In this document: positions 1-64,000 of the stretch, one piece after another
Numbering within the stretch: the first letter of the stretch is position 1
Layout: every line of letters begins with the position of its first letter
Assembly (NCBI RefSeq): GCF_008370495.1
Contig: NZ_VTUX01000002.1
Location: 248,001-312,000 of the forward strand
Source: Pseudohalioglobus sediminis
Lineage (GTDB): Bacteria; Pseudomonadota; Gammaproteobacteria; Pseudomonadales; Halieaceae
Length of the DNA stretch: 64,000 nt
Reading direction: 5' to 3'
Notes under the pieces: generated by a model
Told to the model about the DNA's origin: nothing
The model's database searches: none
What the model saw: only the letters and a program-made list of their open reading frames with translations
Position numbers and translations under genes: made by a program

Positions 1-642
1 CTTGGAGGATTCCGGCATTTGCTGCAGAAATACCTCAGGCTCCATTAACTCACGCAACTCCTCGTCCGTGTGGCTGCTGACAATACTGCCGATGATAGAA
101 CCGCCACTGGAGCCCGACATAACAGATGGAAGCAGGTCCGCTTCAAATAGCGCTCGCGCAACTCCCATATGAAAATACAGCAGCGAACCGGAGCCGCTCA
201 TCATGAATGCGGTGTGGCCGAAGCAATGACTGGCCCGGCGGAAGAAATCGAGTTTTTCTTCGGGACTGATATCGCCCGTATCTTCCCCGGCCAGGTGCTC
301 CAGGGTATGGACGATTTCCTCAATGTAGTCTTCTATTAGCAGTTTGGTACCGGTAAGCGCGTGACCATACAGGCCCGCCTTACCCATACCACCCATATTG
401 CCGTGTATGCCCTCATTGAGGGTATACAACAGTCCGCGGTGATCGTGCCTGGCCTTGAGGCTGCGCAGGCGATCCAGCCGAGTTCGTATGGAAACATAAT
501 CGTACTGCTGGCTGTGGTCACGTCTGCGCCAGCGATCACGCCCCGTGCGTATATCATAGGCTTCGGCCGCCTCGCGCCATTCCTGGTAGCTGCCTGCACC
601 TTTCAATGCTCGCTTGGCCTGTAACTGTGTCGCTATACCCAC
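1..642 (-). CDS. Patatin-like phospholipase, N-terminal part (runs off left edge)
   Basis: This open frame runs from a GTG at 642 to base 1, giving 214 residues with no stop. The GTG is chosen because AAAGGAG lies 6-7 nt upstream and no ATG fits the frame. Residues about 20-145 look like the DUF3336 region that precedes many proteobacterial patatin domains. The glycine-rich oxyanion segment MSGSGS follows at 148-153. The GXSXG elbow SGSSGGS at 176-182 makes Ser179 the nucleophile. The catalytic Asp lies beyond the window. The family hydrolyses acyl chains of membrane or storage lipids. It follows the kinase gene at 715-1749 on the same strand across a REP-like hairpin, so co-transcription is possible but not shown. 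Confidence 0.85.
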   Translation of the reverse strand, partial: MGIATQLQAKRALKGAGSYQEWREAAEAYDIRTGRDRWRRRDHSQQYDYVSIRTRLDRLRSLKARHDHRGLLYTLNEGIHGNMGGMGKAGLYGHALTGTKLLIEDYIEEIVHTLEHLAGEDTGDISPEEKLDFFRRASHCFGHTAFMMSGSGSLLYFHMGVARALFEADLLPSVMSGSSGGSIIGSIVSSHTDEELRELMEPEVFLQQMPESSK

Positions 643-661
643 TTGGCTCTCCTTTACTATC

Positions 662-699
662 GGGGACGGACCTCGTGCAAGTAAACGTGGCCCGTCCCC
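662..699. repeat. REP-like imperfect inverted repeat
   Basis: Arms GGGGACGGACCTCG (662-675) and CGTGGCCCGTCCCC (686-699) pair with two mismatches around a 10-nt loop. The outer GGGGAC...GTCCCC matches the palindrome at 9101-9140, so it appears to be a degenerate member of the same family. It lies between the kinase gene stop and the patatin gene start. Confidence 0.65.
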
Positions 700-714
700 T
701 TTATGTCTATCAGC

Positions 715-1749
715 CTAGGCGACAATTTCAAGCGCCATGCTCGCCAGCGGGTCCACCATATCACCCACCTCGCGGGCCGATGCGTTTGAAGCATTGCCCT
801 GGGTTGCACGCTTGGCCACACCCTGGGCGATAGCTGCCAGGCGAAAGAAACTGAACGCCAGGAAGAAGTTCCAATTGTCGATGTGATCTATGCCCATATA
901 TTGGCAATAACTTGCTATATATTGCTCTTCACCAGGCAGGCCAAGCGGTTGCAGATCGAGTCCTGCAAGGCCGACAGGCGCCATCTGCTGCCGCTCACTC
1001 GCCGGCAGGCGCATGGCCATGCATTGGTAGGCCAGGTCTGCGCAGGGGTGCCCGAGGGTGGACAGCTCCCAGTCCAGTACCGCGATTACCCGACTGTTGT
1101 CCTTGGCGTACATCAGGTTATCCAGCCTGAAGTCACCGTGCACCAGGGCCACCTGGCCGTCATCGGCGGGCAGGTTCGCCTCCAGATAGCTGATCAACCG
1201 GTTCATTGACTCAATTTTTCCCAGCTCCGATGCACGGTACTGGCTGGTCCAACGTCCCAGCTGCCGCTGGAAGTAATTACCGGGACGGCCGTAATCTGCC
1301 AGCCCCGCTGACTCGAGATCTACACTGTGAATGCTCGCCAGGGTGCGCGCCATCTGGTCATACATGGCGCCGCGCGTATTGGGATCATCTATCTCGCCCA
1401 GCGCCGGATTCCAATAGACATTGCCGTCGCAGTATTGCATCAGGTAGAACATGGAGCCGATCACCGCGGTGTCCTCACACAGGTGATAAACCTCGGCTAC
1501 GGGCACATCTGTGTCCCGCAGCGCAGCCAGTACACGATACTCCCGGTCGACCGCATGGGCCGACTTGAGCAACTTTCCGGGCGGTTGCCGACGCAACACA
1601 TAGGTGCCGGAGTCTGCGTCGATCCTGAAGGTCGGATTGGACTGGCCGCCAGGAAATTTGCTGGCGCTCAGCGGCCCCTTGAAGCCCGGCACATTGGCTT
1701 CCAGGTAAGCGGCCAACACGGCTTCATCAAGCATGGCTACTGATGACAT
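715..1749 (-). CDS. APH-fold phosphotransferase associated with acyl-CoA dehydrogenases (LvaA/ACAD11-kinase type)
   Basis: The 344-residue protein has the aminoglycoside/choline kinase fold. The N-lobe has SNPTFRI at 37-43 and VLRRQPPG at 51-58. The catalytic loop is HGDFRLDNL at 204-212, with Asp206 as base and Asn211 as metal ligand, and LDWE at 225-228 supplies the second metal Asp226. This subfamily commonly sits beside acyl-CoA dehydrogenases. Characterised relatives (LvaA of levulinate catabolism, the kinase domain of ACAD10/11) phosphorylate the hydroxyl of 4-hydroxyacyl-CoA so that it can be eliminated. Here two dehydrogenases are in the same operon, which supports that role by inference. 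Its ATG overlaps the stop of the preceding gene (TAATG). It is not expected to be an antibiotic-resistance gene. Confidence 0.85.
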   Translation of the reverse strand: MSSVAMLDEAVLAAYLEANVPGFKGPLSASKFPGGQSNPTFRIDADSGTYVLRRQPPGKLLKSAHAVDREYRVLAALRDTDVPVAEVYHLCEDTAVIGSMFYLMQYCDGNVYWNPALGEIDDPNTRGAMYDQMARTLASIHSVDLESAGLADYGRPGNYFQRQLGRWTSQYRASELGKIESMNRLISYLEANLPADDGQVALVHGDFRLDNLMYAKDNSRVIAVLDWELSTLGHPCADLAYQCMAMRLPASERQQMAPVGLAGLDLQPLGLPGEEQYIASYCQYMGIDHIDNWNFFLAFSFFRLAAIAQGVAKRATQGNASNASAREVGDMVDPLASMALEIVA

Positions 1750-2450
1750 TACGAATCCTCGCTATTGAAAAAGGAATATCGCCTGCCCCTGGGTTGGGGC
1801 GCCCTGTGCTCCTCGGGCAGGGTGCAGATCCTGTCCATATAAGTGGTACTGCCATCGGCATATTCCCACACCAGCTGTTCACCTTCCATGTAGCGCTTCA
1901 CTACCACCGGGCCCCAACCAAAGACATGGAAGTTGAGCACGCCCTCCTCCCAGATCATGGAAGCCGTGCTGCGCATGCAATACTCTTGTTCGCCAATGGT
2001 GAATAGCACCGACCCCTCGGTATCATCGGTGTTCAGGCCGGCAGTACTATTTGGGCCGTAGTCGTGAATGATTCCACTGGCCGTGACCACCGTACGACTG
2101 CCGCACTGCTCAACCCGCTCCACGTGACCCGTATGGCCGCCCTCAACACCAAGCCACAAACCCCTGATATCGTCGGCGCCGTCCGGCAGTGGCTCGGTAC
2201 ACTCGGCCAGTATCGGCAGTGGAAAGTGGGAATAGCCACAGCCCGGCGTATTGCCTTTGGGAATATCCGCAGCCATTTTTCCACTGCCATCAAGCTCGGG
2301 CAGCTCACAGTAGTCGAGGGTACTGCCGTCCCCCGCCAGTGTGGCAGGATCGGTAGTCAGTGGCGGCCGGGAAGAAAAGTAAGCCAGCCAGAACAGGAAC
2401 AAAGCCAGGCACAACGGCAGTACTAAAAGTGTTAATAACAGCTTCTTCAT
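1749..2450 (-). CDS. Membrane-anchored or exported protein of unknown function
   Basis: I place the start at the ATG giving MKKLLLTLLVLPLCLALFLF; a GGGAG lies 12 nt upstream, and longer in-frame extensions would bury the hydrophobic N-terminus. The 233-residue product has one N-terminal membrane segment or uncleaved signal (about 3-23) and then an acidic extracytoplasmic domain with several cysteines (STLDYCELPE, GNTPGCGY, EQEYCMRS, DRICTLPEE) that could form disulfides. I do not recognise the family. It sits between the isomerase and the kinase in the acyl-CoA operon, and its stop overlaps the kinase start. Confidence 0.7.
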   Translation of the reverse strand: MKKLLLTLLVLPLCLALFLFWLAYFSSRPPLTTDPATLAGDGSTLDYCELPELDGSGKMAADIPKGNTPGCGYSHFPLPILAECTEPLPDGADDIRGLWLGVEGGHTGHVERVEQCGSRTVVTASGIIHDYGPNSTAGLNTDDTEGSVLFTIGEQEYCMRSTASMIWEEGVLNFHVFGWGPVVVKRYMEGEQLVWEYADGSTTYMDRICTLPEEHRAPQPRGRRYSFFNSEDS

Positions 2451-2493
2451 CGCAGTGTACATCTCCCGTTCATTGAGACTCTGGCGAGAACAT

Positions 2494-2518
2494 GGGGTCA
2501 GAGCTTTACTCTTAACCC
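2494..2518. repeat. REP-like imperfect inverted repeat at the 3' end of the isomerase gene
   Basis: The sequence GGGGTCAGAG, a short TTTA loop and CTCTTAACCC form an imperfect hairpin. Read on the minus strand, the stop codon TAA of the upstream isomerase gene lies inside it. This GGGGTCAGA flavour differs from the GGGGACAGACC type elsewhere in the window but has the same layout. Confidence 0.5.
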
Positions 2519-3186
2519 GTGTTTGCAACCAGTGCGTTGGCCATGGGGCCGAACCAGGTCTGCTTTAAGGTTTTGAAAATACCTGGCTCCTTGGTACCCA
2601 GTTGGGTGGCCAGGGTCCTGGCCTGATCGAGGAGTTCTTCCCGGGAGGCCTTGCCATCGGCGATGCCTGCCGCCACTGCCTCATCCGCGGTGTAGCGTTT
2701 GCCGGTGAACAGGGCATCCCGGGCGGTACTGGCCGGTAACTTGCCCCGCAATATGCCCATCATGGGCGTCGGTATGGGTACTCCCACATCCACTTCGGAG
2801 ACAGAGAACCAGCCCCGGTCCTCGCGCATGATGCGGTAGTCGCAGGACAGTGCCAGGAACGCACCGCCGGCAAAAGCGTGGCCGTTCATCGCCGCCACGG
2901 TCGGGCAGGGCAATACCAGGAACCGACTGTGAATCTTCGCCATACGCTGGCCGAACAGCTCCATCTCTTGTGGCTGAAGCGTCATCAGCTTTTCGAGGTT
3001 GAGGCCGTTGCAGAAGAATTTATCGACGCCGGTGAGCACCAGCGAGGCACCCTGACCACAATCGGCCTCCACCGCATCGAGGATTTCCAGCATGCGCTGC
3101 TGCCAGTCAGGGCAGATGGTATTCTGCCCCTCATTCATCGTCACCAGATGCAGTTCACCCTGCTTTTGGTAATCGATCACGATCAC
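2512..3186 (-). CDS. Enoyl-CoA hydratase/isomerase family protein, probably delta3,delta2-enoyl-CoA isomerase
   Basis: The 224-residue crotonase-fold protein starts at a GTG that overlaps the dehydrogenase stop (GTGA). The oxyanion segment is MNGHAFAGGAFLALSCDYRI. The active-site stretch SVSEVDVGVPIP has one Glu in the position used by enoyl-CoA isomerases, and the flanking pattern resembles plant and eukaryotic ECI rather than hydratases with two Glu. The expected job is moving a double bond from position 3 to 2 during beta-oxidation. The protein is somewhat short, and its stop codon lies in the REP-like hairpin at 2494-2518, so the native C-terminus may have been trimmed. Confidence 0.85.
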   Translation of the reverse strand: MIVIDYQKQGELHLVTMNEGQNTICPDWQQRMLEILDAVEADCGQGASLVLTGVDKFFCNGLNLEKLMTLQPQEMELFGQRMAKIHSRFLVLPCPTVAAMNGHAFAGGAFLALSCDYRIMREDRGWFSVSEVDVGVPIPTPMMGILRGKLPASTARDALFTGKRYTADEAVAAGIADGKASREELLDQARTLATQLGTKEPGIFKTLKQTWFGPMANALVANTG

Positions 3187-4346
3187 GCAGCCTCTACTGC
3201 GGCCGCGGCCTTGACGGGCGCATTCACCAGCGCTGAGAAACGCTGCTGCTGATAGTCGGCGTCACCAAACAGCGTGTTGGCAATCATCAGCCGCTTGACA
3301 TAGGCGCCCACTGAAAGCTCTTCAGTCATACCCATGCCGCCGTGCATCTGGATTCCCTCACCGCCGATCTTGCGCCCTGAACGACCCACCATGACTTTCA
3401 GCGCCAGCAGGCTGCGCCGGGCGTCCTCGTCACGGGCATCCAGCGCGCACACGGCGCGATAAAGCAGGGACCTGGTATTCTCACAGGCGGCGAACATATC
3501 CACCATGCGATGCTGCAGGGCCTGGAATGAACCGATGTGCGCACCGAATTGTTTGCGCGTTTTCAGGTATTCCAGGGTCTGGGCGTTGAGGGACTCCATC
3601 GCACCCAGGGCATCAGCCGCCACTGCCAGCGTGGCCCGCTCTATTACCGGGCCCATCAGGGCATAGCCTTCACCCGGCCCACCGATAAGTGCTTCGGCCG
3701 TGACATTATCCAGTTTGACATTGGCCGCGTCGCGGCCATCGGTCATCTTGTAGCTGGTGGCCGTTACACCGGCGGCAGAACTATCCACCAGGAACAGGCT
3801 CAGGCCGTTTTTATCGGCCTGCTCGCCGGAGCTGCGCGCGAGCACCACCAGCTTCTCTGCGGCCCCGCCGTTGAGCACCACGGTTTTCTCCCCATTCAGC
3901 ACCCAGCTCACCCCGTCCTGGCGAGCGCGGGTTTTGATGTCGGTCAACGCATAGCGGCTCTGGCGTTCCAGGAAGGCGAATGCACCCTGTAACTGGCCGG
4001 CGATGATCTGCGGGATCAATTCATGCTTCACCTCCTCGCTGCCGCCAGCCTGCAACAGCCCACCAAACAGCAGTACAGTTGGCAGGAAAGGCTCAGCCAC
4101 CAGGCCGCGACCCAGCTCCTGCATGATGACCATGGTATCCACCGGGCCACCTCCAAAACCACCGTACTCCTCGGCAAAAGGAATAGACAGCCAGCCCAGT
4201 TCAGCGAATTGCTGCCAGTGCTCGGCGCTAAAACCATGCTCCAGAGCCACTACTTTGTTGCGCTGATCGTAGTCGTAATTGTCCTGGACAAAGCGGGCGA
4301 TGCTGTCCTGGATCATGGTCTGTTCTTCAGATAGATTGAAGTTCAT
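3183..4346 (-). CDS. Acyl-CoA dehydrogenase (subunit A of a tandem pair)
   Basis: The 387-residue flavoenzyme begins MNFNLSEEQTMIQDSI, with AGGAG 7 nt before the ATG at 4346. It has the three-domain dehydrogenase layout: a helical N-domain with EEYGGFGGG, a middle sheet domain with the shortened substrate/FAD segment FAFLERQSRYALTD, and a C-terminal helical domain with RKQFGAHIGSFQALQHRMVD and QMHGGMGMTEE. It starts 10 nt after the second dehydrogenase gene. Adjacent divergent dehydrogenases of this kind often form alpha2-beta2 heterotetramers in steroid and aromatic side-chain oxidation, so a heteromer is possible. The substrate is unknown. Confidence 0.92.
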   Translation of the reverse strand: MNFNLSEEQTMIQDSIARFVQDNYDYDQRNKVVALEHGFSAEHWQQFAELGWLSIPFAEEYGGFGGGPVDTMVIMQELGRGLVAEPFLPTVLLFGGLLQAGGSEEVKHELIPQIIAGQLQGAFAFLERQSRYALTDIKTRARQDGVSWVLNGEKTVVLNGGAAEKLVVLARSSGEQADKNGLSLFLVDSSAAGVTATSYKMTDGRDAANVKLDNVTAEALIGGPGEGYALMGPVIERATLAVAADALGAMESLNAQTLEYLKTRKQFGAHIGSFQALQHRMVDMFAACENTRSLLYRAVCALDARDEDARRSLLALKVMVGRSGRKIGGEGIQMHGGMGMTEELSVGAYVKRLMIANTLFGDADYQQQRFSALVNAPVKAAAAVEAA

Positions 4347-4356
4347 TGCGTATCTC

Positions 4357-5544
4357 CTACAGTCCCAGTACGTGCTTGGCAGTAACGTTTTTCTGCACTT
4401 CATCCGATCCGCCATAGATCGATGAAGCGCGGCCACGGAAGTACAACTTCTGCGCAACATCGGCAAAATCATGTCCCACCTGGCTCGAACTCAAATCACC
4501 CTGCTGCGCCTGGGAGTAGTAGCCGGCCACATCCATGCGCAGTTCCTGTATGGCCTTCTGTATCGTCGTTCCCTGCAGTTTCAGCAGCGAGGACTCAGGC
4601 CCGGGCATGCCACCTTCAGCGGCAGCAGCGAGAACGCGCAGCTCGGTAAACTCCAGCGCCATCAGGTCAATTTCTACCTCTGCCAGGCGATTGGCGAACA
4701 GGGGATCATCCAACAGAGATTCACCACCGTTGACTTCGGCACGGGCCAACTCTCGCACCTGCTCCAGGTTGCGCTTCGATTCGGCCACCTCGGCGATGGA
4801 CAGGCGCTCGTGCACCAGCAGGGACTTGGCGTAGGTCCAGCCCTTGCCCTCTTCCCCAATGCGGTTGTCCATGGGTACCCGTGCATTGTCGAAGTGAACC
4901 TCATTCAGGTGATAAATACCGTCGATGGTTTCAATGGGGCTGACGGTCACCCCCGGCGTGTTCATATCGATCAAAAGGAAGCTGATGCCGTCCTGCTTAC
5001 GGCCACTGTTATCGGTGCGCACCAGACAGAAAATCCAGTCTGCGGCCTGGGCGAAGGAGGTCCAGATCTTGCTGCCATTGACCACGTATTCATCCCCATC
5101 GCGCTCGGCTTTGCATTGCAGTGAAGCCAGGTCAGACCCGGCACCGGGCTCGGAATAGCCCTGGCACCACCAGTCCTCACTGTTGAGAATACGTGGCAGG
5201 AAGCGCTCCTTCTGCTCTTCAGTGCCATAGGTGTAGATCACCGGCGCCACCATGGTCACGCCGAAGGGGATGGGGGCCGGCAAACCCGCTTTGGCGCGCT
5301 CTGCATTGAAGATGAAATGCCGGGTCATGGTCCAGTCCTGCCCCCCGTACTCGACAGGCCACCCGGGTGCCATCCAGCCCCTGGCATTGAGGCGTTTTTG
5401 ATACTCGATCATGCCCTCCTCGAGCTGCGTCGATGCTTCGCCGCCGTGCAACATGGCTTTCAGTTCCTCGTCCAGGACCTCGGCAAAAAAATTCCGGACT
5501 TCAGCCTGAAATGCGAGCTCTTCATCAGTAAAACGTGTATCCAC
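4357..5544 (-). CDS. Acyl-CoA dehydrogenase (subunit B of a tandem pair)
   Basis: A GTG start at 5544 is preferred because AAAGGAG stands 6 nt upstream; the open frame continues further up without another ribosome site. The 395-residue protein has PVEYGGQDWTMTRHFI in the N-domain, the canonical FAD-side motif QGYSEPGAGSDLAS, and NGSKIWTSFAQAADW. The C-domain ends in YFRGRASSIYGGSDEVQKNVTAKHVLGL. This is the large FadE subtype common in catabolic clusters. It lies between the hydrolase gene and its sister dehydrogenase in a tightly packed operon. Confidence 0.92.
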   Translation of the reverse strand: MDTRFTDEELAFQAEVRNFFAEVLDEELKAMLHGGEASTQLEEGMIEYQKRLNARGWMAPGWPVEYGGQDWTMTRHFIFNAERAKAGLPAPIPFGVTMVAPVIYTYGTEEQKERFLPRILNSEDWWCQGYSEPGAGSDLASLQCKAERDGDEYVVNGSKIWTSFAQAADWIFCLVRTDNSGRKQDGISFLLIDMNTPGVTVSPIETIDGIYHLNEVHFDNARVPMDNRIGEEGKGWTYAKSLLVHERLSIAEVAESKRNLEQVRELARAEVNGGESLLDDPLFANRLAEVEIDLMALEFTELRVLAAAAEGGMPGPESSLLKLQGTTIQKAIQELRMDVAGYYSQAQQGDLSSSQVGHDFADVAQKLYFRGRASSIYGGSDEVQKNVTAKHVLGL

Positions 5545-5558
5545 AAATAACTCCTTTA

Positions 5559-6560
5559 TTAAACTCGACCAGTAATATCCAGGATGGCCTGTACGCATTG
5601 CCCGGGCTGGTCCTGCTGGACAAAGTGCCCCGCCGGGGCAATGGTTCTGTGTTCGACACCCTTACAGCCCGGCACCCTGTCCAGGAACGGCTGGGCCATA
5701 TTAGCCGTGACCGGATCGTCATCGGCAAAGGCCAACATAAAGGGTTTATCGAACTGCTTCAGTACCTGCCAGGCAGCCCGGTTCTCCTCGACTTCCGGTT
5801 CATCCTCAAACAGTGGAAGCAGCGAAGGGAAACGCCGCACCCCTGCCAGGTAGGATTCATCCGGGTACGGCGCATTGAAGGCTGCCTGCTCGGCCTCTGT
5901 GAGGTGTTTGGCCTTGCCGATCAGGTGCAGGAAATTGCCCGGCTGCTGTGCCTGGCGGCTCTCGGCGCAAAACTTGCGCCAGTACAGGAAGCCCGGAAGA
6001 CCCGAGGTGTCACGGAAACGTGCATCCAACTCTGTGGCAGGAACCACTGGCAGGGTCTTGTATGCCTCGCGCAGGGGTGCAGCAAAGTCTTTCGGAACCG
6101 GCCCTGCGGGTAAACCACCATTGGAAAGTACTACATGTGAAAAACGCTCCGGAAAGGCCGCCACAAGGCGCAGACCGATGAGGCTACCCCAGTCCTGCAA
6201 GAACACAGTGACGCCTCGCAGGTCGAGCTGGGCCAGCCAATCACTCATCCAGGCGACATGACGGGCATAGGTATAGTCTTCAGGCCGGGTGGGCTTATCC
6301 GAACGCCCGAAGCCGACGAAATCGGGGGCAACAACCCTGAAACCGGACTCAACCAGCGGCGGAATCATGTGGCGGTACAGGTAGCTCCAGACGGGCTGGC
6401 CGTGCATCAACAACACCACATCGCCGTCGGCTGGCCCCTCATCCAGATAGTGGATACGCAGTTCACCGCCCTCCCCGTCATCAACTTGCAGGTAGTTGGG
6501 CTGAAATGGGTAATCGACCAGGTTGTCGAAGCGCTCATCGGGTGTACGTTTGCATTGCAT
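5559..6560 (-). CDS. Alpha/beta hydrolase of the haloalkane dehalogenase family (HLD-I like)
   Basis: The 333-residue protein carries HGQPVWSYLYR at 53-63, equivalent to the HGEPTWSYLYR stretch of DhlA. The nucleophile elbow is LQDWGS, with Asp123 followed by the halide-binding Trp124. The cap region has FLYWRKF with a possible second halide-stabilising Trp194. A C-terminal acid (FADDDP, 278-283) and His312 (APAGHF) complete the triad. Family members hydrolyse carbon-halogen bonds, but many relatives in acyl-CoA clusters have no proven halide substrate. It is the first gene of the minus-strand operon, and the operator array at 6658-6703 lies in the divergent promoter. Confidence 0.85.
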   Translation of the reverse strand: MQCKRTPDERFDNLVDYPFQPNYLQVDDGEGGELRIHYLDEGPADGDVVLLMHGQPVWSYLYRHMIPPLVESGFRVVAPDFVGFGRSDKPTRPEDYTYARHVAWMSDWLAQLDLRGVTVFLQDWGSLIGLRLVAAFPERFSHVVLSNGGLPAGPVPKDFAAPLREAYKTLPVVPATELDARFRDTSGLPGFLYWRKFCAESRQAQQPGNFLHLIGKAKHLTEAEQAAFNAPYPDESYLAGVRRFPSLLPLFEDEPEVEENRAAWQVLKQFDKPFMLAFADDDPVTANMAQPFLDRVPGCKGVEHRTIAPAGHFVQQDQPGQCVQAILDITGRV

Positions 6561-6657
6561 ACTGCGGAATCTCTTCTTGGTCTACCTGCGCGTGGCGCAA
6601 TTTATGTTAGCGATTACTTGTGAAATCATAATGTGATTTTCTTGCATTCCATTAGTT

Positions 6658-6703
6658 ATCGTCATATCTTATGCCACAACCTTATGTCATACTCAATGCC
6701 ATT
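6658..6703. promoter_or_regulatory. Operator array (TATGNCATA type) between dehalogenase operon and TonB receptor
   Basis: Copies of the 9-bp palindrome lie at 6670 (TATGCCACA), 6683 (TATGTCATA) and 6695 (AATGCCATT), with a weaker half at 6658 (ATCGTCATA). Spacings are 12, 13 and 12 bp. The array sits 28-73 nt before the TonB receptor ATG and about 100 nt before the dehalogenase ATG, so it could control both. Binding by the TetR protein at 17304-17894 is inferred. Confidence 0.6.
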
Positions 6704-6730
6704 ACAACATAATTTTAGAGGAGTATCACA

Positions 6731-8989
6731 ATGATAAAAATGAGGCCGCTCGCTTCCGCTCTTGTTCTCGCCACTTATGGCGCAGGCACACTCGCCCAGA
6801 CCGGCGCACTGGAAGAGGTGATTGTCACCGCCACCAAAAGAGCCGAAAGCCTGCAGGATATCGCGGTCACGGTGACCGCCTTCAACGAATACACTATCCG
6901 GGAAGCCAATATTCGCGATGCTGGCGATGTGGCTGTGCTGACCCCCTCGCTTAACATCAACGCCAATATCAGCCCGTTCAGTACACGGGTTACCGTACGC
7001 GGCATCGGCACTACAGGCTCCACCTTCCTTGAGCCCTCCGTCGGCACCTTTGTGGACGGTGTCTACCTCAATCGCTCAGGCCTCGCCGTTTCAGACCTGG
7101 TGGATATAGAACGTATCGAGGTGCTGCAGGGCCCACAGGGCACTCTCTACGGCAAGAACACCAACGCCGGAGCCATCAGCATTACCACGCAATCTCCCAA
7201 TTTCGAGGAGACTGAAGGCCACCTGGAGGCCACCGCCGGCAACTATTCCATGCAGCGCATCACTGGCTCGCTGTCAGGCCCAATCGCTGACAACCTGGCC
7301 TATCGCATCGCAGGTAATTACCACGAGAGGGACGGATACCTCGAGAATCTTTCGGGTCCGGACCTCAATGATGCCGATGAGTGGAATGTGGTCGGAAAGC
7401 TGGCCTGGCAGCCGACCGACGAATTGTCGATTTTGTTCAAGGCCAGCCGGGTGGAACGCGATATGAACTGCTGCTCACCGGATTCGGTGCACGACCCTAT
7501 AGCCGACCAGGCCATTATCGATCGCGGGCAGGCGCCCCTGGGAGACGATCCTTTCGATCACAAAACGTCACAGGATGTGCCCAGCCCTTTCAAGCAGGAA
7601 TCTACCGCGGCATCGCTGCACATAGACTATGACGCCGACTGGGGCAAAATCGAATCCATCACCGCCTGGGATGACTATGACCTCGAATCCTCCCAGGAAG
7701 CCAGCCGCTCGGTACTCGACGCGACCTGGCTGGACCAGCCTCAATCGGGCAATAGCTTCTCCCAGGAACTGCGTTTCAGCAACAGCACTGACAACGTCGA
7801 TTATATGGCCGGGCTGTATTACTTCGACCAGGAAACCCGGGAGTTTGAAAACAAGCTGTCGTCGGTGATTGGCGATGATGTACCGATTGGCGCACAGATC
7901 TTTGGTCCACAATTAGCACTCATCGTGGCCCCGGGAGATGAGAGCTACCAGGACAGCCTGTTCGAGACCGAAACCATAGCGGTGTTCGGACGCGCCACCT
8001 GGCATGTCGGTGATAACTGGCACCTTACCGGCGGCCTGCGCTGGAGCGACGAGGAAAAAGACGCTGACCTGTTTGTCGATGTGGAATCAACAGCCCTCAC
8101 CGCCCAGGATCCGGAAAACATTCCACCGCCAATACTCGCCTTGCTGGCGCAGCAGGGCATCTTTCCACCTTTCTCATTACTTTCCTCTGCTCGCCCTGAA
8201 ATTGACGAGTCCTTTAACCGCAGCAGTGACAATGTCGACTGGCTGGCCAGTGTAAGCTACGACCTGAACATGGACACCCTGCTATTCGCCAGCGCGTCCA
8301 CCGGCACCAAGTCAGGCGGCTTCAATGGCGTCGCCGGTGAGCCCGAGGAACGGGAATTCGACGACGAGGAAACCACCAGCTACGAGCTGGGTATCAAGAC
8401 CACCCTGATGGACTCGCGGCTGCGGATCAACTCCACCCTGTTCTTTACCCTGGTCGAAGACATGCAGACCAACCAGCAGGCCTCAAGCGGTCTGGGGCAG
8501 TTCACCTCCAACCAGGGGGAGGCGGAAGTCGCGGGACTGGACTTTCAACTGGATGCACTGCCCCTGCCAAACCTGACAGTCACACTTGGCCTGCAGTACC
8601 TCGACAAGTACGAGTTCACCGACGGGCCTGACGAGGGACTCGATCTGGCTTTTGCCGCTGAGCTCAGTGGCAGCCTGGCTGCGACGCTTGTGTTCCCCCT
8701 GGCCGATGGCGGGGTCTACCTGCGCGGCGATTACAGTTTCATGGGCGACCACACGACCAACCCTGCCCCGGCCTCACAGCTGGAAGACAAGGATAAACAG
8801 GATCGCCAGAACCTGAACATGGTATTGGGTTGGCGCAATGACAACTGGAACATCAGCCTGTGGGGTAAAAACCTGACGGACGAAGAATATGCCGTTCAAA
8901 CTCTGGTGCCTTATCCCATCACCGATATGGACGCGTACTTCCTCGCACCACCGAGAACCTATGGAGCAACCCTGCGCTACGACTTCTAG
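6731..8989 (+). CDS. TonB-dependent outer-membrane receptor
   Basis: The 752-residue receptor has an N-terminal signal peptide (about 1-22, cleavage after TLAQ), a plug starting EEVIVTATKRAESLQDIAVTVTAF, and RIEVLQGPQGTLYGKNTNAGAI at the end of the plug. The rest is a long beta-barrel ending in the terminal aromatic YDF. AGGAG lies 7 nt before the ATG. This plug type is typical of the large receptor expansions in marine proteobacteria that import hydrophobic or bulky organic substrates rather than only siderophores. Its placement opposite an acyl-CoA operon and next to sulfatases suggests uptake of that pathway's substrate. Confidence 0.95.
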   Translation: MIKMRPLASALVLATYGAGTLAQTGALEEVIVTATKRAESLQDIAVTVTAFNEYTIREANIRDAGDVAVLTPSLNINANISPFSTRVTVRGIGTTGSTFLEPSVGTFVDGVYLNRSGLAVSDLVDIERIEVLQGPQGTLYGKNTNAGAISITTQSPNFEETEGHLEATAGNYSMQRITGSLSGPIADNLAYRIAGNYHERDGYLENLSGPDLNDADEWNVVGKLAWQPTDELSILFKASRVERDMNCCSPDSVHDPIADQAIIDRGQAPLGDDPFDHKTSQDVPSPFKQESTAASLHIDYDADWGKIESITAWDDYDLESSQEASRSVLDATWLDQPQSGNSFSQELRFSNSTDNVDYMAGLYYFDQETREFENKLSSVIGDDVPIGAQIFGPQLALIVAPGDESYQDSLFETETIAVFGRATWHVGDNWHLTGGLRWSDEEKDADLFVDVESTALTAQDPENIPPPILALLAQQGIFPPFSLLSSARPEIDESFNRSSDNVDWLASVSYDLNMDTLLFASASTGTKSGGFNGVAGEPEEREFDDEETTSYELGIKTTLMDSRLRINSTLFFTLVEDMQTNQQASSGLGQFTSNQGEAEVAGLDFQLDALPLPNLTVTLGLQYLDKYEFTDGPDEGLDLAFAAELSGSLAATLVFPLADGGVYLRGDYSFMGDHTTNPAPASQLEDKDKQDRQNLNMVLGWRNDNWNISLWGKNLTDEEYAVQTLVPYPITDMDAYFLAPPRTYGATLRYDF

Positions 8990-9011
8990 TTGCGCGGGCC
9001 GCTCCTGCCAT

Positions 9012-9039
9012 TTAGCCCAGCGCATTCTGCCTGGGCTAA
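9012..9039 (+). terminator. Hairpin after the TonB receptor gene
   Basis: A perfect 9-bp stem, TTAGCCCAG and CTGGGCTAA, closes a 10-nt loop 22 nt after the receptor stop. No U-run follows, so it is a stem-loop that could end or stabilise the transcript rather than a textbook intrinsic terminator. Confidence 0.5.
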
Positions 9040-9100
9040 CAATTGATGGGCATGAACTACGGCTGCTACAAACTTCACTTCCTCGCACCGGTAAAAAATA

Positions 9101-9140
9101 GGGGACAGACCACAATTTACAGAAGTTGTGGTCTGTCCCC
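9101..9140. repeat. Perfect 15-bp palindromic REP-like element
   Basis: GGGGACAGACCACAA (9101-9115) and TTGTGGTCTGTCCCC (9126-9140) are exact inverted copies around a 10-nt loop. The element fills the convergent gap between the TonB receptor and GST genes. It is the best-preserved member of the family also seen at 662, 12483 and 14580. Such palindromes are usually mobilised in trans by REP-associated tyrosine transposases; none is in this window. Confidence 0.8.
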
Positions 9141-9144
9141 CATT

Positions 9145-10272
9145 TTATTCCCATACTTCCAGATTGTCGGCGCGAACAATGCGGCGGTTGAGCGTGGCAC
9201 TGAGAACGGGCGTCATGCCGCAACCGGCCAGCAGACTATCCACATCAGCCTTGTCATCACCTGACAGGGCAGAGTAGGTGTCCTGCACACGCTGCAGCAG
9301 GTAGAAGCGGTGGGGCTGGGCCAGGGCTGTGATGGCTTCTCCGCGCAGATTGAACTGGGCGGTACCCATGGCCTGAGCCAGGCGCCCCACTGCCACCGAG
9401 CCGGCTTCGGGCTGGTTTTCCGCCAGCCAGGTATTGATGAATTCCGCCGCCGCCAGGGTTTCCGGGACAAAGTCCTCCGCCAGTACCCGCAATACCGCCA
9501 CCAGTGTGTCAGGCACGTCGTCATCTGCCAGGAAATCGGTCCCGGCATTGAAATACTCGGGAACATCCTGGTCGGCACGGTTCATGCGCTCCACCCACCG
9601 GTACACCCGGGTGGCGCGTTGCTGCATCAGCCGGGCCGGGTGAGGATCGCGGCCCAGGTGCGCATACATCGGCGCCAGCAGTCCGAAATCGCCAACACAG
9701 GGGCGCCAGCCGAGGAGATAAGGGTACAGTTCAAAGTGGGCGTCGAGGGCGTCCAGGTATTCCAGGTAAAGGCTCTCCACCACCTCCCGGCTTTGCTCGG
9801 TCACACCGAAAATCATCCCTGCGTGACGCATGCGATTCATCATCGCCTCGGTTTTCTCCTCACGCTCGGGCGTGTCCCGCTGGGAGTGGAGGAAGTGATA
9901 GCGTATGAACTCAAGGTTGTCTTCTGGGAAGTTCCAACGATAGTGCATAGCCGGCCGCAGCAGACCATCGGTGCCAATCACATCAAACAGGGCACTGATA
10001 ATCTGCTGGCGTGGGCCCGCCGGGCGACAGGGCCTACCGCTCGCCGCCTCGAAGTGCTCGATAATCGCAGCGCCGTCACGAATCACCTCGCCCTCAGGTG
10101 TCACCAGAGTGGGAATGGTCGCCAGCTTGCCTTTGGGGAGCACTTCCGCCTTGAAGCTCTCGTGACCGGTGGACAATTCCCGGAAGGGAATCTGGTGCTT
10201 GATCAGGTAGCTGCGGGCGCGGCCCGAGTACAGGGAGTGGGTAATGGCGTAGAGCCTGTGTGTACCGGCCAT
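9145..10272 (-). CDS. Glutathione S-transferase family protein, long form
   Basis: The start at 10272 is chosen over an ATG three codons upstream because AGGA stands 8 nt before it. The 375-residue protein opens with a thioredoxin-fold GST N-domain (LYAITHSLYSGRARSYLIKHQIPFREL, then TIPTLVTPEGEVIRDGAAIIEHFE). A C-terminal helical domain and a further long helical tail follow, making it longer than a classical GST of about 200-230 residues. The substrate is unknown. It overlaps or abuts the sulfatase stop and is probably the last gene of the minus-strand operon that begins with the DJ-1 gene. Confidence 0.8.
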   Translation of the reverse strand: MAGTHRLYAITHSLYSGRARSYLIKHQIPFRELSTGHESFKAEVLPKGKLATIPTLVTPEGEVIRDGAAIIEHFEAASGRPCRPAGPRQQIISALFDVIGTDGLLRPAMHYRWNFPEDNLEFIRYHFLHSQRDTPEREEKTEAMMNRMRHAGMIFGVTEQSREVVESLYLEYLDALDAHFELYPYLLGWRPCVGDFGLLAPMYAHLGRDPHPARLMQQRATRVYRWVERMNRADQDVPEYFNAGTDFLADDDVPDTLVAVLRVLAEDFVPETLAAAEFINTWLAENQPEAGSVAVGRLAQAMGTAQFNLRGEAITALAQPHRFYLLQRVQDTYSALSGDDKADVDSLLAGCGMTPVLSATLNRRIVRADNLEVWE

Positions 10273-10273
10273 G

Positions 10274-12082
10274 CTATGCATCCTTTCGGGTATTTCGCCA
10301 GGTCATCAGAAACGGGAGTAGTACAAGAGCGGTCAGCAACGCCACCAGGATTGGGGTCCGCAAGCGCTGGTAGAGTGTATTTATCACCAGCTGCTTCAGG
10401 TGATCATATCCCGGCGGAACCGCCAGTACCTTGTTGTCCCTCGCGTACCGCTCATAGGCAGACAGCATGCGCTGCAGGCGCGCTGGCTGCTGCGATGCCA
10501 GGTCCGAGGTTTCACCCGGGTCACGCACAATATCGTACAGGCGCCACTGCCCGTCACCCAGTGGCCCCCGGTTGAGCACAAGTTTGTAATCGCCCTGGAA
10601 CAGGGCTGCATGGCCTGCGAGCTCATAGCCCACTGCATCCTCAGGGCCGTACACTCGATCGACCTCCTGCCGCAACAGCGGACCCAGGTCACGACCGATA
10701 ATCGGCTCCACCGGTCGACCGCGGTATCTCCGCTCCGGCGGTTCCACACCGGCGAATGAAAGTATGGTCGGTGTAATATCGGTAACAAAGGAAAAAGCGT
10801 GGTTCAGCCCGCCCTTATCGGCTAGTTCCGCCCCGGCCACAATCAGCGGCACGCGCATACCGCCCTCCCCCGCATAGAACTTGTAAAACGCCAGAGGACT
10901 GGCGGCCGCGCTGGCAAAGCTGGGGCTAATACTGTTGTAGCTGCCTTTCAGGCCCAGGCGTTCATAGTCAGTGTGATAGCCCAGGGCCGTCGGCCCGCGT
11001 CGCGCGATGAAAGACCCAGGATCCGCCGGGCCGCTGGCCTCAGCACCATTATCCGACGTAAAGATGATGATTGTGTTGTGGTACTGTTCCCGCTCCTTGA
11101 GGTAATCCACCAGGCGGCCGAGATGGTAGTCCATGGCTTCTACCATAGCGCCGTACACTGCCATACGCTTGGCCTGGTAACGCCGCTGATCGGCGTCGAG
11201 CGCATTCCAGTCGTCCGTGGTCGACATGCGCCCGATGCCGCTGTCGGCGGGAATAATGCCAAGCTCTACAGCCTTCTGCCGGCGCTGCTCCCGCAACTCA
11301 TCCCAGCCGCCGTCGTAAACGCCCATGTAACGGTCTATGAATTCCTGCGGTGCCTGCACCGGTATGTGCACCGCCTGGAACGGCAGGTAGGCGAAAAAGG
11401 GGGTGCCGTCATCGATATTGCTGTCGATGAACTCAATGGTTTTGTCCACCAGGAACCGGGAGGAGTAAAAATCGTCGGGCAGCTGGTACTCCTTGCCATC
11501 CGCATACCAGCTGGCCTTCTCATAAAGCGGGATGTAGGGACGCTGCTCCCAGTTGTCAGCACCGGAATCCGCCAGGGCAACCGTGCGCTTAAAACCGCGT
11601 TCACTGGGCAATTGCCCGGGGCCCGCGCCCAGGTGCCATTTGCCCGCCATATAGGTGTGATAGCCGGCCCCCTCCAACAGGGTCGCTACGGTCACCACAT
11701 TGTTGCCCAGTACCCCCTGGTAATGGCTGTGACGCTTCTGCTCCGGCGCCAGCATCTCTGGAATATTGGGCACGCCGGCAATATGGGCATCCACACCGGT
11801 GAGCAACATGGCCCGGGCCGGCGCACAATTGGCCGCTGTGTGATAGTTGGTAAAGCGGACGCCCTCCTGCGCAAGCGCATCGAGCGTGGGGGTGTTGATT
11901 TCACTGCCGTATGAGCCGAGATCGGTAAAGCCGAGGTCATCAGCCAGTACGAGGACGATATTGGGTCGCTCGGCAGCGGGGGTTGTTGGAGATGGAATAC
12001 TCTCCGGGTTCCCGGCGTAGCCCCAGGGCGCCAGCAGCGCCAGTGCGGCCACAGCGGCGCTGAAGGCAGCTCTTACGTACAC
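10274..12082 (-). CDS. Formylglycine-type arylsulfatase, exported and C-terminally anchored
   Basis: The 602-residue sulfatase has a signal sequence (about 1-23), the metal-binding start NIVLVLADDLGFTDLGSYG (41-59), and the modification motif C86-A-P-A-R90 followed by LLTG, in which Cys86 would become formylglycine. GKWHLG and ITSDNG-like FTSDNGAE are also present. A C-terminal hydrophobic helix, ILVALLTALVLLPFLMTW, with a basic tail suggests inner-membrane anchoring facing the periplasm. The GTG start lies 3 nt after the upstream stop. It would release sulfate from an organic sulfate ester; no formylglycine-generating enzyme is encoded in the window. Confidence 0.92.
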   Translation of the reverse strand: MYVRAAFSAAVAALALLAPWGYAGNPESIPSPTTPAAERPNIVLVLADDLGFTDLGSYGSEINTPTLDALAQEGVRFTNYHTAANCAPARAMLLTGVDAHIAGVPNIPEMLAPEQKRHSHYQGVLGNNVVTVATLLEGAGYHTYMAGKWHLGAGPGQLPSERGFKRTVALADSGADNWEQRPYIPLYEKASWYADGKEYQLPDDFYSSRFLVDKTIEFIDSNIDDGTPFFAYLPFQAVHIPVQAPQEFIDRYMGVYDGGWDELREQRRQKAVELGIIPADSGIGRMSTTDDWNALDADQRRYQAKRMAVYGAMVEAMDYHLGRLVDYLKEREQYHNTIIIFTSDNGAEASGPADPGSFIARRGPTALGYHTDYERLGLKGSYNSISPSFASAAASPLAFYKFYAGEGGMRVPLIVAGAELADKGGLNHAFSFVTDITPTILSFAGVEPPERRYRGRPVEPIIGRDLGPLLRQEVDRVYGPEDAVGYELAGHAALFQGDYKLVLNRGPLGDGQWRLYDIVRDPGETSDLASQQPARLQRMLSAYERYARDNKVLAVPPGYDHLKQLVINTLYQRLRTPILVALLTALVLLPFLMTWRNTRKDA

Positions 12083-12085
12083 AGC

Positions 12086-12460
12086 TCAGGGTTCCCTGGC
12101 GAGCCGTCTTGAGGCCACCAACAGAATCAGCGTCACGACTATCTCCACCCCGATCTGGGGCGCAAGGGCGGCGTCATGAATCAGCCAGGCAATCACCCGA
12201 CCTATCGCCGTCAGAAAGAGCAACAGCATCGCGGGGTAGTACCAGGTGCGACGGCCGCTCACCAGGGCGGCCAGCATGCAGATGCCCAGCGTCAGGAAAA
12301 AGCCCGACATATCGCCCACCTGCGAGCTGAGCCCCAGCCCCTCGCCCAGCACCAACCCGAACTCAGGGGCAATGCCCGCTGGAGCCACCAGCCAGCGAAC
12401 ACCGGTGACGACAAAGAGGATGGCCGGCAACAGCACCAACAGTCCAAGTATCCTGTTCAT
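12086..12460 (-). CDS. Small four-helix membrane protein (DUF4345-like)
   Basis: Starting at the ATG at 12460 (GTGAG 6 nt upstream), this 124-residue protein has about four membrane helices: ILGLLVLLPAILFVVTGVRWL, the GDMSGFFLTLGICMLAALV segment, WYYPAMLLLFLTAIGRVIAW and IGVEIVVTLILLVA. The pattern resembles the DUF4345 family, as does the protein at 21235-21609. No catalytic residues are evident. It precedes the sulfatase by 3 nt, so the two are co-transcribed and it may assist membrane function of that pathway. Confidence 0.75.
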   Translation of the reverse strand: MNRILGLLVLLPAILFVVTGVRWLVAPAGIAPEFGLVLGEGLGLSSQVGDMSGFFLTLGICMLAALVSGRRTWYYPAMLLLFLTAIGRVIAWLIHDAALAPQIGVEIVVTLILLVASRRLAREP

Positions 12461-12482
12461 AGTGATCTCACTTTCGTTAATT

Positions 12483-12523
12483 GGGGGCCGACCACACAAT
12501 ACACTTGATTGTGGCCTGCCCCC
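12483..12523. repeat. REP-like palindrome abutting the DJ-1 gene stop
   Basis: GGGGGCCGACCACACAAT (12483-12500) and ATTGTGGCCTGCCCCC (12508-12523) form an imperfect stem with a short loop. Read on the minus strand, the DJ-1 stop codon TAG runs directly into the GGGGGC arm. The same TAGGGG junction occurs at 19812 and at 9099. Confidence 0.7.
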
Positions 12524-13377
12524 TATTTAGTCCGCGCTGCCAGCACCTGCATCATTACATTGGCGGTTTCGAGGCCGGAGTTCTGGTTCTGGCCGGTGAC
12601 AAAGCGCTGCTCGTCGTCGACAGTGACATGTGTGGCAAACAAATCCCTGAATGCGGTCTCGCTTTCGAATATGGCACCTGCCTTGCGCAGTTCCGTCTCC
12701 GGGTGCAGCGGTGTCAGCTCTATGCCAAGTTCCCTGATTTGCTTGTCAGTCACCCCGGTCATGCGGCGCCCGGCAATCAACAGCTTGCCGTCTCGGTCGC
12801 GCGCATTCACCAGGCCCAGTACACCGTGGCAGACGCCACCAATCATTGCAGCCTTATCACCGTAGTAGGACTCGCTCACCTTCGCCGCCAACTCAGGGGA
12901 TTGCGCCAGGTCGTAGGCTGCGCCCCAGCCACCGGATATGAACACAATGTCATACTGCTCGATATCCACGTCGGCAATGGGGATGGAGTTCTTCACCTTG
13001 GCCTGTGCAGTGGCATCATCAAGGTAGCGCTTGTCTTCCGGAGAGATGATCATGAACTGCAATGTCTGTGGGTCGATAGGGATTTCACCGCCCCGGATAC
13101 TGGCTACGTCCACCTCCATGCCACCGTCGAGGAATGTATAGTACGGATGGGTCAACTCAGAGGCCATCACCCCGGTGGCCGGGCCCTCGGTTTCCCCCGG
13201 CGCAGCCAGCACGCCATGGCTGGTGGCGATGATCAGGGCGCGCTTGCCCGGTAGTGTTGTGGTCGGCCCGGTGTATTCGGGATGCAGGCCCGCCTTGTGC
13301 AATATCGTGGGTAGTGAAAGCAAAAATACGCCGGCCAGCACAACCAGTACTGCACCCAGTTTGAGCAATTTCTTCAT
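12523..13377 (-). CDS. DJ-1/PfpI family protein with N-terminal membrane anchor
   Basis: The 284-residue protein has an N-terminal hydrophobic segment (4-23), then a class I amidotransferase-like DJ-1 domain. VFISGGWG at 145-152 and the nucleophile elbow GGVCHGVLGL with Cys183-His184 identify it. An upstream Glu (GGEIPID, near 98) could pair with the Cys as in Hsp31-type proteins. Relatives act as glyoxalases, chaperones or amidases, so the reaction here is open. It is the first gene of the operon that continues into the DUF4345-like, sulfatase and GST genes. The TATGNCATA operator array lies in its divergent promoter. Confidence 0.85.
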   Translation of the reverse strand: MKKLLKLGAVLVVLAGVFLLSLPTILHKAGLHPEYTGPTTTLPGKRALIIATSHGVLAAPGETEGPATGVMASELTHPYYTFLDGGMEVDVASIRGGEIPIDPQTLQFMIISPEDKRYLDDATAQAKVKNSIPIADVDIEQYDIVFISGGWGAAYDLAQSPELAAKVSESYYGDKAAMIGGVCHGVLGLVNARDRDGKLLIAGRRMTGVTDKQIRELGIELTPLHPETELRKAGAIFESETAFRDLFATHVTVDDEQRFVTGQNQNSGLETANVMMQVLAARTK

Positions 13378-13417
13378 AAGTAAGACCTCTTTCGCATGTA
13401 AACTGAGCCCTGGAGGC

Positions 13418-13466
13418 TACGCCATATTAATATGTCATATAGTATGTCATAATTAACTATGGCACA
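13418..13466. promoter_or_regulatory. Operator array (TATGNCATA type) between DJ-1 and metallo-hydrolase genes
   Basis: Copies are at 13418 (TACGCCATA), 13431 (TATGTCATA, exact), 13443 (TATGTCATA, exact) and 13458 (TATGGCACA). Start-to-start spacings are 13, 12 and 15 bp. The array fills the space between the divergent starts at 13377 and 13503 and is the strongest copy set in the window. Confidence 0.65.
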
Positions 13467-13502
13467 TCAAGCCCAGTCACTCTTGCCCAGGGGAATCTGA
13501 TC

Positions 13503-14573
13503 ATGAAAAAACTACTCACCGTAGCCGCCATACTGGCGGTCGTTTTCGTCATTGCCTACAGCCAACGAGCAACCATCGCCTCCCGGATAATGGAAAGAGG
13601 CCTGGAATCCCGCATGGGTGCAGACACTGTCGCGGAACTGGAAGACGGCCTGCACCTGGCGTTGTGCGGTGCCGGTGGTCCGTTGCCAGCTCCCAAGGCC
13701 TCCGGCCCTTGCGTTGCGGTGGTTGCCGGCAAGCAACTGTTCATGGTGGACGCTGGCACCGACGGCCCACGCAACCTGGCCCGTATGGGCTACCAGCCCG
13801 GCAATGTACAAGGCGTGTTTCTTACCCACTTTCACTCTGACCATATCGACGGCCTGGGCGAAATCAGCACCATACGCTGGGCCGGGGGTGACAACGCCGC
13901 TCCCCTCCCCGTCTATGGCCCCAGGGGGGTGGAGCAGGTCGTGGACGGCTTCAACGCCGCCTATGCCCAGGATTTCACCTATCGCCATGAGCACCACGGA
14001 GACCTGGTGGCCCCCATGAGTGCTGCCGGCATGCAGGCCGTGCCTTTTGACAAGCCGCCCATGGGTGAACTGACCCTGGTGTATGAGGGTGAAGGTCTCA
14101 GGGTAGAAATGCTGGCGGTGGACCACTCGCCGGTGGAGCCTGCAGTGGGGTATCGTTTCAGCTACAAGGGGCGCTCACTGCTGATAACCGGTGACACCAC
14201 CAAGCAGGCCAACATCCAGAAGTTCTCCGAGGGCATCGACCTGCTGGTGCACGAGGCCCTGGCCCCCAACCTGGTCAACATGATGAATGCGACCGCGAAG
14301 AAACTGGGCAATGAGATCATGGCCAAGATCACCTACGACATTCTCGACTACCACGCCAGCCCGGTGGAAGCCGCGGAAACGGCCCGCGATGCCGGTGTCG
14401 GCCACCTGCTGTACTACCACATCGTCCCGCCACTGGTTATTCCCGGCCAGGACCTGCTGTACCTGAACGGGGCTGAAGATATCTTCCCGGACTACACCAT
14501 CGGCCAGGATGGCGTGGCCTTCTCACTGCCGGCAAACTCGACAGAAATCATCAAGACCAGTGACGGGCTTTAA
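13503..14573 (+). CDS. Metallo-beta-lactamase-fold hydrolase, membrane anchored
   Basis: The 356-residue protein has an N-terminal membrane segment (4-19). The MBL signature THFHSDHID has His109, His111, Asp113 and His114, and LLITGDT supplies a further ligand Asp. LLYYHIVPP provides the last His. The overall arrangement resembles RNase Z-like or arylsulfatase-like MBL hydrolases found in catabolic loci. The anchor suggests a periplasmic active site, compatible with acting on the same substrates as the neighbouring exported sulfatases. AGGGGA stands 10 nt before the ATG. Confidence 0.88.
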   Translation: MKKLLTVAAILAVVFVIAYSQRATIASRIMERGLESRMGADTVAELEDGLHLALCGAGGPLPAPKASGPCVAVVAGKQLFMVDAGTDGPRNLARMGYQPGNVQGVFLTHFHSDHIDGLGEISTIRWAGGDNAAPLPVYGPRGVEQVVDGFNAAYAQDFTYRHEHHGDLVAPMSAAGMQAVPFDKPPMGELTLVYEGEGLRVEMLAVDHSPVEPAVGYRFSYKGRSLLITGDTTKQANIQKFSEGIDLLVHEALAPNLVNMMNATAKKLGNEIMAKITYDILDYHASPVEAAETARDAGVGHLLYYHIVPPLVIPGQDLLYLNGAEDIFPDYTIGQDGVAFSLPANSTEIIKTSDGL

Positions 14574-14579
14574 TCAATC

Positions 14580-14589
14580 GGGACAGACC
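14580..14589. repeat. Solo half of the REP-like element
   Basis: GGGACAGACC follows the metallo-hydrolase stop and matches the left arm of the 9101 palindrome. No inverted partner follows, so it looks like a decayed copy in the convergent gap 14574-14612. Confidence 0.45.
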
Positions 14590-14612
14590 AGGAGTAGAGA
14601 GCAAGTTGCCAA

Positions 14613-16283
14613 CTAGTTAGGCCAGTAGATGTATTCGTCGCCCTCGGCAAAGGGCTCTGCCAGAGTCTTATCGATGGCAATCGACAACTCCGTGGCGGCG
14701 GGGTACAGCGGCGGCCTGGCACTCGCGGCATGCGCATCGAGGAGAGCCTGCAGTTGCGCCAGCTTCTGCGGTTCTGTCGCTGCCAGGTTATTTTGCTCAG
14801 TGGGGTCTTCGGCGAGGTTGAACAACCACTGCTTGTCCGGTCGCGCGGCCACCTGCAGTTTCCAGTCACCGTGTCGCACCACCCGGTAGTGGCCGCTCTG
14901 CCAGAACAGGGTTTCCCTGTCCCATTGCTCCGCCCCATCCCCGGTGGCCAGCGGCAACAGGTTTTCACCATCAATCACCACACCCTCGGGCTGCGGGGCT
15001 TCAGCTGCCGCGGCCAGGGTCGGCATCATATCGATATGTGCCACCGGCTCCTCGGAGACCGTGCCGGCAGCAATGCGCGCCGGCCACTTCACAAATAGTG
15101 GCACGCGTATGCCACCCTCAAACTGGCTGATCTTCCAGCCGCGGAAGGGGTGGTTGATGTCGGGCAGGCCGATATAGCCGGGGCCGCCATTGTCACTGGT
15201 AAACAGAACGATAGTGTTGTCCGCCAGCCCCGCATCCCCCAGCGCGGCATTGATGCGACCCACGCTGCGGTCGAGGGCGCGAATCATCGCTGCGTAGACG
15301 CGCAGGCGGTGGGGCTGGATATCCCCAACCGCCTCGTAATCCTCCCGGGTCGCCTGCAGGGGCGTGTGAACCCCCCAATGCGCGAGATAGAGAAAGAATG
15401 GGCGATTCTTGTTGGCCTCGATGATTTTGATCGATTCATCAGTCCAGTAGTCCGTCAGGTAGCCGCCGGGCTCGAAACGATCCTCATCGCCGGTATTGAA
15501 GCTGTTCGCATAGACCATGCGCGCCCACAGGAACTGGTCGATGGGGTCAAACTCCAGTTTGGCATTGACCACATTGGGGTCATCCTCCGGCAGGAACAGG
15601 CCGCTGGCCATCAACAGGCTCTGGTCAAAACCCTGCTCGTGCGGGGCCATGCCGTTCTGTCGCCCCAGGTGCCACTTACCGATATGGAACGTCTGGTAAC
15701 CGCGTTCGCGCAGAATCTCGGCGATCGTCACCTCCTCCGCCGGCAGGCCCTGCTCCTCGTAAGGCGGCCTGCTTGCGTCGAGTTCCGCGTCATAGATTGC
15801 CGGCGGCAGGACGCTGTCCATATCCGCGGAAATGCGCGATACCACGGGCGCCATTCCGGAGGGCGTCGGGGTGAACTCAAAGCCGGTTCGGGTTGGATAG
15901 CGACCGGTCATCATCATCGCCCGGGAAGGGGCACAGGTACCGGCGCCCGAATAAGACTGGGTGAATACCGCGCCCTCGGCCGCCAGTTGATCGATGTGGG
16001 GCGTCTGCACACGCCCACCGGCAACACCGCCGCCAAAGGTGGAGATATCGTTGTAGCCCAGGTCGTCAGCGACAATCAGGATAATGTTGGGGGGGCGTTC
16101 GCCGGGCTCCTCGCCGGCCTGCGCAGGACCCGCACTCCAGGGTAGATCCCTGGGAGGCCCAACCTCATACTCATTGGCTGACTTGTACTTGACCAGCGCG
16201 AGCAGCAGCGCAGTCTGGTTCTGGTAGGCCAGGCCGCCCAGCACAAGAACCAGTGCCAGTAGCGACAACAAAACTTTTTTCAC
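14613..16283 (-). CDS. Formylglycine-type sulfatase, exported
   Basis: The 556-residue enzyme has an N-terminal hydrophobic anchor (4-20), PNIILIVADDLGYNDISTFGG (65-85), and C117-A-P-S-R121 with MMTGRYP as the formylglycine motif. IGKWHLGRQ, FTSDNGGPGYIG and DWKLQVA near the C-terminus follow the arylsulfatase A-like order. It differs clearly from the 10274-12082 sulfatase, so the pair may act on different positions or substrates. It lies 28 nt after the dienoyl-CoA isomerase gene and is probably co-transcribed with it under the operator at 17184-17204. Confidence 0.92.
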   Translation of the reverse strand: MKKVLLSLLALVLVLGGLAYQNQTALLLALVKYKSANEYEVGPPRDLPWSAGPAQAGEEPGERPPNIILIVADDLGYNDISTFGGGVAGGRVQTPHIDQLAAEGAVFTQSYSGAGTCAPSRAMMMTGRYPTRTGFEFTPTPSGMAPVVSRISADMDSVLPPAIYDAELDASRPPYEEQGLPAEEVTIAEILRERGYQTFHIGKWHLGRQNGMAPHEQGFDQSLLMASGLFLPEDDPNVVNAKLEFDPIDQFLWARMVYANSFNTGDEDRFEPGGYLTDYWTDESIKIIEANKNRPFFLYLAHWGVHTPLQATREDYEAVGDIQPHRLRVYAAMIRALDRSVGRINAALGDAGLADNTIVLFTSDNGGPGYIGLPDINHPFRGWKISQFEGGIRVPLFVKWPARIAAGTVSEEPVAHIDMMPTLAAAAEAPQPEGVVIDGENLLPLATGDGAEQWDRETLFWQSGHYRVVRHGDWKLQVAARPDKQWLFNLAEDPTEQNNLAATEPQKLAQLQALLDAHAASARPPLYPAATELSIAIDKTLAEPFAEGDEYIYWPN

Positions 16284-16311
16284 AGTGGTTTACTCCCCTT
16301 GGATCGCGCTG

Positions 16312-17124
16312 TCAGCTGCCGCTGAATTCAGGTGGGCGTTTTTCCATAAAAGCCTGCATGGCTTCCTTCAGGTCGTTGGATTTCAGTGAACTGATCATGG
16401 TCCACAGCCCATTGAGCAACAGGCTCTGGTCGGTTGTCATACCTTCGCTTTGCTGCAGCACAAACTTGGTGCCGCGCACCGCCAGTGGCGCGTTAGCGGC
16501 AATTTCCCCGGCGAGCGCCAGGGCTGCCTGGTACACCGCATCGGCGTCTGTGTAGACATCGTTCACCAGGCCGATTTTCTCCGCGCGCGCCGCCGATATA
16601 TCCTTGCCCGTATAGGCCAGTTCGGCGACATGCCCAGCGCTGACCACCCCCGGCAGGCGCTGCAGGGTGCCCACATCGGCGACGATACCGATCCTGGTTT
16701 CACGCACACCGAACAACGCGTCCTCTGAGGCCAGGCGGATGTCACAGGCGGTGGCAAGATCGACACCGGCCCCCAGGCAGTGGGAGTGAATGGCGGCGAT
16801 CACCGGGACCGGGCAGCGGGCGATCGCCGTGATACCGTCCTGGCACAGGCGGGTATGCTGTAGCTGCTCCAGGCAGCCGCTGGTGGTGGACAGGTCCGGC
16901 GCACTACCCAGGCTGGCCAGGTCAATTCCCACGCAGAAGCTCTTGCCCCGACCGGCGATCACCACTGCGCGTATGTCCTCGTTGGCAGCCACTGCGTCCA
17001 TGGCGCGAATAAAATCGCCCCACATATCGAAACAGATGGCATTCAGCTTGTCCGGCCGGTCCAGCCACAGGGTGGCTACGTGACTGGTAATTTCGAGTGA
17101 AAGTGTGGAGGAGGTAAACGCCAT
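16312..17124 (-). CDS. Crotonase family, delta3,5-delta2,4-dienoyl-CoA isomerase type
   Basis: The start is at MAFTSSTLSLE, with AGGA 7 nt upstream; this gives 270 residues. The segment HSHCLGAGVDLATACDIR followed by GVRETRIGIVADVGTLQRLP closely follows eukaryotic ECH1, with both catalytic acids present as Glu142 and Asp150. It would shift 3,5-diene to 2,4-diene acyl-CoA, a step needed for unsaturated or ring-derived acyl chains. The C-terminus EAMQAFMEKRPPEF is also family-typical. It is the first gene of a two-gene operon with the sulfatase. Confidence 0.87.
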   Translation of the reverse strand: MAFTSSTLSLEITSHVATLWLDRPDKLNAICFDMWGDFIRAMDAVAANEDIRAVVIAGRGKSFCVGIDLASLGSAPDLSTTSGCLEQLQHTRLCQDGITAIARCPVPVIAAIHSHCLGAGVDLATACDIRLASEDALFGVRETRIGIVADVGTLQRLPGVVSAGHVAELAYTGKDISAARAEKIGLVNDVYTDADAVYQAALALAGEIAANAPLAVRGTKFVLQQSEGMTTDQSLLLNGLWTMISSLKSNDLKEAMQAFMEKRPPEFSGS

Positions 17125-17183
17125 GGAAAAATCCTGCAACGTGGGCAAACTGGCTGCTGCATCGGACACAACCAATAGTTTTA

Positions 17184-17204
17184 TATGGCACAATTTATGC
17201 CATA
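17184..17204. promoter_or_regulatory. Operator pair upstream of the dienoyl-CoA isomerase gene
   Basis: TATGGCACA at 17184 and TATGCCATA (exact) at 17196 are spaced 12 bp. A weak third copy may lie at 17209. The pair is 60-80 nt upstream of the isomerase start on the minus strand. Confidence 0.6.
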
Positions 17205-17303
17205 TTAAGATGCAATGCAAGCTCGCAGTAGTAGCTCAGGTTCAGAAATGGCTTAGCTGCCGCTGAATTTCGCGCGAAGAAAGCCAGAGACGATCCGGCC
17301 CTC

Positions 17304-17894
17304 TCAGTCGTCGACCATCAGGCTGTTCAGCAAAGCCTTGATAATATTGATACTGGCCGTTTTGCTCAGCCCCTGGTGATAGCGCAGCCTGTGCCACATT
17401 TCGAAGGAACTTATAGCATCGATGGATTCACGAGTATCTCGGGGTACAGATTTCAACTCCGGCAGCCAGTCGTCCAGGTCCTTGCGCAGGCCACGCTGGT
17501 TACGGGCATAATTCTTGCGCAATATTTCATAGCGCCAGAGTTGGGCGTGGGTACCCAGGACAATATTACTTACGCTTTCATAGGCATCGGCGTGCCGTTT
17601 CACCGCGTGGTCAATCCGCTCCTCCAGAGTTCCGTCCCGATCCCCGCCGAGAAATAGCGCTTCATAGGAGCCGCGAATATGATCGTCGGCTGCTTCAAAA
17701 AGGGTCTCCATATCCTCGAAATGGCGAAAAAAGGAGCGAATACCAACACCTGCACGATCGGAGATCTGCTGGGCTGTGGGGACCAGTACGCCCTCCTCCT
17801 GCAGAGCCAATGCCGCTTCTACGATGGCGAGTCGACTACGTTCGCTGCGAAGGCGGCGTCCGTCTACAGCTTCGGCACTCTGATTCTTTGACAT
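17304..17894 (-). CDS. TetR-family transcriptional regulator
   Basis: The 196-residue regulator has a TetR helix-turn-helix at about 41-60 (AQQISDRAGVGIRSFFRHFE) and a divergent C-terminal ligand domain. The ATG at 17894 has only a weak ribosome site. It sits between the isomerase-sulfatase operon and the flavoprotein gene on the same strand, and its own promoter carries a 12-bp-spaced operator pair (17930-17950). It is the only regulator in the first 19 kb, so I infer that it controls the five operator-bearing promoters, most likely as a repressor released by an acyl-CoA intermediate. Confidence 0.88.
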   Translation of the reverse strand: MSKNQSAEAVDGRRLRSERSRLAIVEAALALQEEGVLVPTAQQISDRAGVGIRSFFRHFEDMETLFEAADDHIRGSYEALFLGGDRDGTLEERIDHAVKRHADAYESVSNIVLGTHAQLWRYEILRKNYARNQRGLRKDLDDWLPELKSVPRDTRESIDAISSFEMWHRLRYHQGLSKTASINIIKALLNSLMVDD

Positions 17895-17929
17895 GATGGT
17901 CTCGAATTACCCTTTGATAACATTAATAT

Positions 17930-17950
17930 AATGACATTGAGTATGCCGTA
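17930..17950. promoter_or_regulatory. Operator pair upstream of the tetR gene
   Basis: AATGACATT at 17930 and TATGCCGTA at 17942 are spaced 12 bp, each one or two changes from TATGNCATA. They lie 36-56 nt before the tetR start, suggesting autoregulation. Confidence 0.5.
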
Positions 17951-18032
17951 ATTTGCTGGGTTTTTCCACCACCACGAATGACACACCCCGGAACCTGACT
18001 GCACCACCTTCTGGGATATCCTCGTCAGGGCA

Positions 18033-19004
18033 TCAGGCAGCACTGATGGATGCCAGACGCTCGCTAATGATCTTATCGGCATCGCTGACAATATTGCGAA
18101 CCAGCTCCTCGCAACTCGGAATATCGTTGATTAGCCCCCCGCACATACCCACGGTGACCATACCCGCCTCGATATCACCAGTGCTCCAGGCCTTCTCCTG
18201 GTTGGCGCCGGACACCAGGTGGTGCACCTGGCCGAACTCTCCACCTCTTGCTTCAATCGCCGCCACTTCATCGGCTATGCCATTGCGATACACTCGCGCG
18301 GTGTTCTTGTAGGTGCGGAAGATGAGGCGGGTCTGGTTCTCGTCCATCTCGACCACTTTCTGCTTTATACCCTCATGAATGGGTGCCTCCTGGGTAACGA
18401 GAAAACGGGTACCCATGTTGATACCCTCGCAGCCCAGTGCCAGCGCCGCAGCCAGTCCGCGGCCGTCTGCGATTCCACCGGATGCCAGCACAGGAATCTT
18501 CAACGCTTGTGTGGCGGCAGGGAACAATACGAGGCCACCGACATCCTGCTCACCGGGGTGCCCTGCACATTCAAAGCCGTCGATGCTGACCACGTCAACG
18601 CCGATGCGCTCAGCCTTCAGGGCATGGCGTACCGCCACGCATTTGTGAATTACCTTGATGCCCGCTTGCTTGAAGCGCTCCATAAAAGGCTCCGGGCTGC
18701 GACCGGCCGTCTCAACAATCTTCACGCCACTTTTGATGATCACGTCCACGTAGTCGTCATAGTTGATCTCGCTGGCGACAACGCCCACAGTCAGGTTAAC
18801 GCCGAATGGCTTGTCAGTCAGGGAACGGCAGCGAGCGATCTCCACCTCCAGACCTTCAGGCGTGAGCTGGGTGAGCGCGGTCATCACGCCAAGAGCACCG
18901 GCATTGGAAGCTGCCGCCGCGAGATCGGCAGTGCCCACCCGCATCATGCCGCCGCAGACGATGGGGGCATCGATGCCCAGTAATTCTGTAATCCGTGTTT
19001 TCAT
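18033..19004 (-). CDS. Nitronate monooxygenase-like FMN oxidoreductase
   Basis: The 323-residue TIM-barrel flavoprotein starts MKTRITELLGIDAPIVCGGM with GGAGAG 7 nt upstream. Family hallmarks are DKPFGVNLTV, VVSIDGFECAGHPGE (FMN phosphate/active-site region), LASGGIADGRGLAAAL and MGTRFL. Annotated relatives include 2-nitropropane dioxygenase and, in actinobacterial cholesterol catabolism, IpdC; assignment to either is not possible from sequence alone. Its promoter carries the shared operator pair, tying it to the acyl-CoA and sulfatase genes. Confidence 0.87.
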   Translation of the reverse strand: MKTRITELLGIDAPIVCGGMMRVGTADLAAAASNAGALGVMTALTQLTPEGLEVEIARCRSLTDKPFGVNLTVGVVASEINYDDYVDVIIKSGVKIVETAGRSPEPFMERFKQAGIKVIHKCVAVRHALKAERIGVDVVSIDGFECAGHPGEQDVGGLVLFPAATQALKIPVLASGGIADGRGLAAALALGCEGINMGTRFLVTQEAPIHEGIKQKVVEMDENQTRLIFRTYKNTARVYRNGIADEVAAIEARGGEFGQVHHLVSGANQEKAWSTGDIEAGMVTVGMCGGLINDIPSCEELVRNIVSDADKIISERLASISAA

Positions 19005-19408
19005 TCAGTTTCTCTCCGCGTATCGCACTGAGCCGCAACATATCTTATTGGCATTTATTATGTCAATACAAAGGCCGGTTATCTCACTCTGGCAGCGAGA
19101 CACCAAAACGGTGAGAAAAATACGTAATTATTTATTTACAATCAGGAAGCTACGAGGACTTGATCAGGGATTTGGGTCTATTGAGTACTTTTGGGTGCAC
19201 TATGCACCAACAATGATTGAGCAGTCATAACGCTGCGGGCATGCAATGAGCCAGCGTTAATAGTACGGGGATACTATGCCCATTTCTCCGCACCAACCAA
19301 ACTCTTTTTTGCCCCCCGGCAATAGGTATGCTGCACTATTTACGTTGACCGATTCTGCAGCGAGGTCGACCATGCCGATCATCTGCCAAATTCAAGCAAG
19401 ACAATACA
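19005..19408. other. Intergenic region, 404 nt
   Basis: It holds the operator pair at 19047-19067, an AT-rich stretch at 19120-19145, and an inverted repeat GGTGCA-CTA-TGCACC at 19194-19208. I see no gene in it. It separates the regulated island from the broken aminotransferase gene. Confidence 0.7.
19047..19067. promoter_or_regulatory. Operator pair upstream of the nitronate monooxygenase-like gene
   Basis: ATTGGCATT at 19047 and TATGTCAAT at 19059 are spaced 12 bp, each one or two changes from TATGNCATA, and lie 43-63 nt before the start codon on the minus strand. Confidence 0.5.
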
Positions 19409-19813
19409 ATGAGTAATGCTTCGACCCCGGATGTTCATATCAACCTGAATGTGCGCGGCATGCGCCGTTCTGCGACGGTGGCCATTAACGAGCGTTGCAA
19501 TGAGTTGTTGCGCGAAGGCCGCGACATTCTCAAGTTGGGATTGGGGCAGTCGCCTTTCCCGGTGCCGGAGTGTGTGGTCGAGCAACTGAGAGTCAATGCT
19601 CACCAGAAGGACTACCTGCCGGTGACTGGCTTGCTGGCGCTGCGCGACGCGGTGGCGACCTATCACCGCCAGCGTGACGGTTTCCAGGTGACGGCAGAGG
19701 ACGTACTGATTGGTCCCGGAAGCAAAGAGCTTATGTTTTTGCTGCAGTTGGCATACTACGGTGACGTGCTTATTGCTAATGAAAGTCTCTCTCACAAGCT
19801 GGAGCCGATCTAG
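19409..19813 (+). pseudogene. Truncated PLP-dependent aminotransferase (class I/II)
   Basis: The 134-residue frame is the N-terminal third of an aminotransferase that normally has about 400 residues. It has the class I opening DILKLGLGQSPFPVPE, then KDYLPVTGLLALRDAVATYH and VLIGPGSKELMFLLQLAYYGDV, the latter being the PLP phosphate-binding segment. The PLP-lysine and all later parts are missing. The stop TAG is the first part of a GGGGGTCAGG REP-like sequence, so the gene seems to have been cut there, with loss of its 3' portion. A functional short product is unlikely. Confidence 0.82.
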
Positions 19814-19830
19814 GGGGTCAGGTCAAGCGA
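19814..19830. repeat. REP-like half element at the aminotransferase break
   Basis: The sequence GGGGGTCAGGTCAAGCG follows TA of the stop codon directly. It has the TAGGGG(G) junction seen at two other REP-like copies but lacks an obvious inverted partner. Confidence 0.45.
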
Positions 19831-19843
19831 TTTTGGGCAGAAA

Positions 19844-19872
19844 CAAAAAAGGGCCACCCCTCGGTGACCCTT
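19844..19872 (-). terminator. Intrinsic terminator of the tRNA-Ala gene
   Basis: On the minus strand AAGGGTCACC, a 4-nt loop and GGTGGCCCTT form a 10-bp stem with one mismatch, followed by a T-rich run (TTTTTTGTTT). It lies about 28 nt past the 3' end of the tRNA. Confidence 0.85.
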
Positions 19873-19899
19873 CTAAGCGCCTGTATTTCAAGGCTTAAT

Positions 19900-19975
19900 T
19901 GGTGGAGCTAAGCGGGATCGAACCGCTGACCTCAACACTGCCAGTGTTGCGCTCTCCCAGCTGAGCTATAGCCCC
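19900..19975 (-). tRNA. tRNA-Ala (anticodon GGC)
   Basis: The 76-nt gene, with CCA encoded, folds as a cloverleaf. The acceptor GGGGCTA pairs with TAGCTCC and includes the G3:U70 pair that identifies alanine tRNAs. The D-arm AGCTCAGCTGGGAGAGC, the anticodon stem CAACA/TGTTG with loop CTGGCAG (anticodon GGC), and the T-arm with GGTTCGATCC are all present. It reads GCC/GCU codons. An intrinsic terminator follows. Confidence 0.97.
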
Positions 19976-20095
19976 AAGAACTTGTGCTAACTTATTGATC
20001 CGTCTGGTTTTTTGCCGAAGCACGATCAATTAAGTGGACCGCATTCTATTTAGCTGGGCCGCAGCTGTCAAGGCATTGGCCCGCAGAAATTTCGC

Positions 20096-21118
20096 CTACA
20101 GCGACAACCACAGCCGCAACAGGTGGCGCTTGCGCGCCGGGTCAGCATGATCCTCGTATTCAGTACGCGCATGCAGGTTGCTGTGATTGGAGAGCAACTG
20201 GATATCACCGGGTTGCAAGTCCATATCCAGGTACATGCCCTCCTCCATCGCTATCGCCTCGTAGGTCGCGAACAGCTCTTGCTCCCGGGGCGTTAGCGGG
20301 GGCACGTCATCGTGGCGCACCGCCGAGCGGAAATAATCCGCGTGATAAAACGTGCGCAGGACGCCATCGGCATAACAGCACGGCGGCACTTGCAGGCTAC
20401 TGCCCACTTCGTTCACGCCCTTGTCGCGCACGTCCAGGTGCACCGGTTCAAACAGGCGTGCGATGAGCTCCGGCCTGCGCTGCAACAACTCATTGAATAC
20501 GGCCACCGAGCTGACGATACGACTCTCACCACCCTGCTTCGCCTTGTTCAGGCACAGCAAGCCCACCACGTCGGCGGCATCACAGTGGTAATCAATATTG
20601 GCTGCTGTTTTGTAGAGGCGCGCGTTCTCATCCTGCTGCTGCGCCCCGGTATCGATAACGTGCCCTAACAGGTGGCCCTCGGGATTCTGCTCTCCCGGTC
20701 GCCCCAGGTGCAGGCCGAAGCACCAGAAGAAGATTTCGCTTTGTGACTGGGTCCACCCGGCCACCGGTACGCCGCGTATGACCTGGAAGCCGAGACCCCG
20801 TTTGATGGTTTCACGCCACACGGGGAAACGCCCGGCGAGGCGCGGCAGGGGAAAATCCTCCGCGGTGAGCTCGCGCACAGGCACGCCACGGTTTTCCGCC
20901 GTGGTCACGGCTGCCTGCAGTTCGGCCACCTCGGCCTCATCCAGTGTATAGGCCAGTTCCGCCAGCGGCGGCAGCTCGTCGCCGCGCCATGCCGCCTCAC
21001 AAAGCACCGGCGCGGTCGGCACCTGTTCATGTGGGCGATCGAAGTAATGCAGGGTCTGCTCTATAAAACGGAAGTAATGGTTGGCAACCAAGTCGAAAAT
21101 CCTCGCACAGCATCGCAT
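20096..21118 (-). CDS. TauD/TfdA-like Fe(II)/2-oxoglutarate dioxygenase
   Basis: I use the ATG at 21118; the frame stays open further upstream but would then run through the divergent promoter. The 340-residue protein has the iron motif H178-C-D180 (ANIDYHCDAAD). The distal His and Arg are in SNLHARTEYEDH and RKRHLLRLWLS near the C-terminus. This is the long TauD-related subtype in which HxD is preceded by YH. The substrate is unknown. It is divergent to the DUF4345-like gene with about 115 nt between starts. Confidence 0.85.
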   Translation of the reverse strand: MRCCARIFDLVANHYFRFIEQTLHYFDRPHEQVPTAPVLCEAAWRGDELPPLAELAYTLDEAEVAELQAAVTTAENRGVPVRELTAEDFPLPRLAGRFPVWRETIKRGLGFQVIRGVPVAGWTQSQSEIFFWCFGLHLGRPGEQNPEGHLLGHVIDTGAQQQDENARLYKTAANIDYHCDAADVVGLLCLNKAKQGGESRIVSSVAVFNELLQRRPELIARLFEPVHLDVRDKGVNEVGSSLQVPPCCYADGVLRTFYHADYFRSAVRHDDVPPLTPREQELFATYEAIAMEEGMYLDMDLQPGDIQLLSNHSNLHARTEYEDHADPARKRHLLRLWLSL

Positions 21119-21234
21119 CCGCTCAGCCGGCAGTATTGTTATACGTACCAGCGCTGAACCAAAGCTCGCCGCGTTGGCGTAAACTTCGAGTATCACACCA
21201 AACGCACCACGCGCCAATATCAGGAGCATTGAAC

Positions 21235-21609
21235 ATGCTGGGAAAGATTCTACTGGTTGTCAGCGGGCTGATTTTCACTGGCTACGGCACGGCCTGCCTG
21301 ATGAACCCACAGTTACCCGCGGACCTCGCCGGGCTGGCTATCGTTAGCGGTGACGGCTTCGCTGAACTGGGCGCCATGTATGGGGGCCTGCAACTGGGTG
21401 TCGGCCTGTTCTGCCTGCTGTGTGCTGCCCTGCCTGTGTATACGCGCCCGGGACTGACGCTGCTATGCATGGGCATCGGCTGCCTTGCGCTGGCGCGCCT
21501 GGTCTCTGCCTGGGATGCGGACTGGATGGTGGGTGGCTATACCTGGGGCGCACTGGCCTATGAAGTGGTCACAGCGGTGCTCGCGGGTGTCGCCTTGCGG
21601 CGCGATTGA
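21235..21609 (+). CDS. Small four-helix membrane protein (DUF4345-like)
   Basis: The 124-residue protein starts at an ATG with CAGGAG 8 nt upstream. About four hydrophobic helices include KILLVVSGLIFTGYGTACLMNP and the loop AELGAMYGGLQLGVGLFCLL, which is typical of DUF4345. It resembles the protein at 12086-12460 in length and topology. Its stop lies about 50 nt before the SlyD-like start. No function is known. Confidence 0.8.
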   Translation: MLGKILLVVSGLIFTGYGTACLMNPQLPADLAGLAIVSGDGFAELGAMYGGLQLGVGLFCLLCAALPVYTRPGLTLLCMGIGCLALARLVSAWDADWMVGGYTWGALAYEVVTAVLAGVALRRD

Positions 21610-21659
21610 CACCATATGTGTATCCTATCCGCCAATTATCACCTGACGAGAATGCCATC

Positions 21660-22142
21660 GTGAATATCGGTCCCAACACCGTCGCTGTCTTTCATTACAC
21701 CCTGCGCAACGAGGCCGGCGAAGAGCTGGAAACCTCCCGTGGCGCTGAGCCCAGCGCGTTTCTTTTCGGCGCCAGCAATATTATCCCCGGCCTGGAGGCC
21801 GCCTTGGCGGGCAAGGCAAGCGGTGACGTGTTCACAGCCAGTGTTGCACCAGGGGACGCCTACGGCGAGGTGGACCCCCAGCGGCAACAGCGGGTCCCGG
21901 TAAAACACCTGTTGTTCAAAGGCAAACTGAGGCCCGGCATGGTGGTGCAACTCAACACCAGCGACGGGCGCATCCCGGTGACAGTAGTCAAGGTTGGCCG
22001 CCACAGTGCGGATATCGACACCAATCACCCACTGGCCGGCCAGGCGCTCAGTTTTGATATCGAGGTGGTGGATGTGCGCGCGGCCACCGAGGAGGAAGTG
22101 GCCCACGGCCACGCCCACGGCCCGGGCGGGCACCAGCACTGA
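21660..22142 (+). CDS. SlyD-type FKBP peptidyl-prolyl isomerase
   Basis: A GTG at 21660 gives 160 residues and fits the family start (VNIGPNTVAVFHYTLRNEAGEELETS). The FKBP half-domains flank the inserted chaperone flap (GDAYGEVDPQRQQRVPVKHLL). The C-terminus HGHAHGPGGHQH is a short His-rich tail resembling the metal-binding tail of SlyD. It would isomerise prolyl bonds and may handle nickel or other metals in the cytoplasm. Confidence 0.9.
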   Translation: MNIGPNTVAVFHYTLRNEAGEELETSRGAEPSAFLFGASNIIPGLEAALAGKASGDVFTASVAPGDAYGEVDPQRQQRVPVKHLLFKGKLRPGMVVQLNTSDGRIPVTVVKVGRHSADIDTNHPLAGQALSFDIEVVDVRAATEEEVAHGHAHGPGGHQH

Positions 22143-22193
22143 CGCACGAACCCGCGTTTTTACCCGCGTTGGCCCCCAAGCCCCCGGCGCGCC

Positions 22194-22592
22194 CTAGAGG
22201 TGCTCACCGTCGAGGTAGTACCAGCTGCCGTCGATGCGCTCAAAGCGACTGCGTTCGCGCAGGCGATGGCCCTTGCCGTCAATCTTGAAACGCGCCACAA
22301 ACTCCACCTTGCCCCTGGTGTCCGTCTCCAGGCCCGCTTCGGTGTCCTTGATGGACAGTCCTATCCATTTCTGCTGCGGGTCCAGGCGCACCCGTGAAGG
22401 CCGCGTCTGCGGATGCCAGGTGGCCAGCAGGTAGTCGGCCTGCCCTACGGCGAACGCGGTATAGCGGGAGCGCATGAGTGCTGCAGCGGTCGGCGCCGTC
22501 GCCCCGCCTTCCAGATAACGACCGCAACAGGCGCGGTAGTCAGCGCCACTGCCACAGGGGCAGCCAGGCTCTGCCGGCTTAGCTTTGCTCAT
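22194..22592 (-). CDS. YchJ-like SEC-C motif protein
   Basis: The 132-residue protein begins MSKAKPAEPGCPCGSGADYRACCGRYL, a zinc-binding SEC-C motif (CPCGSG...CC). The UPF0225 core follows (MRSRYTAFAVGQADYLLATWHPQTRP and ARFKIDGKGHRLRERSRFERIDGSWYYLDG). The ATG overlaps the last 14 nt of the TRIC channel gene. The function of YchJ proteins is not established. Confidence 0.9.
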   Translation of the reverse strand: MSKAKPAEPGCPCGSGADYRACCGRYLEGGATAPTAAALMRSRYTAFAVGQADYLLATWHPQTRPSRVRLDPQQKWIGLSIKDTEAGLETDTRGKVEFVARFKIDGKGHRLRERSRFERIDGSWYYLDGEHL

Positions 22593-23208
22593 CAGGCCCC
22601 GCATATTTCGGCAACCGCAGGTCAAACAGAATCGCGCAGGCACGCAGGGTAAATGCCGCGGCAATGGCAACCGGGATAGCCACCGAATCCGGCACTGCAA
22701 AACTTTGCATAGTGGTATAACAGGCCGCTCCGAGCACCGCCGCGGTGACATAGATCTCCGGCCCGAGGAGTACGGGCTCCTGGTTCAGCAAGGTATCGCG
22801 GATCATGGAGCCGAAGGTGGCGGTCATGACGCCCATGCCCACCGCGACGATCATCGGCGCATCAAATTGTGTCGCCTTGATGGCACCCAGCACGCTGAAC
22901 AGAGACATGCCCACTGCATCGGCCCACAACAGCACGCGATGCAGGGAATGGAACAGGGGCGCCATAAACCAGGTGGCGACGGCGGCAGCGAGGCAGACCC
23001 ACAGGTACCTGGTCTGCTCGAACCAGAACACGGCGTCGGCGCCCAACAGCAGGTCGCGCACCGTACCACCGCCTATGCCGGTAATGGTGCCGAACAGGAT
23101 AAAACCGAGAATGTCGTGCTTCTGCTCTGCCGCTGCCAGGGCGCCACTGACGGCAAACACGGCCGTGGCGACAAGATCGACAATACTGATCGCCTCATGC
23201 AGCAGCAT
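22579..23208 (-). CDS. Trimeric intracellular cation (TRIC) channel family protein, UPF0126
   Basis: The 209-residue integral membrane protein has two repeats of three helices, each with the glycine-rich kink characteristic of the family: GTITGIGGGTVRDLLLG in the first repeat and VMTATFGSMIRDTLL in the second. Bacterial members (YadS/YicG relatives) are predicted cation channels. Its ATG directly follows the stop of the tandem thioredoxin-fold gene (TGA-ATG), so the three minus-strand genes form an operon. Confidence 0.92.
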   Translation of the reverse strand: MLLHEAISIVDLVATAVFAVSGALAAAEQKHDILGFILFGTITGIGGGTVRDLLLGADAVFWFEQTRYLWVCLAAAVATWFMAPLFHSLHRVLLWADAVGMSLFSVLGAIKATQFDAPMIVAVGMGVMTATFGSMIRDTLLNQEPVLLGPEIYVTAAVLGAACYTTMQSFAVPDSVAIPVAIAAAFTLRACAILFDLRLPKYAGPDEQS

Positions 23209-23964
23209 TCACTGGCCACCGCCGTACTGCACATCCAGATAGGCGAGAATGTCCTCCGACTCAAACATGCCCGCTTCCGTATTGGGATCAAACAGGTAGG
23301 GAATGGATACCTTGCCCTCTACATGCTGTAACTGGCGGCGGTTTTCCAGGCGGCTGTCGGGGGTCACGTTGAGCGCTTTGCGCACCGGCGGCAACAACCA
23401 CTCGGCCAGCTCGGAACGGCCGCAATTGCGCACCACATAGGGGATTTCCATTATGCACAGTTTCTCGCGCACCGGGCGCGCATAGGGACTGGACTCGAAA
23501 CTGTACAGCTCCAGCAACTGCTCCGGCATTTCGCCGGGGTGAGCCTGCATGCTCTGGAACGTGCGTGGCGCACTGGCCAGCATGGAGCCTACGGTCTGCA
23601 GGGAGCCGAACTTCCACTTCATCGGCAGTCCATTGGCGTAGGTGTCGTACAGGTAGGCAACGATATCAAGCGACTCGTACATTTCCGTGCCGGTATTGGG
23701 ATCTACCAGGTAGGGAAACTGGGCCTTGCCCGCGCGCGCAACCAGTTCCGGGCGAAAGCGCTGCCCCTGTTTGGGGCATGGCAGGATAACGACATCGAGG
23801 TCCAGTTCGGTCAGGGCTTCCCGCACCAGCCTGCAGTAGGGGCAGTTCTCGATATCGTACAGCTGCAGCAGTTCAGCCGGTTTCTCGCCCACCCGATTGA
23901 CAGCGATGCCGTTGCTGCTGCGCACCAGGGTGGAGACCAGGGATGTTGCCAGATTCAGTGCCAT
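23209..23964 (-). CDS. Protein with two tandem glutaredoxin/GST N-terminal domains
   Basis: The 251-residue protein has two thioredoxin-fold units. The first (about 32-113) has the active motif NCPYCRLVREAL and YLVDPNTGTEMYESLDIVAYL. The second (about 150-247) repeats the layout with SSPYARPVREKL and YLFDPNTEAGMFESEDILAYL but has Ser/Ala in place of the cysteines. Only the first domain can do Cys redox chemistry. It begins with a hydrophobic helix (ALNLATSLVSTLV). AGGA lies 8 nt before the ATG. Known as GST_N_3 tandem proteins in proteobacteria; substrates are unknown. Confidence 0.87.
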   Translation of the reverse strand: MALNLATSLVSTLVRSSNGIAVNRVGEKPAELLQLYDIENCPYCRLVREALTELDLDVVILPCPKQGQRFRPELVARAGKAQFPYLVDPNTGTEMYESLDIVAYLYDTYANGLPMKWKFGSLQTVGSMLASAPRTFQSMQAHPGEMPEQLLELYSFESSPYARPVREKLCIMEIPYVVRNCGRSELAEWLLPPVRKALNVTPDSRLENRRQLQHVEGKVSIPYLFDPNTEAGMFESEDILAYLDVQYGGGQ

Positions 23965-24019
23965 CACGCTTTTCCTTGTTAACGGGCGTTCACGCCTCGC
24001 GGTAACAGATAGTGGGGAT

Positions 24020-25501
24020 TTACAGCGCCTGGTATTCCTTCTCCAGGCGCTTCATTGCCTTCTTGGAAACGCCGCCGAGCACGCTGATGGCGTGACGCAG
24101 GCGCGCGCGACTCATGTCGGGCCCGAGCATGGCCATGGAATCCACCACCGAGAACGACGCGCTGGTGCCGGCTATCGCGATAAAGATCGGCGCCAGGAAA
24201 TCCTTCACCTTGATACCGAGCGTATCGGCCAGCGCCTTCAACTCGTCCCAGATCATGTCGCGCTCCCAGTGGCGCAGGGATTCCATGCGCCACAGGGCAA
24301 ACTGCAGCCCCTTGACCACGTCGTCACGCTCACCGCGGACGGAGTCGAAATCTGTCTCACTGATCGGCAGCGTACCCGAGACCAGGAAAGCCGCCAGGGG
24401 CGCAAAGTCGCTGAGTGTTTCCATGCGCTTGCGGGCGTGGGGCAACACCTGCATCAACATGTCCTCGTTGTACGCCCAGTTGACCAGGCGCTCGGCGAGT
24501 TGTTGCTCGTCCAGGTCCTCGCGTATCCACAGGCCGTTCAGCCAGGACAGTTTCTCCACATCAAAAATCGGGCCACCCAGTGACACCCGGTGTATGTCGA
24601 AATTATCCTGCATCTGCTGCAGCGAAAATTTCTCACTCTCGTCGGGCATGGACCAGCCCATTCTGCCAAGGTAATTGAGCAGCGCTTCCGGGAGATATCC
24701 CATGCGCTGGTAATACAGGATGCTGGTGGGGTTCTTGCGTTTGGACAATTTGGATTTGTCGGGGTTGCGCAGCAACGGCAGGTGGCACAGCTGGGGCATA
24801 TCCCAGCCGAAATACTGGTACAGCAGTTTGTGCTTGGGCGCAGAGTTGATCCACTCCTCACCGCGGATCACGTGGGTAATCCCCATCAGGTGGTCATCTA
24901 CCACGTTGGCCAGGTGGTAGGTGGGCATGCCGTCGGACTTGAGCAGTATCTGGGCATCCACCATGCCCCAGTCCAGCTCGATACTGCCGCGCAGCATGTC
25001 ATCGACAACGCAGGCACCCTCCTCCTCGGGCACCACCATGCGGATGACGTAGGGGGCGCCGGCCGCTTCGCGACGGGCTGCCTCGTCTTCAGGCAGGCGC
25101 AGGTCCGAGGGTTTCAGCGCACTGCTGTTACCCGCCTCGCGGCGAGCCTCGCGCAGCGCGTCGAGCTCCTCGGCGGTGCGGTAACAAACGAAAGCCTTGC
25201 CCTCGTCTACCAGCTGACGGGCGTATTGCCCGTAGAGCGCCATACGCTCACTCTGGCGGTAGGGTCCGTGCTCGCCGCCGACATCGGGACCTTCATCCCA
25301 GGTCAGCCCCAGCCAGTTAAGCGAGTCCAGTATGGCGCGCTCCGATTCCGGTGTACTGCGCGCCTGGTCGGTGTCCTCGATACGCAGTATGAACTGCCCG
25401 CCGTGTGCGCGGGCAAAGCACATGTTGAACAAGGCGATATAGGCGGTGCCGACGTGGGGGTCACCGGTGGGTGATGGCGCAACGCGCGTGCGAACGGTCA
25501 T
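24020..25501 (-). CDS. gltX: Glutamate--tRNA ligase
   Basis: The 493-residue class I aminoacyl-tRNA synthetase has the HIGH-type motif [13 protein letters not shown] at the N-terminus and KLSKR (in [14 protein letters not shown]) as the KMSKS loop. The glutamate-specific anticodon-binding helical domain occupies the C-terminal third. It charges tRNA-Glu in the cytoplasm. AGGA lies 5-6 nt before the ATG. Length and motifs are normal for the discriminating bacterial enzyme. Confidence 0.97.
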
Positions 25502-25587
25502 AACGATCCTGGCTATGTGAAAAGAGCGGCGATTATACGGGCTCTACAGGGCAAATCCCACCGATCGCGGTGCCTGTCGGCCGGGCA

Positions 25588-26232
25588 TCAGCCCAGCAGG
25601 CTACCCATCGCTTCCTGCTCCGCCTGCAACACTGCAACCACCGGCGGAAACGCCTTGACCCGCTCCACGAAACCGGCATAACGCGGCCAGCGACCGGCAT
25701 CGACCGTGTAGCCACCAAGTCCGGCGTTGATGGTCGGTGAAACCAGGGCGATATCAGCCGTGCTGAAATCCCCGAACAGGAAGCCCTGCGCGGGCACCTG
25801 GCTTTCCAGGTAATCCAGCGCACCGGGAAGCATCTCGTGCACCACGCGCCGCACCCTGTCTTCATCCGGCTGCTCGTTGCGCAGCCCCGGCTTGACCACA
25901 TTCTCGATAAATGGAACCGACATGTACTCGAGTAAGCGGGTATCCCCATACTCCTCAAGGAAGCGCGCCCGCGCGCGCTCGGCAACGTCGCTGGGCATGG
26001 TCGCCGGCTCCGGGTACTTTTCGTTCAGGTACTCGCAGATCACGCTGGAGTCGGGCAAGGTCACTTCGCCATCAACGAGCACGGGGATTTTCAGCAAGGG
26101 ACTGATTTCGATAAAGTCGTCAGGCATCATCCCGGGAATCACCACTTCAGGCTCATAGCTGATGCCCTTGATGGTGAGAATGGTTGCCACCTTACGAACA
26201 TAGGGTGATAGATGTGCGCCAATCAGTTTCAT
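25588..26232 (-). CDS. Glutathione S-transferase family protein
   Basis: The 214-residue protein is a standard two-domain GST. The N-domain has LIGAHLSPYVRKVATILTIKGISYE with Ser/Tyr near the usual activation site, then KIPVLVDGEVTLPDSSVICEYLNEKYP. The helical C-domain has FLFGDFSTADIALVSPT, the conserved N-capping box Asp motif. The physiological substrate is unknown. It stands alone between gltX and truC on the same strand. Confidence 0.92.
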   Translation of the reverse strand: MKLIGAHLSPYVRKVATILTIKGISYEPEVVIPGMMPDDFIEISPLLKIPVLVDGEVTLPDSSVICEYLNEKYPEPATMPSDVAERARARFLEEYGDTRLLEYMSVPFIENVVKPGLRNEQPDEDRVRRVVHEMLPGALDYLESQVPAQGFLFGDFSTADIALVSPTINAGLGGYTVDAGRWPRYAGFVERVKAFPPVVAVLQAEQEAMGSLLG

Positions 26233-26281
26233 GTGTGCTGCTCCGACTCGTGGGAAAACAGTAGTGTAGCAGCCCGCGCCT

Positions 26282-27031
26282 TCAATCGTGCTCGTATTCG
26301 GACCATCCCAAAGCCTGCAGCACACCGGCAAACACGTCGTCCAGTTCGGCCTGGAAATCCATTGCACGACCGGTGTCGGGGTGTATCACCGACATGCGCC
26401 GGCAGTGCAACAGCAGTCTGGAGCACCGGTAAGCGCGCTGGAAATAGCGATTGTGAACACCCTTGCCGTATTTGGCATCACCAATTATCGGGTAGCCCAG
26501 GTGCTTCATATGCCGGCGTAACTGGTGGCGCCTGCCCTGCACTGGCTCGAGCCTGACCAGCGAGTAGCGGGTTTGCGGGTAACGTTCCACGGCGACCGGA
26601 ATCTCGGCCCTGGCCAGGCACTGGTAGTGGGTCGTAGCCGACTGCGCCGGGCGCGCCTCACGGCGATCGCGATCGGCAACCGGGTCTGGCTTGTCACGCA
26701 GGGCGTGGTCAACACTGCCCGACTCAGGGCACCAGCCACGCACCACCGCCAGGTATTGCTTGGCCACGCTATGGGCGACAAATTGGGCAGACAGGGCCCG
26801 CGCCGTGACCGGGTCCAGCGCAAACAGCAACACGCCCGAGGTGGGTTTGTCGAGGCGATGCACCGGGTAGACATGCTGCCCGACCTGGTCGCGCACGGTT
26901 TGCAGGGCAAAGCGCGTTTCATGGCGATCTATCGGGCTGCGGTGAACCAGCAGTCCGCTGGGCTTGTTGACGGCAACCAGGTACTCGTCCCGGTACAGGA
27001 CCGGCAGCGGCGACGTCTCAGTAGCGGTCAA
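26282..27031 (-). CDS. truC: tRNA pseudouridine synthase C-like protein
   Basis: This RluA-family synthase has the catalytic segment VHRLDKPTSGVLLFAL with the active Asp, and VNKPSGLLVHRSPIDRHE at the N-terminus as in TruC (YqcB). The start is uncertain. A TTG at 27031 has AGGA 5 nt upstream and gives 249 residues; a GTG at 27058 would overlap the asparaginase gene by 41 nt. Either way the frame overlaps the asparaginase stop, implying translational coupling. TruC makes pseudouridine 65 in tRNA-Ile and tRNA-Asp. Confidence 0.88.
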   Translation of the reverse strand: MTATETSPLPVLYRDEYLVAVNKPSGLLVHRSPIDRHETRFALQTVRDQVGQHVYPVHRLDKPTSGVLLFALDPVTARALSAQFVAHSVAKQYLAVVRGWCPESGSVDHALRDKPDPVADRDRREARPAQSATTHYQCLARAEIPVAVERYPQTRYSLVRLEPVQGRRHQLRRHMKHLGYPIIGDAKYGKGVHNRYFQRAYRCSRLLLHCRRMSVIHPDTGRAMDFQAELDDVFAGVLQALGWSEYEHD

Positions 27032-28073
27032 AGTAATCCTGCACCATGCCCGGGTCACTGCCGCGTGTCAGCACCAGCTTCAGCAGCACTCGCGACTGGG
27101 CCGGGTTGAGTTCACCGGAGGCAACCGTCCCCAGGGCATCATCGTCTATCTCTAACTTGCGCCCCACGGGCCCGGTGGTAACGCGCGTGGAGCGCACGAC
27201 CACCACGCCCTGCCCGGTGGCCCGGGCCACGGCCTGCAGCGCCGCGGCCGTCATGTTGCCGTTGCCGACACCGGCGATGACCAGGCCCCGGGCACCATTG
27301 GCCACGGCGGCATCGATCAGGTCTGCCGAGAATCCCGCGTGCATATAGATCACATCGACCCGTGGCAGGGTCTTGTGGCCAGCCACGCTGAACTCAGACG
27401 CCGTGCCATGCACGCGGTAGGGTTTGCGGAAATAGCGATTGTCACCATAGTGCGTGGTACCCATCAGCCCGCGTTCGGCAGAGACAAAAGCCTGCACATC
27501 CGTGGTACTGGTCTTGGTCATACCCCGGGCGCCATGGATATCGTCATTGATGACCACCAGCACGCCACGGCCACTGGCTTCCGGGTCTGCTGCCACAGCC
27601 ACGGCATTGTATATATTCAGCGGCCCGTCAGCGGACAGCGCCGTGGCCGGGCGCATGGCCGCGGTCAGCACCACGGGTTTGTCGCTGTGCACCACCAGGT
27701 TGAGGAAATAGGCCGTCTCTTCAATGGTGTCTGTACCGTGGGTAATGACCAGCCCATCCACGTCGTCGCGGGCCAGCAGCTCATTGCTGCGCCGCGCCAA
27801 CTGCAACCAGATGGCATCGTGCATATCCTGGCTGCCAACATTGGCGACCTGCTCGCCGCGCACATTGGCCCGTTCCTGCAGCTGCGGCACCGCCTCGATC
27901 AGCGTTTCTACGGCCATCTGGCCAGCATCATAGCTGGCCTGGGTGCCGGATTTTGCCGCACCGGCTATGGTCCCGCCGGTAGCGAGGATAACGACGTTGG
28001 CTTTCATGGATTCTCCTGCCTGGGTCGCGACGCTGGCGAGCAGAGCCAGGGTCAAGGCCGTCAACCGGAGCAA
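27018..28073 (-). CDS. ansB: Type II L-asparaginase, periplasmic
   Basis: The protein shows the two threonine motifs ILATGGTIAGAA and ITHGTDTIEETAYFL, plus VVLTAAMRPATALSADGPLNIYNAV. It would deamidate asparagine (and perhaps glutamine) to aspartate and ammonia. Starting at the TTG at 28073 gives 351 residues with a convincing signal peptide (LRLTALTLALLASVATQA). Only TTG codons are available for that start. An ATG at 28007 with AGGAG 6 nt upstream would give a cytoplasmic form without the signal. I keep the secreted form because the upstream codons read as a good signal sequence. Confidence 0.88.
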   Translation of the reverse strand: MLRLTALTLALLASVATQAGESMKANVVILATGGTIAGAAKSGTQASYDAGQMAVETLIEAVPQLQERANVRGEQVANVGSQDMHDAIWLQLARRSNELLARDDVDGLVITHGTDTIEETAYFLNLVVHSDKPVVLTAAMRPATALSADGPLNIYNAVAVAADPEASGRGVLVVINDDIHGARGMTKTSTTDVQAFVSAERGLMGTTHYGDNRYFRKPYRVHGTASEFSVAGHKTLPRVDVIYMHAGFSADLIDAAVANGARGLVIAGVGNGNMTAAALQAVARATGQGVVVVRSTRVTTGPVGRKLEIDDDALGTVASGELNPAQSRVLLKLVLTRGSDPGMVQDYFDRY

Positions 28074-28081
28074 GCCCGCAT

Positions 28082-28540
28082 ATTGGCCACCTATTGTTGA
28101 CGGTGGCTGTGAGTATCGGGGAATTGCCGTCGCTGCTCAAGGGTTGCGGGAGCACTAGCGGCTGCGCAATTGTGTACATCGTTTCCGCGAATCACATTAC
28201 GAGGCATCCAGAGTACGCCGAGCATTACCGCAGCACAGGATAACTCCTCTACAAGCGGATTAAATGTGACGGATAAGATGACAGCGCTGCTGTCGGGTCC
28301 ATAGAGAGGCCAATAGCTGGGCATCATACTGGGTTGTCGAAGCGCTCCGGATACTCGTCTGGAACCAGGTTCAGCACTGCGACTGATAAACGAGAGACTG
28401 ATCTATAACGAGCTTCACGCCTCGAGAGGCTAATCTATGCTCAAGCGATAAAGGTTTTTGAGTGTCCCTGGCATCCACTTTGTGTGGAGAAAAGCGTGCA
28501 GCCAAAGAAGCAGCCGCACGCTGTATTGACTTCCCGAAAG
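28082..28540. other. Intergenic region, 459 nt
   Basis: No gene, tRNA or clear repeat is recognisable. A 78-codon minus-strand open frame at 28091-28327 has a hydrophobic patch but no ribosome site and no family resemblance. It probably holds the asparaginase promoter and the 3' end of the small secreted protein transcript. Confidence 0.6.
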
Positions 28541-28936
28541 CTACTCGCAGTTTCTCACAGAACACTCACAGGAGCCTGCCCGTCCCCTCGGTGGTCTGCG
28601 ATGGATGGTGCTTACCCATGCACCCGTCCATTCGCCATTGATCTGGTCGCACCGTGCAGGGCATACACTCTCGGCACCAAACCTACCGGGCCTTCTGTAG
28701 TGCAGGTGTGCGGTTTGATCGATGATGCTGAACTCCGGTAGATCACCGTGATCATAGTGCGCGTCAACTGCTGGTAATGCGACGCTGATCAAGCGCAATT
28801 CATCGTCTCCCTCTACATGACATATGTTCACGAGTTCCTTGCCATAGGCGTTGCCGTTTTGAGCATACACCGATCCTGAGAACGCTAGCGCAATAAAGAT
28901 GGCGGCCGCTGTTGCTTTATTAATAATTTCATACAT
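28541..28936 (-). CDS. Small secreted protein with an ICH...HGD motif
   Basis: The start ATG at 28936 has AAGGAG 8 nt upstream and opens a signal peptide MYEIINKATAAAIFIALAFS with cleavage after VYA-Q. The mature 131-codon product contains NICHVEGDDELRLISVALPAVDAHYDHGD. This matches a short motif seen at the end of many secreted proteins: I-C-H, a hydrophobic I-x-V, A-V-x-A-H and H-G-D. The residues after HGDLPEF are Arg- and Cys-rich and less protein-like, so the true end may have shifted. Function is unknown. Confidence 0.65.
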   Translation of the reverse strand: MYEIINKATAAAIFIALAFSGSVYAQNGNAYGKELVNICHVEGDDELRLISVALPAVDAHYDHGDLPEFSIIDQTAHLHYRRPGRFGAESVCPARCDQINGEWTGAWVSTIHRRPPRGRAGSCECSVRNCE

Positions 28937-29199
28937 CTTCCTTACTCCTTGTCTATTGCTGATCCACATTCCTTCCGCGGCGCACTTGCTCAAGCGTCAC
29001 GGCTGGTCAAGTCAGTGTAGTAATGGTTCAGGAGTGCCAGTAGAGGGTTGAAAGTGTAGGAATTTCGGCTTCTCATATGTAGAGCGTATTACCCAGGAGC
29101 GGGTAACGGAGTGTAGGACGAGATATCTACAACTACTTCCGGTATAGGTCGAAGAGACTACATCACGAGCAGGGAACATGGTTTGGGGCGTAATTCGCC
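28937..29199. other. Intergenic region with a short hairpin
   Basis: Besides the ribosome site of the secreted protein, it contains TTACCC-AGGAGC-GGGTAA at 29089-29106, a 6-bp stem that may mark the end of the LuxR-type transcript. Nothing else is evident. Confidence 0.5.
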
Positions 29200-29916
29200 T
29201 CAGTTAACAAGGCCGAGCCGGAACGCATAGCTGGTGAGTTCCGCTGCGGAGTGGAGGTCCAACTTGGACATGATTCTCGATCTGTAAGTGCTGACGGTTT
29301 TGGGACTCAGCTCCAGATTTCGTGCTATTTGCTTGCTGGATTCACCATGGGCCAGGTGCATCAAGACTTGCAGTTCACGCCCCGAGAGTGGAACTGGAAG
29401 CTTCTGCGCAGCGATCAAGGAGCTGTTGCTTCGAATGATGGGCGAAATGTAAATGCCACCGGCTAATATGACTTGCAAGGCAGTTAGCAGCTCCCCAAAT
29501 TCACATTCCTGGGAGAGGAGCGCACTAAAGCCGTCGTATTTTGTGCCGAAAACATCTTTCGTATCACAGGGAGCCAAATAGACAAATGCCGTTGAGTCCG
29601 CAGCAAACAGATAGTCACCCGGCTCGCGACATTTTTTGGCAGGAAGTTCCCCCGTCAATATTGCGATTTCCGGCTCCGATGACCTGAGCTGAGCGGGAAC
29701 TGACTCAGCATCATGAAACAATCCAACGACCGTAAATTGCGTTTGAGACTCCAGGAGGGCGGAGAGCCCTTCGATCAGCAATTGGTTCCTGCCTGCCAAT
29801 AACACCTTATGGACAGTATCACCGTAGTGTTCAGTGTCACCCGAGCCTATGGACCCCGCGCCAATAGGGTTAGCCCTGGCGGATGGGTTCGCCAACAAGT
29901 AGCTGTCTCTCGTCAC
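29200..29916 (-). CDS. LuxR/NarL-type regulator with a degenerate receiver domain
   Basis: A GTG at 29916 is supported by GGAGGA 6 nt upstream. The 238-residue protein has a receiver-like N-domain (about 36-160) and a C-terminal LuxR helix-turn-helix at 176-235 (LSGRELQVLMHLAHGESSKQIARNLELSPKTVSTYRSRIMSKL, split here by domain). In the receiver the phosphoacceptor position in EIAILTGELP is Thr88 rather than Asp, and the paired acidic residues after strand 1 are missing. It is therefore probably not controlled by classical phosphorylation. It has no adjacent kinase. Confidence 0.85.
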   Translation of the reverse strand: MTRDSYLLANPSARANPIGAGSIGSGDTEHYGDTVHKVLLAGRNQLLIEGLSALLESQTQFTVVGLFHDAESVPAQLRSSEPEIAILTGELPAKKCREPGDYLFAADSTAFVYLAPCDTKDVFGTKYDGFSALLSQECEFGELLTALQVILAGGIYISPIIRSNSSLIAAQKLPVPLSGRELQVLMHLAHGESSKQIARNLELSPKTVSTYRSRIMSKLDLHSAAELTSYAFRLGLVN

Positions 29917-30279
29917 AGCACTTCCTCCGGTTCCGTGGAAGTATTGGCACTGACTGCATGCATTGAGGACTATTGCGCATTACTGCACAAAGAAACATTA
30001 GATATAGTATGTGATTACGACTATGTCAAAACACCGCCTCGTTAGATGCACTGTCTTGATGTTAAAATCGGACTGGAACCGCAAACCCTGTTTTCGCTCA
30101 GATCAACACTCTTCCCGTGGACAGGGCTTGGCGGCTATTGCCATTTTGCCGCGTTTCATGCGGTGCGGGATGAGAGCTGGACAAGGCGTTAGTGCGTTGG
30201 CAAATCAGACGGCCTAAAGTGCGCCAGCGGCACCAATGGACTCTTGCGGCCTACACGGGTTTCGATATTAATACTGTAA
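29917..30279. other. Intergenic region, 363 nt
   Basis: This is the divergent promoter space of the LuxR-type gene and dusA. It is more AT-rich in parts (29985-30075) than the flanks. I see no RNA gene, operator palindrome or coding frame. Confidence 0.6.
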
Positions 30280-31323
30280 ATGCCTGATAAAAATGACAAT
30301 TCCGACTTCTCCAAGAGCCGGCGCTTCTGCATCGCTCCGATGATGGACTGGTCTGACCACCACTGCCGCTATTTCTGGCGCCTGCTCACGCGCGAGGCAT
30401 TGCTGTACACGGAGATGGTCACCACCGGGGCGCTGATCCACGGGGACAGGGAACGCTTCCTGCACTACAACAGTGAGGAGCATCCGGTCGCGCTGCAACT
30501 GGGCGGTTCCAACCCGGAGGAGCTGGCCCGTTGCGCGCAATGGGCGCAGGAATGGGCCTACGATGAGGTCAACCTGAACTGCGGCTGCCCCTCGGACCGG
30601 GTGCAGTCAGGTATGTTCGGCGCCTGCCTGATGGCCCAGCCCGCACTGGTGGCGGACTGCGTGCGCGCCATGAAATCCGCCTGTGACATCCCCATCTCGG
30701 TCAAGCACCGCATTGGCATCGATGACATGGAATCCTACCAGCAGATGCTCGATTTCGTGGCACCGATAGCGGAGGCCGGCTGCGGTGTTTTCATCGTTCA
30801 TGCACGCAAGGCCTGGCTACAGGGGTTGTCTCCCAGGGAAAACCGCGAGATCCCGCCGCTGAACTACCCCTGGGTGTACCGCCTGAAACAGGACATGCCG
30901 GAACTGGAGATCATCATCAATGGCGGCATCAGGAGCCTCGAGGAAGCCGAACAACACCTGGCCCATGTGGACGGCGTGATGGTCGGTCGCGAGGCGTACC
31001 AGAATCCGTGGATGCTGGCGCAGGTGGATGCGCGCCTGTTCGGCATGGACAGTGGTCCGGATTCGCGTGATGATGTGCTGGCCGGGCTGCTGCCCTATGT
31101 CCGCCGCCAGCTGGACCAGGGTGCGCGCCTCAACCACATCACCCGGCACGTGCTGGGCCTTTACCAGGGCGTACCGGGCGCACGCCAGTTCCGGCGCCAC
31201 CTGAGTGAAAACGCCTACCGGCCCGAAGCCGGCCTGGAGGTACTCAGCGACGCCTTCGACAAGGTGCGCAACCGCACCCGTATAGAAACCACGGCGAACA
31301 CAGCAACGCTTCCCAACCCATGA
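30280..31323 (+). CDS. dusA: tRNA-dihydrouridine(20/20a) synthase
   Basis: The 347-residue FMN enzyme has the DusA opening RFCIAPMMDWSDHHCRYFWRLL, catalytic Cys103 in NLNCGCPSDRVQSG, and INGGIRSLEEAEQHL with VDGVMVGREAYQNPW at the flavin phosphate site. It reduces uridine 20/20a in the tRNA D-loop. No strong ribosome site precedes the ATG. The transaldolase gene follows on the same strand with a gap of under 50 nt. Confidence 0.96.
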   Translation: MPDKNDNSDFSKSRRFCIAPMMDWSDHHCRYFWRLLTREALLYTEMVTTGALIHGDRERFLHYNSEEHPVALQLGGSNPEELARCAQWAQEWAYDEVNLNCGCPSDRVQSGMFGACLMAQPALVADCVRAMKSACDIPISVKHRIGIDDMESYQQMLDFVAPIAEAGCGVFIVHARKAWLQGLSPRENREIPPLNYPWVYRLKQDMPELEIIINGGIRSLEEAEQHLAHVDGVMVGREAYQNPWMLAQVDARLFGMDSGPDSRDDVLAGLLPYVRRQLDQGARLNHITRHVLGLYQGVPGARQFRRHLSENAYRPEAGLEVLSDAFDKVRNRTRIETTANTATLPNP

Positions 31324-31371
31324 GCGGGTGTGAATAAACGCACCCGGCCAGCCAACACAGGACAAGCAGAC

Positions 31372-32322
31372 GTGAACAGCAAGCTCGAACAGTTGAAAAC
31401 CATGACCGACGTCGTTGCCGATACAGGCGACATCGAGGCGATACGCCGTTTTCAGCCCATGGATGCCACCACCAACCCCTCACTGCTACTGAAGGCGGCC
31501 GCCCTGCCCCACTATGCGGAGCTGCTGCAGAATGCCAAACACTGGGCCAGCGCCCAGGGCGGTAGCGACGCGGAGCAGCTGGCAAACTGTTGCGACCGCT
31601 TCGCCGTCGATGTGGGCTGTGAAATCCTGGGTATCGTCCCCGGACGTATCTCCACGGAAGTGGATGCCCGCCTGTCATTTGATCGCGCCGCCACCATTAC
31701 CCGGGCCAGAAAGCTGATCGGCATGTATGAGCAGGCAGGTATCGGTCGGGAACGCATCCTGATCAAGATTGCCTCGACCTGGGAAGGTGTCTGCGCCGCG
31801 CGGGAACTGGAACGCGAGGGCATCAACTGCAACCTGACCCTGCTGTTTGGTTTTACCCAGGCCGTGGCCTGCGCCGATGCGGGGGTTTTCCTGATATCAC
31901 CCTTTGTCGGGCGTATTCTCGACTGGCACCTGGCCAACACCGATTTACAGGTGCTGAAGCCACAGGACGACCCCGGCGTGCAGTCTGTCAGCCGCATTTA
32001 CGATTACTACAAGCAACACGGTTACCAAACCGTGGTGATGGGCGCCAGCTTCCGCAACACCGGTGAGATCGAAGCGCTGGCCGGATGTGACCGGCTGACT
32101 ATCAGCCCCCCGTTGCTGGAGCAACTGGCCGCCGACACCGCCGCGCTGCCGCAGCAGCTGGATGCCAGCAAGGCCAGCTCGGCGACCCCAAGGCACACTC
32201 CGGATGAAGTCGAGTTCCGCTACCAGCTGAATGCCGATGCGATGGCGACAGAAAAGCTCGCTGAAGGTATCCGCAATTTTGTTGCCGACCAGATCAAGCT
32301 GGAACAGCTGATCCGCGGGTAA
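31372..32322 (+). CDS. tal: Transaldolase
   Basis: I use a GTG at 31372 with AGGA 9 nt upstream rather than a GTG 14 codons earlier. With this start the Schiff-base lysine in [11 protein letters not shown] becomes Lys132, exactly the position in E. coli TalB, and the length is 316 residues against 317. [29 protein letters not shown] and [19 protein letters not shown] are further hallmarks. It transfers a dihydroxyacetone unit between sedoheptulose-7-phosphate and glyceraldehyde-3-phosphate in the pentose phosphate pathway. Confidence 0.96.
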
Positions 32323-32323
32323 C

Positions 32324-32338
32324 AGCCCGGGTCGGGCT
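32324..32338. terminator. Hairpin between convergent tal and STAS genes
   Basis: AGCCCG, GGT loop and CGGGCT form a compact 6-bp GC stem just past the tal stop. It overlaps the STAS gene stop by one base. On the plus strand it is followed only by TAA, so termination strength is uncertain. Confidence 0.5.
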
Positions 32339-32820
32339 TAACTGTGCTCCAAAGCTGACAACAGGTCCTTGAAACGGGCCCGGTTCTCTTCCGACAGGCT
32401 CATCAGCGTGCGGTGCGCCTCGATCACTTTATCGCGCACCGACTCCTCGCTGCCCTCTACGTGGGGTATTTCACTGATTTCATCGGTGTTGGCGCAGGCT
32501 TCCTCATGCAGTTCGAACAGGCGCTGGAAGCCCATGCTCTTCAGCAGGCGATTGATCCCGGGGTCGCAGGAGTAGATCGCGGGCTGAAAGCCAAACTTGT
32601 CATTGACCTCCAGCGCCAGCTTGGCGAGCAGTCCCAGGGTGGTAGAGTCGATGCCCTCGGCCTCACACAGGTCCACCCACACGCTGGCGAATGCCGGGTC
32701 TTCGAACATACGCTGGATGTACTCATCGATCGTCGTAGACAGAGTGAGGCGCACGTCGCCTTCAAGGCGAATGACATAGGCACCATCGTGACTGGCCGCC
32801 AGAATTTTTCCTTCCTGCAT
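32338..32820 (-). CDS. STAS-domain anti-sigma factor antagonist (HsbA-like)
   Basis: The 160-residue protein has a STAS domain whose switch segment EGIDSTTLGLLAKLAL places the phosphorylatable serine at Ser59. A C-terminal helical extension of about 50 residues follows. GAGG stands 7 nt before the ATG, which follows the phosphatase gene by a single base. The pair matches the HsbR-HsbA partner-switch module of pseudomonads, where the phosphatase keeps the STAS protein unphosphorylated. The anti-sigma target is not encoded nearby. Confidence 0.88.
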   Translation of the reverse strand: MQEGKILAASHDGAYVIRLEGDVRLTLSTTIDEYIQRMFEDPAFASVWVDLCEAEGIDSTTLGLLAKLALEVNDKFGFQPAIYSCDPGINRLLKSMGFQRLFELHEEACANTDEISEIPHVEGSEESVRDKVIEAHRTLMSLSEENRARFKDLLSALEHS

Positions 32821-32821
32821 A

Positions 32822-34003
32822 TCAGCCTCGCTTGCTGACGAACAGAGCTGCGATATCATCCGGTGCGGTGCCCACCCGGTCAAGCCCCAATCGGGTCACC
32901 ATTTCTTCGGGTGAGGCGGCAGCTTGCTCAAATACCTCAAGGAAGTACTTTTCTTTTTCTATCAGGTTCTTCGGCGGCAGGATTTCGAGGATGCCGTCTG
33001 AAAACAGCGCCAGCATGAAGCTGTCCGGCAGGTCGATCAGGTGCTCCTCATAATGGGCGTCTTCCATGATACCCACCGCAGAACCTTCGCCACGCAGGTA
33101 GCGGGCACCCTCCCCACTCACCAGCACCGGCTGCGGCAGGTGCCCGGCCACGCTGTAACGCAGCGTGTTGGTCTGCATATCGAGTACCCCGACCACCATG
33201 GTGGCGAACTTGCCCACCTCCAGGTCCATCAGCTCCCGGTTGGCGCGCTTGAGCAGGGCCGAGGGACTGAGAATGGTATCGTCGCTACGGCGCAGCAGGT
33301 CGGAACGCTTGCGTGCAAACAGGTTTTTCAGCAACACGGTGGCAAACGCGGACGAACTGCCATGGCCGGACACATCGGCCATAAAAAAGGTGACAAAGTG
33401 ATCGCCGACCGTGAAGTAGTCGGTGAAATCACCACTGAGGTAGAGAGACGGGATAACCGTGTGGCTGAACACGTAATCATCAAGGATAAGCGGCGTTGCC
33501 GGCAGCATCCGCATCTGCACCTGGCGTCCGGCCTGCTGGTCCTGCTCCAGCATCTTGATCGTGCCGCGCAGTTCCGTATTGGCGGCTTCCAGACTGTGCC
33601 GTGACTGTTCCAGTTCACGGCGCACCTGGCGCTGACGCATGCAGCGGTCCATGGAGCGCTTGAGGGCATCGACATCGGCAATGGGCCGCACAAAAAAGTC
33701 GCTGGCGCCAACGCGCAGGGCCCGCATCATGCGGTCGGCCTGGGCCTCGTCGCTGATAAGGATAACCGGGATCTGCACGTCCATTTCCTTGAGCGTGCGG
33801 CTGGCGAAGTCCCAGCTCAGGCCTTCCATGTCCATTTCACACAGAATAACGTCGAGGTCGGGGCGATGGTGAAGGTATTCACGTGCCGCGTTGGCATCCG
33901 TGTACACCTCGGTGGCATAGCCCAGGGTCTCGACTAACGCTGCCAGCGACCTGAGGCGATCCTCATCGTGGTCAACCACCAGTGCGGTACCAATCAATTC
34001 CAT
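32822..34003 (-). CDS. Response-regulator/PP2C phosphatase (HsbR/RsbU-like) with altered receiver
   Basis: From MELIGTALVV the protein has 393 residues. A receiver domain (5-120) is joined by a coiled coil (about 125-165) to a SpoIIE-type PP2C domain (about 180-390) with SGDFTDYF, MADVSGHGSSSAFATVLLK and ALFSDGILE. The receiver keeps acidic residues Asp11 and Asp13. In DVILCEMDMEG, however, Glu56 occupies the phosphoacceptor position, and the conserved Lys is Arg106 (FFVRP). The Glu could mimic the phosphorylated state and give constant activity. It is co-transcribed with the STAS gene, its likely substrate. Confidence 0.9.
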   Translation of the reverse strand: MELIGTALVVDHDEDRLRSLAALVETLGYATEVYTDANAAREYLHHRPDLDVILCEMDMEGLSWDFASRTLKEMDVQIPVILISDEAQADRMMRALRVGASDFFVRPIADVDALKRSMDRCMRQRQVRRELEQSRHSLEAANTELRGTIKMLEQDQQAGRQVQMRMLPATPLILDDYVFSHTVIPSLYLSGDFTDYFTVGDHFVTFFMADVSGHGSSSAFATVLLKNLFARKRSDLLRRSDDTILSPSALLKRANRELMDLEVGKFATMVVGVLDMQTNTLRYSVAGHLPQPVLVSGEGARYLRGEGSAVGIMEDAHYEEHLIDLPDSFMLALFSDGILEILPPKNLIEKEKYFLEVFEQAAASPEEMVTRLGLDRVGTAPDDIAALFVSKRG

Positions 34004-34184
34004 GCGGGTGATGTTCGTTATAGGGTTATCAGCGACACTACGCCCATCACCATAGGCAGGCAACCATGCTTACACCGGATTGGGCAGGATTTCACACTTT
34101 TGGATTCCGGACCCGAGTGCCCCCTTCATCGGCCGGGTACCGGCGCAGGCAAACGGCACGGTGCTGAACCAGGGCGCGGGCGGA

Positions 34185-34907
34185 TCAGAAGTCCTCCCAG
34201 TCCTCACCGCGGTCGAAATCGGAGAAGTTGTCTGTCACCACGCCATCGTTGACGAAGGTCTCACGCTGCTGCAGGTAGGCATCGCGGACAAAGATATACT
34301 CGTCACCACTCAACAGTTCGTCTGCCTGCAGCAGCCTCGCCCTGCCGTCAATGAGTTCCAGGCCCCAGAGGGAGTTGCGCACACGCACGTTATCGATATA
34401 CGTGGGGATTGAGGTATAGGTATCGAATATGGTCCCGGTACCACTGCGGAAAGTACGTGGACCGAAGAACGGCACCATGATGTAAGGCCCGGGTTTTACC
34501 CCCCAGATTGCCAGCGTGTGGCCGAAGTCGGTCCGGTAGGGTCGAATACCCATCGGCGTCGCCACGTCAAACAGGCCGGCAAGGCCCAGTGTGCTGTTTA
34601 CCAGGAAGCGCCCTCCTCCCTGTGCGGCGCCGACAAAACGCCCCTGCAGCACGCCGTTGATGGCCGAGTTGAAGTCGTACATGTTGGCAAACAGGTTACC
34701 CACGCCCCGCTTGGCAAAACCCGGCATGACCCAGTCATAGCCTTTCGCCACTGGCCGCAGCAGGTACTTATCGAAGGTGTTGTTGAGAGCGAACAAGGGC
34801 CGGTTAATCGCTTCCAGCGGGTCCGGATTAGGTGCCTTCTCCTCCGCTACGGCTACTGGCGGGGCAAGCGCAAACACAATGAGCAGCAGTAAGGGGGCGA
34901 ATTTCAT
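34185..34907 (-). CDS. mlaA: MlaA (VacJ) outer-membrane lipid-asymmetry protein, without lipobox
   Basis: The 240-residue protein begins with a signal peptide (about 1-21, VAVA-EEK) and has the MlaA core: DPLEAINRPLFALNNTFDKYLLRPVAKGYDWVMP, FLVNSTLGLAGLFDVATPMGI and WGVKPGPYIMVPFFGPRTFRSG. The family removes phospholipids from the outer leaflet and passes them to the Mla pathway. No cysteine is present anywhere, so this copy cannot be lipidated like the E. coli one and is probably held by its porin partner. It lies 64 nt downstream of hvfC on the same strand. Confidence 0.92.
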   Translation of the reverse strand: MKFAPLLLLIVFALAPPVAVAEEKAPNPDPLEAINRPLFALNNTFDKYLLRPVAKGYDWVMPGFAKRGVGNLFANMYDFNSAINGVLQGRFVGAAQGGGRFLVNSTLGLAGLFDVATPMGIRPYRTDFGHTLAIWGVKPGPYIMVPFFGPRTFRSGTGTIFDTYTSIPTYIDNVRVRNSLWGLELIDGRARLLQADELLSGDEYIFVRDAYLQQRETFVNDGVVTDNFSDFDRGEDWEDF

Positions 34908-34971
34908 GGCATGGCGGACCGGAATAAGAGGCGGAAATGTTACGCTCACTATGGCAGGCGGGCAAGCCTTG

Positions 34972-35721
34972 TCAATTATCGCCCACCGGCAGCAGCACCG
35001 AACTGGCCAGCAGCTTACCGATTTGCTCCAGTGCAAAACCGGCTATTTGCTGGCTATCCACGCCCATCTCCGCGGCAAGTGTATCGATCACGGCGGCGGT
35101 GGCAGCGGAGCGGTTGTCTCGCAGCAACTCGAGCAGCCTGGCGGTAGCCGCATTGAGCGCCATGAACTGCACCTTGTCCTGACGATCACGATACACCACC
35201 AGGAAAGTAGGCGCTGCCGCCTCGGTCGGTTGATAACCCGGCCCGATTTCATGCACCGGGAAAGCGTAATGCAGCACCCAGGCCAACGGTGACAGGGTCA
35301 ACACGGCCTGCGATAGCTCCGCCACGGGCGCTTCCGCCGGCAATGTTTCCTCGGCCACGTCGAGGGCCAGTTCCACCCACTCGTAGTGGGCCAGCTCAGC
35401 CATAAACGGGGGATCACATTCCCGCGCCTGGTGTTCGTCCATCAGGTAGGCAATGAATTCCTGGCTGATCTCGAGGAAATAAGGCGAGCGACAACGGTGT
35501 CGATCCATAAACAGGCGCACGAGTTGTTGCCACTGGGCGTCGTCATACAGGCTGCGCAGCACGGGAAAACCGCCACTGATGAAACCTTCCACATTGTTGT
35601 AGATCAGATCCCGGTATACCTGCAGGCGCCGCTCCTCCACACCTTCCGGTGCCGGGTGTCGCGGGTCGCGCAGGTGGGCGGCCATGCGTAGCTGCGCCTG
35701 TCTGAGGCCGGCGCCACTCAC
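34972..35721 (-). CDS. hvfC: HvfC/BufC-type partner protein (DUF2063)
   Basis: The 249-residue protein begins at a GTG overlapping the hvfB stop (GTGA), with GGAGG upstream. The N-terminal DUF2063 helices contain [26 protein letters not shown] and the segment [14 protein letters not shown]. The C-domain includes [10 protein letters not shown] and a helical tail. In characterised systems this protein binds the precursor leader and delivers it to the MNIO enzyme. The order precursor-enzyme-partner is the standard one. Confidence 0.9.
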
Positions 35722-36575
35722 GACCCCCCTCCGGAGGCCACACCCGTGGCTTGCGCATGCCCTTGCAGGGCGCGCACCTGCTCCACTTCCTGCAGCAGAT
35801 CGGTCAGTGGCGGCAGGTTGAAGTCGCGCTCCAGCAGTGTCGGCAAGTTGCCAACGCGCTGATAAGCCTGTGCCAGCAACTGCCAGACCGGGTCGATTAC
35901 ATCAGCGCCATGCGTATCCACCTTGAGGTCTTCAGCCTCGTCGTAGTGCCCGGCCACGTGGATATAGCGGGCACGCTGGAGTGGCAGCGATTCCATAAAA
36001 GTAATGGGGTCATACCCGTGATTGATACTGTTCACGTAGATATTGTTGACGTCGAGCAGCAGGTCACAGCCACTGCCATCCAGGACAGCATTGATAAACG
36101 CCGCTTCCGTCATGTCCTGGTGCGGTTGCGCGTAGTAGGAGGCATTTTCAAGCGCGATCGGCGCGCCGATGATGTCCTGTACCTGGACAATCCGCGCGAC
36201 CACGTAGTCCACCGCCTCCTCGGTAAAAGGGATCGGCAGCAGGTCGTAAAGGTGGCCTTCCGCCGCACAGTAGGTCAGGTGCTCACTGTACAGTGGCACA
36301 TTAAACTCGGTCATGAATGCGCGCACCGCGCTGACCAGTTCCATGTCCAGGGGGTCAGGGCCGCCAATGTCCAGCGACAGGCCGTGCAGTACTATGGGGT
36401 AGCGCTCCGCCATCTGCCGCAACTGGCGACCGAAGCGCCCACCCACGCCTATCCAGTTTTCAGGCGCAAGCTCCAGGAAATCGACCGCTCCCTGGTCCAT
36501 GTCGAGCATCGGGCCCAACAGGGCCCGCCGCAGGCCGAGTCCCGCTCCGTGGAACCCGGCATCTTGCATTGGCAT
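35718..36575 (-). CDS. hvfB: Multinuclear non-haem iron oxidase (MNIO, DUF692), HvfB/BufB type
   Basis: The start overlaps the precursor stop as TGATG, giving 285 residues. It is a TIM-barrel DUF692 protein. Putative metal-binding segments include [60 protein letters not shown] and [11 protein letters not shown]. Close relatives (HvfB, BufB) oxidise cysteines in EGKC motifs of the precursor to oxazolone-thioamide pairs that bind copper. It sits between the ten-EGKC precursor and hvfC, so the same reaction is expected. Confidence 0.93.
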
Positions 36576-36952
36576 CAGCCGCCGCACTTACCTTCGCCGC
36601 ATTTGCCTTCGCCGGATGATTTCTCACCGCCGCATTTACCTTCGCCGCACTTGCCTTCGCCGTCGGCTTTCTTGTCGCCGCACTTGCCTTCGCCGCACTT
36701 ACCTTCGCCGTCGGCTTTCTTGTCACCGCATTTGCCTTCGCCGCACTTGCCTTCGCCGTCGGCTTTCTCACCGCCGCACTTGCCTTCACCACACTTGCCT
36801 TCGCCGTGCTTGCCATAGTTGGCCAGGTCATAGCCGCCGCTCAGTTGCTGGGCAGAAAACGGATTCACTTCCGCAGACGCCATCGGTGCTACAGAAGTTG
36901 CCAGGAAGGCTGCGCCGAGGGCGGCGGCCAGAGTTTTTTTGGAATGAGCCAT
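36575..36952 (-). CDS. hvfA: HvfA/bufferin-type RiPP precursor with ten EGKC motifs
   Basis: The 125-residue precursor has a signal peptide (1-27, MASA-EVNPF) and a short spacer (28-49). Residues 51-124 carry ten EGKC motifs as five doublets [10 protein letters not shown]. The cysteines are 54, 59, 70, 75, 86, 91, 102, 107, 118 and 123, the doublets being separated by GEKAD, DKKAD, DKKAD and GEKSS linkers. Each Cys is a predicted site for oxazolone/thioamide formation by hvfB, producing an exported copper-chelating peptide. AGGGAA lies about 8 nt before the ATG. No DoxX-type hvfD gene is adjacent. Confidence 0.92.
36581..36805. repeat. 48-bp tandem DNA repeats inside the hvfA precursor gene
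   Basis: The CGTCGGCTTTCT register recurs at 36661, 36709 and 36757, a period of exactly 48 bp (16 codons: one EGKC doublet plus linker). Flanking units at both ends are diverged. Such an array can expand or contract by slippage or recombination, changing the number of modified cysteines. Confidence 0.9.
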
Positions 36953-37130
36953 GATAGGTTCCCTGTTGGTAGTCGAGTTTGTTGTCTTAGCACGCCGCGC
37001 GGAGCTGATACAACCCTCCGGGGCTCCACGTGACACCTGTTGTGACAGGGCCCGGTCGAGGAAGTTTCAATACCCCAGTGAATTAGTCAGCAATTTTTTA
37101 CAAGCGGTCGGGGTTGCCGCAAACTGCCCC

Positions 37131-40100
37131 TCAGCCAGGATTGGCCTGCAACCAGGTTTCCACCTCCGACCACTGCTGGCGCAGGCGCTTCTCGGATACC
37201 GCCTGGCGGGTGCCGAGATTCTGCGCGAACAGCGACACGCGAAATTCCTCCAGCATCCAGCGAAACGTCTGTGCCGCGGGGCAGGCGCGCAACAGTCCCT
37301 CACGCTCGGTCTGCGCCGTCGCGAGTGGCGTCGCCAACGCACTGAGCATATCAGTGTACTTGAGATCCTTGGCATACTGGCCCGGCAGGCGCTCCAGCCG
37401 GTTGAGCAAGGCCTTGAGGTAGCGGGGATACTGCGCCAGCCAGCTCGCCGGGGTGTCGCGCAGGCAACCGGGCCGCAACAGCGCCGCCAGTTGCTGCGCC
37501 ATGTCCGGTAGACTCCCCTGCCACTTTTTTGAGTCCATACTGGCGAGCAGCTGGCGAATACGCGCAGCCACCGGCAAGCTGGCCTGCAGCACATTTTCGA
37601 TATCGTTGGCCTCGGTAACAATGGCGCCCTTGCCACGCTGCAACAGCTGCTGGAACGCCTCTTCCGTGTACGGCAACTCTGCATCCAGTTGCATGGCGCG
37701 CACAAACGCGGCGTCCACCAGGTCGTCAACCAGCACAGTGCGCTCCACCGCCGCTCCCGCCAGCATCAGGTTGAATTCATTCCCGCGCAGCATTTGCTTG
37801 CGCAGGTACTTGACCGATTGCGCGCTGTGCAGGCGCAGCAGGCGCAGCACGCCCAGGCGATGCGCCTGTCGTGCGGCCTCGGGGTAGTCACAGAGCTCGA
37901 TTGCCACCGTGTCGCGGTGATCAACCAGCGCGGGAAACGAGAGAATCTCTATACCGGCCTGGCGGAAGCGCCACTCTCGCGGCAGCGCGTCGAAGTCCCA
38001 GCGGGTAATTCCAGCCCGCGCGGGTGACTCGCGCTCATCGCTACTGAGACTCTGGCGGGTATCACTGCGGTACTGCTCGATAAGGCGCTGCAAATCGCGG
38101 CTCTGCTCCAGCAGGCGACCCTCGCCGTCCACCACGCGAATATTCATGCGGTAATAATCGTCGAGTTTATCCATACGCCAGTCGTCGACGGTCAGGGACA
38201 CGCCCCCCAGCTTACCCAGCACCCGCGCCAACTCGACGCGCAGGTCCTTGTCGCAGGGGGCCAGCTCTGCCAGGGCACGGTCAACGTAATTTGGCACCGG
38301 GACCAGTTTCTTGCGCTTGTCCTTGGGCAGCGCCTTGACCAGTGCGATACATTTCTCGCGCAACAGGCCGGGTACCAGCCAATCAAACAGGTAGCGCGGC
38401 ACCCTGTTGAGCAGGGCGACAGGGACGGTCACCGAGACCCCGTCCGTCTCGCGACCGGGCTCGAACTGATAGCTCAGGCGCAACTGCAGGTCGTGCCACT
38501 GCAGCTGGTCCGGGAATTGCTCTTCCCAGTGGGCGCCGGGGTCCCGTGCCAGCAGCATCTCGCGCTGAAGGCGCAGTTCCCCATCGGCCTGGGAGTGCTT
38601 TTTCAACCAGGCGCGCAGGTGGTTTGCCGTGTAACAGTCTGCGGGCAGGCGCTCATCGTAAAAGCTGAACAGGACTTCTTCATCTACCAGGATATCCCGA
38701 CGCCTGACCCGCGATTCCAGTTCCTCAAGTTCGCGGACGAGGCGCTGGTTGTGCTTGAGGAAGCCGGGATGCTGCCGGTACTTGCCCGCCACCAGGCCTT
38801 CGCGAATCAGCAACTCGCGCGCTTCCGCCGGGTTGATCGGGCCATAGTGCACCGAACGCTTGTCAGAGACGGTGAGGCCATAAAGGGTCAGGCGCTCCCA
38901 GGCCATCACCCGACCGCTGCGGGACTGCCATCGCGGCTGGTAATAGTGATGCTTGAGCAGGCCGGGATTGACGTCGATAACCCACTGCGGATCGATTGTG
39001 CCGACAGTCCGTGCGAACACCCGCGAGGTCTCCACGATCTCCGCGGCCACCAGCCACTTCGGCTTCTTGCGCGCCTGCGACGAGCCGGGGAATATCTGCA
39101 TCTTGCGATTGCGCGCACCGAGGTATTCACGGTCTTCCTGGTGCTGCGCAATATTGCCCAGCAAGCCGGCCAGCAGCGCGCGATGCACGCCCTCATAGTT
39201 TTCTTCCTCCGGCAGTTGCGTTGCCGGGCGCAGCTTTTGCTGGCGACAGGCAATGGTGAGCTGCATATGTATATCACGCCACTCGCGCATGCGCTGGAAT
39301 GACAGGAACTCGCGCTTACACAGCTTGCGCAGCTGGTTCTGGCTCAGTGCCTGGCGCTGTTCCTCGTAATAGCGCCACAGGTTGAGCCACGCCATGAAAT
39401 CCGATTTTTCGTGTTTGAAGCGAGCATGCGACTGGTCGGATTGCGAGCGCTGGTCCGCCGGCCGCTCCCGCGGGTCCTGGATTGCCAGTGCACTGGCAAT
39501 CACCAGCACCTCGGCCAGGCAGTGATGGGTGGCGGCGGCCAGTACCATGCGACCGAGGCGCGGATCGATAGGCAGGCGCGCCAGTTGCCGGCCAACTGCC
39601 GTCAGTTGACCCTCTGCGGTGACCGCGCCCAGCTCCTGTAGCAACTTGTAACCATCGCGCACCATGCGCGGGTCGGGAGGATCGATAAAGGGAAAGGCGT
39701 CCACTTTACCGAGACCCAGGGTGAGCATTTGCAGCACCACGGATGCCAGGTTGGTGCGCAGGATTTCCGGGTCGGTGAATTCAGGGCGCCCCTGGAAGTC
39801 CTGCTCACTGTAGAGGCGCAGGCAAACTCCTGATTCCACTCGGCCGCACCGACCCTGGCGCTGATTGGCACTGGCCTGGGAGATGGGCTCGATCGGCAGG
39901 CGCTGCACCTTGGTGCGATAACTGTAGCGACTGATGCGCGCCTCACCGGGGTCGATCACATAGCGGATACCCGGCACGGTGATCGAGGTTTCCGCCACAT
40001 TGGTTGCCAGTACCACGCGCAGGCCGCGACGTTTTGACAGGTCAAATACCCGGTTCTGTTCGGCCTGGCTCAGCCGGGCATACAGCGGGAGGATATCCAG

Positions 40101-40865
40101 CTCCGTATCCTGGCGCAGTTGTTTGGCGACTTCGCGAATGTCGCGTTCCCCCGGAAGGAACACCAGTACATCACCGCGCTTACCGTAGTCGCCAGCGTCA
40201 ATATCCGCGACCAGCCGCGAGATGCGCTCTGCGCTGCTTTCATCTTCCGGGGTGTTTTCCAGGTAGTGTGTCTCCACCGGGAAAGTACGCCCCGACACCT
40301 CGATGATCGGGGCATCATCAAAGTGACGGGAGAAGCTCTGCACATCAATGGTCGCGGAGGTGATAATGAGCTTCAGGTCGGGGCGCCTGGGCAGCAGGCG
40401 CTTGAGATACCCGAGCAGGAAGTCGATGTTCAGGCTGCGTTCGTGGGCCTCGTCGATGATGAGTGTGTCGTAGCGTTTGAGCAGGCGATCGCGCTGCATC
40501 TCCGCGAGCAGGATACCATCGGTCATCAGCTTGATCGCGGTATCCTCGGACACCCGGTCAGTAAAGCGCACCTGGTAACCCACCAGCCCACCCAGTTCGC
40601 CGCCGAGTTCCTGGGCGATACGTTGCGCCACGGTGCGCGCGGCCAGTCGTCGCGGCTGGGTGTGGCCGATGAGACCGGCACTGCCGCGACCGGCCTGCAG
40701 GCAAATCTTGGGCAGCTGCGTGGTTTTACCCGAGCCGGTCTCTCCGGCGACGATCACCACCTGGTGTTCGGCGATAGCGCGCGCGATTTCGTCCCGGCGG
40801 GCGGAGACCGGGAGCTCCTCCGGGTAGTGAATAGTAATGGGGGCGCCAGCCGGGCTGTTCGTCAT
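37131..40865 (-). CDS. hrpA: ATP-dependent RNA helicase HrpA
   Basis: The 1244-residue DEAH-box helicase has Walker A GETGSGKTTQ, QPRRLAART, DEAHERSLN, SATID, TNVAETSITVPGIRYVID and QRQGRCGR in the usual order. The HA2 and OB domains and the long C-terminal HrpA-specific region follow. E. coli HrpA (1300 residues) acts in mRNA processing and rescue of stalled ribosomes. The ATG at 40865 (MTNSPAGAP) lacks a clear ribosome site; a GTG 13 codons upstream is an alternative. It is divergent to the MaoC gene with about 66 nt between starts. Confidence 0.95.
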   Translation of the reverse strand: MTNSPAGAPITIHYPEELPVSARRDEIARAIAEHQVVIVAGETGSGKTTQLPKICLQAGRGSAGLIGHTQPRRLAARTVAQRIAQELGGELGGLVGYQVRFTDRVSEDTAIKLMTDGILLAEMQRDRLLKRYDTLIIDEAHERSLNIDFLLGYLKRLLPRRPDLKLIITSATIDVQSFSRHFDDAPIIEVSGRTFPVETHYLENTPEDESSAERISRLVADIDAGDYGKRGDVLVFLPGERDIREVAKQLRQDTELDILPLYARLSQAEQNRVFDLSKRRGLRVVLATNVAETSITVPGIRYVIDPGEARISRYSYRTKVQRLPIEPISQASANQRQGRCGRVESGVCLRLYSEQDFQGRPEFTDPEILRTNLASVVLQMLTLGLGKVDAFPFIDPPDPRMVRDGYKLLQELGAVTAEGQLTAVGRQLARLPIDPRLGRMVLAAATHHCLAEVLVIASALAIQDPRERPADQRSQSDQSHARFKHEKSDFMAWLNLWRYYEEQRQALSQNQLRKLCKREFLSFQRMREWRDIHMQLTIACRQQKLRPATQLPEEENYEGVHRALLAGLLGNIAQHQEDREYLGARNRKMQIFPGSSQARKKPKWLVAAEIVETSRVFARTVGTIDPQWVIDVNPGLLKHHYYQPRWQSRSGRVMAWERLTLYGLTVSDKRSVHYGPINPAEARELLIREGLVAGKYRQHPGFLKHNQRLVRELEELESRVRRRDILVDEEVLFSFYDERLPADCYTANHLRAWLKKHSQADGELRLQREMLLARDPGAHWEEQFPDQLQWHDLQLRLSYQFEPGRETDGVSVTVPVALLNRVPRYLFDWLVPGLLREKCIALVKALPKDKRKKLVPVPNYVDRALAELAPCDKDLRVELARVLGKLGGVSLTVDDWRMDKLDDYYRMNIRVVDGEGRLLEQSRDLQRLIEQYRSDTRQSLSSDERESPARAGITRWDFDALPREWRFRQAGIEILSFPALVDHRDTVAIELCDYPEAARQAHRLGVLRLLRLHSAQSVKYLRKQMLRGNEFNLMLAGAAVERTVLVDDLVDAAFVRAMQLDAELPYTEEAFQQLLQRGKGAIVTEANDIENVLQASLPVAARIRQLLASMDSKKWQGSLPDMAQQLAALLRPGCLRDTPASWLAQYPRYLKALLNRLERLPGQYAKDLKYTDMLSALATPLATAQTEREGLLRACPAAQTFRWMLEEFRVSLFAQNLGTRQAVSEKRLRQQWSEVETWLQANPG

Positions 40866-40931
40866 GATGTCGTTCAAGTATGGGGGAAATCGGCTATGCT
40901 TCACGCACGTGAGAACCGGGACCTATCGCCT

Positions 40932-41399
40932 ATGTCGCAACTGACCAACTTCACCTACGACGAAATCACCATAGGGCAAAGCGCTACGTATGCCAAGACC
41001 GTGCGCGAACTGGACATTCAGTTGTTCGCCGCCGCCTCCGGGGATATCAACCCATTGCACCTCGATGCAGACTTCGCCAGCCAGACCCGCTTCGGCGAGC
41101 GCATCGCCCACGGCATGCTGACAGCGTCCTTTATCTCCGCGGCACTGGCCATGAAACTGCCGGGGCCGGGCTGTATCTTCATGGAACAAACCGTGAAATT
41201 CAGGCTTCCGGTCTGTATCGGTGACACGGTGCGCGTGGAACTCAGCGTGATCGAGAAACAGGATCGCCGCAAAACGGTCACCCTGGACTGCAAAGCCTAC
41301 AACGACAATGACAAGCTGGTGCTGACGGGCACTGCGGTGGTCATGGCGCCAACGGAGAAGCTCGCCCTGCCGATGCCCAAAGCACCGGACTTCGGTTGA
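40932..41399 (+). CDS. MaoC-like (R)-specific enoyl-CoA hydratase
   Basis: The 155-residue hot-dog protein has the hydratase-2 motif FAAASGDINPLHLDADFASQTRFGERIAHGML, with the catalytic Asp and His of the PhaJ family (SGD-x-NPLH). FRLPVCIGDTVRVEL follows. It would hydrate 2-enoyl-CoA to (R)-3-hydroxyacyl-CoA, linking beta-oxidation to polyhydroxyalkanoate or lipid synthesis. It converges with the unknown gene at 41406, stops 6 nt apart. Confidence 0.92.
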   Translation: MSQLTNFTYDEITIGQSATYAKTVRELDIQLFAAASGDINPLHLDADFASQTRFGERIAHGMLTASFISAALAMKLPGPGCIFMEQTVKFRLPVCIGDTVRVELSVIEKQDRRKTVTLDCKAYNDNDKLVLTGTAVVMAPTEKLALPMPKAPDFG

Positions 41400-41405
41400 A
41401 GCGAC

Positions 41406-41909
41406 TCAGGCGTCCTCCTGCCGGGCCTGTTCCTGGTCGTGCAGAAACTGCTGGTAGTCCAGGTACATCAGGCGCAGCATCACCGCCGCATCCCGCCCGG
41501 CGGTGTTAGCCGACAACACCATCACCGAGGGTACTTCGCGCTCCACCGTAACGCCGGTGATACCGAAAATTATGTTATCCGGGTTCCCCTCGGCACCGTA
41601 GGTGTTGATGTTCTGCTGTTGCTGTACCGCGTTGGCCAGATTAGCGAGCAGTACGCTCAGGCTGGACTTGAAGGCGCCGAAATTCAGCGTGCCCTGGTAT
41701 TCGCTGTGATCCAGGGACAGGTCAAAGCGCACGGTGGACTTGTCCTCCATTTGCACGTTGGTCAGGGCCACTCGCTTGCCCGAGGCTATGTCCTTGAACA
41801 GGTTCTTGGCCTTGGTCCGGTTTTCCTGCATGAAGGCGCGATGCAGCAGGTTTACGGATATGGTCAGGAACTGGTCCCTGGGCAGGGTCTGTGTTTCGAT
41901 CTCGGCCAT
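41406..41909 (-). CDS. Conserved-looking protein of unknown function
   Basis: The 167-residue soluble protein begins MAEIETQTLPRDQFLTISVNLLHRAFMQENR. It has mixed alpha/beta composition, an Asn/Gln run (AVQQQQNIN) and an acidic C-terminus (EQARQEDA). No signal peptide, membrane segment or catalytic motif is visible. The reading frame has the codon use of its neighbours and a clear ATG, so I take it as real. I do not recognise the family. Confidence 0.75.
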   Translation of the reverse strand: MAEIETQTLPRDQFLTISVNLLHRAFMQENRTKAKNLFKDIASGKRVALTNVQMEDKSTVRFDLSLDHSEYQGTLNFGAFKSSLSVLLANLANAVQQQQNINTYGAEGNPDNIIFGITGVTVEREVPSVMVLSANTAGRDAAVMLRLMYLDYQQFLHDQEQARQEDA

Positions 41910-42140
41910 GTCTACCTCTGTGCTTGAAAGGTGGCAAGTCTACTGGCAGCGCCCGCCGCAGGCAATCGCCAGGCCCCGCACCGGTCTCCTGGCCGGGGGC
42001 GATCACCGCCGCCAACCGCCACAGCCACTCAGGCGGCCTGCCCCGGCGCCAACTATCTGTTGATATTGCCTGTTTACGGTGGCTGCCAGTTGACTGTTTT
42101 TGTTATTATTTCCGCCCGAATTCTGACTGGCAAACTGACC

Positions 42141-42896
42141 ATGCGCAAGGGTCCTGCTACAGGACAATACCGCCTCCGCCAGCGCGCACCCAGCCGTGCG
42201 GGATGGTTCGTGGCGTTGTGCCTGGGTGCGGCCCATGGCAACGTCGGCGCCGAATCGCAACAGGGTTACGAGAGCAAACCCCTGCGCGAAACAGTGCCCG
42301 ACTACAGCCAGGAACTGGAAGACGCCCATGTTTCGCGCCTACAGAACCTGCTGCGCTCCTACCACCGCGAACAGCAGGAAGCCGCCCATTCCCAGCCGAC
42401 CGCCGAGGAACTCGATGCCCGGGTGCAGGCCAGCGAAGCGGCAGCCGGACTGGACCGCATCCCCTACAACGTCAGCAAGGTCTACCTGAGTGGTGTCGAA
42501 GGCAGCATGGCGCTGGCTGAAATCACGCGCCGCCTTGCCGATCCGGGCATTCCCGAGAGCCGCCGCGACAACAGCCCGGTATGCGCCATTCGCACCTACC
42601 TGTTCGGCAACCTGATAGCCGGCGAAAGCCGCAGCCTGCGCCCCGTGGGCAAGCATCACTACCTACTTAAGCACAACCTGCAGCCGGGCAAAACCACGCT
42701 CAGTATCGCCGGCCACAGCTGGGAAGTGCACATACCCGAGGACAGCCACAGCCAGGCCTACCTGATCACGCTGTACAAACCTCCCGGCACTGAACCTCAG
42801 TTCCACGTGTTCCCGGTGGCAGACCTGCTGGCGGCAGACGATGCCCACATCCCCGCCTGGCTGCCGAACGACCTGCAGATCAAGCGCCCTGGATGA
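42141..42896 (+). CDS. Exported protein of unknown function upstream of mnmC
   Basis: The 251-residue protein starts MRKGPATGQY and has a basic N-region followed by GWFVALCLGAAHGNVGA, a probable signal peptide with cleavage near residue 38. The mature part has a charged helical segment (about 50-90) and a beta-rich C-domain. Its stop overlaps the mnmC start (ATGA), so the two genes are translationally coupled. I do not recognise the domain and see no active-site motif. Confidence 0.75.
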   Translation: MRKGPATGQYRLRQRAPSRAGWFVALCLGAAHGNVGAESQQGYESKPLRETVPDYSQELEDAHVSRLQNLLRSYHREQQEAAHSQPTAEELDARVQASEAAAGLDRIPYNVSKVYLSGVEGSMALAEITRRLADPGIPESRRDNSPVCAIRTYLFGNLIAGESRSLRPVGKHHYLLKHNLQPGKTTLSIAGHSWEVHIPEDSHSQAYLITLYKPPGTEPQFHVFPVADLLAADDAHIPAWLPNDLQIKRPG

Positions 42897-44902
42897 AGCG
42901 TGACAACACCCCTTGGGGGCCAACGCCGGCAGCGGCGCTGGAGTGGCGTGCCAACGGTGAACCTTTTTCCACCCGTTTCGAAGACGTCTACTTCGCCCGG
43001 GACCATGGCCTGGAGGAAAGTCGCCACGTCTTCCTCCACGGCAATGACCTGCCTGCTCGCTGGCGGGGCTTCACGGGTGACAGCTTCTGCATCGCCGAAA
43101 CCGGATTTGGCACCGGGCTGAATTTCCTGCTTACCTGGCAGGCCTGGGATGCGCTGGCGGAGCCGCGCCCGCGCCTGCACTATATTTCCATAGAGAAGTA
43201 CCCACTGGATGCCCGGCAACTGGCGCGAGCACTGCGCCCCTGGACGGAACTGGCACCGCTGGCGGAGCAACTGTTCGCGGCCTGGCCAGGCCGTCTGCGC
43301 GGGCAACACCGGATCTGCCTGGCTGGGGGTGCGCTGACACTCGACCTGTGGTGGGAAGAAGCCAATGCCGCGCTGGCCGATCTCGCGTCCCATGGGCCGC
43401 TGGTGGACGCCTGGTATCTCGACGGCTTCGCACCATCACGCAACGGCCAGATGTGGCAACCTGAACTGTTCCTGGACATGTCGAGGCTGTCGCGGCCGCA
43501 AGCGACGGTAAGCACCTTTACCGCGGCCGGCGCGGTACGCAGGGGCCTGCAGGCTGCTGGCTTTGGCATGCGCAAGACACCTGGCTACGGCCGCAAGCGC
43601 GACTCTCTGACGGGTATTGCAGAAACTGTCGCGCGCCCTGCGGCGCACGTGGAAACACCCTGGGACCTGGCAGCCACCCCCGCATCAAGGCCAGAAACGG
43701 CACTGATTATTGGCGCAGGTCTCGCCGGCGCGACGCTTGCCCACGCCCTGGCGGCCCGCGGCGTAAAGGTCACCGTGGCGGACAGTGCCGGCATTGCCGG
43801 CGCAGCTTCAGGGAACGCGCAGGGAATCCTCTACACCCGCTTGTCACCGAAGCACTCCCAACTCACCGATTTCGCGCTGCAGAGCTTTCGTCATGCCAGC
43901 CACTTCTATCGCCAGTTGTTCGCCAGCGGGGTGCTTGCAGCAGACCGCGATGGCGAACTCTGCGGCAGTTTCCACCTGCATGAAAACCCGGCAGAGCTGG
44001 CGCAGATGCACGACCAGTTGCAGGGCCTTGAAGACCTCGCCAGCGTGGTGGACAGGAACCAGGCTACAGAGCTTCTGGGGGCGCAGCCGGCGGCAGCGGG
44101 CTACTGGTTCCCGGCGTCCGGCTGGCTGAATCCGCCGGCAGTTTGCCGGGGTCTGCTGCAGTCACCGGGCATCAATGTGCTGGAGCACTGCGGCAGCCTG
44201 CAGCTGGCGCGCGGCAGTGACGGCTGGAGAACGCAGGACGTCAACGGGCGTACCCTCGCGACAGCTGATGTCGCCATTGTCTGCACCGGGGTGGCAAGCC
44301 AGCTCTTCACCGGCCTGCACTGGCTGCCGATCCAGTCCATACGCGGTCAAACCACACTCATCCCGGCGGTACCGGGGAGCGAGGGCCTGCGCGCCGCAGT
44401 CTGTCACCGGGGTTACATCTCGCCACCGCGCCTCGGCACGCACTGCATCGGCGCCAGTTTCAAGCTGCGCGACCCGGACAGCGGCGAACGCGAGGCAGAG
44501 CACCGTGAAAACATCGACAAACTGATCGCCGCCCTGCCCCGGCTGGAGGCCGAACTGGGTGCACTGGACGTTCGGCAACTGTCTGGCCGGGTCGGTTTTC
44601 GCTGCGCCTCGCCGGACTACCTGCCCATTGCCGGTCCGGTACCGGACCGCACCGGGTTCTTGCAACAGTTCGCGTCTCTGCGTAAGAATGCGCGTCAGCT
44701 CGTCAATCAGCGAGGCAGTTACATGCCCGGTCTCTACGTCAGCACCGCCCACGGTTCCCGGGGGCTCACCTCCGCTCCCTTGTGCGCGCAGGTCCTCGCC
44801 TCTGCAATCTGCCATGAGGCGCCACCGCTGTCCCGGGAATTGTTACGTGCGCTCTCGCCCGCCCGTTTCCTGATACGCGACCTGTCGCGAAACCGTATCT
44901 GA
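42893..44902 (+). CDS. mnmC: Bifunctional tRNA wobble-uridine modification enzyme MnmC
   Basis: The 669-residue protein has two fused domains. The N-terminal SAM methyltransferase has IAETGFGTGLNFLLTWQAW and WYLDGFAPSRNGQMW. The C-terminal FAD oxidoreductase (from about 265) has ALIIGAGLAGATLAHALAARG, SGNAQGILYTRLSP and YVSTAHGSRGLTSAPL. It removes the carboxymethyl group from cmnm5s2U and then methylates nm5s2U at tRNA position 34. Length matches the E. coli protein. It overlaps its neighbours on both sides (ATGA, TGATG). Confidence 0.97.
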   Translation: MKRDNTPWGPTPAAALEWRANGEPFSTRFEDVYFARDHGLEESRHVFLHGNDLPARWRGFTGDSFCIAETGFGTGLNFLLTWQAWDALAEPRPRLHYISIEKYPLDARQLARALRPWTELAPLAEQLFAAWPGRLRGQHRICLAGGALTLDLWWEEANAALADLASHGPLVDAWYLDGFAPSRNGQMWQPELFLDMSRLSRPQATVSTFTAAGAVRRGLQAAGFGMRKTPGYGRKRDSLTGIAETVARPAAHVETPWDLAATPASRPETALIIGAGLAGATLAHALAARGVKVTVADSAGIAGAASGNAQGILYTRLSPKHSQLTDFALQSFRHASHFYRQLFASGVLAADRDGELCGSFHLHENPAELAQMHDQLQGLEDLASVVDRNQATELLGAQPAAAGYWFPASGWLNPPAVCRGLLQSPGINVLEHCGSLQLARGSDGWRTQDVNGRTLATADVAIVCTGVASQLFTGLHWLPIQSIRGQTTLIPAVPGSEGLRAAVCHRGYISPPRLGTHCIGASFKLRDPDSGEREAEHRENIDKLIAALPRLEAELGALDVRQLSGRVGFRCASPDYLPIAGPVPDRTGFLQQFASLRKNARQLVNQRGSYMPGLYVSTAHGSRGLTSAPLCAQVLASAICHEAPPLSRELLRALSPARFLIRDLSRNRI

Positions 44903-45681
44903 TGCGCCGCGCTCCCCTCATACTGCTGTGCCTGCTGTTGTCACTGCCGGCGGCTGCCGTTGAACAATATGGCTACCGTGTACTGGAGCGCAAACCCCAC
45001 GACCGTGCCAACTTCGTCCAGGGCCTGGAAATCCAGGACGGCAAGCTGTACGTCAGCTCCGGGAACTACGGCCAGTCGCGGCTGATGCGCTACGACTTCG
45101 CCAGCGGCGAACTGGAAGTGAGCAAGCGGCTGCATCCCAGACTGTTCGCCGAGGGGCTGACCCTGTTCGGTAATTCTATCTACCAGCTGACCTGGCGCGA
45201 GCGCCTGCTGCTGGTGTTCGACCGCGACACCATGGAACCGCTCAGGACCCACCCCTTGCCCGGTGAAGGCTGGGGCCTGACCAACAACGGCGAGCACCTG
45301 ATCTACAGCGACGGCAGTGACCGCCTGTTTTTCCTGGACCCGGCGACGCAACAGTTCGCGCGCACGGTGACCGTCACCGAGAACGGCCGGCCGCTGCGCC
45401 GAATCAATGAGCTGGAGTGGATCGACGGAAAAATCTGGGCCAACGTCTGGCAGACCGAGCGTGTAGTCGTGATTGACCCTGACACCGGCGTGGTTACCGC
45501 CAGCATCGATCTCCGTGACCTGCTGGCTACCAGCGACCGGCGGGGCGACACCGACGTACTCAACGGCATCGCCCGTGACCCTGTCGACGGCGCCATCTGG
45601 GTAACAGGCAAGCGCTGGCCCTGGCTCTACCGGATTGAACTGGTGAGTAAAAACCGGCCGCCGTCGGCTGAATCGCGCTAG
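44902..45681 (+). CDS. Glutaminyl-peptide cyclotransferase (plant-type beta-propeller QC)
   Basis: The 259-residue protein has a signal peptide (1-19, PAAA-VEQ) and a five-bladed propeller sequence. Typical segments are NFVQGLEIQDGKLYVSSGNYGQSRL, AEGLTLFGNSIYQLTWRE, GEGWGLTNNGEHLIYSDGSDRL, RINELEWIDGKIWANVWQT and LNGIARDPVDGAIWVTGKRWP. The Glu in LNGIA/NELEW regions is typical of bacterial QCs. It would cyclise N-terminal Gln of periplasmic proteins to pyroglutamate. It is coupled to mnmC by TGATG. Confidence 0.92.
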   Translation: MRRAPLILLCLLLSLPAAAVEQYGYRVLERKPHDRANFVQGLEIQDGKLYVSSGNYGQSRLMRYDFASGELEVSKRLHPRLFAEGLTLFGNSIYQLTWRERLLLVFDRDTMEPLRTHPLPGEGWGLTNNGEHLIYSDGSDRLFFLDPATQQFARTVTVTENGRPLRRINELEWIDGKIWANVWQTERVVVIDPDTGVVTASIDLRDLLATSDRRGDTDVLNGIARDPVDGAIWVTGKRWPWLYRIELVSKNRPPSAESR

Positions 45682-45717
45682 AATAGCCCCCTTCGTTTTT
45701 TTCCACAGAGACCACTG

Positions 45718-48669
45718 ATGAGTATGCCACTCCCCGAGGCACATGACGCCTTTGAACCCGTACGCCAACACCGTGTCGACGCACTGAACCTGACGGTACA
45801 GGAGTTCCGACACCGCGAAACCGGGGCGATGCACTATCATCTTGCCGCCAGCAGCAGTGAAAACGTGTTCCTGGTGGCGTTGCGCACGGTGCCGGAGGAC
45901 TCCACCGGGGTCGCCCATATACTTGAGCACACGGCGCTGTGTGGCAGTGAGCGCTACCCGGTCCGCGACCCCTTTTTCATGATGCTGCGCCGCTCACTGA
46001 ACACGTTTATGAACGCCTTCACCAGCTCGGACTGGACCGCCTACCCCTTTGCCAGCCAGAACCGCAAGGATTTCAGGAACCTGCTCGAGGTCTACCTGGA
46101 CGCGGTGTTCTTCTCCCGGCTCGACCCGCTCGATTTTGCCCAGGAAGGCCACCGCGTGGAGTTCGCCAGCGCTGACGACCCGCAGAGTGAGCTGGTGTTC
46201 AAGGGCGTGGTATTCAATGAAATGAAAGGCGCCATGAGCTCCATACCCAGCGTGCTGTGGGGAAAACTGTGTGAGCACCTGTTTCCCAATACCACCTACC
46301 ACTACAACAGCGGCGGTGAACCCGAACACATTCCCGACCTGAGTTATGAGCAATTGCTGGCTTTTTACCGCAGCCACTACCATCCCACCAATGCTATTTT
46401 CATGACCTTCGGTGACATCAGCGCCGCCGAGCACCAACAGGTATTCGAAGAGCGCGCGCTTCACCGTTTCACGCGACAGGACCTGCGCATCCAGGTTCCC
46501 GCGGAGCAACGCCTGCCCAGCCCACAGCGGGTGCACGATCGCTATGCCTTCGACGACGGCGACGACCTCAGCAACCGGACTCACCTGGTAATGGGATGGA
46601 TGCTCGGGGAAAGCACGGACCTGGAGCAGATGCTGGAAGCACAGCTGCTGTCCAGCGTACTACTGGAGAATAGCGGCTCGCCATTACAGCAGGCGCTGGA
46701 AACCACGTCGCTTGGCCAGGCGCCCTCGCCGCTCTGCGGGCTGGAGGACTCCATGCGCGAAATGGTTTTCGTATGCGGGCTCGAAGGCAGCGAAGCCGAA
46801 CACCGGGATGCTTTCGAAGAAATGGTGCTGGACGTATTGCAGGACCTGGTCGAGAACGGCGTCGGCCACGACAGGCTGCAGGCGATTCTGCATCAACTGG
46901 AGTTACACCAGCGCGAGGTCAGCGGCGACGGCTACCCCTATGGGCTGCAGCTTATCCTGCAGGCGCTGGGCTGCGCCACACATTACAGCGACCCGGTGCC
47001 GATGCTTGATATCGACCCGGTCATGGCAACGTTGCGCGAACGCATCGAAGACCCGGATTACATCAAGCGACTGGCACGGCAACTGCTGGTAGACAACACG
47101 CACCGGGTGACCCTGGTGATGGAACCGGACCAGACACTCTCCAGCGAACGCATGCGTCGCGAGCGCGAGCGTCTCGCCGCGCTGCGCGCCGGGATGAGTC
47201 CTGCCGACGAACAGGCCACCATCAAGCTGGCGAAGGACCTGGAAGCACGACAGCAACAGCAGGACGACGACAGCATCCTGCCGCGCGTCGAACTGGCGGA
47301 CGTGCCGGCGAGCCTGCCCGAACTGGCGTACCGTGAACACGACCTCGGCGGCGTTAACCTGACCACCTACGCACAGGGCACCAATGGCCTGGTGTACCAG
47401 CAGGTGGTCAGCCCCCTGCCCGCCATTACCGAATCCCAGCGCAGGGTGCTGCCGCTTTACAGCAGCTTCCTCAGCGAACTGGGCCTGGGCGACAGTGGTT
47501 ATGCAGAAACCCAGCATCGGCAATCGGCCGAGGTCGGTTCCATCCACGCCTTCACTTCGATGCGCGGCGCCGTGAGCGACGCCCAGTCGCTGCGGGCGAA
47601 CTTTGTGCTGTCCTCCAAGGCGCTGCTGCGTAACCTCGAGCAGCAATCACAACTCATGTCAGACACCCTGCACAGCGTGCGTTTCGACGAGGTTGCGCGC
47701 ATGCGCGAACTGGTCAGCCAGCAGCGTGCTCGCCGGGAGCAATCAGTGACCGGCAACGGACACGGCCTGGCCATGGCCGCCTGTTGCGCCGGCATGAGCC
47801 CGCTGGCAAAACTCAACCACGAACTCAGTGGACTGGCGGGAATTCGCCAGCTGCGCCAGCTGGACGAATCCCTGGATGCTGCGGATGCAGCGGAGGCGTT
47901 TGCGGCGGAACTGGCGTCGTTACACCGCCAGGTGACCGCGATGCCACGTCAGCTGCTGGCGGTGGCGGAAGCGGACGCGATCGATGATGTTGTCAGCACC
48001 GCAGCCAACACCTGGAACACGATAGATCCAGTGGACACCGCTACATTCAGCGCAGTGCCGGTGCAGGAATCGCGCGCCGAGTTCTGGGTCGCCAATACGC
48101 AGGTGAATTTCTGCGCGCGCGCTTACCCCACCGTGCCTGTAGGCCACCCGGACGCCGCGGCGCTGACGGTATTGGGTGGATTCCTGCGCAACGGCTTCCT
48201 GCACCGCGCAGTGCGTGAACAGGGCGGCGCCTATGGCGGCGGCGCCTCCCAGGACTCCAGCATCGCAGCGTTTCGCTTCTACTCCTATCGCGATCCACGG
48301 CTCGCAGACACGCTCGCTGACTTTGATGCATCAGTCGCCTGGCTGCTGCGGGAGAAGCATTCCGGCCAGGCGCTCGAAGAAAGCATACTGGGCGTCATCG
48401 GTAGTCTCGACAAACCCAGCTCTCCTGCCGGCGAAGCCAAACAGCATTTCCACAACAGGCTGTTCGGCCGCAGCCATGCGCAACGCGAAGCCTTCCGCCA
48501 GCAGATCCTTGCGGTGACGCTGGAGGACCTGCGACGCGTGGGCGAAACCTACCTGCGCCCGGAGCGGGCCAGCACTGCGGTGGTCAGCAACACCTCTACA
48601 CTGGACAACAACGCCACACTGGTGGCTGAGCTGGGCCTGAAAGTAGAGATGTTGCAGCCCGGACGTTAG
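45718..48669 (+). CDS. Peptidase M16 family metalloprotease (presequence protease/Cym1 type)
   Basis: The 983-residue protein carries the inverted zinc motif H67-ILE-H71 (AHILEHTALCGSERYPVRDPF), which with a downstream Glu (GVVFNEMKGAMSS) binds zinc. Four M16 domains and the central linker match the one-chain PreP architecture. The inactive C-terminal half contains GAYGGGASQDSSIAAFRFYSYRDPR. No signal peptide is seen, so it is probably cytoplasmic and degrades short peptides. Its TAG overlaps the TAA of the convergent CpxP-like gene. Confidence 0.95.
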   Translation: MSMPLPEAHDAFEPVRQHRVDALNLTVQEFRHRETGAMHYHLAASSSENVFLVALRTVPEDSTGVAHILEHTALCGSERYPVRDPFFMMLRRSLNTFMNAFTSSDWTAYPFASQNRKDFRNLLEVYLDAVFFSRLDPLDFAQEGHRVEFASADDPQSELVFKGVVFNEMKGAMSSIPSVLWGKLCEHLFPNTTYHYNSGGEPEHIPDLSYEQLLAFYRSHYHPTNAIFMTFGDISAAEHQQVFEERALHRFTRQDLRIQVPAEQRLPSPQRVHDRYAFDDGDDLSNRTHLVMGWMLGESTDLEQMLEAQLLSSVLLENSGSPLQQALETTSLGQAPSPLCGLEDSMREMVFVCGLEGSEAEHRDAFEEMVLDVLQDLVENGVGHDRLQAILHQLELHQREVSGDGYPYGLQLILQALGCATHYSDPVPMLDIDPVMATLRERIEDPDYIKRLARQLLVDNTHRVTLVMEPDQTLSSERMRRERERLAALRAGMSPADEQATIKLAKDLEARQQQQDDDSILPRVELADVPASLPELAYREHDLGGVNLTTYAQGTNGLVYQQVVSPLPAITESQRRVLPLYSSFLSELGLGDSGYAETQHRQSAEVGSIHAFTSMRGAVSDAQSLRANFVLSSKALLRNLEQQSQLMSDTLHSVRFDEVARMRELVSQQRARREQSVTGNGHGLAMAACCAGMSPLAKLNHELSGLAGIRQLRQLDESLDAADAAEAFAAELASLHRQVTAMPRQLLAVAEADAIDDVVSTAANTWNTIDPVDTATFSAVPVQESRAEFWVANTQVNFCARAYPTVPVGHPDAAALTVLGGFLRNGFLHRAVREQGGAYGGGASQDSSIAAFRFYSYRDPRLADTLADFDASVAWLLREKHSGQALEESILGVIGSLDKPSSPAGEAKQHFHNRLFGRSHAQREAFRQQILAVTLEDLRRVGETYLRPERASTAVVSNTSTLDNNATLVAELGLKVEMLQPGR

Positions 48670-49109
48670 CGAAAGGGGCGTTTTTTAGCACGCTGTTCGC
48701 GGCTGGCCGACAGCCGCTCCATGTCAGCCTGCTGTTCCGGCGTCAGGATGGCATAGATCTCGGCAGTGGCTTCAGTCATGCTGTACGAAGTGCGTGCCGC
48801 GATCTGTCCAAGCTCGTCGCTGAGGCGGCGCGCTTCATCGGCGTCGAAGTCTGCGCGCATGTCCCGCAATGCAGTACGGATTTCACCCATACGCTGGTGG
48901 TCTGCGCTGGCATCCGCGCGACGCTGCTCCAGTATGGCCTCCACCTGCTGCTGCTGCGTAGCGTTCAGGTCGAGCTTTTCCGTCATGTGCTGCAACATGC
49001 GCTCGGGACTGTGTCCGCCGGGCTGGGCCATCGCCAGCGTGGCAGTGGACAGGGACAACACGCCAGTCAGCAACGCGCCGCCAAACAGTGTTTTCATTGA
49101 TGTTTTCAT
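48666..49109 (-). CDS. Spy/CpxP-like periplasmic protein
   Basis: The 147-residue protein has a signal peptide (about 1-28, AMA-QPGG) and two LTXXQ-type segments, LDLNATQQQQVEAILEQRR and AILTPEQQADMERL, in an otherwise helical, charged chain. It fits the CpxP/Spy chaperone family. It is transcribed away from cpxR across a promoter region with CpxR-box sequences, the same arrangement as cpxP-cpxRA in enterobacteria. It probably senses misfolded envelope proteins and dampens CpxA. Confidence 0.9.
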   Translation of the reverse strand: MKTSMKTLFGGALLTGVLSLSTATLAMAQPGGHSPERMLQHMTEKLDLNATQQQQVEAILEQRRADASADHQRMGEIRTALRDMRADFDADEARRLSDELGQIAARTSYSMTEATAEIYAILTPEQQADMERLSASREQRAKKRPFR

Positions 49110-49209
49110 CTGTGTCTCTCCTCATGGGGCTGTTAACAGGCGCCACCTGTTTGTGAACGCCGTGACGATTACTCTAGCGACGGACCCTGTTAAGCTCTGC
49201 ACGGCCGCG

Positions 49210-49224
49210 GTAAAGAATTGTTAA
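49210..49224 (+). promoter_or_regulatory. CpxR box in the cpxP-cpxR divergent promoter
   Basis: GTAAA (49210-49214), five bases, then GTTAA (49220-49224) matches the CpxR consensus of two GTAAA repeats about one helical turn apart with one change. A further GTAAA occurs at 49240. The location between the divergent genes fits autoregulation. Confidence 0.65.
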
Positions 49225-49265
49225 CGACGGGTGACATGGGTAAAGGCCGCGTTCACAATTGCGCT

Positions 49266-49967
49266 ATGGAATCACGTGTACTGCTGGTCGATGACGACCA
49301 GGAACTCTGTGAACTGCTGGCGGACTATCTGCAACAGCAGGGCTTTCAGGTGCACGCCGTGCACGACGGCGACACAGCACTGCCAGAAATCGAAAGACAA
49401 GCTTACGACGCCGTGGTGCTCGACATCATGCTGCCGGGAACACAGGGGCTGGACATACTGCGCAAGCTGCGCGAGTCCAGCCACATCCCGGTAATCATGT
49501 TGACTGCGAGGGGCGAAGACACCGATCGCATAGTCGGCCTGGAACTGGGCGCCGATGATTACCTGCCCAAACCCTGCAATCCCCGCGAACTGGTAGCAAG
49601 GCTTCGTGCTGTACTCCGGCGCAGTGGCGGCGAAGACAACAGGGGCACATCCGCTGCCGTGGAGATAAGCGCCGGCGACACCCGGCTGAACAGCGCCACC
49701 CGCGAAGCCAGCCATGGTCAACACAACCTCGCCCTGACCAGTGCCGAATTCAACCTGCTGCGCCTGCTGGTGTCGCGGGCCGGCAGGGCCGTGGACAAGG
49801 AGACGCTCAGCCGCGAGGCCCTGGGCCGGCCGCTTTCGGCCTATGACCGCAGCGTGGACGTGCACATCAGCAAAATCCGCCGCAAGCTCGCTGCCGCTGG
49901 CGCCACAGACCTGATTGTCAGCGTTCGGGGCCAGGGCTACCAGTTCGCTGTGGACGCCTCCGCCTGA
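49266..49967 (+). CDS. cpxR: Response regulator CpxR
   Basis: The 233-residue OmpR-family regulator has the receiver phosphoacceptor Asp53 (VVLDIMLPG), acidic pair Asp9/Asp10 and Lys102 (DDYLPKPCNPRELVARLRAVLRR). The winged-helix output domain ends ISKIRRKL...VSVRGQGYQF. The sequence GLELGADDYLPKP closely follows E. coli CpxR. In-frame ATGs upstream would place coding over the CpxR box, so I use 49266 despite a weak ribosome site. cpxA overlaps its stop (TGATG). Confidence 0.94.
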   Translation: MESRVLLVDDDQELCELLADYLQQQGFQVHAVHDGDTALPEIERQAYDAVVLDIMLPGTQGLDILRKLRESSHIPVIMLTARGEDTDRIVGLELGADDYLPKPCNPRELVARLRAVLRRSGGEDNRGTSAAVEISAGDTRLNSATREASHGQHNLALTSAEFNLLRLLVSRAGRAVDKETLSREALGRPLSAYDRSVDVHISKIRRKLAAAGATDLIVSVRGQGYQFAVDASA

Positions 49968-51319
49968 TGCGCGCGTCCCTGTTCCTGAAAATCTTCCTCG
50001 GCTTCTGGCTGGTGATCATCGCCGTTCTGGGCAGCTGGCAACTGAGCAGCCAGTACTTCGAATCGCGCGTGTTCAGCGAAGCCCCCGGCGAGCGCGAAAA
50101 AGGGCCACCCCAGCGGCAGGTGCTGCGCCTCATATGGGCACTGGAGAACACGCCGTCGGCACAACTGGGGGCGCTGGTGCGACGCGCCAATGACCAGGAC
50201 CGACGCGCCGAGGTCTGGTTGCTGGACGCACAGGGTCTGGACATCAACGCCCGACCGGTGCCGCAGGAGGTGCAGGCTGTGGCTGAGCGCCTGCTGCACG
50301 GCAGCCGCAGGGCATTTGAACCGGGCAAACGGCGGCACGTATTTGCCCATGTCATCAACAGGCCGGGTGCAGAGAACTGGCGCCTGGCCATAGCGCGGCC
50401 CGCTCCCCGCTCACGCTTTCTCGGCGCGCTGGGCACCAGCCCCGGGCTGCGCCTGCTACTGGCAGCACTGGTGAGCGGCCTCGCCTGCTGGTGGTTGTCG
50501 AGGCTGCTGACCAATCGCCTGCAGGCCCTGCGCGCAGCTTCGGGCCAACTGGCCAGTGGTGACCTCAGCGCGCGCATCAGCGTACGCGAACGCGGTGGCG
50601 ATGAAACCGACCAACTGGCGCGGGATTTCAACAGCATGGCAGACCAGTTGTCACAGCGGATGCAGGCGCAGAAACAGATGCTCGCGGACGTGTCACACGA
50701 ATTGCGCTCGCCACTGGCACGCCTGCGGGTAGCGCTGGCGCTGGCCCAGGACGCAGATGGCAAGCGGGATGATTACCTGCAACGCATGGACAAGGAAACG
50801 GCCCGGCTGGAGGAACTCATCAGCCAGCTGTTGAGCAGCCAGCAGCGCGACCTGTCGATGGACAGGCATGTGGACCTCGTCCGCCTGTTGCGTGACCTGT
50901 GCGCCGACGCCAGCTTTGAGGGGGCCAGCGAGAACAAGCGCGTTGTGCTTGCAACCCAGGCGCAGCAGGCGGTCATTGCCACCCACGAGGACCTGCTGCT
51001 GAAAAGCTTCGACAATATCATCCGCAACGCCCTGCAACACACCCCGGCTGGCTCCACGGTGACAGTGGCACTGACGGCGGACAAAAACAGTATCGAGGTC
51101 AGCGTCGAGGATCGGGGACCAGGACTGCAGGAGGCAGAACTTCAACGTATTTTTGAGGCCTTCTATCGCGTGGACAAAGCGCGCTCGCCCGGCCAGGGTG
51201 GTTACGGGCTGGGGCTGGCTATCGCCAAACGGGGAATTGAGCAGCACGGGGGCACGCTGCGCGCAGCCAATACCCCAGCGGGCCTGCGCGTGACTGCGAC
51301 GCTGCCGCTGAAGTCCTGA
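49967..51319 (+). CDS. cpxA: Envelope-stress sensor histidine kinase CpxA
   Basis: The 450-residue kinase has a first membrane helix (8-26), a short periplasmic domain (about 30-155), a second helix (160-178), HAMP (LTNRLQALRAASGQLASGDLSARI) and the dimerisation/phosphoacceptor segment DVSHELRSPLARLR with His244. The ATPase domain has DNIIRNALQHTP (N box), VEDRGPGLQ and GGYGLGLAIAKRGIEQHGG. It pairs with cpxR. The periplasmic part is the usual size for CpxA. Confidence 0.94.
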   Translation: MRASLFLKIFLGFWLVIIAVLGSWQLSSQYFESRVFSEAPGEREKGPPQRQVLRLIWALENTPSAQLGALVRRANDQDRRAEVWLLDAQGLDINARPVPQEVQAVAERLLHGSRRAFEPGKRRHVFAHVINRPGAENWRLAIARPAPRSRFLGALGTSPGLRLLLAALVSGLACWWLSRLLTNRLQALRAASGQLASGDLSARISVRERGGDETDQLARDFNSMADQLSQRMQAQKQMLADVSHELRSPLARLRVALALAQDADGKRDDYLQRMDKETARLEELISQLLSSQQRDLSMDRHVDLVRLLRDLCADASFEGASENKRVVLATQAQQAVIATHEDLLLKSFDNIIRNALQHTPAGSTVTVALTADKNSIEVSVEDRGPGLQEAELQRIFEAFYRVDKARSPGQGGYGLGLAIAKRGIEQHGGTLRAANTPAGLRVTATLPLKS

Positions 51320-51381
51320 AAACGGTGTCTGTCGCCCGCGCTAGTGCTAAACTTGCGCGTCTTACACGGAGTGAAACCGCA

Positions 51382-52206
51382 ATGCTTGAGATACATCCTG
51401 TGGCCGGCGCCCTGGGCGCGGAAATCCATGGCCTGGACCTGTCTGGTGATATCGGACAGGAGGACTTTCTGCGTATTCGTAAACTGCTCAACGAATACCA
51501 GGTGATCTTTTTTCGCGACCAGCAGATCAGCCCGGAGAACATGCGCGCGCTGGCCCTGTCTTTTGGGCCGGTGCAGACGCACCCGGCCTATGACACGGTG
51601 GCCGGCTTCCCGGAGATCACCATTCTCGAGAGCACGCCGGAAAAGCCGACACGGATCGAGGCATGGCACACAGACATGACCTTTCGCCAGCATCCGCCCA
51701 TGGCCACCATGCTCAAGGCCGATATCACGCCACCCAAGGGCGGCGACACGCTCTGGTCCAGCATGACCGCGGCCTATGACGCCCTCTCCTACCACATGCA
51801 GAAATTCCTCGAGGAGCTCAACGCGATTCACGATTTTTCCTGGGGCTTCAAGGAAAGCCTGGCCGAGCCCGGCGGCAGCGAACGCCTGGCCGACGCGGTA
51901 GCCGCCAATCCCCCGGTGCGTCACCCGGTGATTCGCACTCACCCGGAAACCGGCAAGAAGGGCATCTTCGTCAACGCACTGTTTACCACCCATATCGAGG
52001 GACTGCGGCCGCGGGAAAGCCAGGCACTGCTTGAATTCCTGTTCCAGCACGTCACCACCGACGAATTTACCTGTCGCTTCCAGTGGCGGCCTAACAGCCT
52101 GGCAATCTGGGATAACCGCTGTACGCAGCACAAGCCGGTCAACGACTACTTCCCTGCGCACCGGCGCATGGAACGCATCACCATTGACGGCGACAAGCCC
52201 TACTGA
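51382..52206 (+). CDS. TauD/TfdA-family Fe(II)/2-oxoglutarate dioxygenase
   Basis: The 274-residue protein begins MLEIHPVAGALGAEIHGLDLSG. It has the iron motif H96-T-D98 (IEAWHTDMTF), LWSSMTAAYDALS, distal His in WDNRCTQHKPVNDY and the 2-oxoglutarate-binding Arg in HRRMERITI. Length and motif spacing match taurine dioxygenase and TfdA. The real substrate could be an alkylsulfonate, alkyl sulfate or phenoxyacid-like compound. It lies downstream of cpxA and 13 nt before the amidoligase gene, so co-transcription with that pair is likely. Confidence 0.92.
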   Translation: MLEIHPVAGALGAEIHGLDLSGDIGQEDFLRIRKLLNEYQVIFFRDQQISPENMRALALSFGPVQTHPAYDTVAGFPEITILESTPEKPTRIEAWHTDMTFRQHPPMATMLKADITPPKGGDTLWSSMTAAYDALSYHMQKFLEELNAIHDFSWGFKESLAEPGGSERLADAVAANPPVRHPVIRTHPETGKKGIFVNALFTTHIEGLRPRESQALLEFLFQHVTTDEFTCRFQWRPNSLAIWDNRCTQHKPVNDYFPAHRRMERITIDGDKPY

Positions 52207-52219
52207 GACCAAAGCGCAC

Positions 52220-53248
52220 ATGAGCGAAACCTACCTGCTACCACCGCGACTCACCGATGACAGCGGCCAGCCACGACGGGCCGGCTTTGAATTCGAGTTC
52301 GGCAACCTGCCGATTACCGCCACCGCCCGCTCCCTGCAGCAAGCGCTGGGTGGCGAGCTGGAAGATATCTCGCCGTTTGAAGCCGTTATTCACGAGTCGC
52401 AACTGGGCAGGCTCAAGGTCGAGCGCGACGCCAACCTGCTCAAGTCAACACGCTACCGCAAACTGCTGGAAACCCTCGGTGTGGAGTTCACCCCGGGGTC
52501 ACTCGCCCACGAAATCGAGACCAATATCGATAGCGCCAGCCGTATCCTGATTCCCTGCGAGGTGGTCACCCAGCCGGTCGCCTTTGCCGACATGGCAATG
52601 CTGGACACCCTCGTCGACACCCTCAACCAGCTTGGCGCCGAGGGCACGCAGCATTCCATCATTTACGCCTTTGGCCTGCATATCAACGCATCCATACCTT
52701 CCCGGGACAGCCTGGATATCCTGCGCCACCTGCAGGCCTTTCTGCTACTGCATGCCTGGCTGGTGGACATGGCGGGAACAGACCGCACCCGTCGCTACCT
52801 GACGCCGTACATTGACCCGTTCCCCCAGCACTACATGGAGCACGTGTTGCAGGTGGACTACCAGCCCGACACGGACCAGTTGATAGACGATTACCTGCAC
52901 TTCAACCCGACCCGGAACCGGGCCCTGGACATGCTGCCGATCTTCTGCGATCTGGACCGTGAGCGCGTGCTTGCCGGGCTGCCTGCGGATGAGCGCAAGC
53001 TGGTGTCAGCACGGCCGGCATTCCACTACCGCCTGCCCGACTGCAAGGTCAACGTGCCGGGCTGGTCTGTGGCCACGCCCTGGAATCACTGGGTATTCAT
53101 CGAGAAGCTGGCCCATGACAGCGCACTGCTGGAACGGTTGATAGCGCACTGGCAGGAGCACTACGCTGACTTCAAGCTGGCGCAGAATACGCGCTGGGTA
53201 AGGCACCTCACCTCACTGATTGCCGAGCAATACCTCACCGATAAATGA
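52220..53248 (+). CDS. Amidoligase-family protein (COOH-NH2 ligase)
   Basis: The 342-residue protein shows the amidoligase signature of the glutamine-synthetase-like fold: GFEFEFGNL near residues 22-30 with paired acidic metal ligands, HINAS in the middle strand (YAFGLHINAS), and the Arg/Asn-rich segment HFNPTRNRALDMLPIFCDLD. The family is predicted to join a carboxylate and an amine using ATP. Its ATGA overlap with a class I glutamine amidotransferase gene is the classic conserved pairing. Products of such modules (novel gamma-glutamyl-like metabolites or peptide tags) are largely unknown. Confidence 0.88.
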   Translation: MSETYLLPPRLTDDSGQPRRAGFEFEFGNLPITATARSLQQALGGELEDISPFEAVIHESQLGRLKVERDANLLKSTRYRKLLETLGVEFTPGSLAHEIETNIDSASRILIPCEVVTQPVAFADMAMLDTLVDTLNQLGAEGTQHSIIYAFGLHINASIPSRDSLDILRHLQAFLLLHAWLVDMAGTDRTRRYLTPYIDPFPQHYMEHVLQVDYQPDTDQLIDDYLHFNPTRNRALDMLPIFCDLDRERVLAGLPADERKLVSARPAFHYRLPDCKVNVPGWSVATPWNHWVFIEKLAHDSALLERLIAHWQEHYADFKLAQNTRWVRHLTSLIAEQYLTDK

Positions 53249-54021
53249 CCCCGGACACGAAACCCCTTATCGGCGTGACCGGCCCCGTCAACGGCGGCCT
53301 CGCGGCCTGGCTGATGACCGCGCTGGCAATTCGTCGCGCTGGCGGCAGGGCCTGCCGCTTAACAGCCGAGCGACCCGGCGATGCCGACCAGCTCGACGGT
53401 ATCGTCATCGGCGGCGGCACCGACGTCGATCCGTTTCACTACGGCGAGGAACCCCTGCAGGCGGATGCCGATCGCGGTCGCACCAGCATACTGGACTGGA
53501 CCGTGGGGCTGCTGGTGTCGGCCATGCGTGCCGTATTTGCCCGCCACGATCGCGAAACCCAGAATTTTGACCCCGAGCGCGACAAGCTGGAACAGACACT
53601 GATTCGGCATGCCCTGTACGCGGGCAAGCCCCTGCTGGGCATCTGTCGCGGCGCGCAACTGATCAACGTCACCCTCGGTGGCACCCTGTACCAGAGCATC
53701 GAGCACTTCTACCAGGAGGGTACATCCAACCCGCGCAGTATCCTGCCGCGCAAGACCGTGGCCCTGGCCCCGGGCAGCCGCCTGCGCACATTGCTGGGCA
53801 GTGAACACGCCCGGGTAAATGCCTTGCACGAGCAATCGATCCGCGATCTGGGTGACGGCCTGGTAGTGAGTGCACGCGAGGAAAACGGTGTCATACAGGG
53901 TATCGAGCGACAAGGTTCCCAACTGGTCCTGGGCGTGCAGTGGCACCCCGAATACCTGCCGCAGTATCGGCCGCAACAGCGCCTGTTCCAGCAGCTGGTG
54001 CACGCGGCAAAGGCGCGTTAG
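53245..54021 (+). CDS. Class I glutamine amidotransferase/gamma-glutamyl hydrolase-like protein (PuuD type)
   Basis: The 258-residue protein has the nucleophile elbow LLGICRGAQLINV with Cys134. His234 and Glu236 in VQWHPEYL complete the triad. GGGTDVDPFHYGE at 57-68 resembles the PuuD/gamma-glutamyl-GABA hydrolase group. It overlaps the amidoligase stop (ATGA). It could supply ammonia to the ligase or cleave its gamma-glutamyl product. Confidence 0.92.
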   Translation: MTPDTKPLIGVTGPVNGGLAAWLMTALAIRRAGGRACRLTAERPGDADQLDGIVIGGGTDVDPFHYGEEPLQADADRGRTSILDWTVGLLVSAMRAVFARHDRETQNFDPERDKLEQTLIRHALYAGKPLLGICRGAQLINVTLGGTLYQSIEHFYQEGTSNPRSILPRKTVALAPGSRLRTLLGSEHARVNALHEQSIRDLGDGLVVSAREENGVIQGIERQGSQLVLGVQWHPEYLPQYRPQQRLFQQLVHAAKAR

Positions 54022-54023
54022 GC

Positions 54024-54455
54024 GTGGAAGCTTATCTCGGCCTGTTTGCCAGCGCCTTTCTGGCTGCGACCCTGCTGCCCGCCTACTCCGAAATCCTGTT
54101 CGCCGGTCTGTTGCAGGCGGGTTATGACCCGCTGTTACTGCTGGCGTGGGCTTCCGCCGGCAACACGCTGGGGGCAGCGGTCAACTGGCTGCTCGGCAGG
54201 TACCTGCTTCACTTCCAGGATCGCAAATGGTTTCCGTTCAAGACCGACAGCCTGGGCGCCGCCCAGCGCTGGTTCAACAAGTGGGGAGTATGGTCGCTGC
54301 TGCTGGCCTGGATGCCGATCGGCGGTGACGCGCTGACCTTTATCGCCGGCATGATGCGTGTGCGCTTCTGGCTGTTTTTCCTGCTCACAGCGGTGGGCAA
54401 GACCGCCCGCTATGCGATATTGCTGGGCGCTTTCGACCTGCTTTACCCGGGCTGA
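54024..54455 (+). CDS. YqaA/DedA-like small membrane protein
   Basis: A GTG at 54024, 2 nt past the amidotransferase stop, opens a 143-residue membrane protein: VEAYLGLFASAFLAATLLPAY, YDPLLLLAWASAGNTLGAAVNWLLGRYL, FNKWGVWSLLLAWMPIGGDALTFIAGMMR and FFLLTAVGKTARYAILLGAF. The G-N-T-LG and P-x-GGD segments are typical of the SNARE-associated/YqaA branch. Function is unknown; DedA relatives act in lipid carrier or small-molecule transport. Confidence 0.88.
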   Translation: MEAYLGLFASAFLAATLLPAYSEILFAGLLQAGYDPLLLLAWASAGNTLGAAVNWLLGRYLLHFQDRKWFPFKTDSLGAAQRWFNKWGVWSLLLAWMPIGGDALTFIAGMMRVRFWLFFLLTAVGKTARYAILLGAFDLLYPG

Positions 54456-54468
54456 GCGCTGTCGCTCA
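54453..54468. terminator. Hairpin made of two convergent stop regions
   Basis: TGAGCG, CTGT loop and CGCTCA form a 6-bp stem. The left arm begins with the YqaA-like stop TGA, and the right arm ends with the aldolase stop read on the minus strand. It may serve as a bidirectional end point for both transcripts. Confidence 0.45.
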
Positions 54469-55638
54469 ATCGCGCCCCAGTATCAGCGCGCCCGTCGGCA
54501 CACCGACACCGCTACTCACCAGCACATGCTCGACAGCCTTGTCGGGCTGGCCGGTGGATTCCCCGCGCACCAGGCGCACGCCTTCGGCAATATTGTTCAT
54601 ACCGTGGATGTAGGCCTCGGAGATCAGGCCGCCGTGGGTGTTATTGGGCAGGCGGCCGTCCCTGTCGAGGGCGCCGTCACGGACCATGTCCTTGCCCTCG
54701 CCAGGCCCGCAGAAACCGAAACTCTCCAACTGCATGATGACCTCGGAGGTGAACGCATCGTACAGGCAGGCGGCGTCGATATCGTCGGGGCCCAGTCCCG
54801 CCATCGCATAGGCACGCTCTCCCGCCAGTTGCATTTCAGGCAGGGATGTCAGTTCCTCGCGATAGAAACTGGTCATCTCTTCCTGGCCACGGGTGGAAGC
54901 CTGGCTGACACCGCGAATGATGGCGGGCTTGCGTTGCAGGCTGCGGGCGCGATCAGCAGAAGTCACCAGGATAGCGCAGCCGCCGTCAGTCTCCTGGCAG
55001 AAATCGTACAGGCACAGGGGTGAGGCGATGGGGTCTGACGCCAGGTAAGTCTCCATATCCAGCGGCTTGCCATAGCCATAGGCACGCGGATTCTGCTGCG
55101 CGTAATTGCGTTGCGAAATAGCCACCCGCCCCAGGTCCTCCCGGGTTACGCCGTACTCATGCATATACTTGTTGGCGATCATGGCGATCCAGCTGCCTGG
55201 TACCAGCATGCCGTAGGCCATATACCAGGAGTAGTGGATGTAGGAAGAGGTAATGATCTGGCCGGAGACGCCCTGCCCCATGCGCTTGCCGGAACGCCCG
55301 TTCATGGCGCGGTAGCACACCACGTTTTCCGCCTGCCCGCTGGCAACCGCCATCACCGCCTGCAGGATCGTGCCCACGGCAGCGCCGCCGCCGTAGTGCA
55401 CGCGGCTGAAAAACGTCAGGTCACGGGCGCCGACGGCACGCGCCACGTCCACCTCCTCGTTGTGATCGAGGGTATAGCTGACCAGGCCGTCTATATCGCC
55501 GGGGCTGATACCGGCGTCGTCACAGGCCGCCACCACACATTGCGCGGCCAGGCTGAGCTCGGATACGCCAGAGGATTTGGAGAACGGCGTCACGCCGATT
55601 CCGGCAATGGCCGCCTGGTCCTTGAGTGAAAACGTCAT
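54466..55638 (-). CDS. Ltp2-like thiolase-fold aldolase, copy 1
   Basis: The 390-residue protein belongs to the SCP-x/Ltp2 branch of the thiolase superfamily. It lacks a normal thiolase Cys-His pair but has Tyr293 (CLYDAF) and Tyr343 (SEAYIHG), aligned with the tyrosines of the steroid side-chain aldolase Ltp2, plus SFYREEL at 257-263. Ltp2 cleaves the C-C bond of a beta-hydroxy acyl-CoA side chain by retro-aldol reaction and needs a DUF35 partner. A DUF35 gene overlaps its start (ATGA). It is clearly related to the second copy at 60708-61883. Confidence 0.9.
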   Translation of the reverse strand: MTFSLKDQAAIAGIGVTPFSKSSGVSELSLAAQCVVAACDDAGISPGDIDGLVSYTLDHNEEVDVARAVGARDLTFFSRVHYGGGAAVGTILQAVMAVASGQAENVVCYRAMNGRSGKRMGQGVSGQIITSSYIHYSWYMAYGMLVPGSWIAMIANKYMHEYGVTREDLGRVAISQRNYAQQNPRAYGYGKPLDMETYLASDPIASPLCLYDFCQETDGGCAILVTSADRARSLQRKPAIIRGVSQASTRGQEEMTSFYREELTSLPEMQLAGERAYAMAGLGPDDIDAACLYDAFTSEVIMQLESFGFCGPGEGKDMVRDGALDRDGRLPNNTHGGLISEAYIHGMNNIAEGVRLVRGESTGQPDKAVEHVLVSSGVGVPTGALILGRD

Positions 55639-56051
55639 GCTGTCGCCCCCGTCAGGCGGAACACGGGCAGTTTGAAGCCATCCGGGTCGGTGTGAATCAC
55701 CATTTCCACCGGCAGGCCGAAATCAACTTCCTGCGGGTCACACTGCACCAGTTGGGAGGTCACGCGGGTACCCTCTTCCAGATCAACCAGCACGATAACC
55801 AGCGGGTAGTCGTAGCCCGGAAACTGCGGGTGGGTCAGTACCGTGAAGCTGCAAATCGTGCCGCGCCCGCTGGCCTCAACCGCATCCCATTCAAGGGAGC
55901 GACACTCGCCGCACATGGGCTGCGGCGGGTGACGCAGGGTCTTGCAGCCGCGACAGCGCTGTATCCCCAGCTTGTCCTCGGCGGCCATCTCCCACCACCA
56001 GGCATTGTCCGGGCCCAGGGGCGGCTTGATGCGAGAGGGCTGCCCGGCCAC
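55635..56051 (-). CDS. DUF35 OB-fold, zinc-ribbon protein (partner of aldolase copy 1)
   Basis: The 138-residue protein starts at a GTG with GGAGGTG 6 nt upstream, embedded in the end of the dehydrogenase gene. A rubredoxin-like zinc ribbon (CRGCKTLRHPPQPMCGEC) precedes the OB-fold (GTICSFTVLTHPQFPGYDYPLVIVLVDLEEGTRV, split by strands). In the steroid system the equivalent domain is fused to ChsH2 and docks on Ltp2. Here the stand-alone form is coupled to its own aldolase. Confidence 0.92.
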   Translation of the reverse strand: MAGQPSRIKPPLGPDNAWWWEMAAEDKLGIQRCRGCKTLRHPPQPMCGECRSLEWDAVEASGRGTICSFTVLTHPQFPGYDYPLVIVLVDLEEGTRVTSQLVQCDPQEVDFGLPVEMVIHTDPDGFKLPVFRLTGATA

Positions 56052-56054
56052 GCC

Positions 56055-57203
56055 TTACACCTCCAGCGCGCGAAAGCCGAGGGAGTCGTCCTGCGCCAGC
56101 AGCTGACCGAGTTTTTCCAGCTGCTGCGAGGCGTTACCCAGTGAGTAACTGATCTGCTTGGCCAGCAGGTAAAAACGGTGAATCGGGTATTCCACATCCG
56201 CGCCCATGCCGCCGTGCAGATGCTGTGCTGTGCACACCACACGGTGGGCGGCGTCACAGGCCCACCACTTGGCGGCACGCACTTCCGCGCGCGCGTCCAG
56301 GCCCTCGCTGAGCCGCCACATCGCCAGCCAGTAGGTTGAGCGGATACCCTCCACGTCGATATAACTGTCGGCCATGCGCATGGCCAGGGCCTGGAAGCTA
56401 CCCAGGGGCACACCGAACTGCTTGCGCTCGCTGACGTAGGCCGCGGTGCGCTTCATCGCTTCCTCGGTGACGCCGACCTGCATCGCGCAATGACATACGT
56501 TGGCGCGCTGCTCCAGCCAGTCGAGAATCTCATCGCCCTGGCCATCGGCGCCCAGCAGGGCATCGCTGGCTATACGCACGCCCGCCAGGGACAGCTGCGC
56601 TACGCGCTCGCCGGAAATACCGACGGTCTCCGGCGTCACCGTCACGCCGCTGGCACGGGTGTCGACCACAAACACGCTGTAACCGGACTCGGTCTCCGCC
56701 GGCACCAGGATAAAATCGGCCACGCCCCCATCGGGCACGGCCGCCTTGTCGCCGGCAAGCGTCCAGCCGTCTGCATCCCGGGTCGCTTTTACCGTCGTCG
56801 CCAGCGCACCGGGCATGCCGATGTCAGCCACCGCGGCGCTGAATTTTGCCTTCCCCGTGGCCATGGGCTCGAGCCACTGCGCCTGCTGCGCCTCGGAGCC
56901 AAATTCCGCTATCGGCAGCCCGCCCAGAACCAGTGTTGCGTAAAGCGGCACGGGCGCGACGCGGCGCCCCTGCTCTTCCAGAACCATGCACAACTCAACC
57001 AGCCCCAGGCCACTGCCACCAGCCGCTTCCGGAACGGCTATGCCCAGCAGCCCCTGATCCGCGAGGGTCTGCCACAGCTGATCATCGTAGGTCTGATCAC
57101 CGCGGGAGAAAGCGAGCAGGAACTCGTCTGTCGCCCGGTCAGTAAATATCTGGTAGGCCAGTTCGCGGATCGCGGTCTGGTCTTCGGTGAAATTAAAGTC
57201 CAT
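56055..57203 (-). CDS. Acyl-CoA dehydrogenase, FadE28/ChsE1-like position
   Basis: The 382-residue flavoprotein begins MDFNFTEDQTAIRELAYQIF. The FAD/substrate loop of the middle domain is altered (FSAAVADIGMPGALATT instead of a YSEPGAGSD-type sequence). The C-domain carries RKQFGVPLGSFQALAMRMAD and HLHGGMGADVEYPIHRFYLL. This altered form is typical of the smaller partner in steroid-type alpha2-beta2 dehydrogenases. The likely partner is the dehydrogenase at 57990-59162, across the tetR gene. It precedes the DUF35 and aldolase genes in the operon. Confidence 0.9.
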   Translation of the reverse strand: MDFNFTEDQTAIRELAYQIFTDRATDEFLLAFSRGDQTYDDQLWQTLADQGLLGIAVPEAAGGSGLGLVELCMVLEEQGRRVAPVPLYATLVLGGLPIAEFGSEAQQAQWLEPMATGKAKFSAAVADIGMPGALATTVKATRDADGWTLAGDKAAVPDGGVADFILVPAETESGYSVFVVDTRASGVTVTPETVGISGERVAQLSLAGVRIASDALLGADGQGDEILDWLEQRANVCHCAMQVGVTEEAMKRTAAYVSERKQFGVPLGSFQALAMRMADSYIDVEGIRSTYWLAMWRLSEGLDARAEVRAAKWWACDAAHRVVCTAQHLHGGMGADVEYPIHRFYLLAKQISYSLGNASQQLEKLGQLLAQDDSLGFRALEV

Positions 57204-57214
57204 AAGCTTGTGCC

Positions 57215-57919
57215 TCAGTGTTGCCTGACCATCGTGGCCATATTGCGTGTGTATTCGAGTCTCGATGCATCGGGGTGTTCGAGGAACAGCCCCCGGTAAA
57301 ACATGGTGGTCAACAGCTCCGCGAACTGCTCAACCGTCAGATCCGCCTTGCGCAGGGAGTCACTGCGGTTGATGAAATACTCCCGCAGCAGCCCTTCGCC
57401 GATGCCGGCCAGCGCATACACCACCATCAGCGCCTGTTGCGGCTGGAACTTCACCTCGGGAAACATCCTTGGCATCAGCTCCACCAGCCACATCAACTGG
57501 GCCCGGTAGGCATCGCGCAGCATGCGCCCGAACTCCAGGTCCTCGTCTGCCAGCTGCAGCAGGCAGCGCATCACGCCCGGGCGCTGGGCGTAACTGCGCA
57601 CCACCAGCAGGTTGTGCGCATAGATCCTGCCGTACCAGTCCCCCGGCTCAACGCCTTTCTCGATAGCTTGCGCGTCTTCACTGGCGCGGGCGAAATCCGT
57701 GAGCACCTCAACCGTGAGCGACTTGAGGTCCTTGAAGTAATGGTAGAACAGCCCCTGGGCCACACCGGCCTCGCGGGTGACATCAGCAATGCGCATGCGG
57801 TGAAAACCGTCGCGCTCCAGCACCGTCAGGGCTGCACGCATCAGCTTGGCGCGCGCCTTCTCCCCGCGGGGACTGAGCGCCCGCTGGTTTGCGTCTGCAC
57901 TGTGTGTTGCCTTGACCAT
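57215..57919 (-). CDS. TetR-family regulator of the steroid-type cluster
   Basis: The 234-residue regulator has its helix-turn-helix at about 44-63 (IADVTREAGVAQGLFYHYFK) and a helical ligand domain. It lies between the two divergent arms of the acyl-CoA cluster, 11 nt upstream of the dehydrogenase gene on its own strand. A 22-bp palindrome fills the divergent promoter. It is most likely a repressor of both arms, with a CoA thioester as inducer by analogy with KstR-type regulators. Confidence 0.9.
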   Translation of the reverse strand: MVKATHSADANQRALSPRGEKARAKLMRAALTVLERDGFHRMRIADVTREAGVAQGLFYHYFKDLKSLTVEVLTDFARASEDAQAIEKGVEPGDWYGRIYAHNLLVVRSYAQRPGVMRCLLQLADEDLEFGRMLRDAYRAQLMWLVELMPRMFPEVKFQPQQALMVVYALAGIGEGLLREYFINRSDSLRKADLTVEQFAELLTTMFYRGLFLEHPDASRLEYTRNMATMVRQH

Positions 57920-57932
57920 GACAATAAATTAG

Positions 57933-57954
57933 TTGAATTTGAATTCAATTTCAA
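57933..57954. promoter_or_regulatory. 22-bp palindromic operator between tetR and dehydrogenase genes
   Basis: Arms TTGAATTTGAA (57933-57943) and TTCAATTTCAA (57944-57954) form an inverted repeat with 20 of 22 positions symmetrical and a perfect TTGAATTCAA-like centre. It is 14 nt from the tetR start and 36 nt from the dehydrogenase start. It differs entirely from the TATGNCATA motif of the first island. Confidence 0.75.
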
Positions 57955-57989
57955 TATTATTGTTGGAGATAGATACGAGGAGCAGACAC

Positions 57990-59162
57990 ATGTTTGTCGA
58001 TTACACCGATGCCCAGAGAGAACTCCGCCGTGAGTTCCGGGCTTACTTCAGCAATCTGATCAAGCCTGAGTACCGCGAGGAGTTGCGCAACGCGGAAAGC
58101 GGCGACCTGTACAAGGAACTCATTCGCCAGCAGGGTAAAGACGGCATGCTCGCCGTGGGCTGGCCCGAAGAGTACGGCGGCCGTGGCCTGAGCGAGTCAG
58201 AGCAATTGATTCGCTACGAGGAGTCGCTGCTGGCCGGGGCACCCACCCCGTTTGTCACCCTGAACACAGTCGGCCCTTCGATTATCAGCCGGGGCACGGA
58301 AGAACAGAAAAAACGCTTTCTGCCGGGCATCGCCGCAGGTGAACTGCACTTTTCCATCGGCTACAGCGAGCCCAGCGCGGGCACTGACCTCGCGGCACTG
58401 ACGACCTCAGCGGTGAGGCAGGATGACCACTACCTGGTCAATGGCAGCAAGGTTTATACCAGTGGCGCGGAAGGCGCCGACTACATCTGGCTAGCCGCGC
58501 GAACCAACCCCGATGTTCCCAAGCACAAGGGCATATCCATCCTCGTGGTAGACACCAAGGACCCGGGGTTTTCCCGCGGTGATATCAACACCATGGGCGG
58601 TGTGCACACCAACGTCACCTATTACGAAAATATCAAAGTGCCGCTGGATATGATTATCGGCGAGGAGAATGGCGGCTGGCGCCTGATCACCGAGCAGCTC
58701 AACCACGAACGTGTGGGCCTGGCTGCCTGGGGTATACAGGGCTGGAAGCTGTTCCATGATGCCCTGGCCTGGGCGCGCAACACCCGTGGCGCCGACGGCA
58801 AGCGCGTGATCGATGAGCCTATCGCCCAGCGCAACCTGGCCGAGGTGTACGCGCACCTTGAGGCCATGCGGGTAATGAATGCCCGCATGTCCTGGTCACT
58901 GGACCAGCAGGAAATGGATGCGGTATTCCCCTCCGCCATCAAGGTTTACTCTACAGAGATCATGCTCGAGATCTGTCGCCTGCTGATGGACGTCGTGGGA
59001 CCTCACGCATTGATTGCCGCGGGCAGCGAGGGCGCGGTACTGCATGGCAACCTGGAGCACGAACACCGCCGGGCCACAATCAATACCTTTGGCGGCGGCG
59101 TGGTGGAAGTGCTCCGCGGTCTCGTGGCGACCCATGGCCTGGGCATGCCGCAGCATCGATAG
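57990..59162 (+). CDS. Acyl-CoA dehydrogenase, FadE29/ChsE2-like position
   Basis: The 390-residue enzyme begins MFVDYTDAQRELRREFRAYF, with GAGGAG 7 nt upstream. It keeps the canonical loop SIGYSEPSAGTDLAALTT and VNGSKVYTSGAEGADYIW. The C-terminal segment has LEHEHRRATINTFGGGVVEVLRGLVA. In mycobacterial cholesterol catabolism FadE28-FadE29 dehydrogenate the C22 (propanoyl) side-chain CoA ester. Its gene order with the MaoC-DUF35, MaoC and aldolase genes matches that operon. Confidence 0.92.
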   Translation: MFVDYTDAQRELRREFRAYFSNLIKPEYREELRNAESGDLYKELIRQQGKDGMLAVGWPEEYGGRGLSESEQLIRYEESLLAGAPTPFVTLNTVGPSIISRGTEEQKKRFLPGIAAGELHFSIGYSEPSAGTDLAALTTSAVRQDDHYLVNGSKVYTSGAEGADYIWLAARTNPDVPKHKGISILVVDTKDPGFSRGDINTMGGVHTNVTYYENIKVPLDMIIGEENGGWRLITEQLNHERVGLAAWGIQGWKLFHDALAWARNTRGADGKRVIDEPIAQRNLAEVYAHLEAMRVMNARMSWSLDQQEMDAVFPSAIKVYSTEIMLEICRLLMDVVGPHALIAAGSEGAVLHGNLEHEHRRATINTFGGGVVEVLRGLVATHGLGMPQHR

Positions 59163-59236
59163 GAAAACTGTTTGGCCACAGTCGCCCGACCAGGGCCTGC
59201 GGCACCAAAAGATAACGACACGGTGATTTCCTTGAC

Positions 59237-59254
59237 GGCCCGCTATAGCGGGCC
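59237..59254. other. Perfect 18-bp palindrome in the dehydrogenase-MaoC gap
   Basis: GGCCCGCTATAGCGGGCC is an exact palindrome that can form an 8-9 bp GC-rich hairpin 75 nt after the dehydrogenase stop. No T-run follows. It may attenuate or stabilise the transcript within the operon, or be a protein site. Confidence 0.6.
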
Positions 59255-59287
59255 CGTTACCGGGAACAATAAAAGGGATCTCAGGAT

Positions 59288-60259
59288 ATGACACCAGAAG
59301 AGCAGAAAGCCTTCGAGGACAAACTCTACGCCTACGTGGGCGTTGAAGTGTGTTCTCGAAAACCGGCAAAGGACGCGGTCAACGAGACCATGATCCGCCA
59401 CTGGACTGAGGTAATGGGTGACAACAACCCCGCCTACACGGATGCACAGTGGGCGGCCCAGAGTCGCCGCGGCAAGACCATCGCGCCGCCGGCGATGATG
59501 TATGTATGGAACCAGGAAGGCTACTCCGTCGCCAGCACCGGTCGTGCTTCAGACCCGCAGACGGACATGGTAGAGATGTTGACCGAGCACGGCTTCACCG
59601 GCGTGCTCGGCACCAACGTCAAGCAGGAATATTTCAAGGAGGCCAGCCCCGGCGACACCGTGTACGTGGAAATGGTTATTGACAACATTTCCGAACGCAA
59701 GGCGACCGCAAGGGGTGCCGGCTACTTCTTCGAAACCCTGGCCACCTTCAGTGACCAGAACGGCGATAAACTCGGTACCCAGCGTTTCCGGGTGCTCAAG
59801 TTCATTCCGCAGGAACAGCCTGCCGCCGCCGCAGCGGACGACAAGCTCGAAGTCCCGACTCGCATCCCCTCCCCTCGCGGCCACGACAACGGCTGGTGGT
59901 GGAATGCCGTGGATGAAGGCAAGGTACTGATACAGCGCTGCACGGACTGCCAGACCTTGCGCCATCCGCCGAGACCGATGTGCGGGGAATGCCAGTCCAT
60001 GGCCTGGGACTCGATTGAGTCCACCCTTGATGGCGAAGTCATGAGCTTCACCTGCCTGCGCCATCCAAAGATACCGGGCTACCCGGCAGACCCCATCTGC
60101 GCAGTAATCAAACTGGCTGAGGGCACCAACATCGTCTCCAACGTGGTCGGCTGCGACTTCGAGGACGTGCACATCGGCATGAAGGTTACCGGCAAGGTGG
60201 AACAGGTCGATGAAAAGACCATGCTGCCGCAGTTTTACCCGGCGCAGGCAGGAGCATAA
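59288..60259 (+). CDS. MaoC-DUF35 fusion protein (ChsH2-like)
   Basis: The 323-residue protein has an N-terminal MaoC-like hot-dog domain (about 1-170; MIRHWTEVMGDNNPAYTD, TGVLGTNVKQEYFKEASPGDTVYVEM). A DUF35 domain follows (about 190-320) with a zinc ribbon CTDCQTLRHPPRPMCGEC and an OB-fold. This fusion is diagnostic for ChsH2: the hot-dog half pairs with ChsH1 as a hydratase, and the DUF35 half docks on Ltp2. AGGA lies 2-3 nt before the ATG. The MaoC gene follows after 2 nt. Confidence 0.93.
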   Translation: MTPEEQKAFEDKLYAYVGVEVCSRKPAKDAVNETMIRHWTEVMGDNNPAYTDAQWAAQSRRGKTIAPPAMMYVWNQEGYSVASTGRASDPQTDMVEMLTEHGFTGVLGTNVKQEYFKEASPGDTVYVEMVIDNISERKATARGAGYFFETLATFSDQNGDKLGTQRFRVLKFIPQEQPAAAAADDKLEVPTRIPSPRGHDNGWWWNAVDEGKVLIQRCTDCQTLRHPPRPMCGECQSMAWDSIESTLDGEVMSFTCLRHPKIPGYPADPICAVIKLAEGTNIVSNVVGCDFEDVHIGMKVTGKVEQVDEKTMLPQFYPAQAGA

Positions 60260-60261
60260 CA

Positions 60262-60711
60262 ATGAGTGCAGCAGTGACAGAGTACAAGACATTGCATGTC
60301 GCCGACGTCAGCGTGGGCGACAAACTTCCATCCCTCGACATCGATGTGACCAGCGGTCTCATTGTGGGCGGTGCACTGGCCACGCGGGACTTTGAACCCG
60401 TGCATCACGACAAGTCTGTGGCCCAGGCCGCCGGATTGCCGGATATCTTCATGAACATTCTCACCAGCCAGGGGCTGATGAGCCGCTTCGTCACCGACTG
60501 GAGCGGCCCGGAAGCCGTGATCAAGTCTCTCGACGTGAAACTGGGTGCGCCCAACCTGCCCGGGATGGTGATGACCATCAACGGGGAAGTCACCGCATGC
60601 GATGCCGCCACCGGCGTGGTCGAGGTCGCGGTAACGGGTGAAAACAATATCTGGGGTATGCACATGCAGGGCAGCGTGCAAGTGGCGCTGCCACGGGGGG
60701 ATCAGGCATGA
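60262..60711 (+). CDS. MaoC-like hydratase subunit (ChsH1-like)
   Basis: The 149-residue hot-dog protein has ATRDFEPVHHDKSVAQAAGLPDIFMNILTSQG, in which the hydratase Asp/His pair is recognisable, and MQGSVQVALPRG at the end. AGGAG stands 7 nt before the ATG. With the preceding ChsH2-like protein it should form a heteromeric enoyl-CoA hydratase acting on the unsaturated side chain before aldol cleavage. The aldolase gene overlaps its stop (ATGA). Confidence 0.93.
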   Translation: MSAAVTEYKTLHVADVSVGDKLPSLDIDVTSGLIVGGALATRDFEPVHHDKSVAQAAGLPDIFMNILTSQGLMSRFVTDWSGPEAVIKSLDVKLGAPNLPGMVMTINGEVTACDAATGVVEVAVTGENNIWGMHMQGSVQVALPRGDQA

Positions 60712-61883
60712 CGGCAAATATCAGGAACAAGTCTGTCATAGTCGGGGTTGGCAACACCGCGTTTTCCAAGGATTCCGGTGTATCGGAACTCAGCCTCGCG
60801 GTGCAGGCCATCAAGGCGGCATTGGACGATGCCGGCCTGAGTCCTGCTGATTTGGACGGGTTCGCCACCTTCACCCTGGACCACAACGACGAGATTGAGG
60901 TGGCCCGAACGCTGGGCTGCGGCGACCTGACCTTCTGGGGGCGGTCACACTACGGCGGCGGCGCCGCTACCGGCAGCCTGCACCAGGCGGTGATGGCTGT
61001 CGCAACCGGTATGGCCGAGTGTGTGGCGGTGTTCCGCGCACTCAACGGACGCTCAGGCCAACGCTACTCCCAGGGTGTGTCCGGCAATATCCTTACTGCA
61101 GACGCCATCCACTGGGGCTGGTACATGCCCTACGGCTTGCTGACCCCGGCCTCCTGGACCGCGATGCTGACCCAGCGCTGGATGCACCAGACCGGCGTGA
61201 CCAAGGAGGCGATGTTCGAGGTGGCCAGCACCACGCGCAATTATGCCGTCAACAATCCCGCGGCGTTTTTCTACCAGCAACCGCTGTCGCGTGACGATTA
61301 CTTCAACGCGCGCATGATCGCCGATCCCCTGCAGCTGTTCGACTGTTGCCAGGAAAGCGATGGCGGCTCCTGTGTCATTGTCACCACACCAGAGCGTGCC
61401 CGCGACCTGAAACAGCCCGGCGTTGCCGTACGTGGGGTGGCCCAGGCCGCAGGGGAAGAACAAGAGCAGATGACCTCGTTCTACCGGGAGGAGCTGGCGG
61501 CTATTACCGAGCACCGTATCGCCGCGAAGAATTGTTATGCGATGGCCGACCTGACCCCGGCGGACATCGATGCCGCCGTGCTGTATGACGCCTTCAGCTC
61601 CAATGTGCTGCTGCAGTTGGAGGCCTGGCAGTTTTGCGACTATGGCGAGGCCGGGGAGTTTGTTCTGGGCGGTGCCCTGCGACCCGATGGCCGCTTGCCC
61701 ACCAACACCCATGGCGGACAGCTCTCCGAGGCCTACATTCACGGCGTCAATGGGCTGGTAGAGGCAACCAGACTGGTCCGCGGCCAGTCCGTGAACCAAC
61801 CGGACAAGCAGGTTGACCACGTCCTGGTCACCTCCGGTGTCGGCATTCCCACCGGCGGCGCGCTATTGGGCAGGCTGGACTGA
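60708..61883 (+). CDS. Ltp2-like thiolase-fold aldolase, copy 2
   Basis: The 391-residue protein has the Ltp2 arrangement: HYGGGAATGSLHQAVMAV, SFYREEL at 257-263, Tyr293 in VLYDAF and Tyr343 in SEAYIHG. It is translationally coupled to the ChsH1-like gene. It should cleave the hydroxylated side-chain CoA ester into a ketone-bearing core and a short acyl-CoA (propionyl-CoA in the steroid case). It closely resembles copy 1 at 54466-55638 through the whole length, differing mainly in residues 130-240. Confidence 0.92.
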   Translation: MTANIRNKSVIVGVGNTAFSKDSGVSELSLAVQAIKAALDDAGLSPADLDGFATFTLDHNDEIEVARTLGCGDLTFWGRSHYGGGAATGSLHQAVMAVATGMAECVAVFRALNGRSGQRYSQGVSGNILTADAIHWGWYMPYGLLTPASWTAMLTQRWMHQTGVTKEAMFEVASTTRNYAVNNPAAFFYQQPLSRDDYFNARMIADPLQLFDCCQESDGGSCVIVTTPERARDLKQPGVAVRGVAQAAGEEQEQMTSFYREELAAITEHRIAAKNCYAMADLTPADIDAAVLYDAFSSNVLLQLEAWQFCDYGEAGEFVLGGALRPDGRLPTNTHGGQLSEAYIHGVNGLVEATRLVRGQSVNQPDKQVDHVLVTSGVGIPTGGALLGRLD

Positions 61884-61962
61884 GCACAGGTCAGGCGCGC
61901 TGTCGGCAACGGCACGCGCCGCAAGGTCATTAACGGCCCGGCCAATATAACAGGTAAACGCT

Positions 61963-63171
61963 ATGTATTATGGTTGGCGCATCGTTGGCAGCGCGTTCAC
62001 GGCGCAACTGTTTGTTATCGGTTTCTTCACCTATGCAGTAAGCCTGTTGGTGGAACCGGTGCGTACGGAATTCGGTGTATCGCTGGAACAGGTGATGTAC
62101 AGCCTGACGGCGGCGACATTTCTGGGCCTGTTTTTGCAGCCGCTGGGCGGCGTACTGATTGATCGCTATTCGATGCGCGTGTTGATGTCGGCAGGCGCCC
62201 TGCTCTATGCAGCAGGGCTGTATGCCATCAGCGCCAGCACCAGCATCTGGCAATACATCGCCTTCTTTGCCCTCACCATGGCACTGGCCAATACGCTGAC
62301 CGGCGCGATGTCGGCATCGGCCGTCATCTCCCGGTGGTTCACCGCCAGTCGCGGCCGCGCCCTGGGCATTGCCGCCATCGGCACCTCTGTCGGCGGCGTG
62401 GTGATTCCCGCCCTGATCAGCCACTGGCTCGACAGCCACAGCTGGCGCGGCGCACTGGAGAACCTGTCACTACTGGTGCTGGTGGTCATGTTGCCCGTGG
62501 TCATACTTGGCATTCGCAGTGCACCTGCCGACGTGGGCCTGCAGGCAGAGCTGGATCCACACGCCGCGACCGGCGCCGCGGACCAGGACATGGGCATGGG
62601 CGCAATCCTGCGTATCCCGGCGTTCTGGTACATCGGCCTGAGCCTGGGCCTGCTGTTCAGCGCCTACACCTCGGTGCTATCAAACCTGACGCCCTATGCG
62701 ATCGACCTGGGGAGTAGCAAGGAACAGGCGTCCACCCTGATTATGGCAGTGGCCATTACCGGTTTTATCGGCAAGATTCTGTTCGGCCTGGCCGCCGACA
62801 AACTCAGCCTGCGCTCGGCGCTCTGGCTGGCGCAGGCGCTGGTGGCTGGCGCTTTCCTGCTGCTGGCGCAGGCTTCTTCGCACCCGCTGATGCTGCTGGG
62901 AGCATCCATCCTGGGGCTCGCCGCCGGGGGCATGCTGCCGGTCTGGGGCGCGCTCATGGCACAGGTTTTCGGTTTACTCAGCTACGGTCGCGCGATGGGC
63001 CTGATGGGCCCATTGATTACCCTGTGTGTCATGCCGGGTTTCACTATCATTGGACGCCTGTACGACAACCTGGGCAGCTACACACCTGGCCTGTACCTGT
63101 TCACCGGTTTCTGTGTCGCGGCGGCGCTGATGATCCTGCCACTGCGCCTCGATCACGCCCGCCGCAGCTGA
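61963..63171 (+). CDS. MFS transporter (monocarboxylate/oxalate-formate antiporter type)
   Basis: The 402-residue protein has about twelve membrane helices, starting MYYGWRIVGSAFTAQLFVIGFF. The loop between helices 2 and 3 is GGVLIDRYSMRVLM, and SRWFTASRGRALGIAAIGTSVGG is in helix 4-5. The WRI opening and the R-G-A-G spacing fit the OFA/MCT branch. It lies 79 nt after the aldolase and probably imports an organic acid substrate of the cluster, or exports an end product. It converges with the DUF1214 gene, stops 3 nt apart. Confidence 0.9.
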   Translation: MYYGWRIVGSAFTAQLFVIGFFTYAVSLLVEPVRTEFGVSLEQVMYSLTAATFLGLFLQPLGGVLIDRYSMRVLMSAGALLYAAGLYAISASTSIWQYIAFFALTMALANTLTGAMSASAVISRWFTASRGRALGIAAIGTSVGGVVIPALISHWLDSHSWRGALENLSLLVLVVMLPVVILGIRSAPADVGLQAELDPHAATGAADQDMGMGAILRIPAFWYIGLSLGLLFSAYTSVLSNLTPYAIDLGSSKEQASTLIMAVAITGFIGKILFGLAADKLSLRSALWLAQALVAGAFLLLAQASSHPLMLLGASILGLAAGGMLPVWGALMAQVFGLLSYGRAMGLMGPLITLCVMPGFTIIGRLYDNLGSYTPGLYLFTGFCVAAALMILPLRLDHARRS

Positions 63172-63174
63172 GAC

Positions 63175-64000
63175 TCACAAGGCATCAAGCTTAACGACGC
63201 GCAGCTGCGGGGGTTCGCTGTCCGCAGCCAGCTGATAGCGAATGGCCAGCAGGCCCTGTTCACGCCCGCCCGTATCCAGCCAGTTTTCACCGGGAGGCCG
63301 AACGTGCGACACGACCAAACGGTAGCGGCCATTGGCGGTCACTATCTGTTGGTCGTTAAGGGCACTCTGCTGAGCGCTGCCACCGAGAGACTGCAGCCAC
63401 CGATTCTGCAAAGAAACCGACCAGTACGGGGCGTCGGGCACCTCACCCTCTATCACCAGCGCTTCATCCGCGGCCAGCTTGAACCAACCACCAAAGTACT
63501 GGTTGTCGAAGGTCGGGTAAAACACGCCACCGAAATCGGCGCTGTAGCGTGCTGGTGGTTCAGTCGTATTTGGCGCGTCTGCCAACATGTCCGCCAATGC
63601 GACGGCACCGTCCACCGTGGCATTAAAGAAACCGGTGGCGGCGCGCAGGCGCTCGGCAACAACCGCGTCGGTCATCGGCGCAGGCACAGCAGCGGCATCG
63701 AGATTCCGGATGCTGAAGCGCGCAGTCTCGCTGTCTTTGCGCTCATGGTAGTACTGGCGCACCATGACCATGTGCACGTCCTCTTCCAGTTGCAGCCAAT
63801 CCTGCCCGTCCGCGGGGGGCTCCGCACTGAGCAGAATACTGAAGTCTCCCTGCTCATCGAAGCGTAACGAGGCGCTGGACAGGTTTGCCGCCGCCCTGTT
63901 CCAGCCGTTAAGCTGCCGGCCGTAAAGCATGAACCCGAGGTAACGCGCAGCGCCGCGATTACCGCTGATCCGGTAGCGATATTCATGGGAGATTTCCGCG
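63175..64000 (-). CDS. DUF1214-domain protein, C-terminal part (runs off right edge)
   Basis: The frame is open from the stop at 63175 to the window end, about 275 codons, with no reliable start inside. The upstream part reads AEISHEYRYRISGNRGAARYLGF before MLYGRQ. The C-terminal pattern YWSVSLQNRWLQSL, then SALNDQQIVTANGRYRLVVSH and NWLDTGGREQGLLAIRYQL is the DUF1214 signature. Family members are often exported and sit in steroid and hydrocarbon catabolic clusters, with unknown activity. Confidence 0.87.
   Translation of the reverse strand, partial: AEISHEYRYRISGNRGAARYLGFMLYGRQLNGWNRAAANLSSASLRFDEQGDFSILLSAEPPADGQDWLQLEEDVHMVMVRQYYHERKDSETARFSIRNLDAAAVPAPMTDAVVAERLRAATGFFNATVDGAVALADMLADAPNTTEPPARYSADFGGVFYPTFDNQYFGGWFKLAADEALVIEGEVPDAPYWSVSLQNRWLQSLGGSAQQSALNDQQIVTANGRYRLVVSHVRPPGENWLDTGGREQGLLAIRYQLAADSEPPQLRVVKLDAL

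What the first reader, a model, noticed from the sequence alone, without database searches (positions are those of the whole stretch)
6658..19067. One tandem palindrome, TATGNCATA at 12-bp spacing, marks five promoters of a 19-kb catabolic island
The sequence shows 9-bp palindromes in pairs or arrays at 6670/6683/6695, 13418/13431/13443/13458, 17184/17196, 17930/17942 and 19047/19059. Most neighbours are 12 or 13 bp apart, so adjacent copies face nearly the same side of the helix. All five lie in promoters, two of them divergent, and one precedes the tetR gene itself. Together they would control the dehalogenase-type operon, TonB receptor, DJ-1/sulfatase/GST operon, metallo-hydrolase, isomerase/sulfatase operon, tetR and the flavoprotein. 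I infer that the TetR at 17304-17894 is the shared regulator and that these genes form one uncharacterised pathway.
Basis: partly seen in the sequence, partly recalled or inferred. Interest (0 to 1): 0.82.

Follow-up and report, generated by a model that had tools for sequence, protein, structure and literature searches.

The report
TetR operators of a marine catabolic regulon
The repeated palindromes look like real binding sites, most likely of the TetR-type repressor encoded among them, which would switch on a conserved set of dehalogenase, sulfatase, glutathione-transferase and beta-oxidation genes in marine bacteria for a substrate that is still unknown.

Summary
The "tandem 9-bp palindromes" are mostly the two halves of one dyad operator of about 27 bp: WATATWW-TGRCAY-N5-RTGYCA-WWATATW, the TGNCA cores starting 12 bp apart. 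A matrix trained only on 58 loci of other genomes finds six sites in the window, all in the five named promoters; none of 300 shuffles reaches the weakest. In the 4.43-Mb genome a profile finds six places: these five promoters and one 6.6 kb left of the window, between two divergent GST-like genes. Of 58 genomes, all 19 with a strong homolog of the TetR have sites; 7 of 39 without have one or two weak rows. A second nearby TetR does not fit this pattern. Sites recur upstream of tetR, metallo-hydrolase, dehalogenase, TonB receptor, DJ-1 and sulfatase genes in gamma- and alphaproteobacteria. Best reading: TetR 17304-17894 is an autoregulated repressor of one catabolic regulon. Binding is not shown and the substrate is unknown. 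The genes suggest a non-carbohydrate sulfate ester, possibly halogenated. Steroid ring-opening genes are commoner in genomes with the TetR (17/19 against 20/39) but carry no detected operator in the own genome, so a steroid role stays open.

The parts
6653..6683 (.). Operator O1a (dhl|tonB promoter), weakest dyad, 25 bp from O1b
   Evidence: PWM 18.9 bits, window not in training; not among the profile hits; a pair at 25 bp also in G002 (12.9 and 28.1 bits) and G003 (26.5 and 29.4)
6678..6708 (.). Operator O1b (dhl|tonB divergent promoter)
   Evidence: PWM 24.4 bits; genome profile hit C16:254682-254706, E 0.64
13426..13456 (.). Operator O2 (dj1|mbl divergent promoter)
   Evidence: PWM 31.8 bits; profile hit E 0.038; one dyad in the printed promoters of relatives
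17179..17209 (.). Operator O3 upstream of ech2-sulf1
   Evidence: PWM 33.2 bits; best profile hit of the genome, E 0.0016
17925..17955 (.). Operator O4 upstream of tetR (autoregulation)
   Evidence: PWM 31.5 bits; profile hit E 0.013; centre 46 bp from the tetR start; site within 350 bp upstream of tetR in 28 of 58 related loci
19042..19072 (.). Operator O5 upstream of nmo; overlaps a TTGACA -35-like hexamer
   Evidence: PWM 32.0 bits; profile hit E 0.0022; promoter-like match 19066-19037
17304..17894 (-). TetR-family regulator, proposed reader of the operators
   Evidence: PF00440 29.5 bits, cut-off 24; AF2 pLDDT 89.9; TetR folds in PDB; 41-row alignment
5559..6560 (-). Haloalkane dehalogenase (subgroup-I like; subgroup name recalled), first gene of the left gene row
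   Evidence: NF002043 403 bits, cut-off 265; aligned catalytic positions kept
4357..5541 (-). Acyl-CoA dehydrogenase, PimC-like
   Evidence: Pfam; TIGR03204 445.7 bits, below cut-off 623.9
3183..4472 (-). Acyl-CoA dehydrogenase, PimD-like
   Evidence: Pfam; TIGR03203 374 bits, below cut-off 652.7
2512..3186 (-). Enoyl-CoA hydratase/isomerase family
   Evidence: PF00378
1749..2528 (-). Conserved protein with an N-terminal hydrophobic segment, unknown family
   Evidence: no Pfam or NCBIfam match; 17-row alignment
715..1749 (-). APH-like kinase, last gene of the left gene row
   Evidence: PF01636
6731..8989 (+). TonB-dependent receptor
   Evidence: PF00593, PF07715
9145..10281 (-). Long GST-family protein
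   Evidence: PF13417
10274..12082 (-). Type I sulfatase (sulf2), CAPAR motif
   Evidence: PF00884; translation
12086..12499 (-). DUF4345-like small protein
   Evidence: PF14248 25.0 bits, below cut-off 26.5
12523..13377 (-). DJ-1/PfpI family protein
   Evidence: PF01965
13503..14573 (+). Metallo-beta-lactamase-fold hydrolase; best PDB match 8gyg, named Arysulfatase there
14613..16283 (-). Type I sulfatase (sulf1), CAPSR motif
   Evidence: PF00884; translation
16312..17124 (-). Enoyl-CoA hydratase/isomerase family (start at 17124 chosen by me; the listed ORF opens at 17220)
   Evidence: PF00378; NF004794 293.8 bits, below cut-off 308
18033..19004 (-). Nitronate monooxygenase/FabK-like flavoprotein
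   Evidence: PF03060

Best explanation
The sites are operators of one TetR-type repressor, encoded at 17304-17894, that controls a single catabolic regulon and its own gene. Each operator is a dyad with two TGNCA half-sites 12 bp apart and AT-rich arms, a size fit for one TetR dimer. The dhl|tonB promoter holds two dyads 25 bp apart, so probably two dimers. The dimers sit 38-70 bp from the predicted start codons of most target genes (108-133 bp for dhl), over or next to the core promoter, and block transcription. A small molecule, probably an acyl-CoA made by the encoded beta-oxidation enzymes, releases them. The genes then take up a substrate (TonB receptor), remove sulfate and halide, conjugate or reduce it (GST, flavoprotein) and feed it into beta-oxidation. 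Shown by computation: the operators, their conservation, their restriction to this region of the genome as far as the scan reaches, and co-occurrence with this TetR. Inferred: binding, repression, inducer, order of reactions, substrate.
For: PWM trained without the window: 142 positions >= 14 bits in 0.945 Mb of 58 loci against 2 for the reversed PWM; six sites in the window, next best 3.8 bits, reversed control at most 7.2. 0 of 300 shuffles of the window reach 18.9 bits; 4 of 300 have any position >= 14. Whole genome at E <= 10: 12 rows (both strands) = 6 places, 5 in the window and 1 at C16:241398, between two divergent GST-like genes. Co-occurrence: sites (E <= 0.1) in 19 of 19 genomes with a TetR homolog at E < 1e-25 and in 7 of 39 without; 3 or more rows in 17 of 19 against 0 of 39; Fisher p 7e-10, not corrected for kinship. 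In the window's genus G004, G005 and G006 lack both; G001, G002, G003 and G007 have both. Site within 350 bp upstream: mbl 18/21, dhl 10/12, tonB 9/12, dj1 12/17, sulf1 17/27, tetR 28/58, against 0.057 expected per window of that size. Congeners G002 and G003, whose sites were not in training, keep sites at gst|gst, dhl|tonB (pair at 25 bp), upstream of sulf1, tetR and nmo, and G003 at dj1|mbl. Residues R53, F56, R57, H58, F59 of the recognition helix and R13, R16, R19 of the basic N-terminus are invariant in 41 sequences.
Against: No binding or expression data. The 58 loci were chosen because they hold the TetR, so enrichment near it there is partly by design; the genome-wide counts are freer of that, but some of those genomes also gave training sites, the cut E < 1e-25 was mine (10 of the 39 'without' have weaker matches), and the 58-genome scan used strict filters and scored at most 125 candidates a genome. 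The 7 genomes without the TetR have rows at E 0.005 to 0.09. 3 of 58 loci have no site >= 14 bits. Sites stand upstream of tetR in 28 of 58 loci only, of gst in 9 of 36, of sulf2 in 1 of 22, of the 1749-2528 family in 0 of 10, though in G012 that family directly follows an operator (L150). Two of the congener sites are weak: 12.9 bits (first dyad of G002 dhl|tonB) and 12.5 bits (G003 tetR), just above the largest reversed-control score, 11.4. The own-genome scan scored 150 of 554 first-look candidates and did not report the 6660 dyad. Several enzyme names rest on sub-cut-off matches.
Confidence: 0.87

Rival explanations
1. The dyads are read by another regulator (for example the second TetR at C16:243408-244007, or an unlinked factor), and tetR 17304-17894 is only one of its targets.
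For: A second TetR gene stands 2 kb from the sixth operator. Autoregulation cannot be told from being a target by sequence alone.
Against: Homologs of the second TetR at E < 1e-50 occur in 6 of 58 genomes, one of which (G015) has no sites, while site-rich G018, G026, G039 and G048 have none at that level. The proposed TetR tracks the sites 19 of 19. Other regulators were not tested.
Confidence: 0.08
2. The TetR is an activator or dual regulator rather than a repressor.
For: Some operators are double and set well upstream of one of the two divergent genes (dhl 108 and 133 bp); AtrA, a TetR-family activator, is reported in PMC3511530 (passages).
Against: Most operator centres lie 38-70 bp from predicted start codons and one overlaps a -35-like TTGACA; most studied TetR-family members are repressors (PMC3511530, abstract, passages).
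Confidence: 0.1
3. The motif is a chance or compositional repeat of AT-rich promoters.
For: Single 9-bp copies are common: 20 exact in the genome, fewer than the control pattern's 36.
Against: Dyad-level scans, shuffles, reversed controls and conservation in congeners not used for training.
Confidence: 0.01
4. The regulon is a steroid or steroid-sulfate catabolic regulon, a functional counterpart of KstR2 or EdcR. (Confidence raised from my draft's 0.2 after rechecking.)
For: Halieaceae and Spongiibacteraceae include steroid degraders (PMC5790920, passages). KshA_C (PF19298) is commoner with the TetR: 17 of 19 against 20 of 39 genomes (Fisher p 0.008, kinship not corrected). In G017 KshA_C genes lie about 6 kb from an operator (C38:357345 and 350963) and about 11 kb from a second TetR copy (C38:522874 and 511605). 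Crotonase, flavoprotein and paired acyl-CoA dehydrogenases recall HIP genes (from memory); IpdE2 model 125 bits against cut-off 450.
Against: In the own genome the four KshA_C genes lie on contigs C21 and C22, where the profile finds no operator. Site-rich G045 and G048 have no KshA_C match, and 20 of 39 genomes without the TetR have one. TetR similarity to KstR2 is E 0.06. The EdcR operator given in PMC8700777 differs.
Confidence: 0.25

Closest known systems
TetR-family catabolic repressors KstR/KstR2 (actinobacterial cholesterol) and EdcR (estradiol, Caenibius)
   Same: TetR-type regulator with a palindromic operator in several promoters of one catabolic cluster, and autoregulation (PMC8700777, passages)
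   Different: Operator differs (TGRCA-N7-TGYCA here; TnnCnnTACnAnTnGTAnnGnnA for EdcR); targets are dehalogenase, sulfatases and GSTs; sequence similarity to KstR2 only E 0.06
EthR and Ms6564 (mycobacterial TetR regulators)
   Same: Overall fold of the predicted monomer, query TM-scores 0.62-0.70 in the listed rows; EthR is recalled to bind operator arrays cooperatively
   Different: 11-18% identity in those rows; different operator (recalled) and targets
Subgroup-I haloalkane dehalogenases (PDB 5esr, 6f9o, 4mj3; DhlA 1ede)
   Same: Relation over most of the length and matching catalytic positions
   Different: Placed in a TetR regulon with sulfatases; 333 aa against 308-325, with about 30 extra residues between the two aligned segments (query 154-189)

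Membership tests
TetR family of regulators | N-terminal TetR_N helix-turn-helix | tested here: met
   PF00440 29.5 bits, cut-off 24
TetR family of regulators | All-helical TetR fold | tested here: met
   AF2 pLDDT 89.9, ten helices; 13 PDB hits with E <= 0.001, among them RcdA, Ms6564, KstR, DesT
TetR family of regulators | Dyad operator of about 15-30 bp near its own gene | tested here: met
   17925-17955, centre 46 bp from the start; sequence evidence only
TetR family of regulators | Dimeric DNA binding released by a ligand | not testable with these tools
   needs gel shift and ligand screen
KstR2 / EdcR orthologs | Sequence orthology (KstR2) or same operator (EdcR) | tested here: not met
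   KstR2 phmmer E 0.06; EdcR operator differs. The EdcR protein and the KstR2 operator were not compared
Haloalkane dehalogenase, subgroup I (window 5559-6560) | Family model over its cut-off | tested here: met
   NF002043 403.1 bits, cut-off 265
Haloalkane dehalogenase, subgroup I (window 5559-6560) | Nucleophile Asp followed by Trp, second Trp, acid Asp, His (positions recalled from DhlA) | tested here: met
   QDWG, GFLYW, DDDPVT and AGHFVQ align with 5esr and 6f9o
Type I sulfatases (sulf1, sulf2) | Sulfatase domain and a formylglycine motif C-x-P-[SA]-R | tested here: met
   PF00884; CAPSR and CAPAR; the motif definition is recalled
Classical 9,10-seco steroid regulon | Ring-opening genes (KshA_C) under the operator in the own genome | tested here: not met
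   Four KshA_C genes on C21 and C22; no profile hit there at E <= 10
Classical 9,10-seco steroid regulon | Ring-opening genes tracking the regulator across genomes | tested here: inconclusive
   17 of 19 with the TetR, 20 of 39 without (p 0.008)

The most novel reading that the evidence does not exclude
The regulon degrades a halogenated sulfate-ester lipid or terpenoid of marine algae, such as a chlorosulfolipid: sulfatases remove sulfate, the haloalkane dehalogenase and the long GSTs remove halogen, and the paired acyl-CoA dehydrogenases finish by beta-oxidation, all under one repressor that senses a CoA intermediate. This would give a natural role to a clade of haloalkane dehalogenases and show that part of the marine 'polysaccharide' sulfatases act on lipids.
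Probability: 0.1. Interest if true: 0.82.

Novelty: new member of a known kind. Interest (0 to 1): 0.5.

Why it matters
It defines an operator and regulator pair that is conserved in Halieaceae, Spongiibacteraceae and some marine alphaproteobacteria, and so groups many unassigned genes (dehalogenase, sulfatases, metallo-hydrolase, long GSTs, an unknown conserved protein) into one testable pathway. The close homolog of this dehalogenase (E < 1e-150) occurs in 12 of 19 genomes with the TetR and 0 of 39 without; more distant relatives (E <= 1e-40) are in 34 of 58. Sulfatase counts in six Halieaceae strains were read in print as a potential to degrade sulfated polysaccharides (PMC10100682, passages); here sulfatases sit with beta-oxidation and dehalogenase genes, and the 28 proteins of this island and its left flank scanned gave no glycosidase match. 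The operator also makes a ready reporter for finding the inducer.

Tried and rejected
Tandem 9-bp palindromes as separate sites: rejected as the unit, because only the 12-bp step is enriched and the arms are dyad-symmetric. Three half-sites in a row at 12-bp steps do occur: overlapping dyads >= 14 bits in L048 and L049, and TGNCA triplets in L058 and L064; so half-site sharing is not excluded.

Extra copies at 13418 and 13458: not seen in the five mbl|dj1 promoters printed from other loci (L161, L052, L056, L097, L077); taken as chance or lineage-specific.

Second TetR as reader: rejected by distribution.

Classical steroid pathway: the KshA_C genes of the own genome are not under the operator, but the distribution leans towards genomes with the TetR (17 of 19 against 20 of 39), so a steroid role is kept as a rival.

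Promoter scan: 3 promoter-like sites in 12.9 kb against 5.5 expected; not informative except that one overlaps O5 and one begins inside O1b.

Structure of the 1749-2528 protein: model of pLDDT 58, too poor to search.

Literature searches on this regulon and its possible substrates listed nothing that I could see to describe it in the held open-access library. I saw search listings, and passages only of PMC10100682, PMC8700777, PMC5790920 and PMC3511530.

Full report
What was checked. Four are exact TATGNCATA; the rest carry mismatches. Single copies are not rare in the genome (20 exact in 4.43 Mb, 36 for the reversed control), but the best pairs at 12 and 13 bp spacing in the genome are all in this window.

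Related loci. The TetR (196 aa) has relatives in 58 loci of a genome collection (47-82% identity) and matches at E < 1e-25 in 19 of 58 genomes of the window's kin, the own genome included; 29 of 58 match at E <= 0.001. Named records are mostly Halieaceae (Halioglobus, Haliea, Kineobactrum, Luminiphilus, Seongchinamella), some Spongiibacteraceae (Spongiibacter, Zhongshania; family from memory) and some alphaproteobacteria (Rhodobiaceae and others). tblastn with window proteins shows that sulfatases, DJ-1, DUF4345-like, GST, metallo-hydrolase, TonB receptor, dehalogenase and the 1749-2528 protein recur around the TetR, in varying sets.

The motif. In these loci and the short loci, TGNCA pairs stand 12 bp apart 152 times, against 11-52 (mostly near 30) at other distances; some DNA is counted twice, and 143 remain without duplicates, 9 of them from the window. 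Aligning them shows a dyad with symmetric base choice at the middle position (purine left, pyrimidine right) and AT-rich arms. An iterated 31-bp matrix, window excluded, holds 27.6 bits. It gives 142 positions of 14 bits or more in 0.945 Mb, against 2 for the reversed matrix. In the window it gives six sites (18.9-33.2 bits); the next best position scores 3.8 bits, the reversed matrix at most 7.2, and 0 of 300 dinucleotide shuffles reach 18.9.

Whole genome. A sequence-only profile from 68 operators (window excluded) finds 12 rows at E <= 10 in the own genome, which are six places on contig C16: the five promoters of the window (best E 0.0016 to 0.64) and C16:241398 (E 0.003). The last lies between two divergent GST-like genes, the left one followed by an NMO and an acyl-CoA dehydrogenase. 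The search scored 150 of 554 first-look candidates, so weak sites may be missed; the 6660 dyad was not reported.

Co-occurrence. Sites (E <= 0.1) occur in 19 of 19 genomes with the TetR at E < 1e-25 and in 7 of 39 without; those 7 have one or two rows each, at E 0.005 to 0.09. Rows count both strands of a place. Kinship is not corrected for, but within the window's genus four other species with the TetR have sites and three without have none. The close homolog of the window's dehalogenase (E < 1e-150) is found in 12 of 19 and 0 of 39 (p 6e-8). A second TetR beside the sixth operator does not follow the sites.

Conservation at the same promoters. In congeners G002 and G003, whose operators were not in training, sites stand at GST|GST, dehalogenase|TonB (two dyads 25 bp apart, as in the window), upstream of sulf1, tetR and nmo, and in G003 between dj1 and mbl; G003 has one more site (17.5 bits) not placed. 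Two of these are weak (12.9 and 12.5 bits against a reversed control of up to 11.4). The 25-bp pair also recurs in L053, L064, L069, L071, L073, L080, L082 and L086, while the tonB promoters of L066 and L078 show one dyad. Over the 58 loci a site lies within 350 bp upstream of mbl in 18 of 21, dhl 10 of 12, tonB 9 of 12, dj1 12 of 17, sulf1 17 of 27, tetR 28 of 58, nmo 5 of 11, DUF4345 7 of 18, ech2 2 of 6, echA 1 of 2, acdA 1 of 4, gst 9 of 36, sulf2 1 of 22, the 1749-2528 family 0 of 10 and acdB 0 of 3 (matches of at least 30% identity with enough flank). The last groups are often inner genes of gene rows.

Mechanism. The TetR model is confident (pLDDT 89.9) and has the TetR fold. Its recognition helix (R53, F56, R57, H58, F59) and a basic N-terminal arm (R13, R16, R19) are invariant in 41 sequences. 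Such an arm could read the AT-rich flanks (inference). Operator centres lie 38-70 bp from most predicted starts, and one overlaps a TTGACA hexamer, which suits repression by blocking polymerase. Release by a CoA thioester is inferred from KstR and KstR2, whose effectors are CoA thioesters (PMC8700777, passages).

Pathway. The dehalogenase passes its family cut-off and keeps the catalytic positions. Both sulfatases have formylglycine motifs. The metallo-hydrolase is nearest in PDB to 8gyg, an entry named Arysulfatase. The pair of acyl-CoA dehydrogenases resembles PimC/PimD, below cut-off. No glycosidase match turned up among the 28 proteins scanned. A sulfate ester that is not a polysaccharide, with a chain or ring fit for beta-oxidation and possibly halogenated, is the simplest substrate, but nothing here fixes it. 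Steroid ring-opening genes (KshA_C) are commoner in genomes with the TetR (17 of 19 against 20 of 39), and in G017 some lie 6-11 kb from regulon parts; in the own genome they lie on other contigs without a detected operator, and two site-rich genomes lack them. A steroid role is therefore open, not shown.

Verdict. The finding is right in its main claims. It is a new regulon and operator of a known kind, not a new kind of system. Its main worth is that it makes the natural role of this dehalogenase and sulfatase set testable.

Noticed in passing
G000:C16:241404 (L138:11404), 6.6 kb left of window start: Sixth operator (33.2 bits) between two divergent GST-like genes of 347-348 aa; a further TetR gene with a TetR_C_13 C-terminal domain lies 2 kb away.
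   Followed up: yes
window 1749-2528: Strongly conserved protein with an N-terminal hydrophobic segment and conserved cysteines, no Pfam or NCBIfam match; recurs with the regulon in gamma- and alphaproteobacteria. Low-confidence beta-rich model (pLDDT 58).
   Followed up: partly
window 9101-9140: 18-pair stem inverted repeat (one G-T pair, loop of 4) between the convergent tonB and gst genes, terminator-like. GGGGACAGACC/GGGGTCAGGTC motifs here, at 19814 and near 61548 resemble RAYT-associated REP elements (recalled).
   Followed up: partly
window 19409-19813 and 19900-19975: A 134-aa ORF matching only the N-terminal part of an aminotransferase family, followed by a tRNA-Ala (GGC); may mark the right edge of the island or a remnant of an insertion.
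   Followed up: no
window 20096-21229: TauD/TfdA-like dioxygenase just beyond the tRNA; no operator near it.
   Followed up: no
L048:15022/15034, L049:5258/5270, L058:11522/11534, L064:14691/14703: Three TGNCA half-sites in a row at 12-bp steps, so that the middle half-site could be shared by two overlapping dyads.
   Followed up: no
L147:4808 and 4912-8721 (G007): An operator of this type precedes an AMP-binding enzyme followed by a molybdopterin oxidoreductase, with a patatin-like gene on the other side: possible extra regulon members in a congener.
   Followed up: no
G017:C38:357345-358001 and 522874-523479: KshA_C-family oxygenase genes about 6 kb from an operator and about 11 kb from a second copy of the TetR; a possible link to steroid catabolism in that genome.
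   Followed up: no
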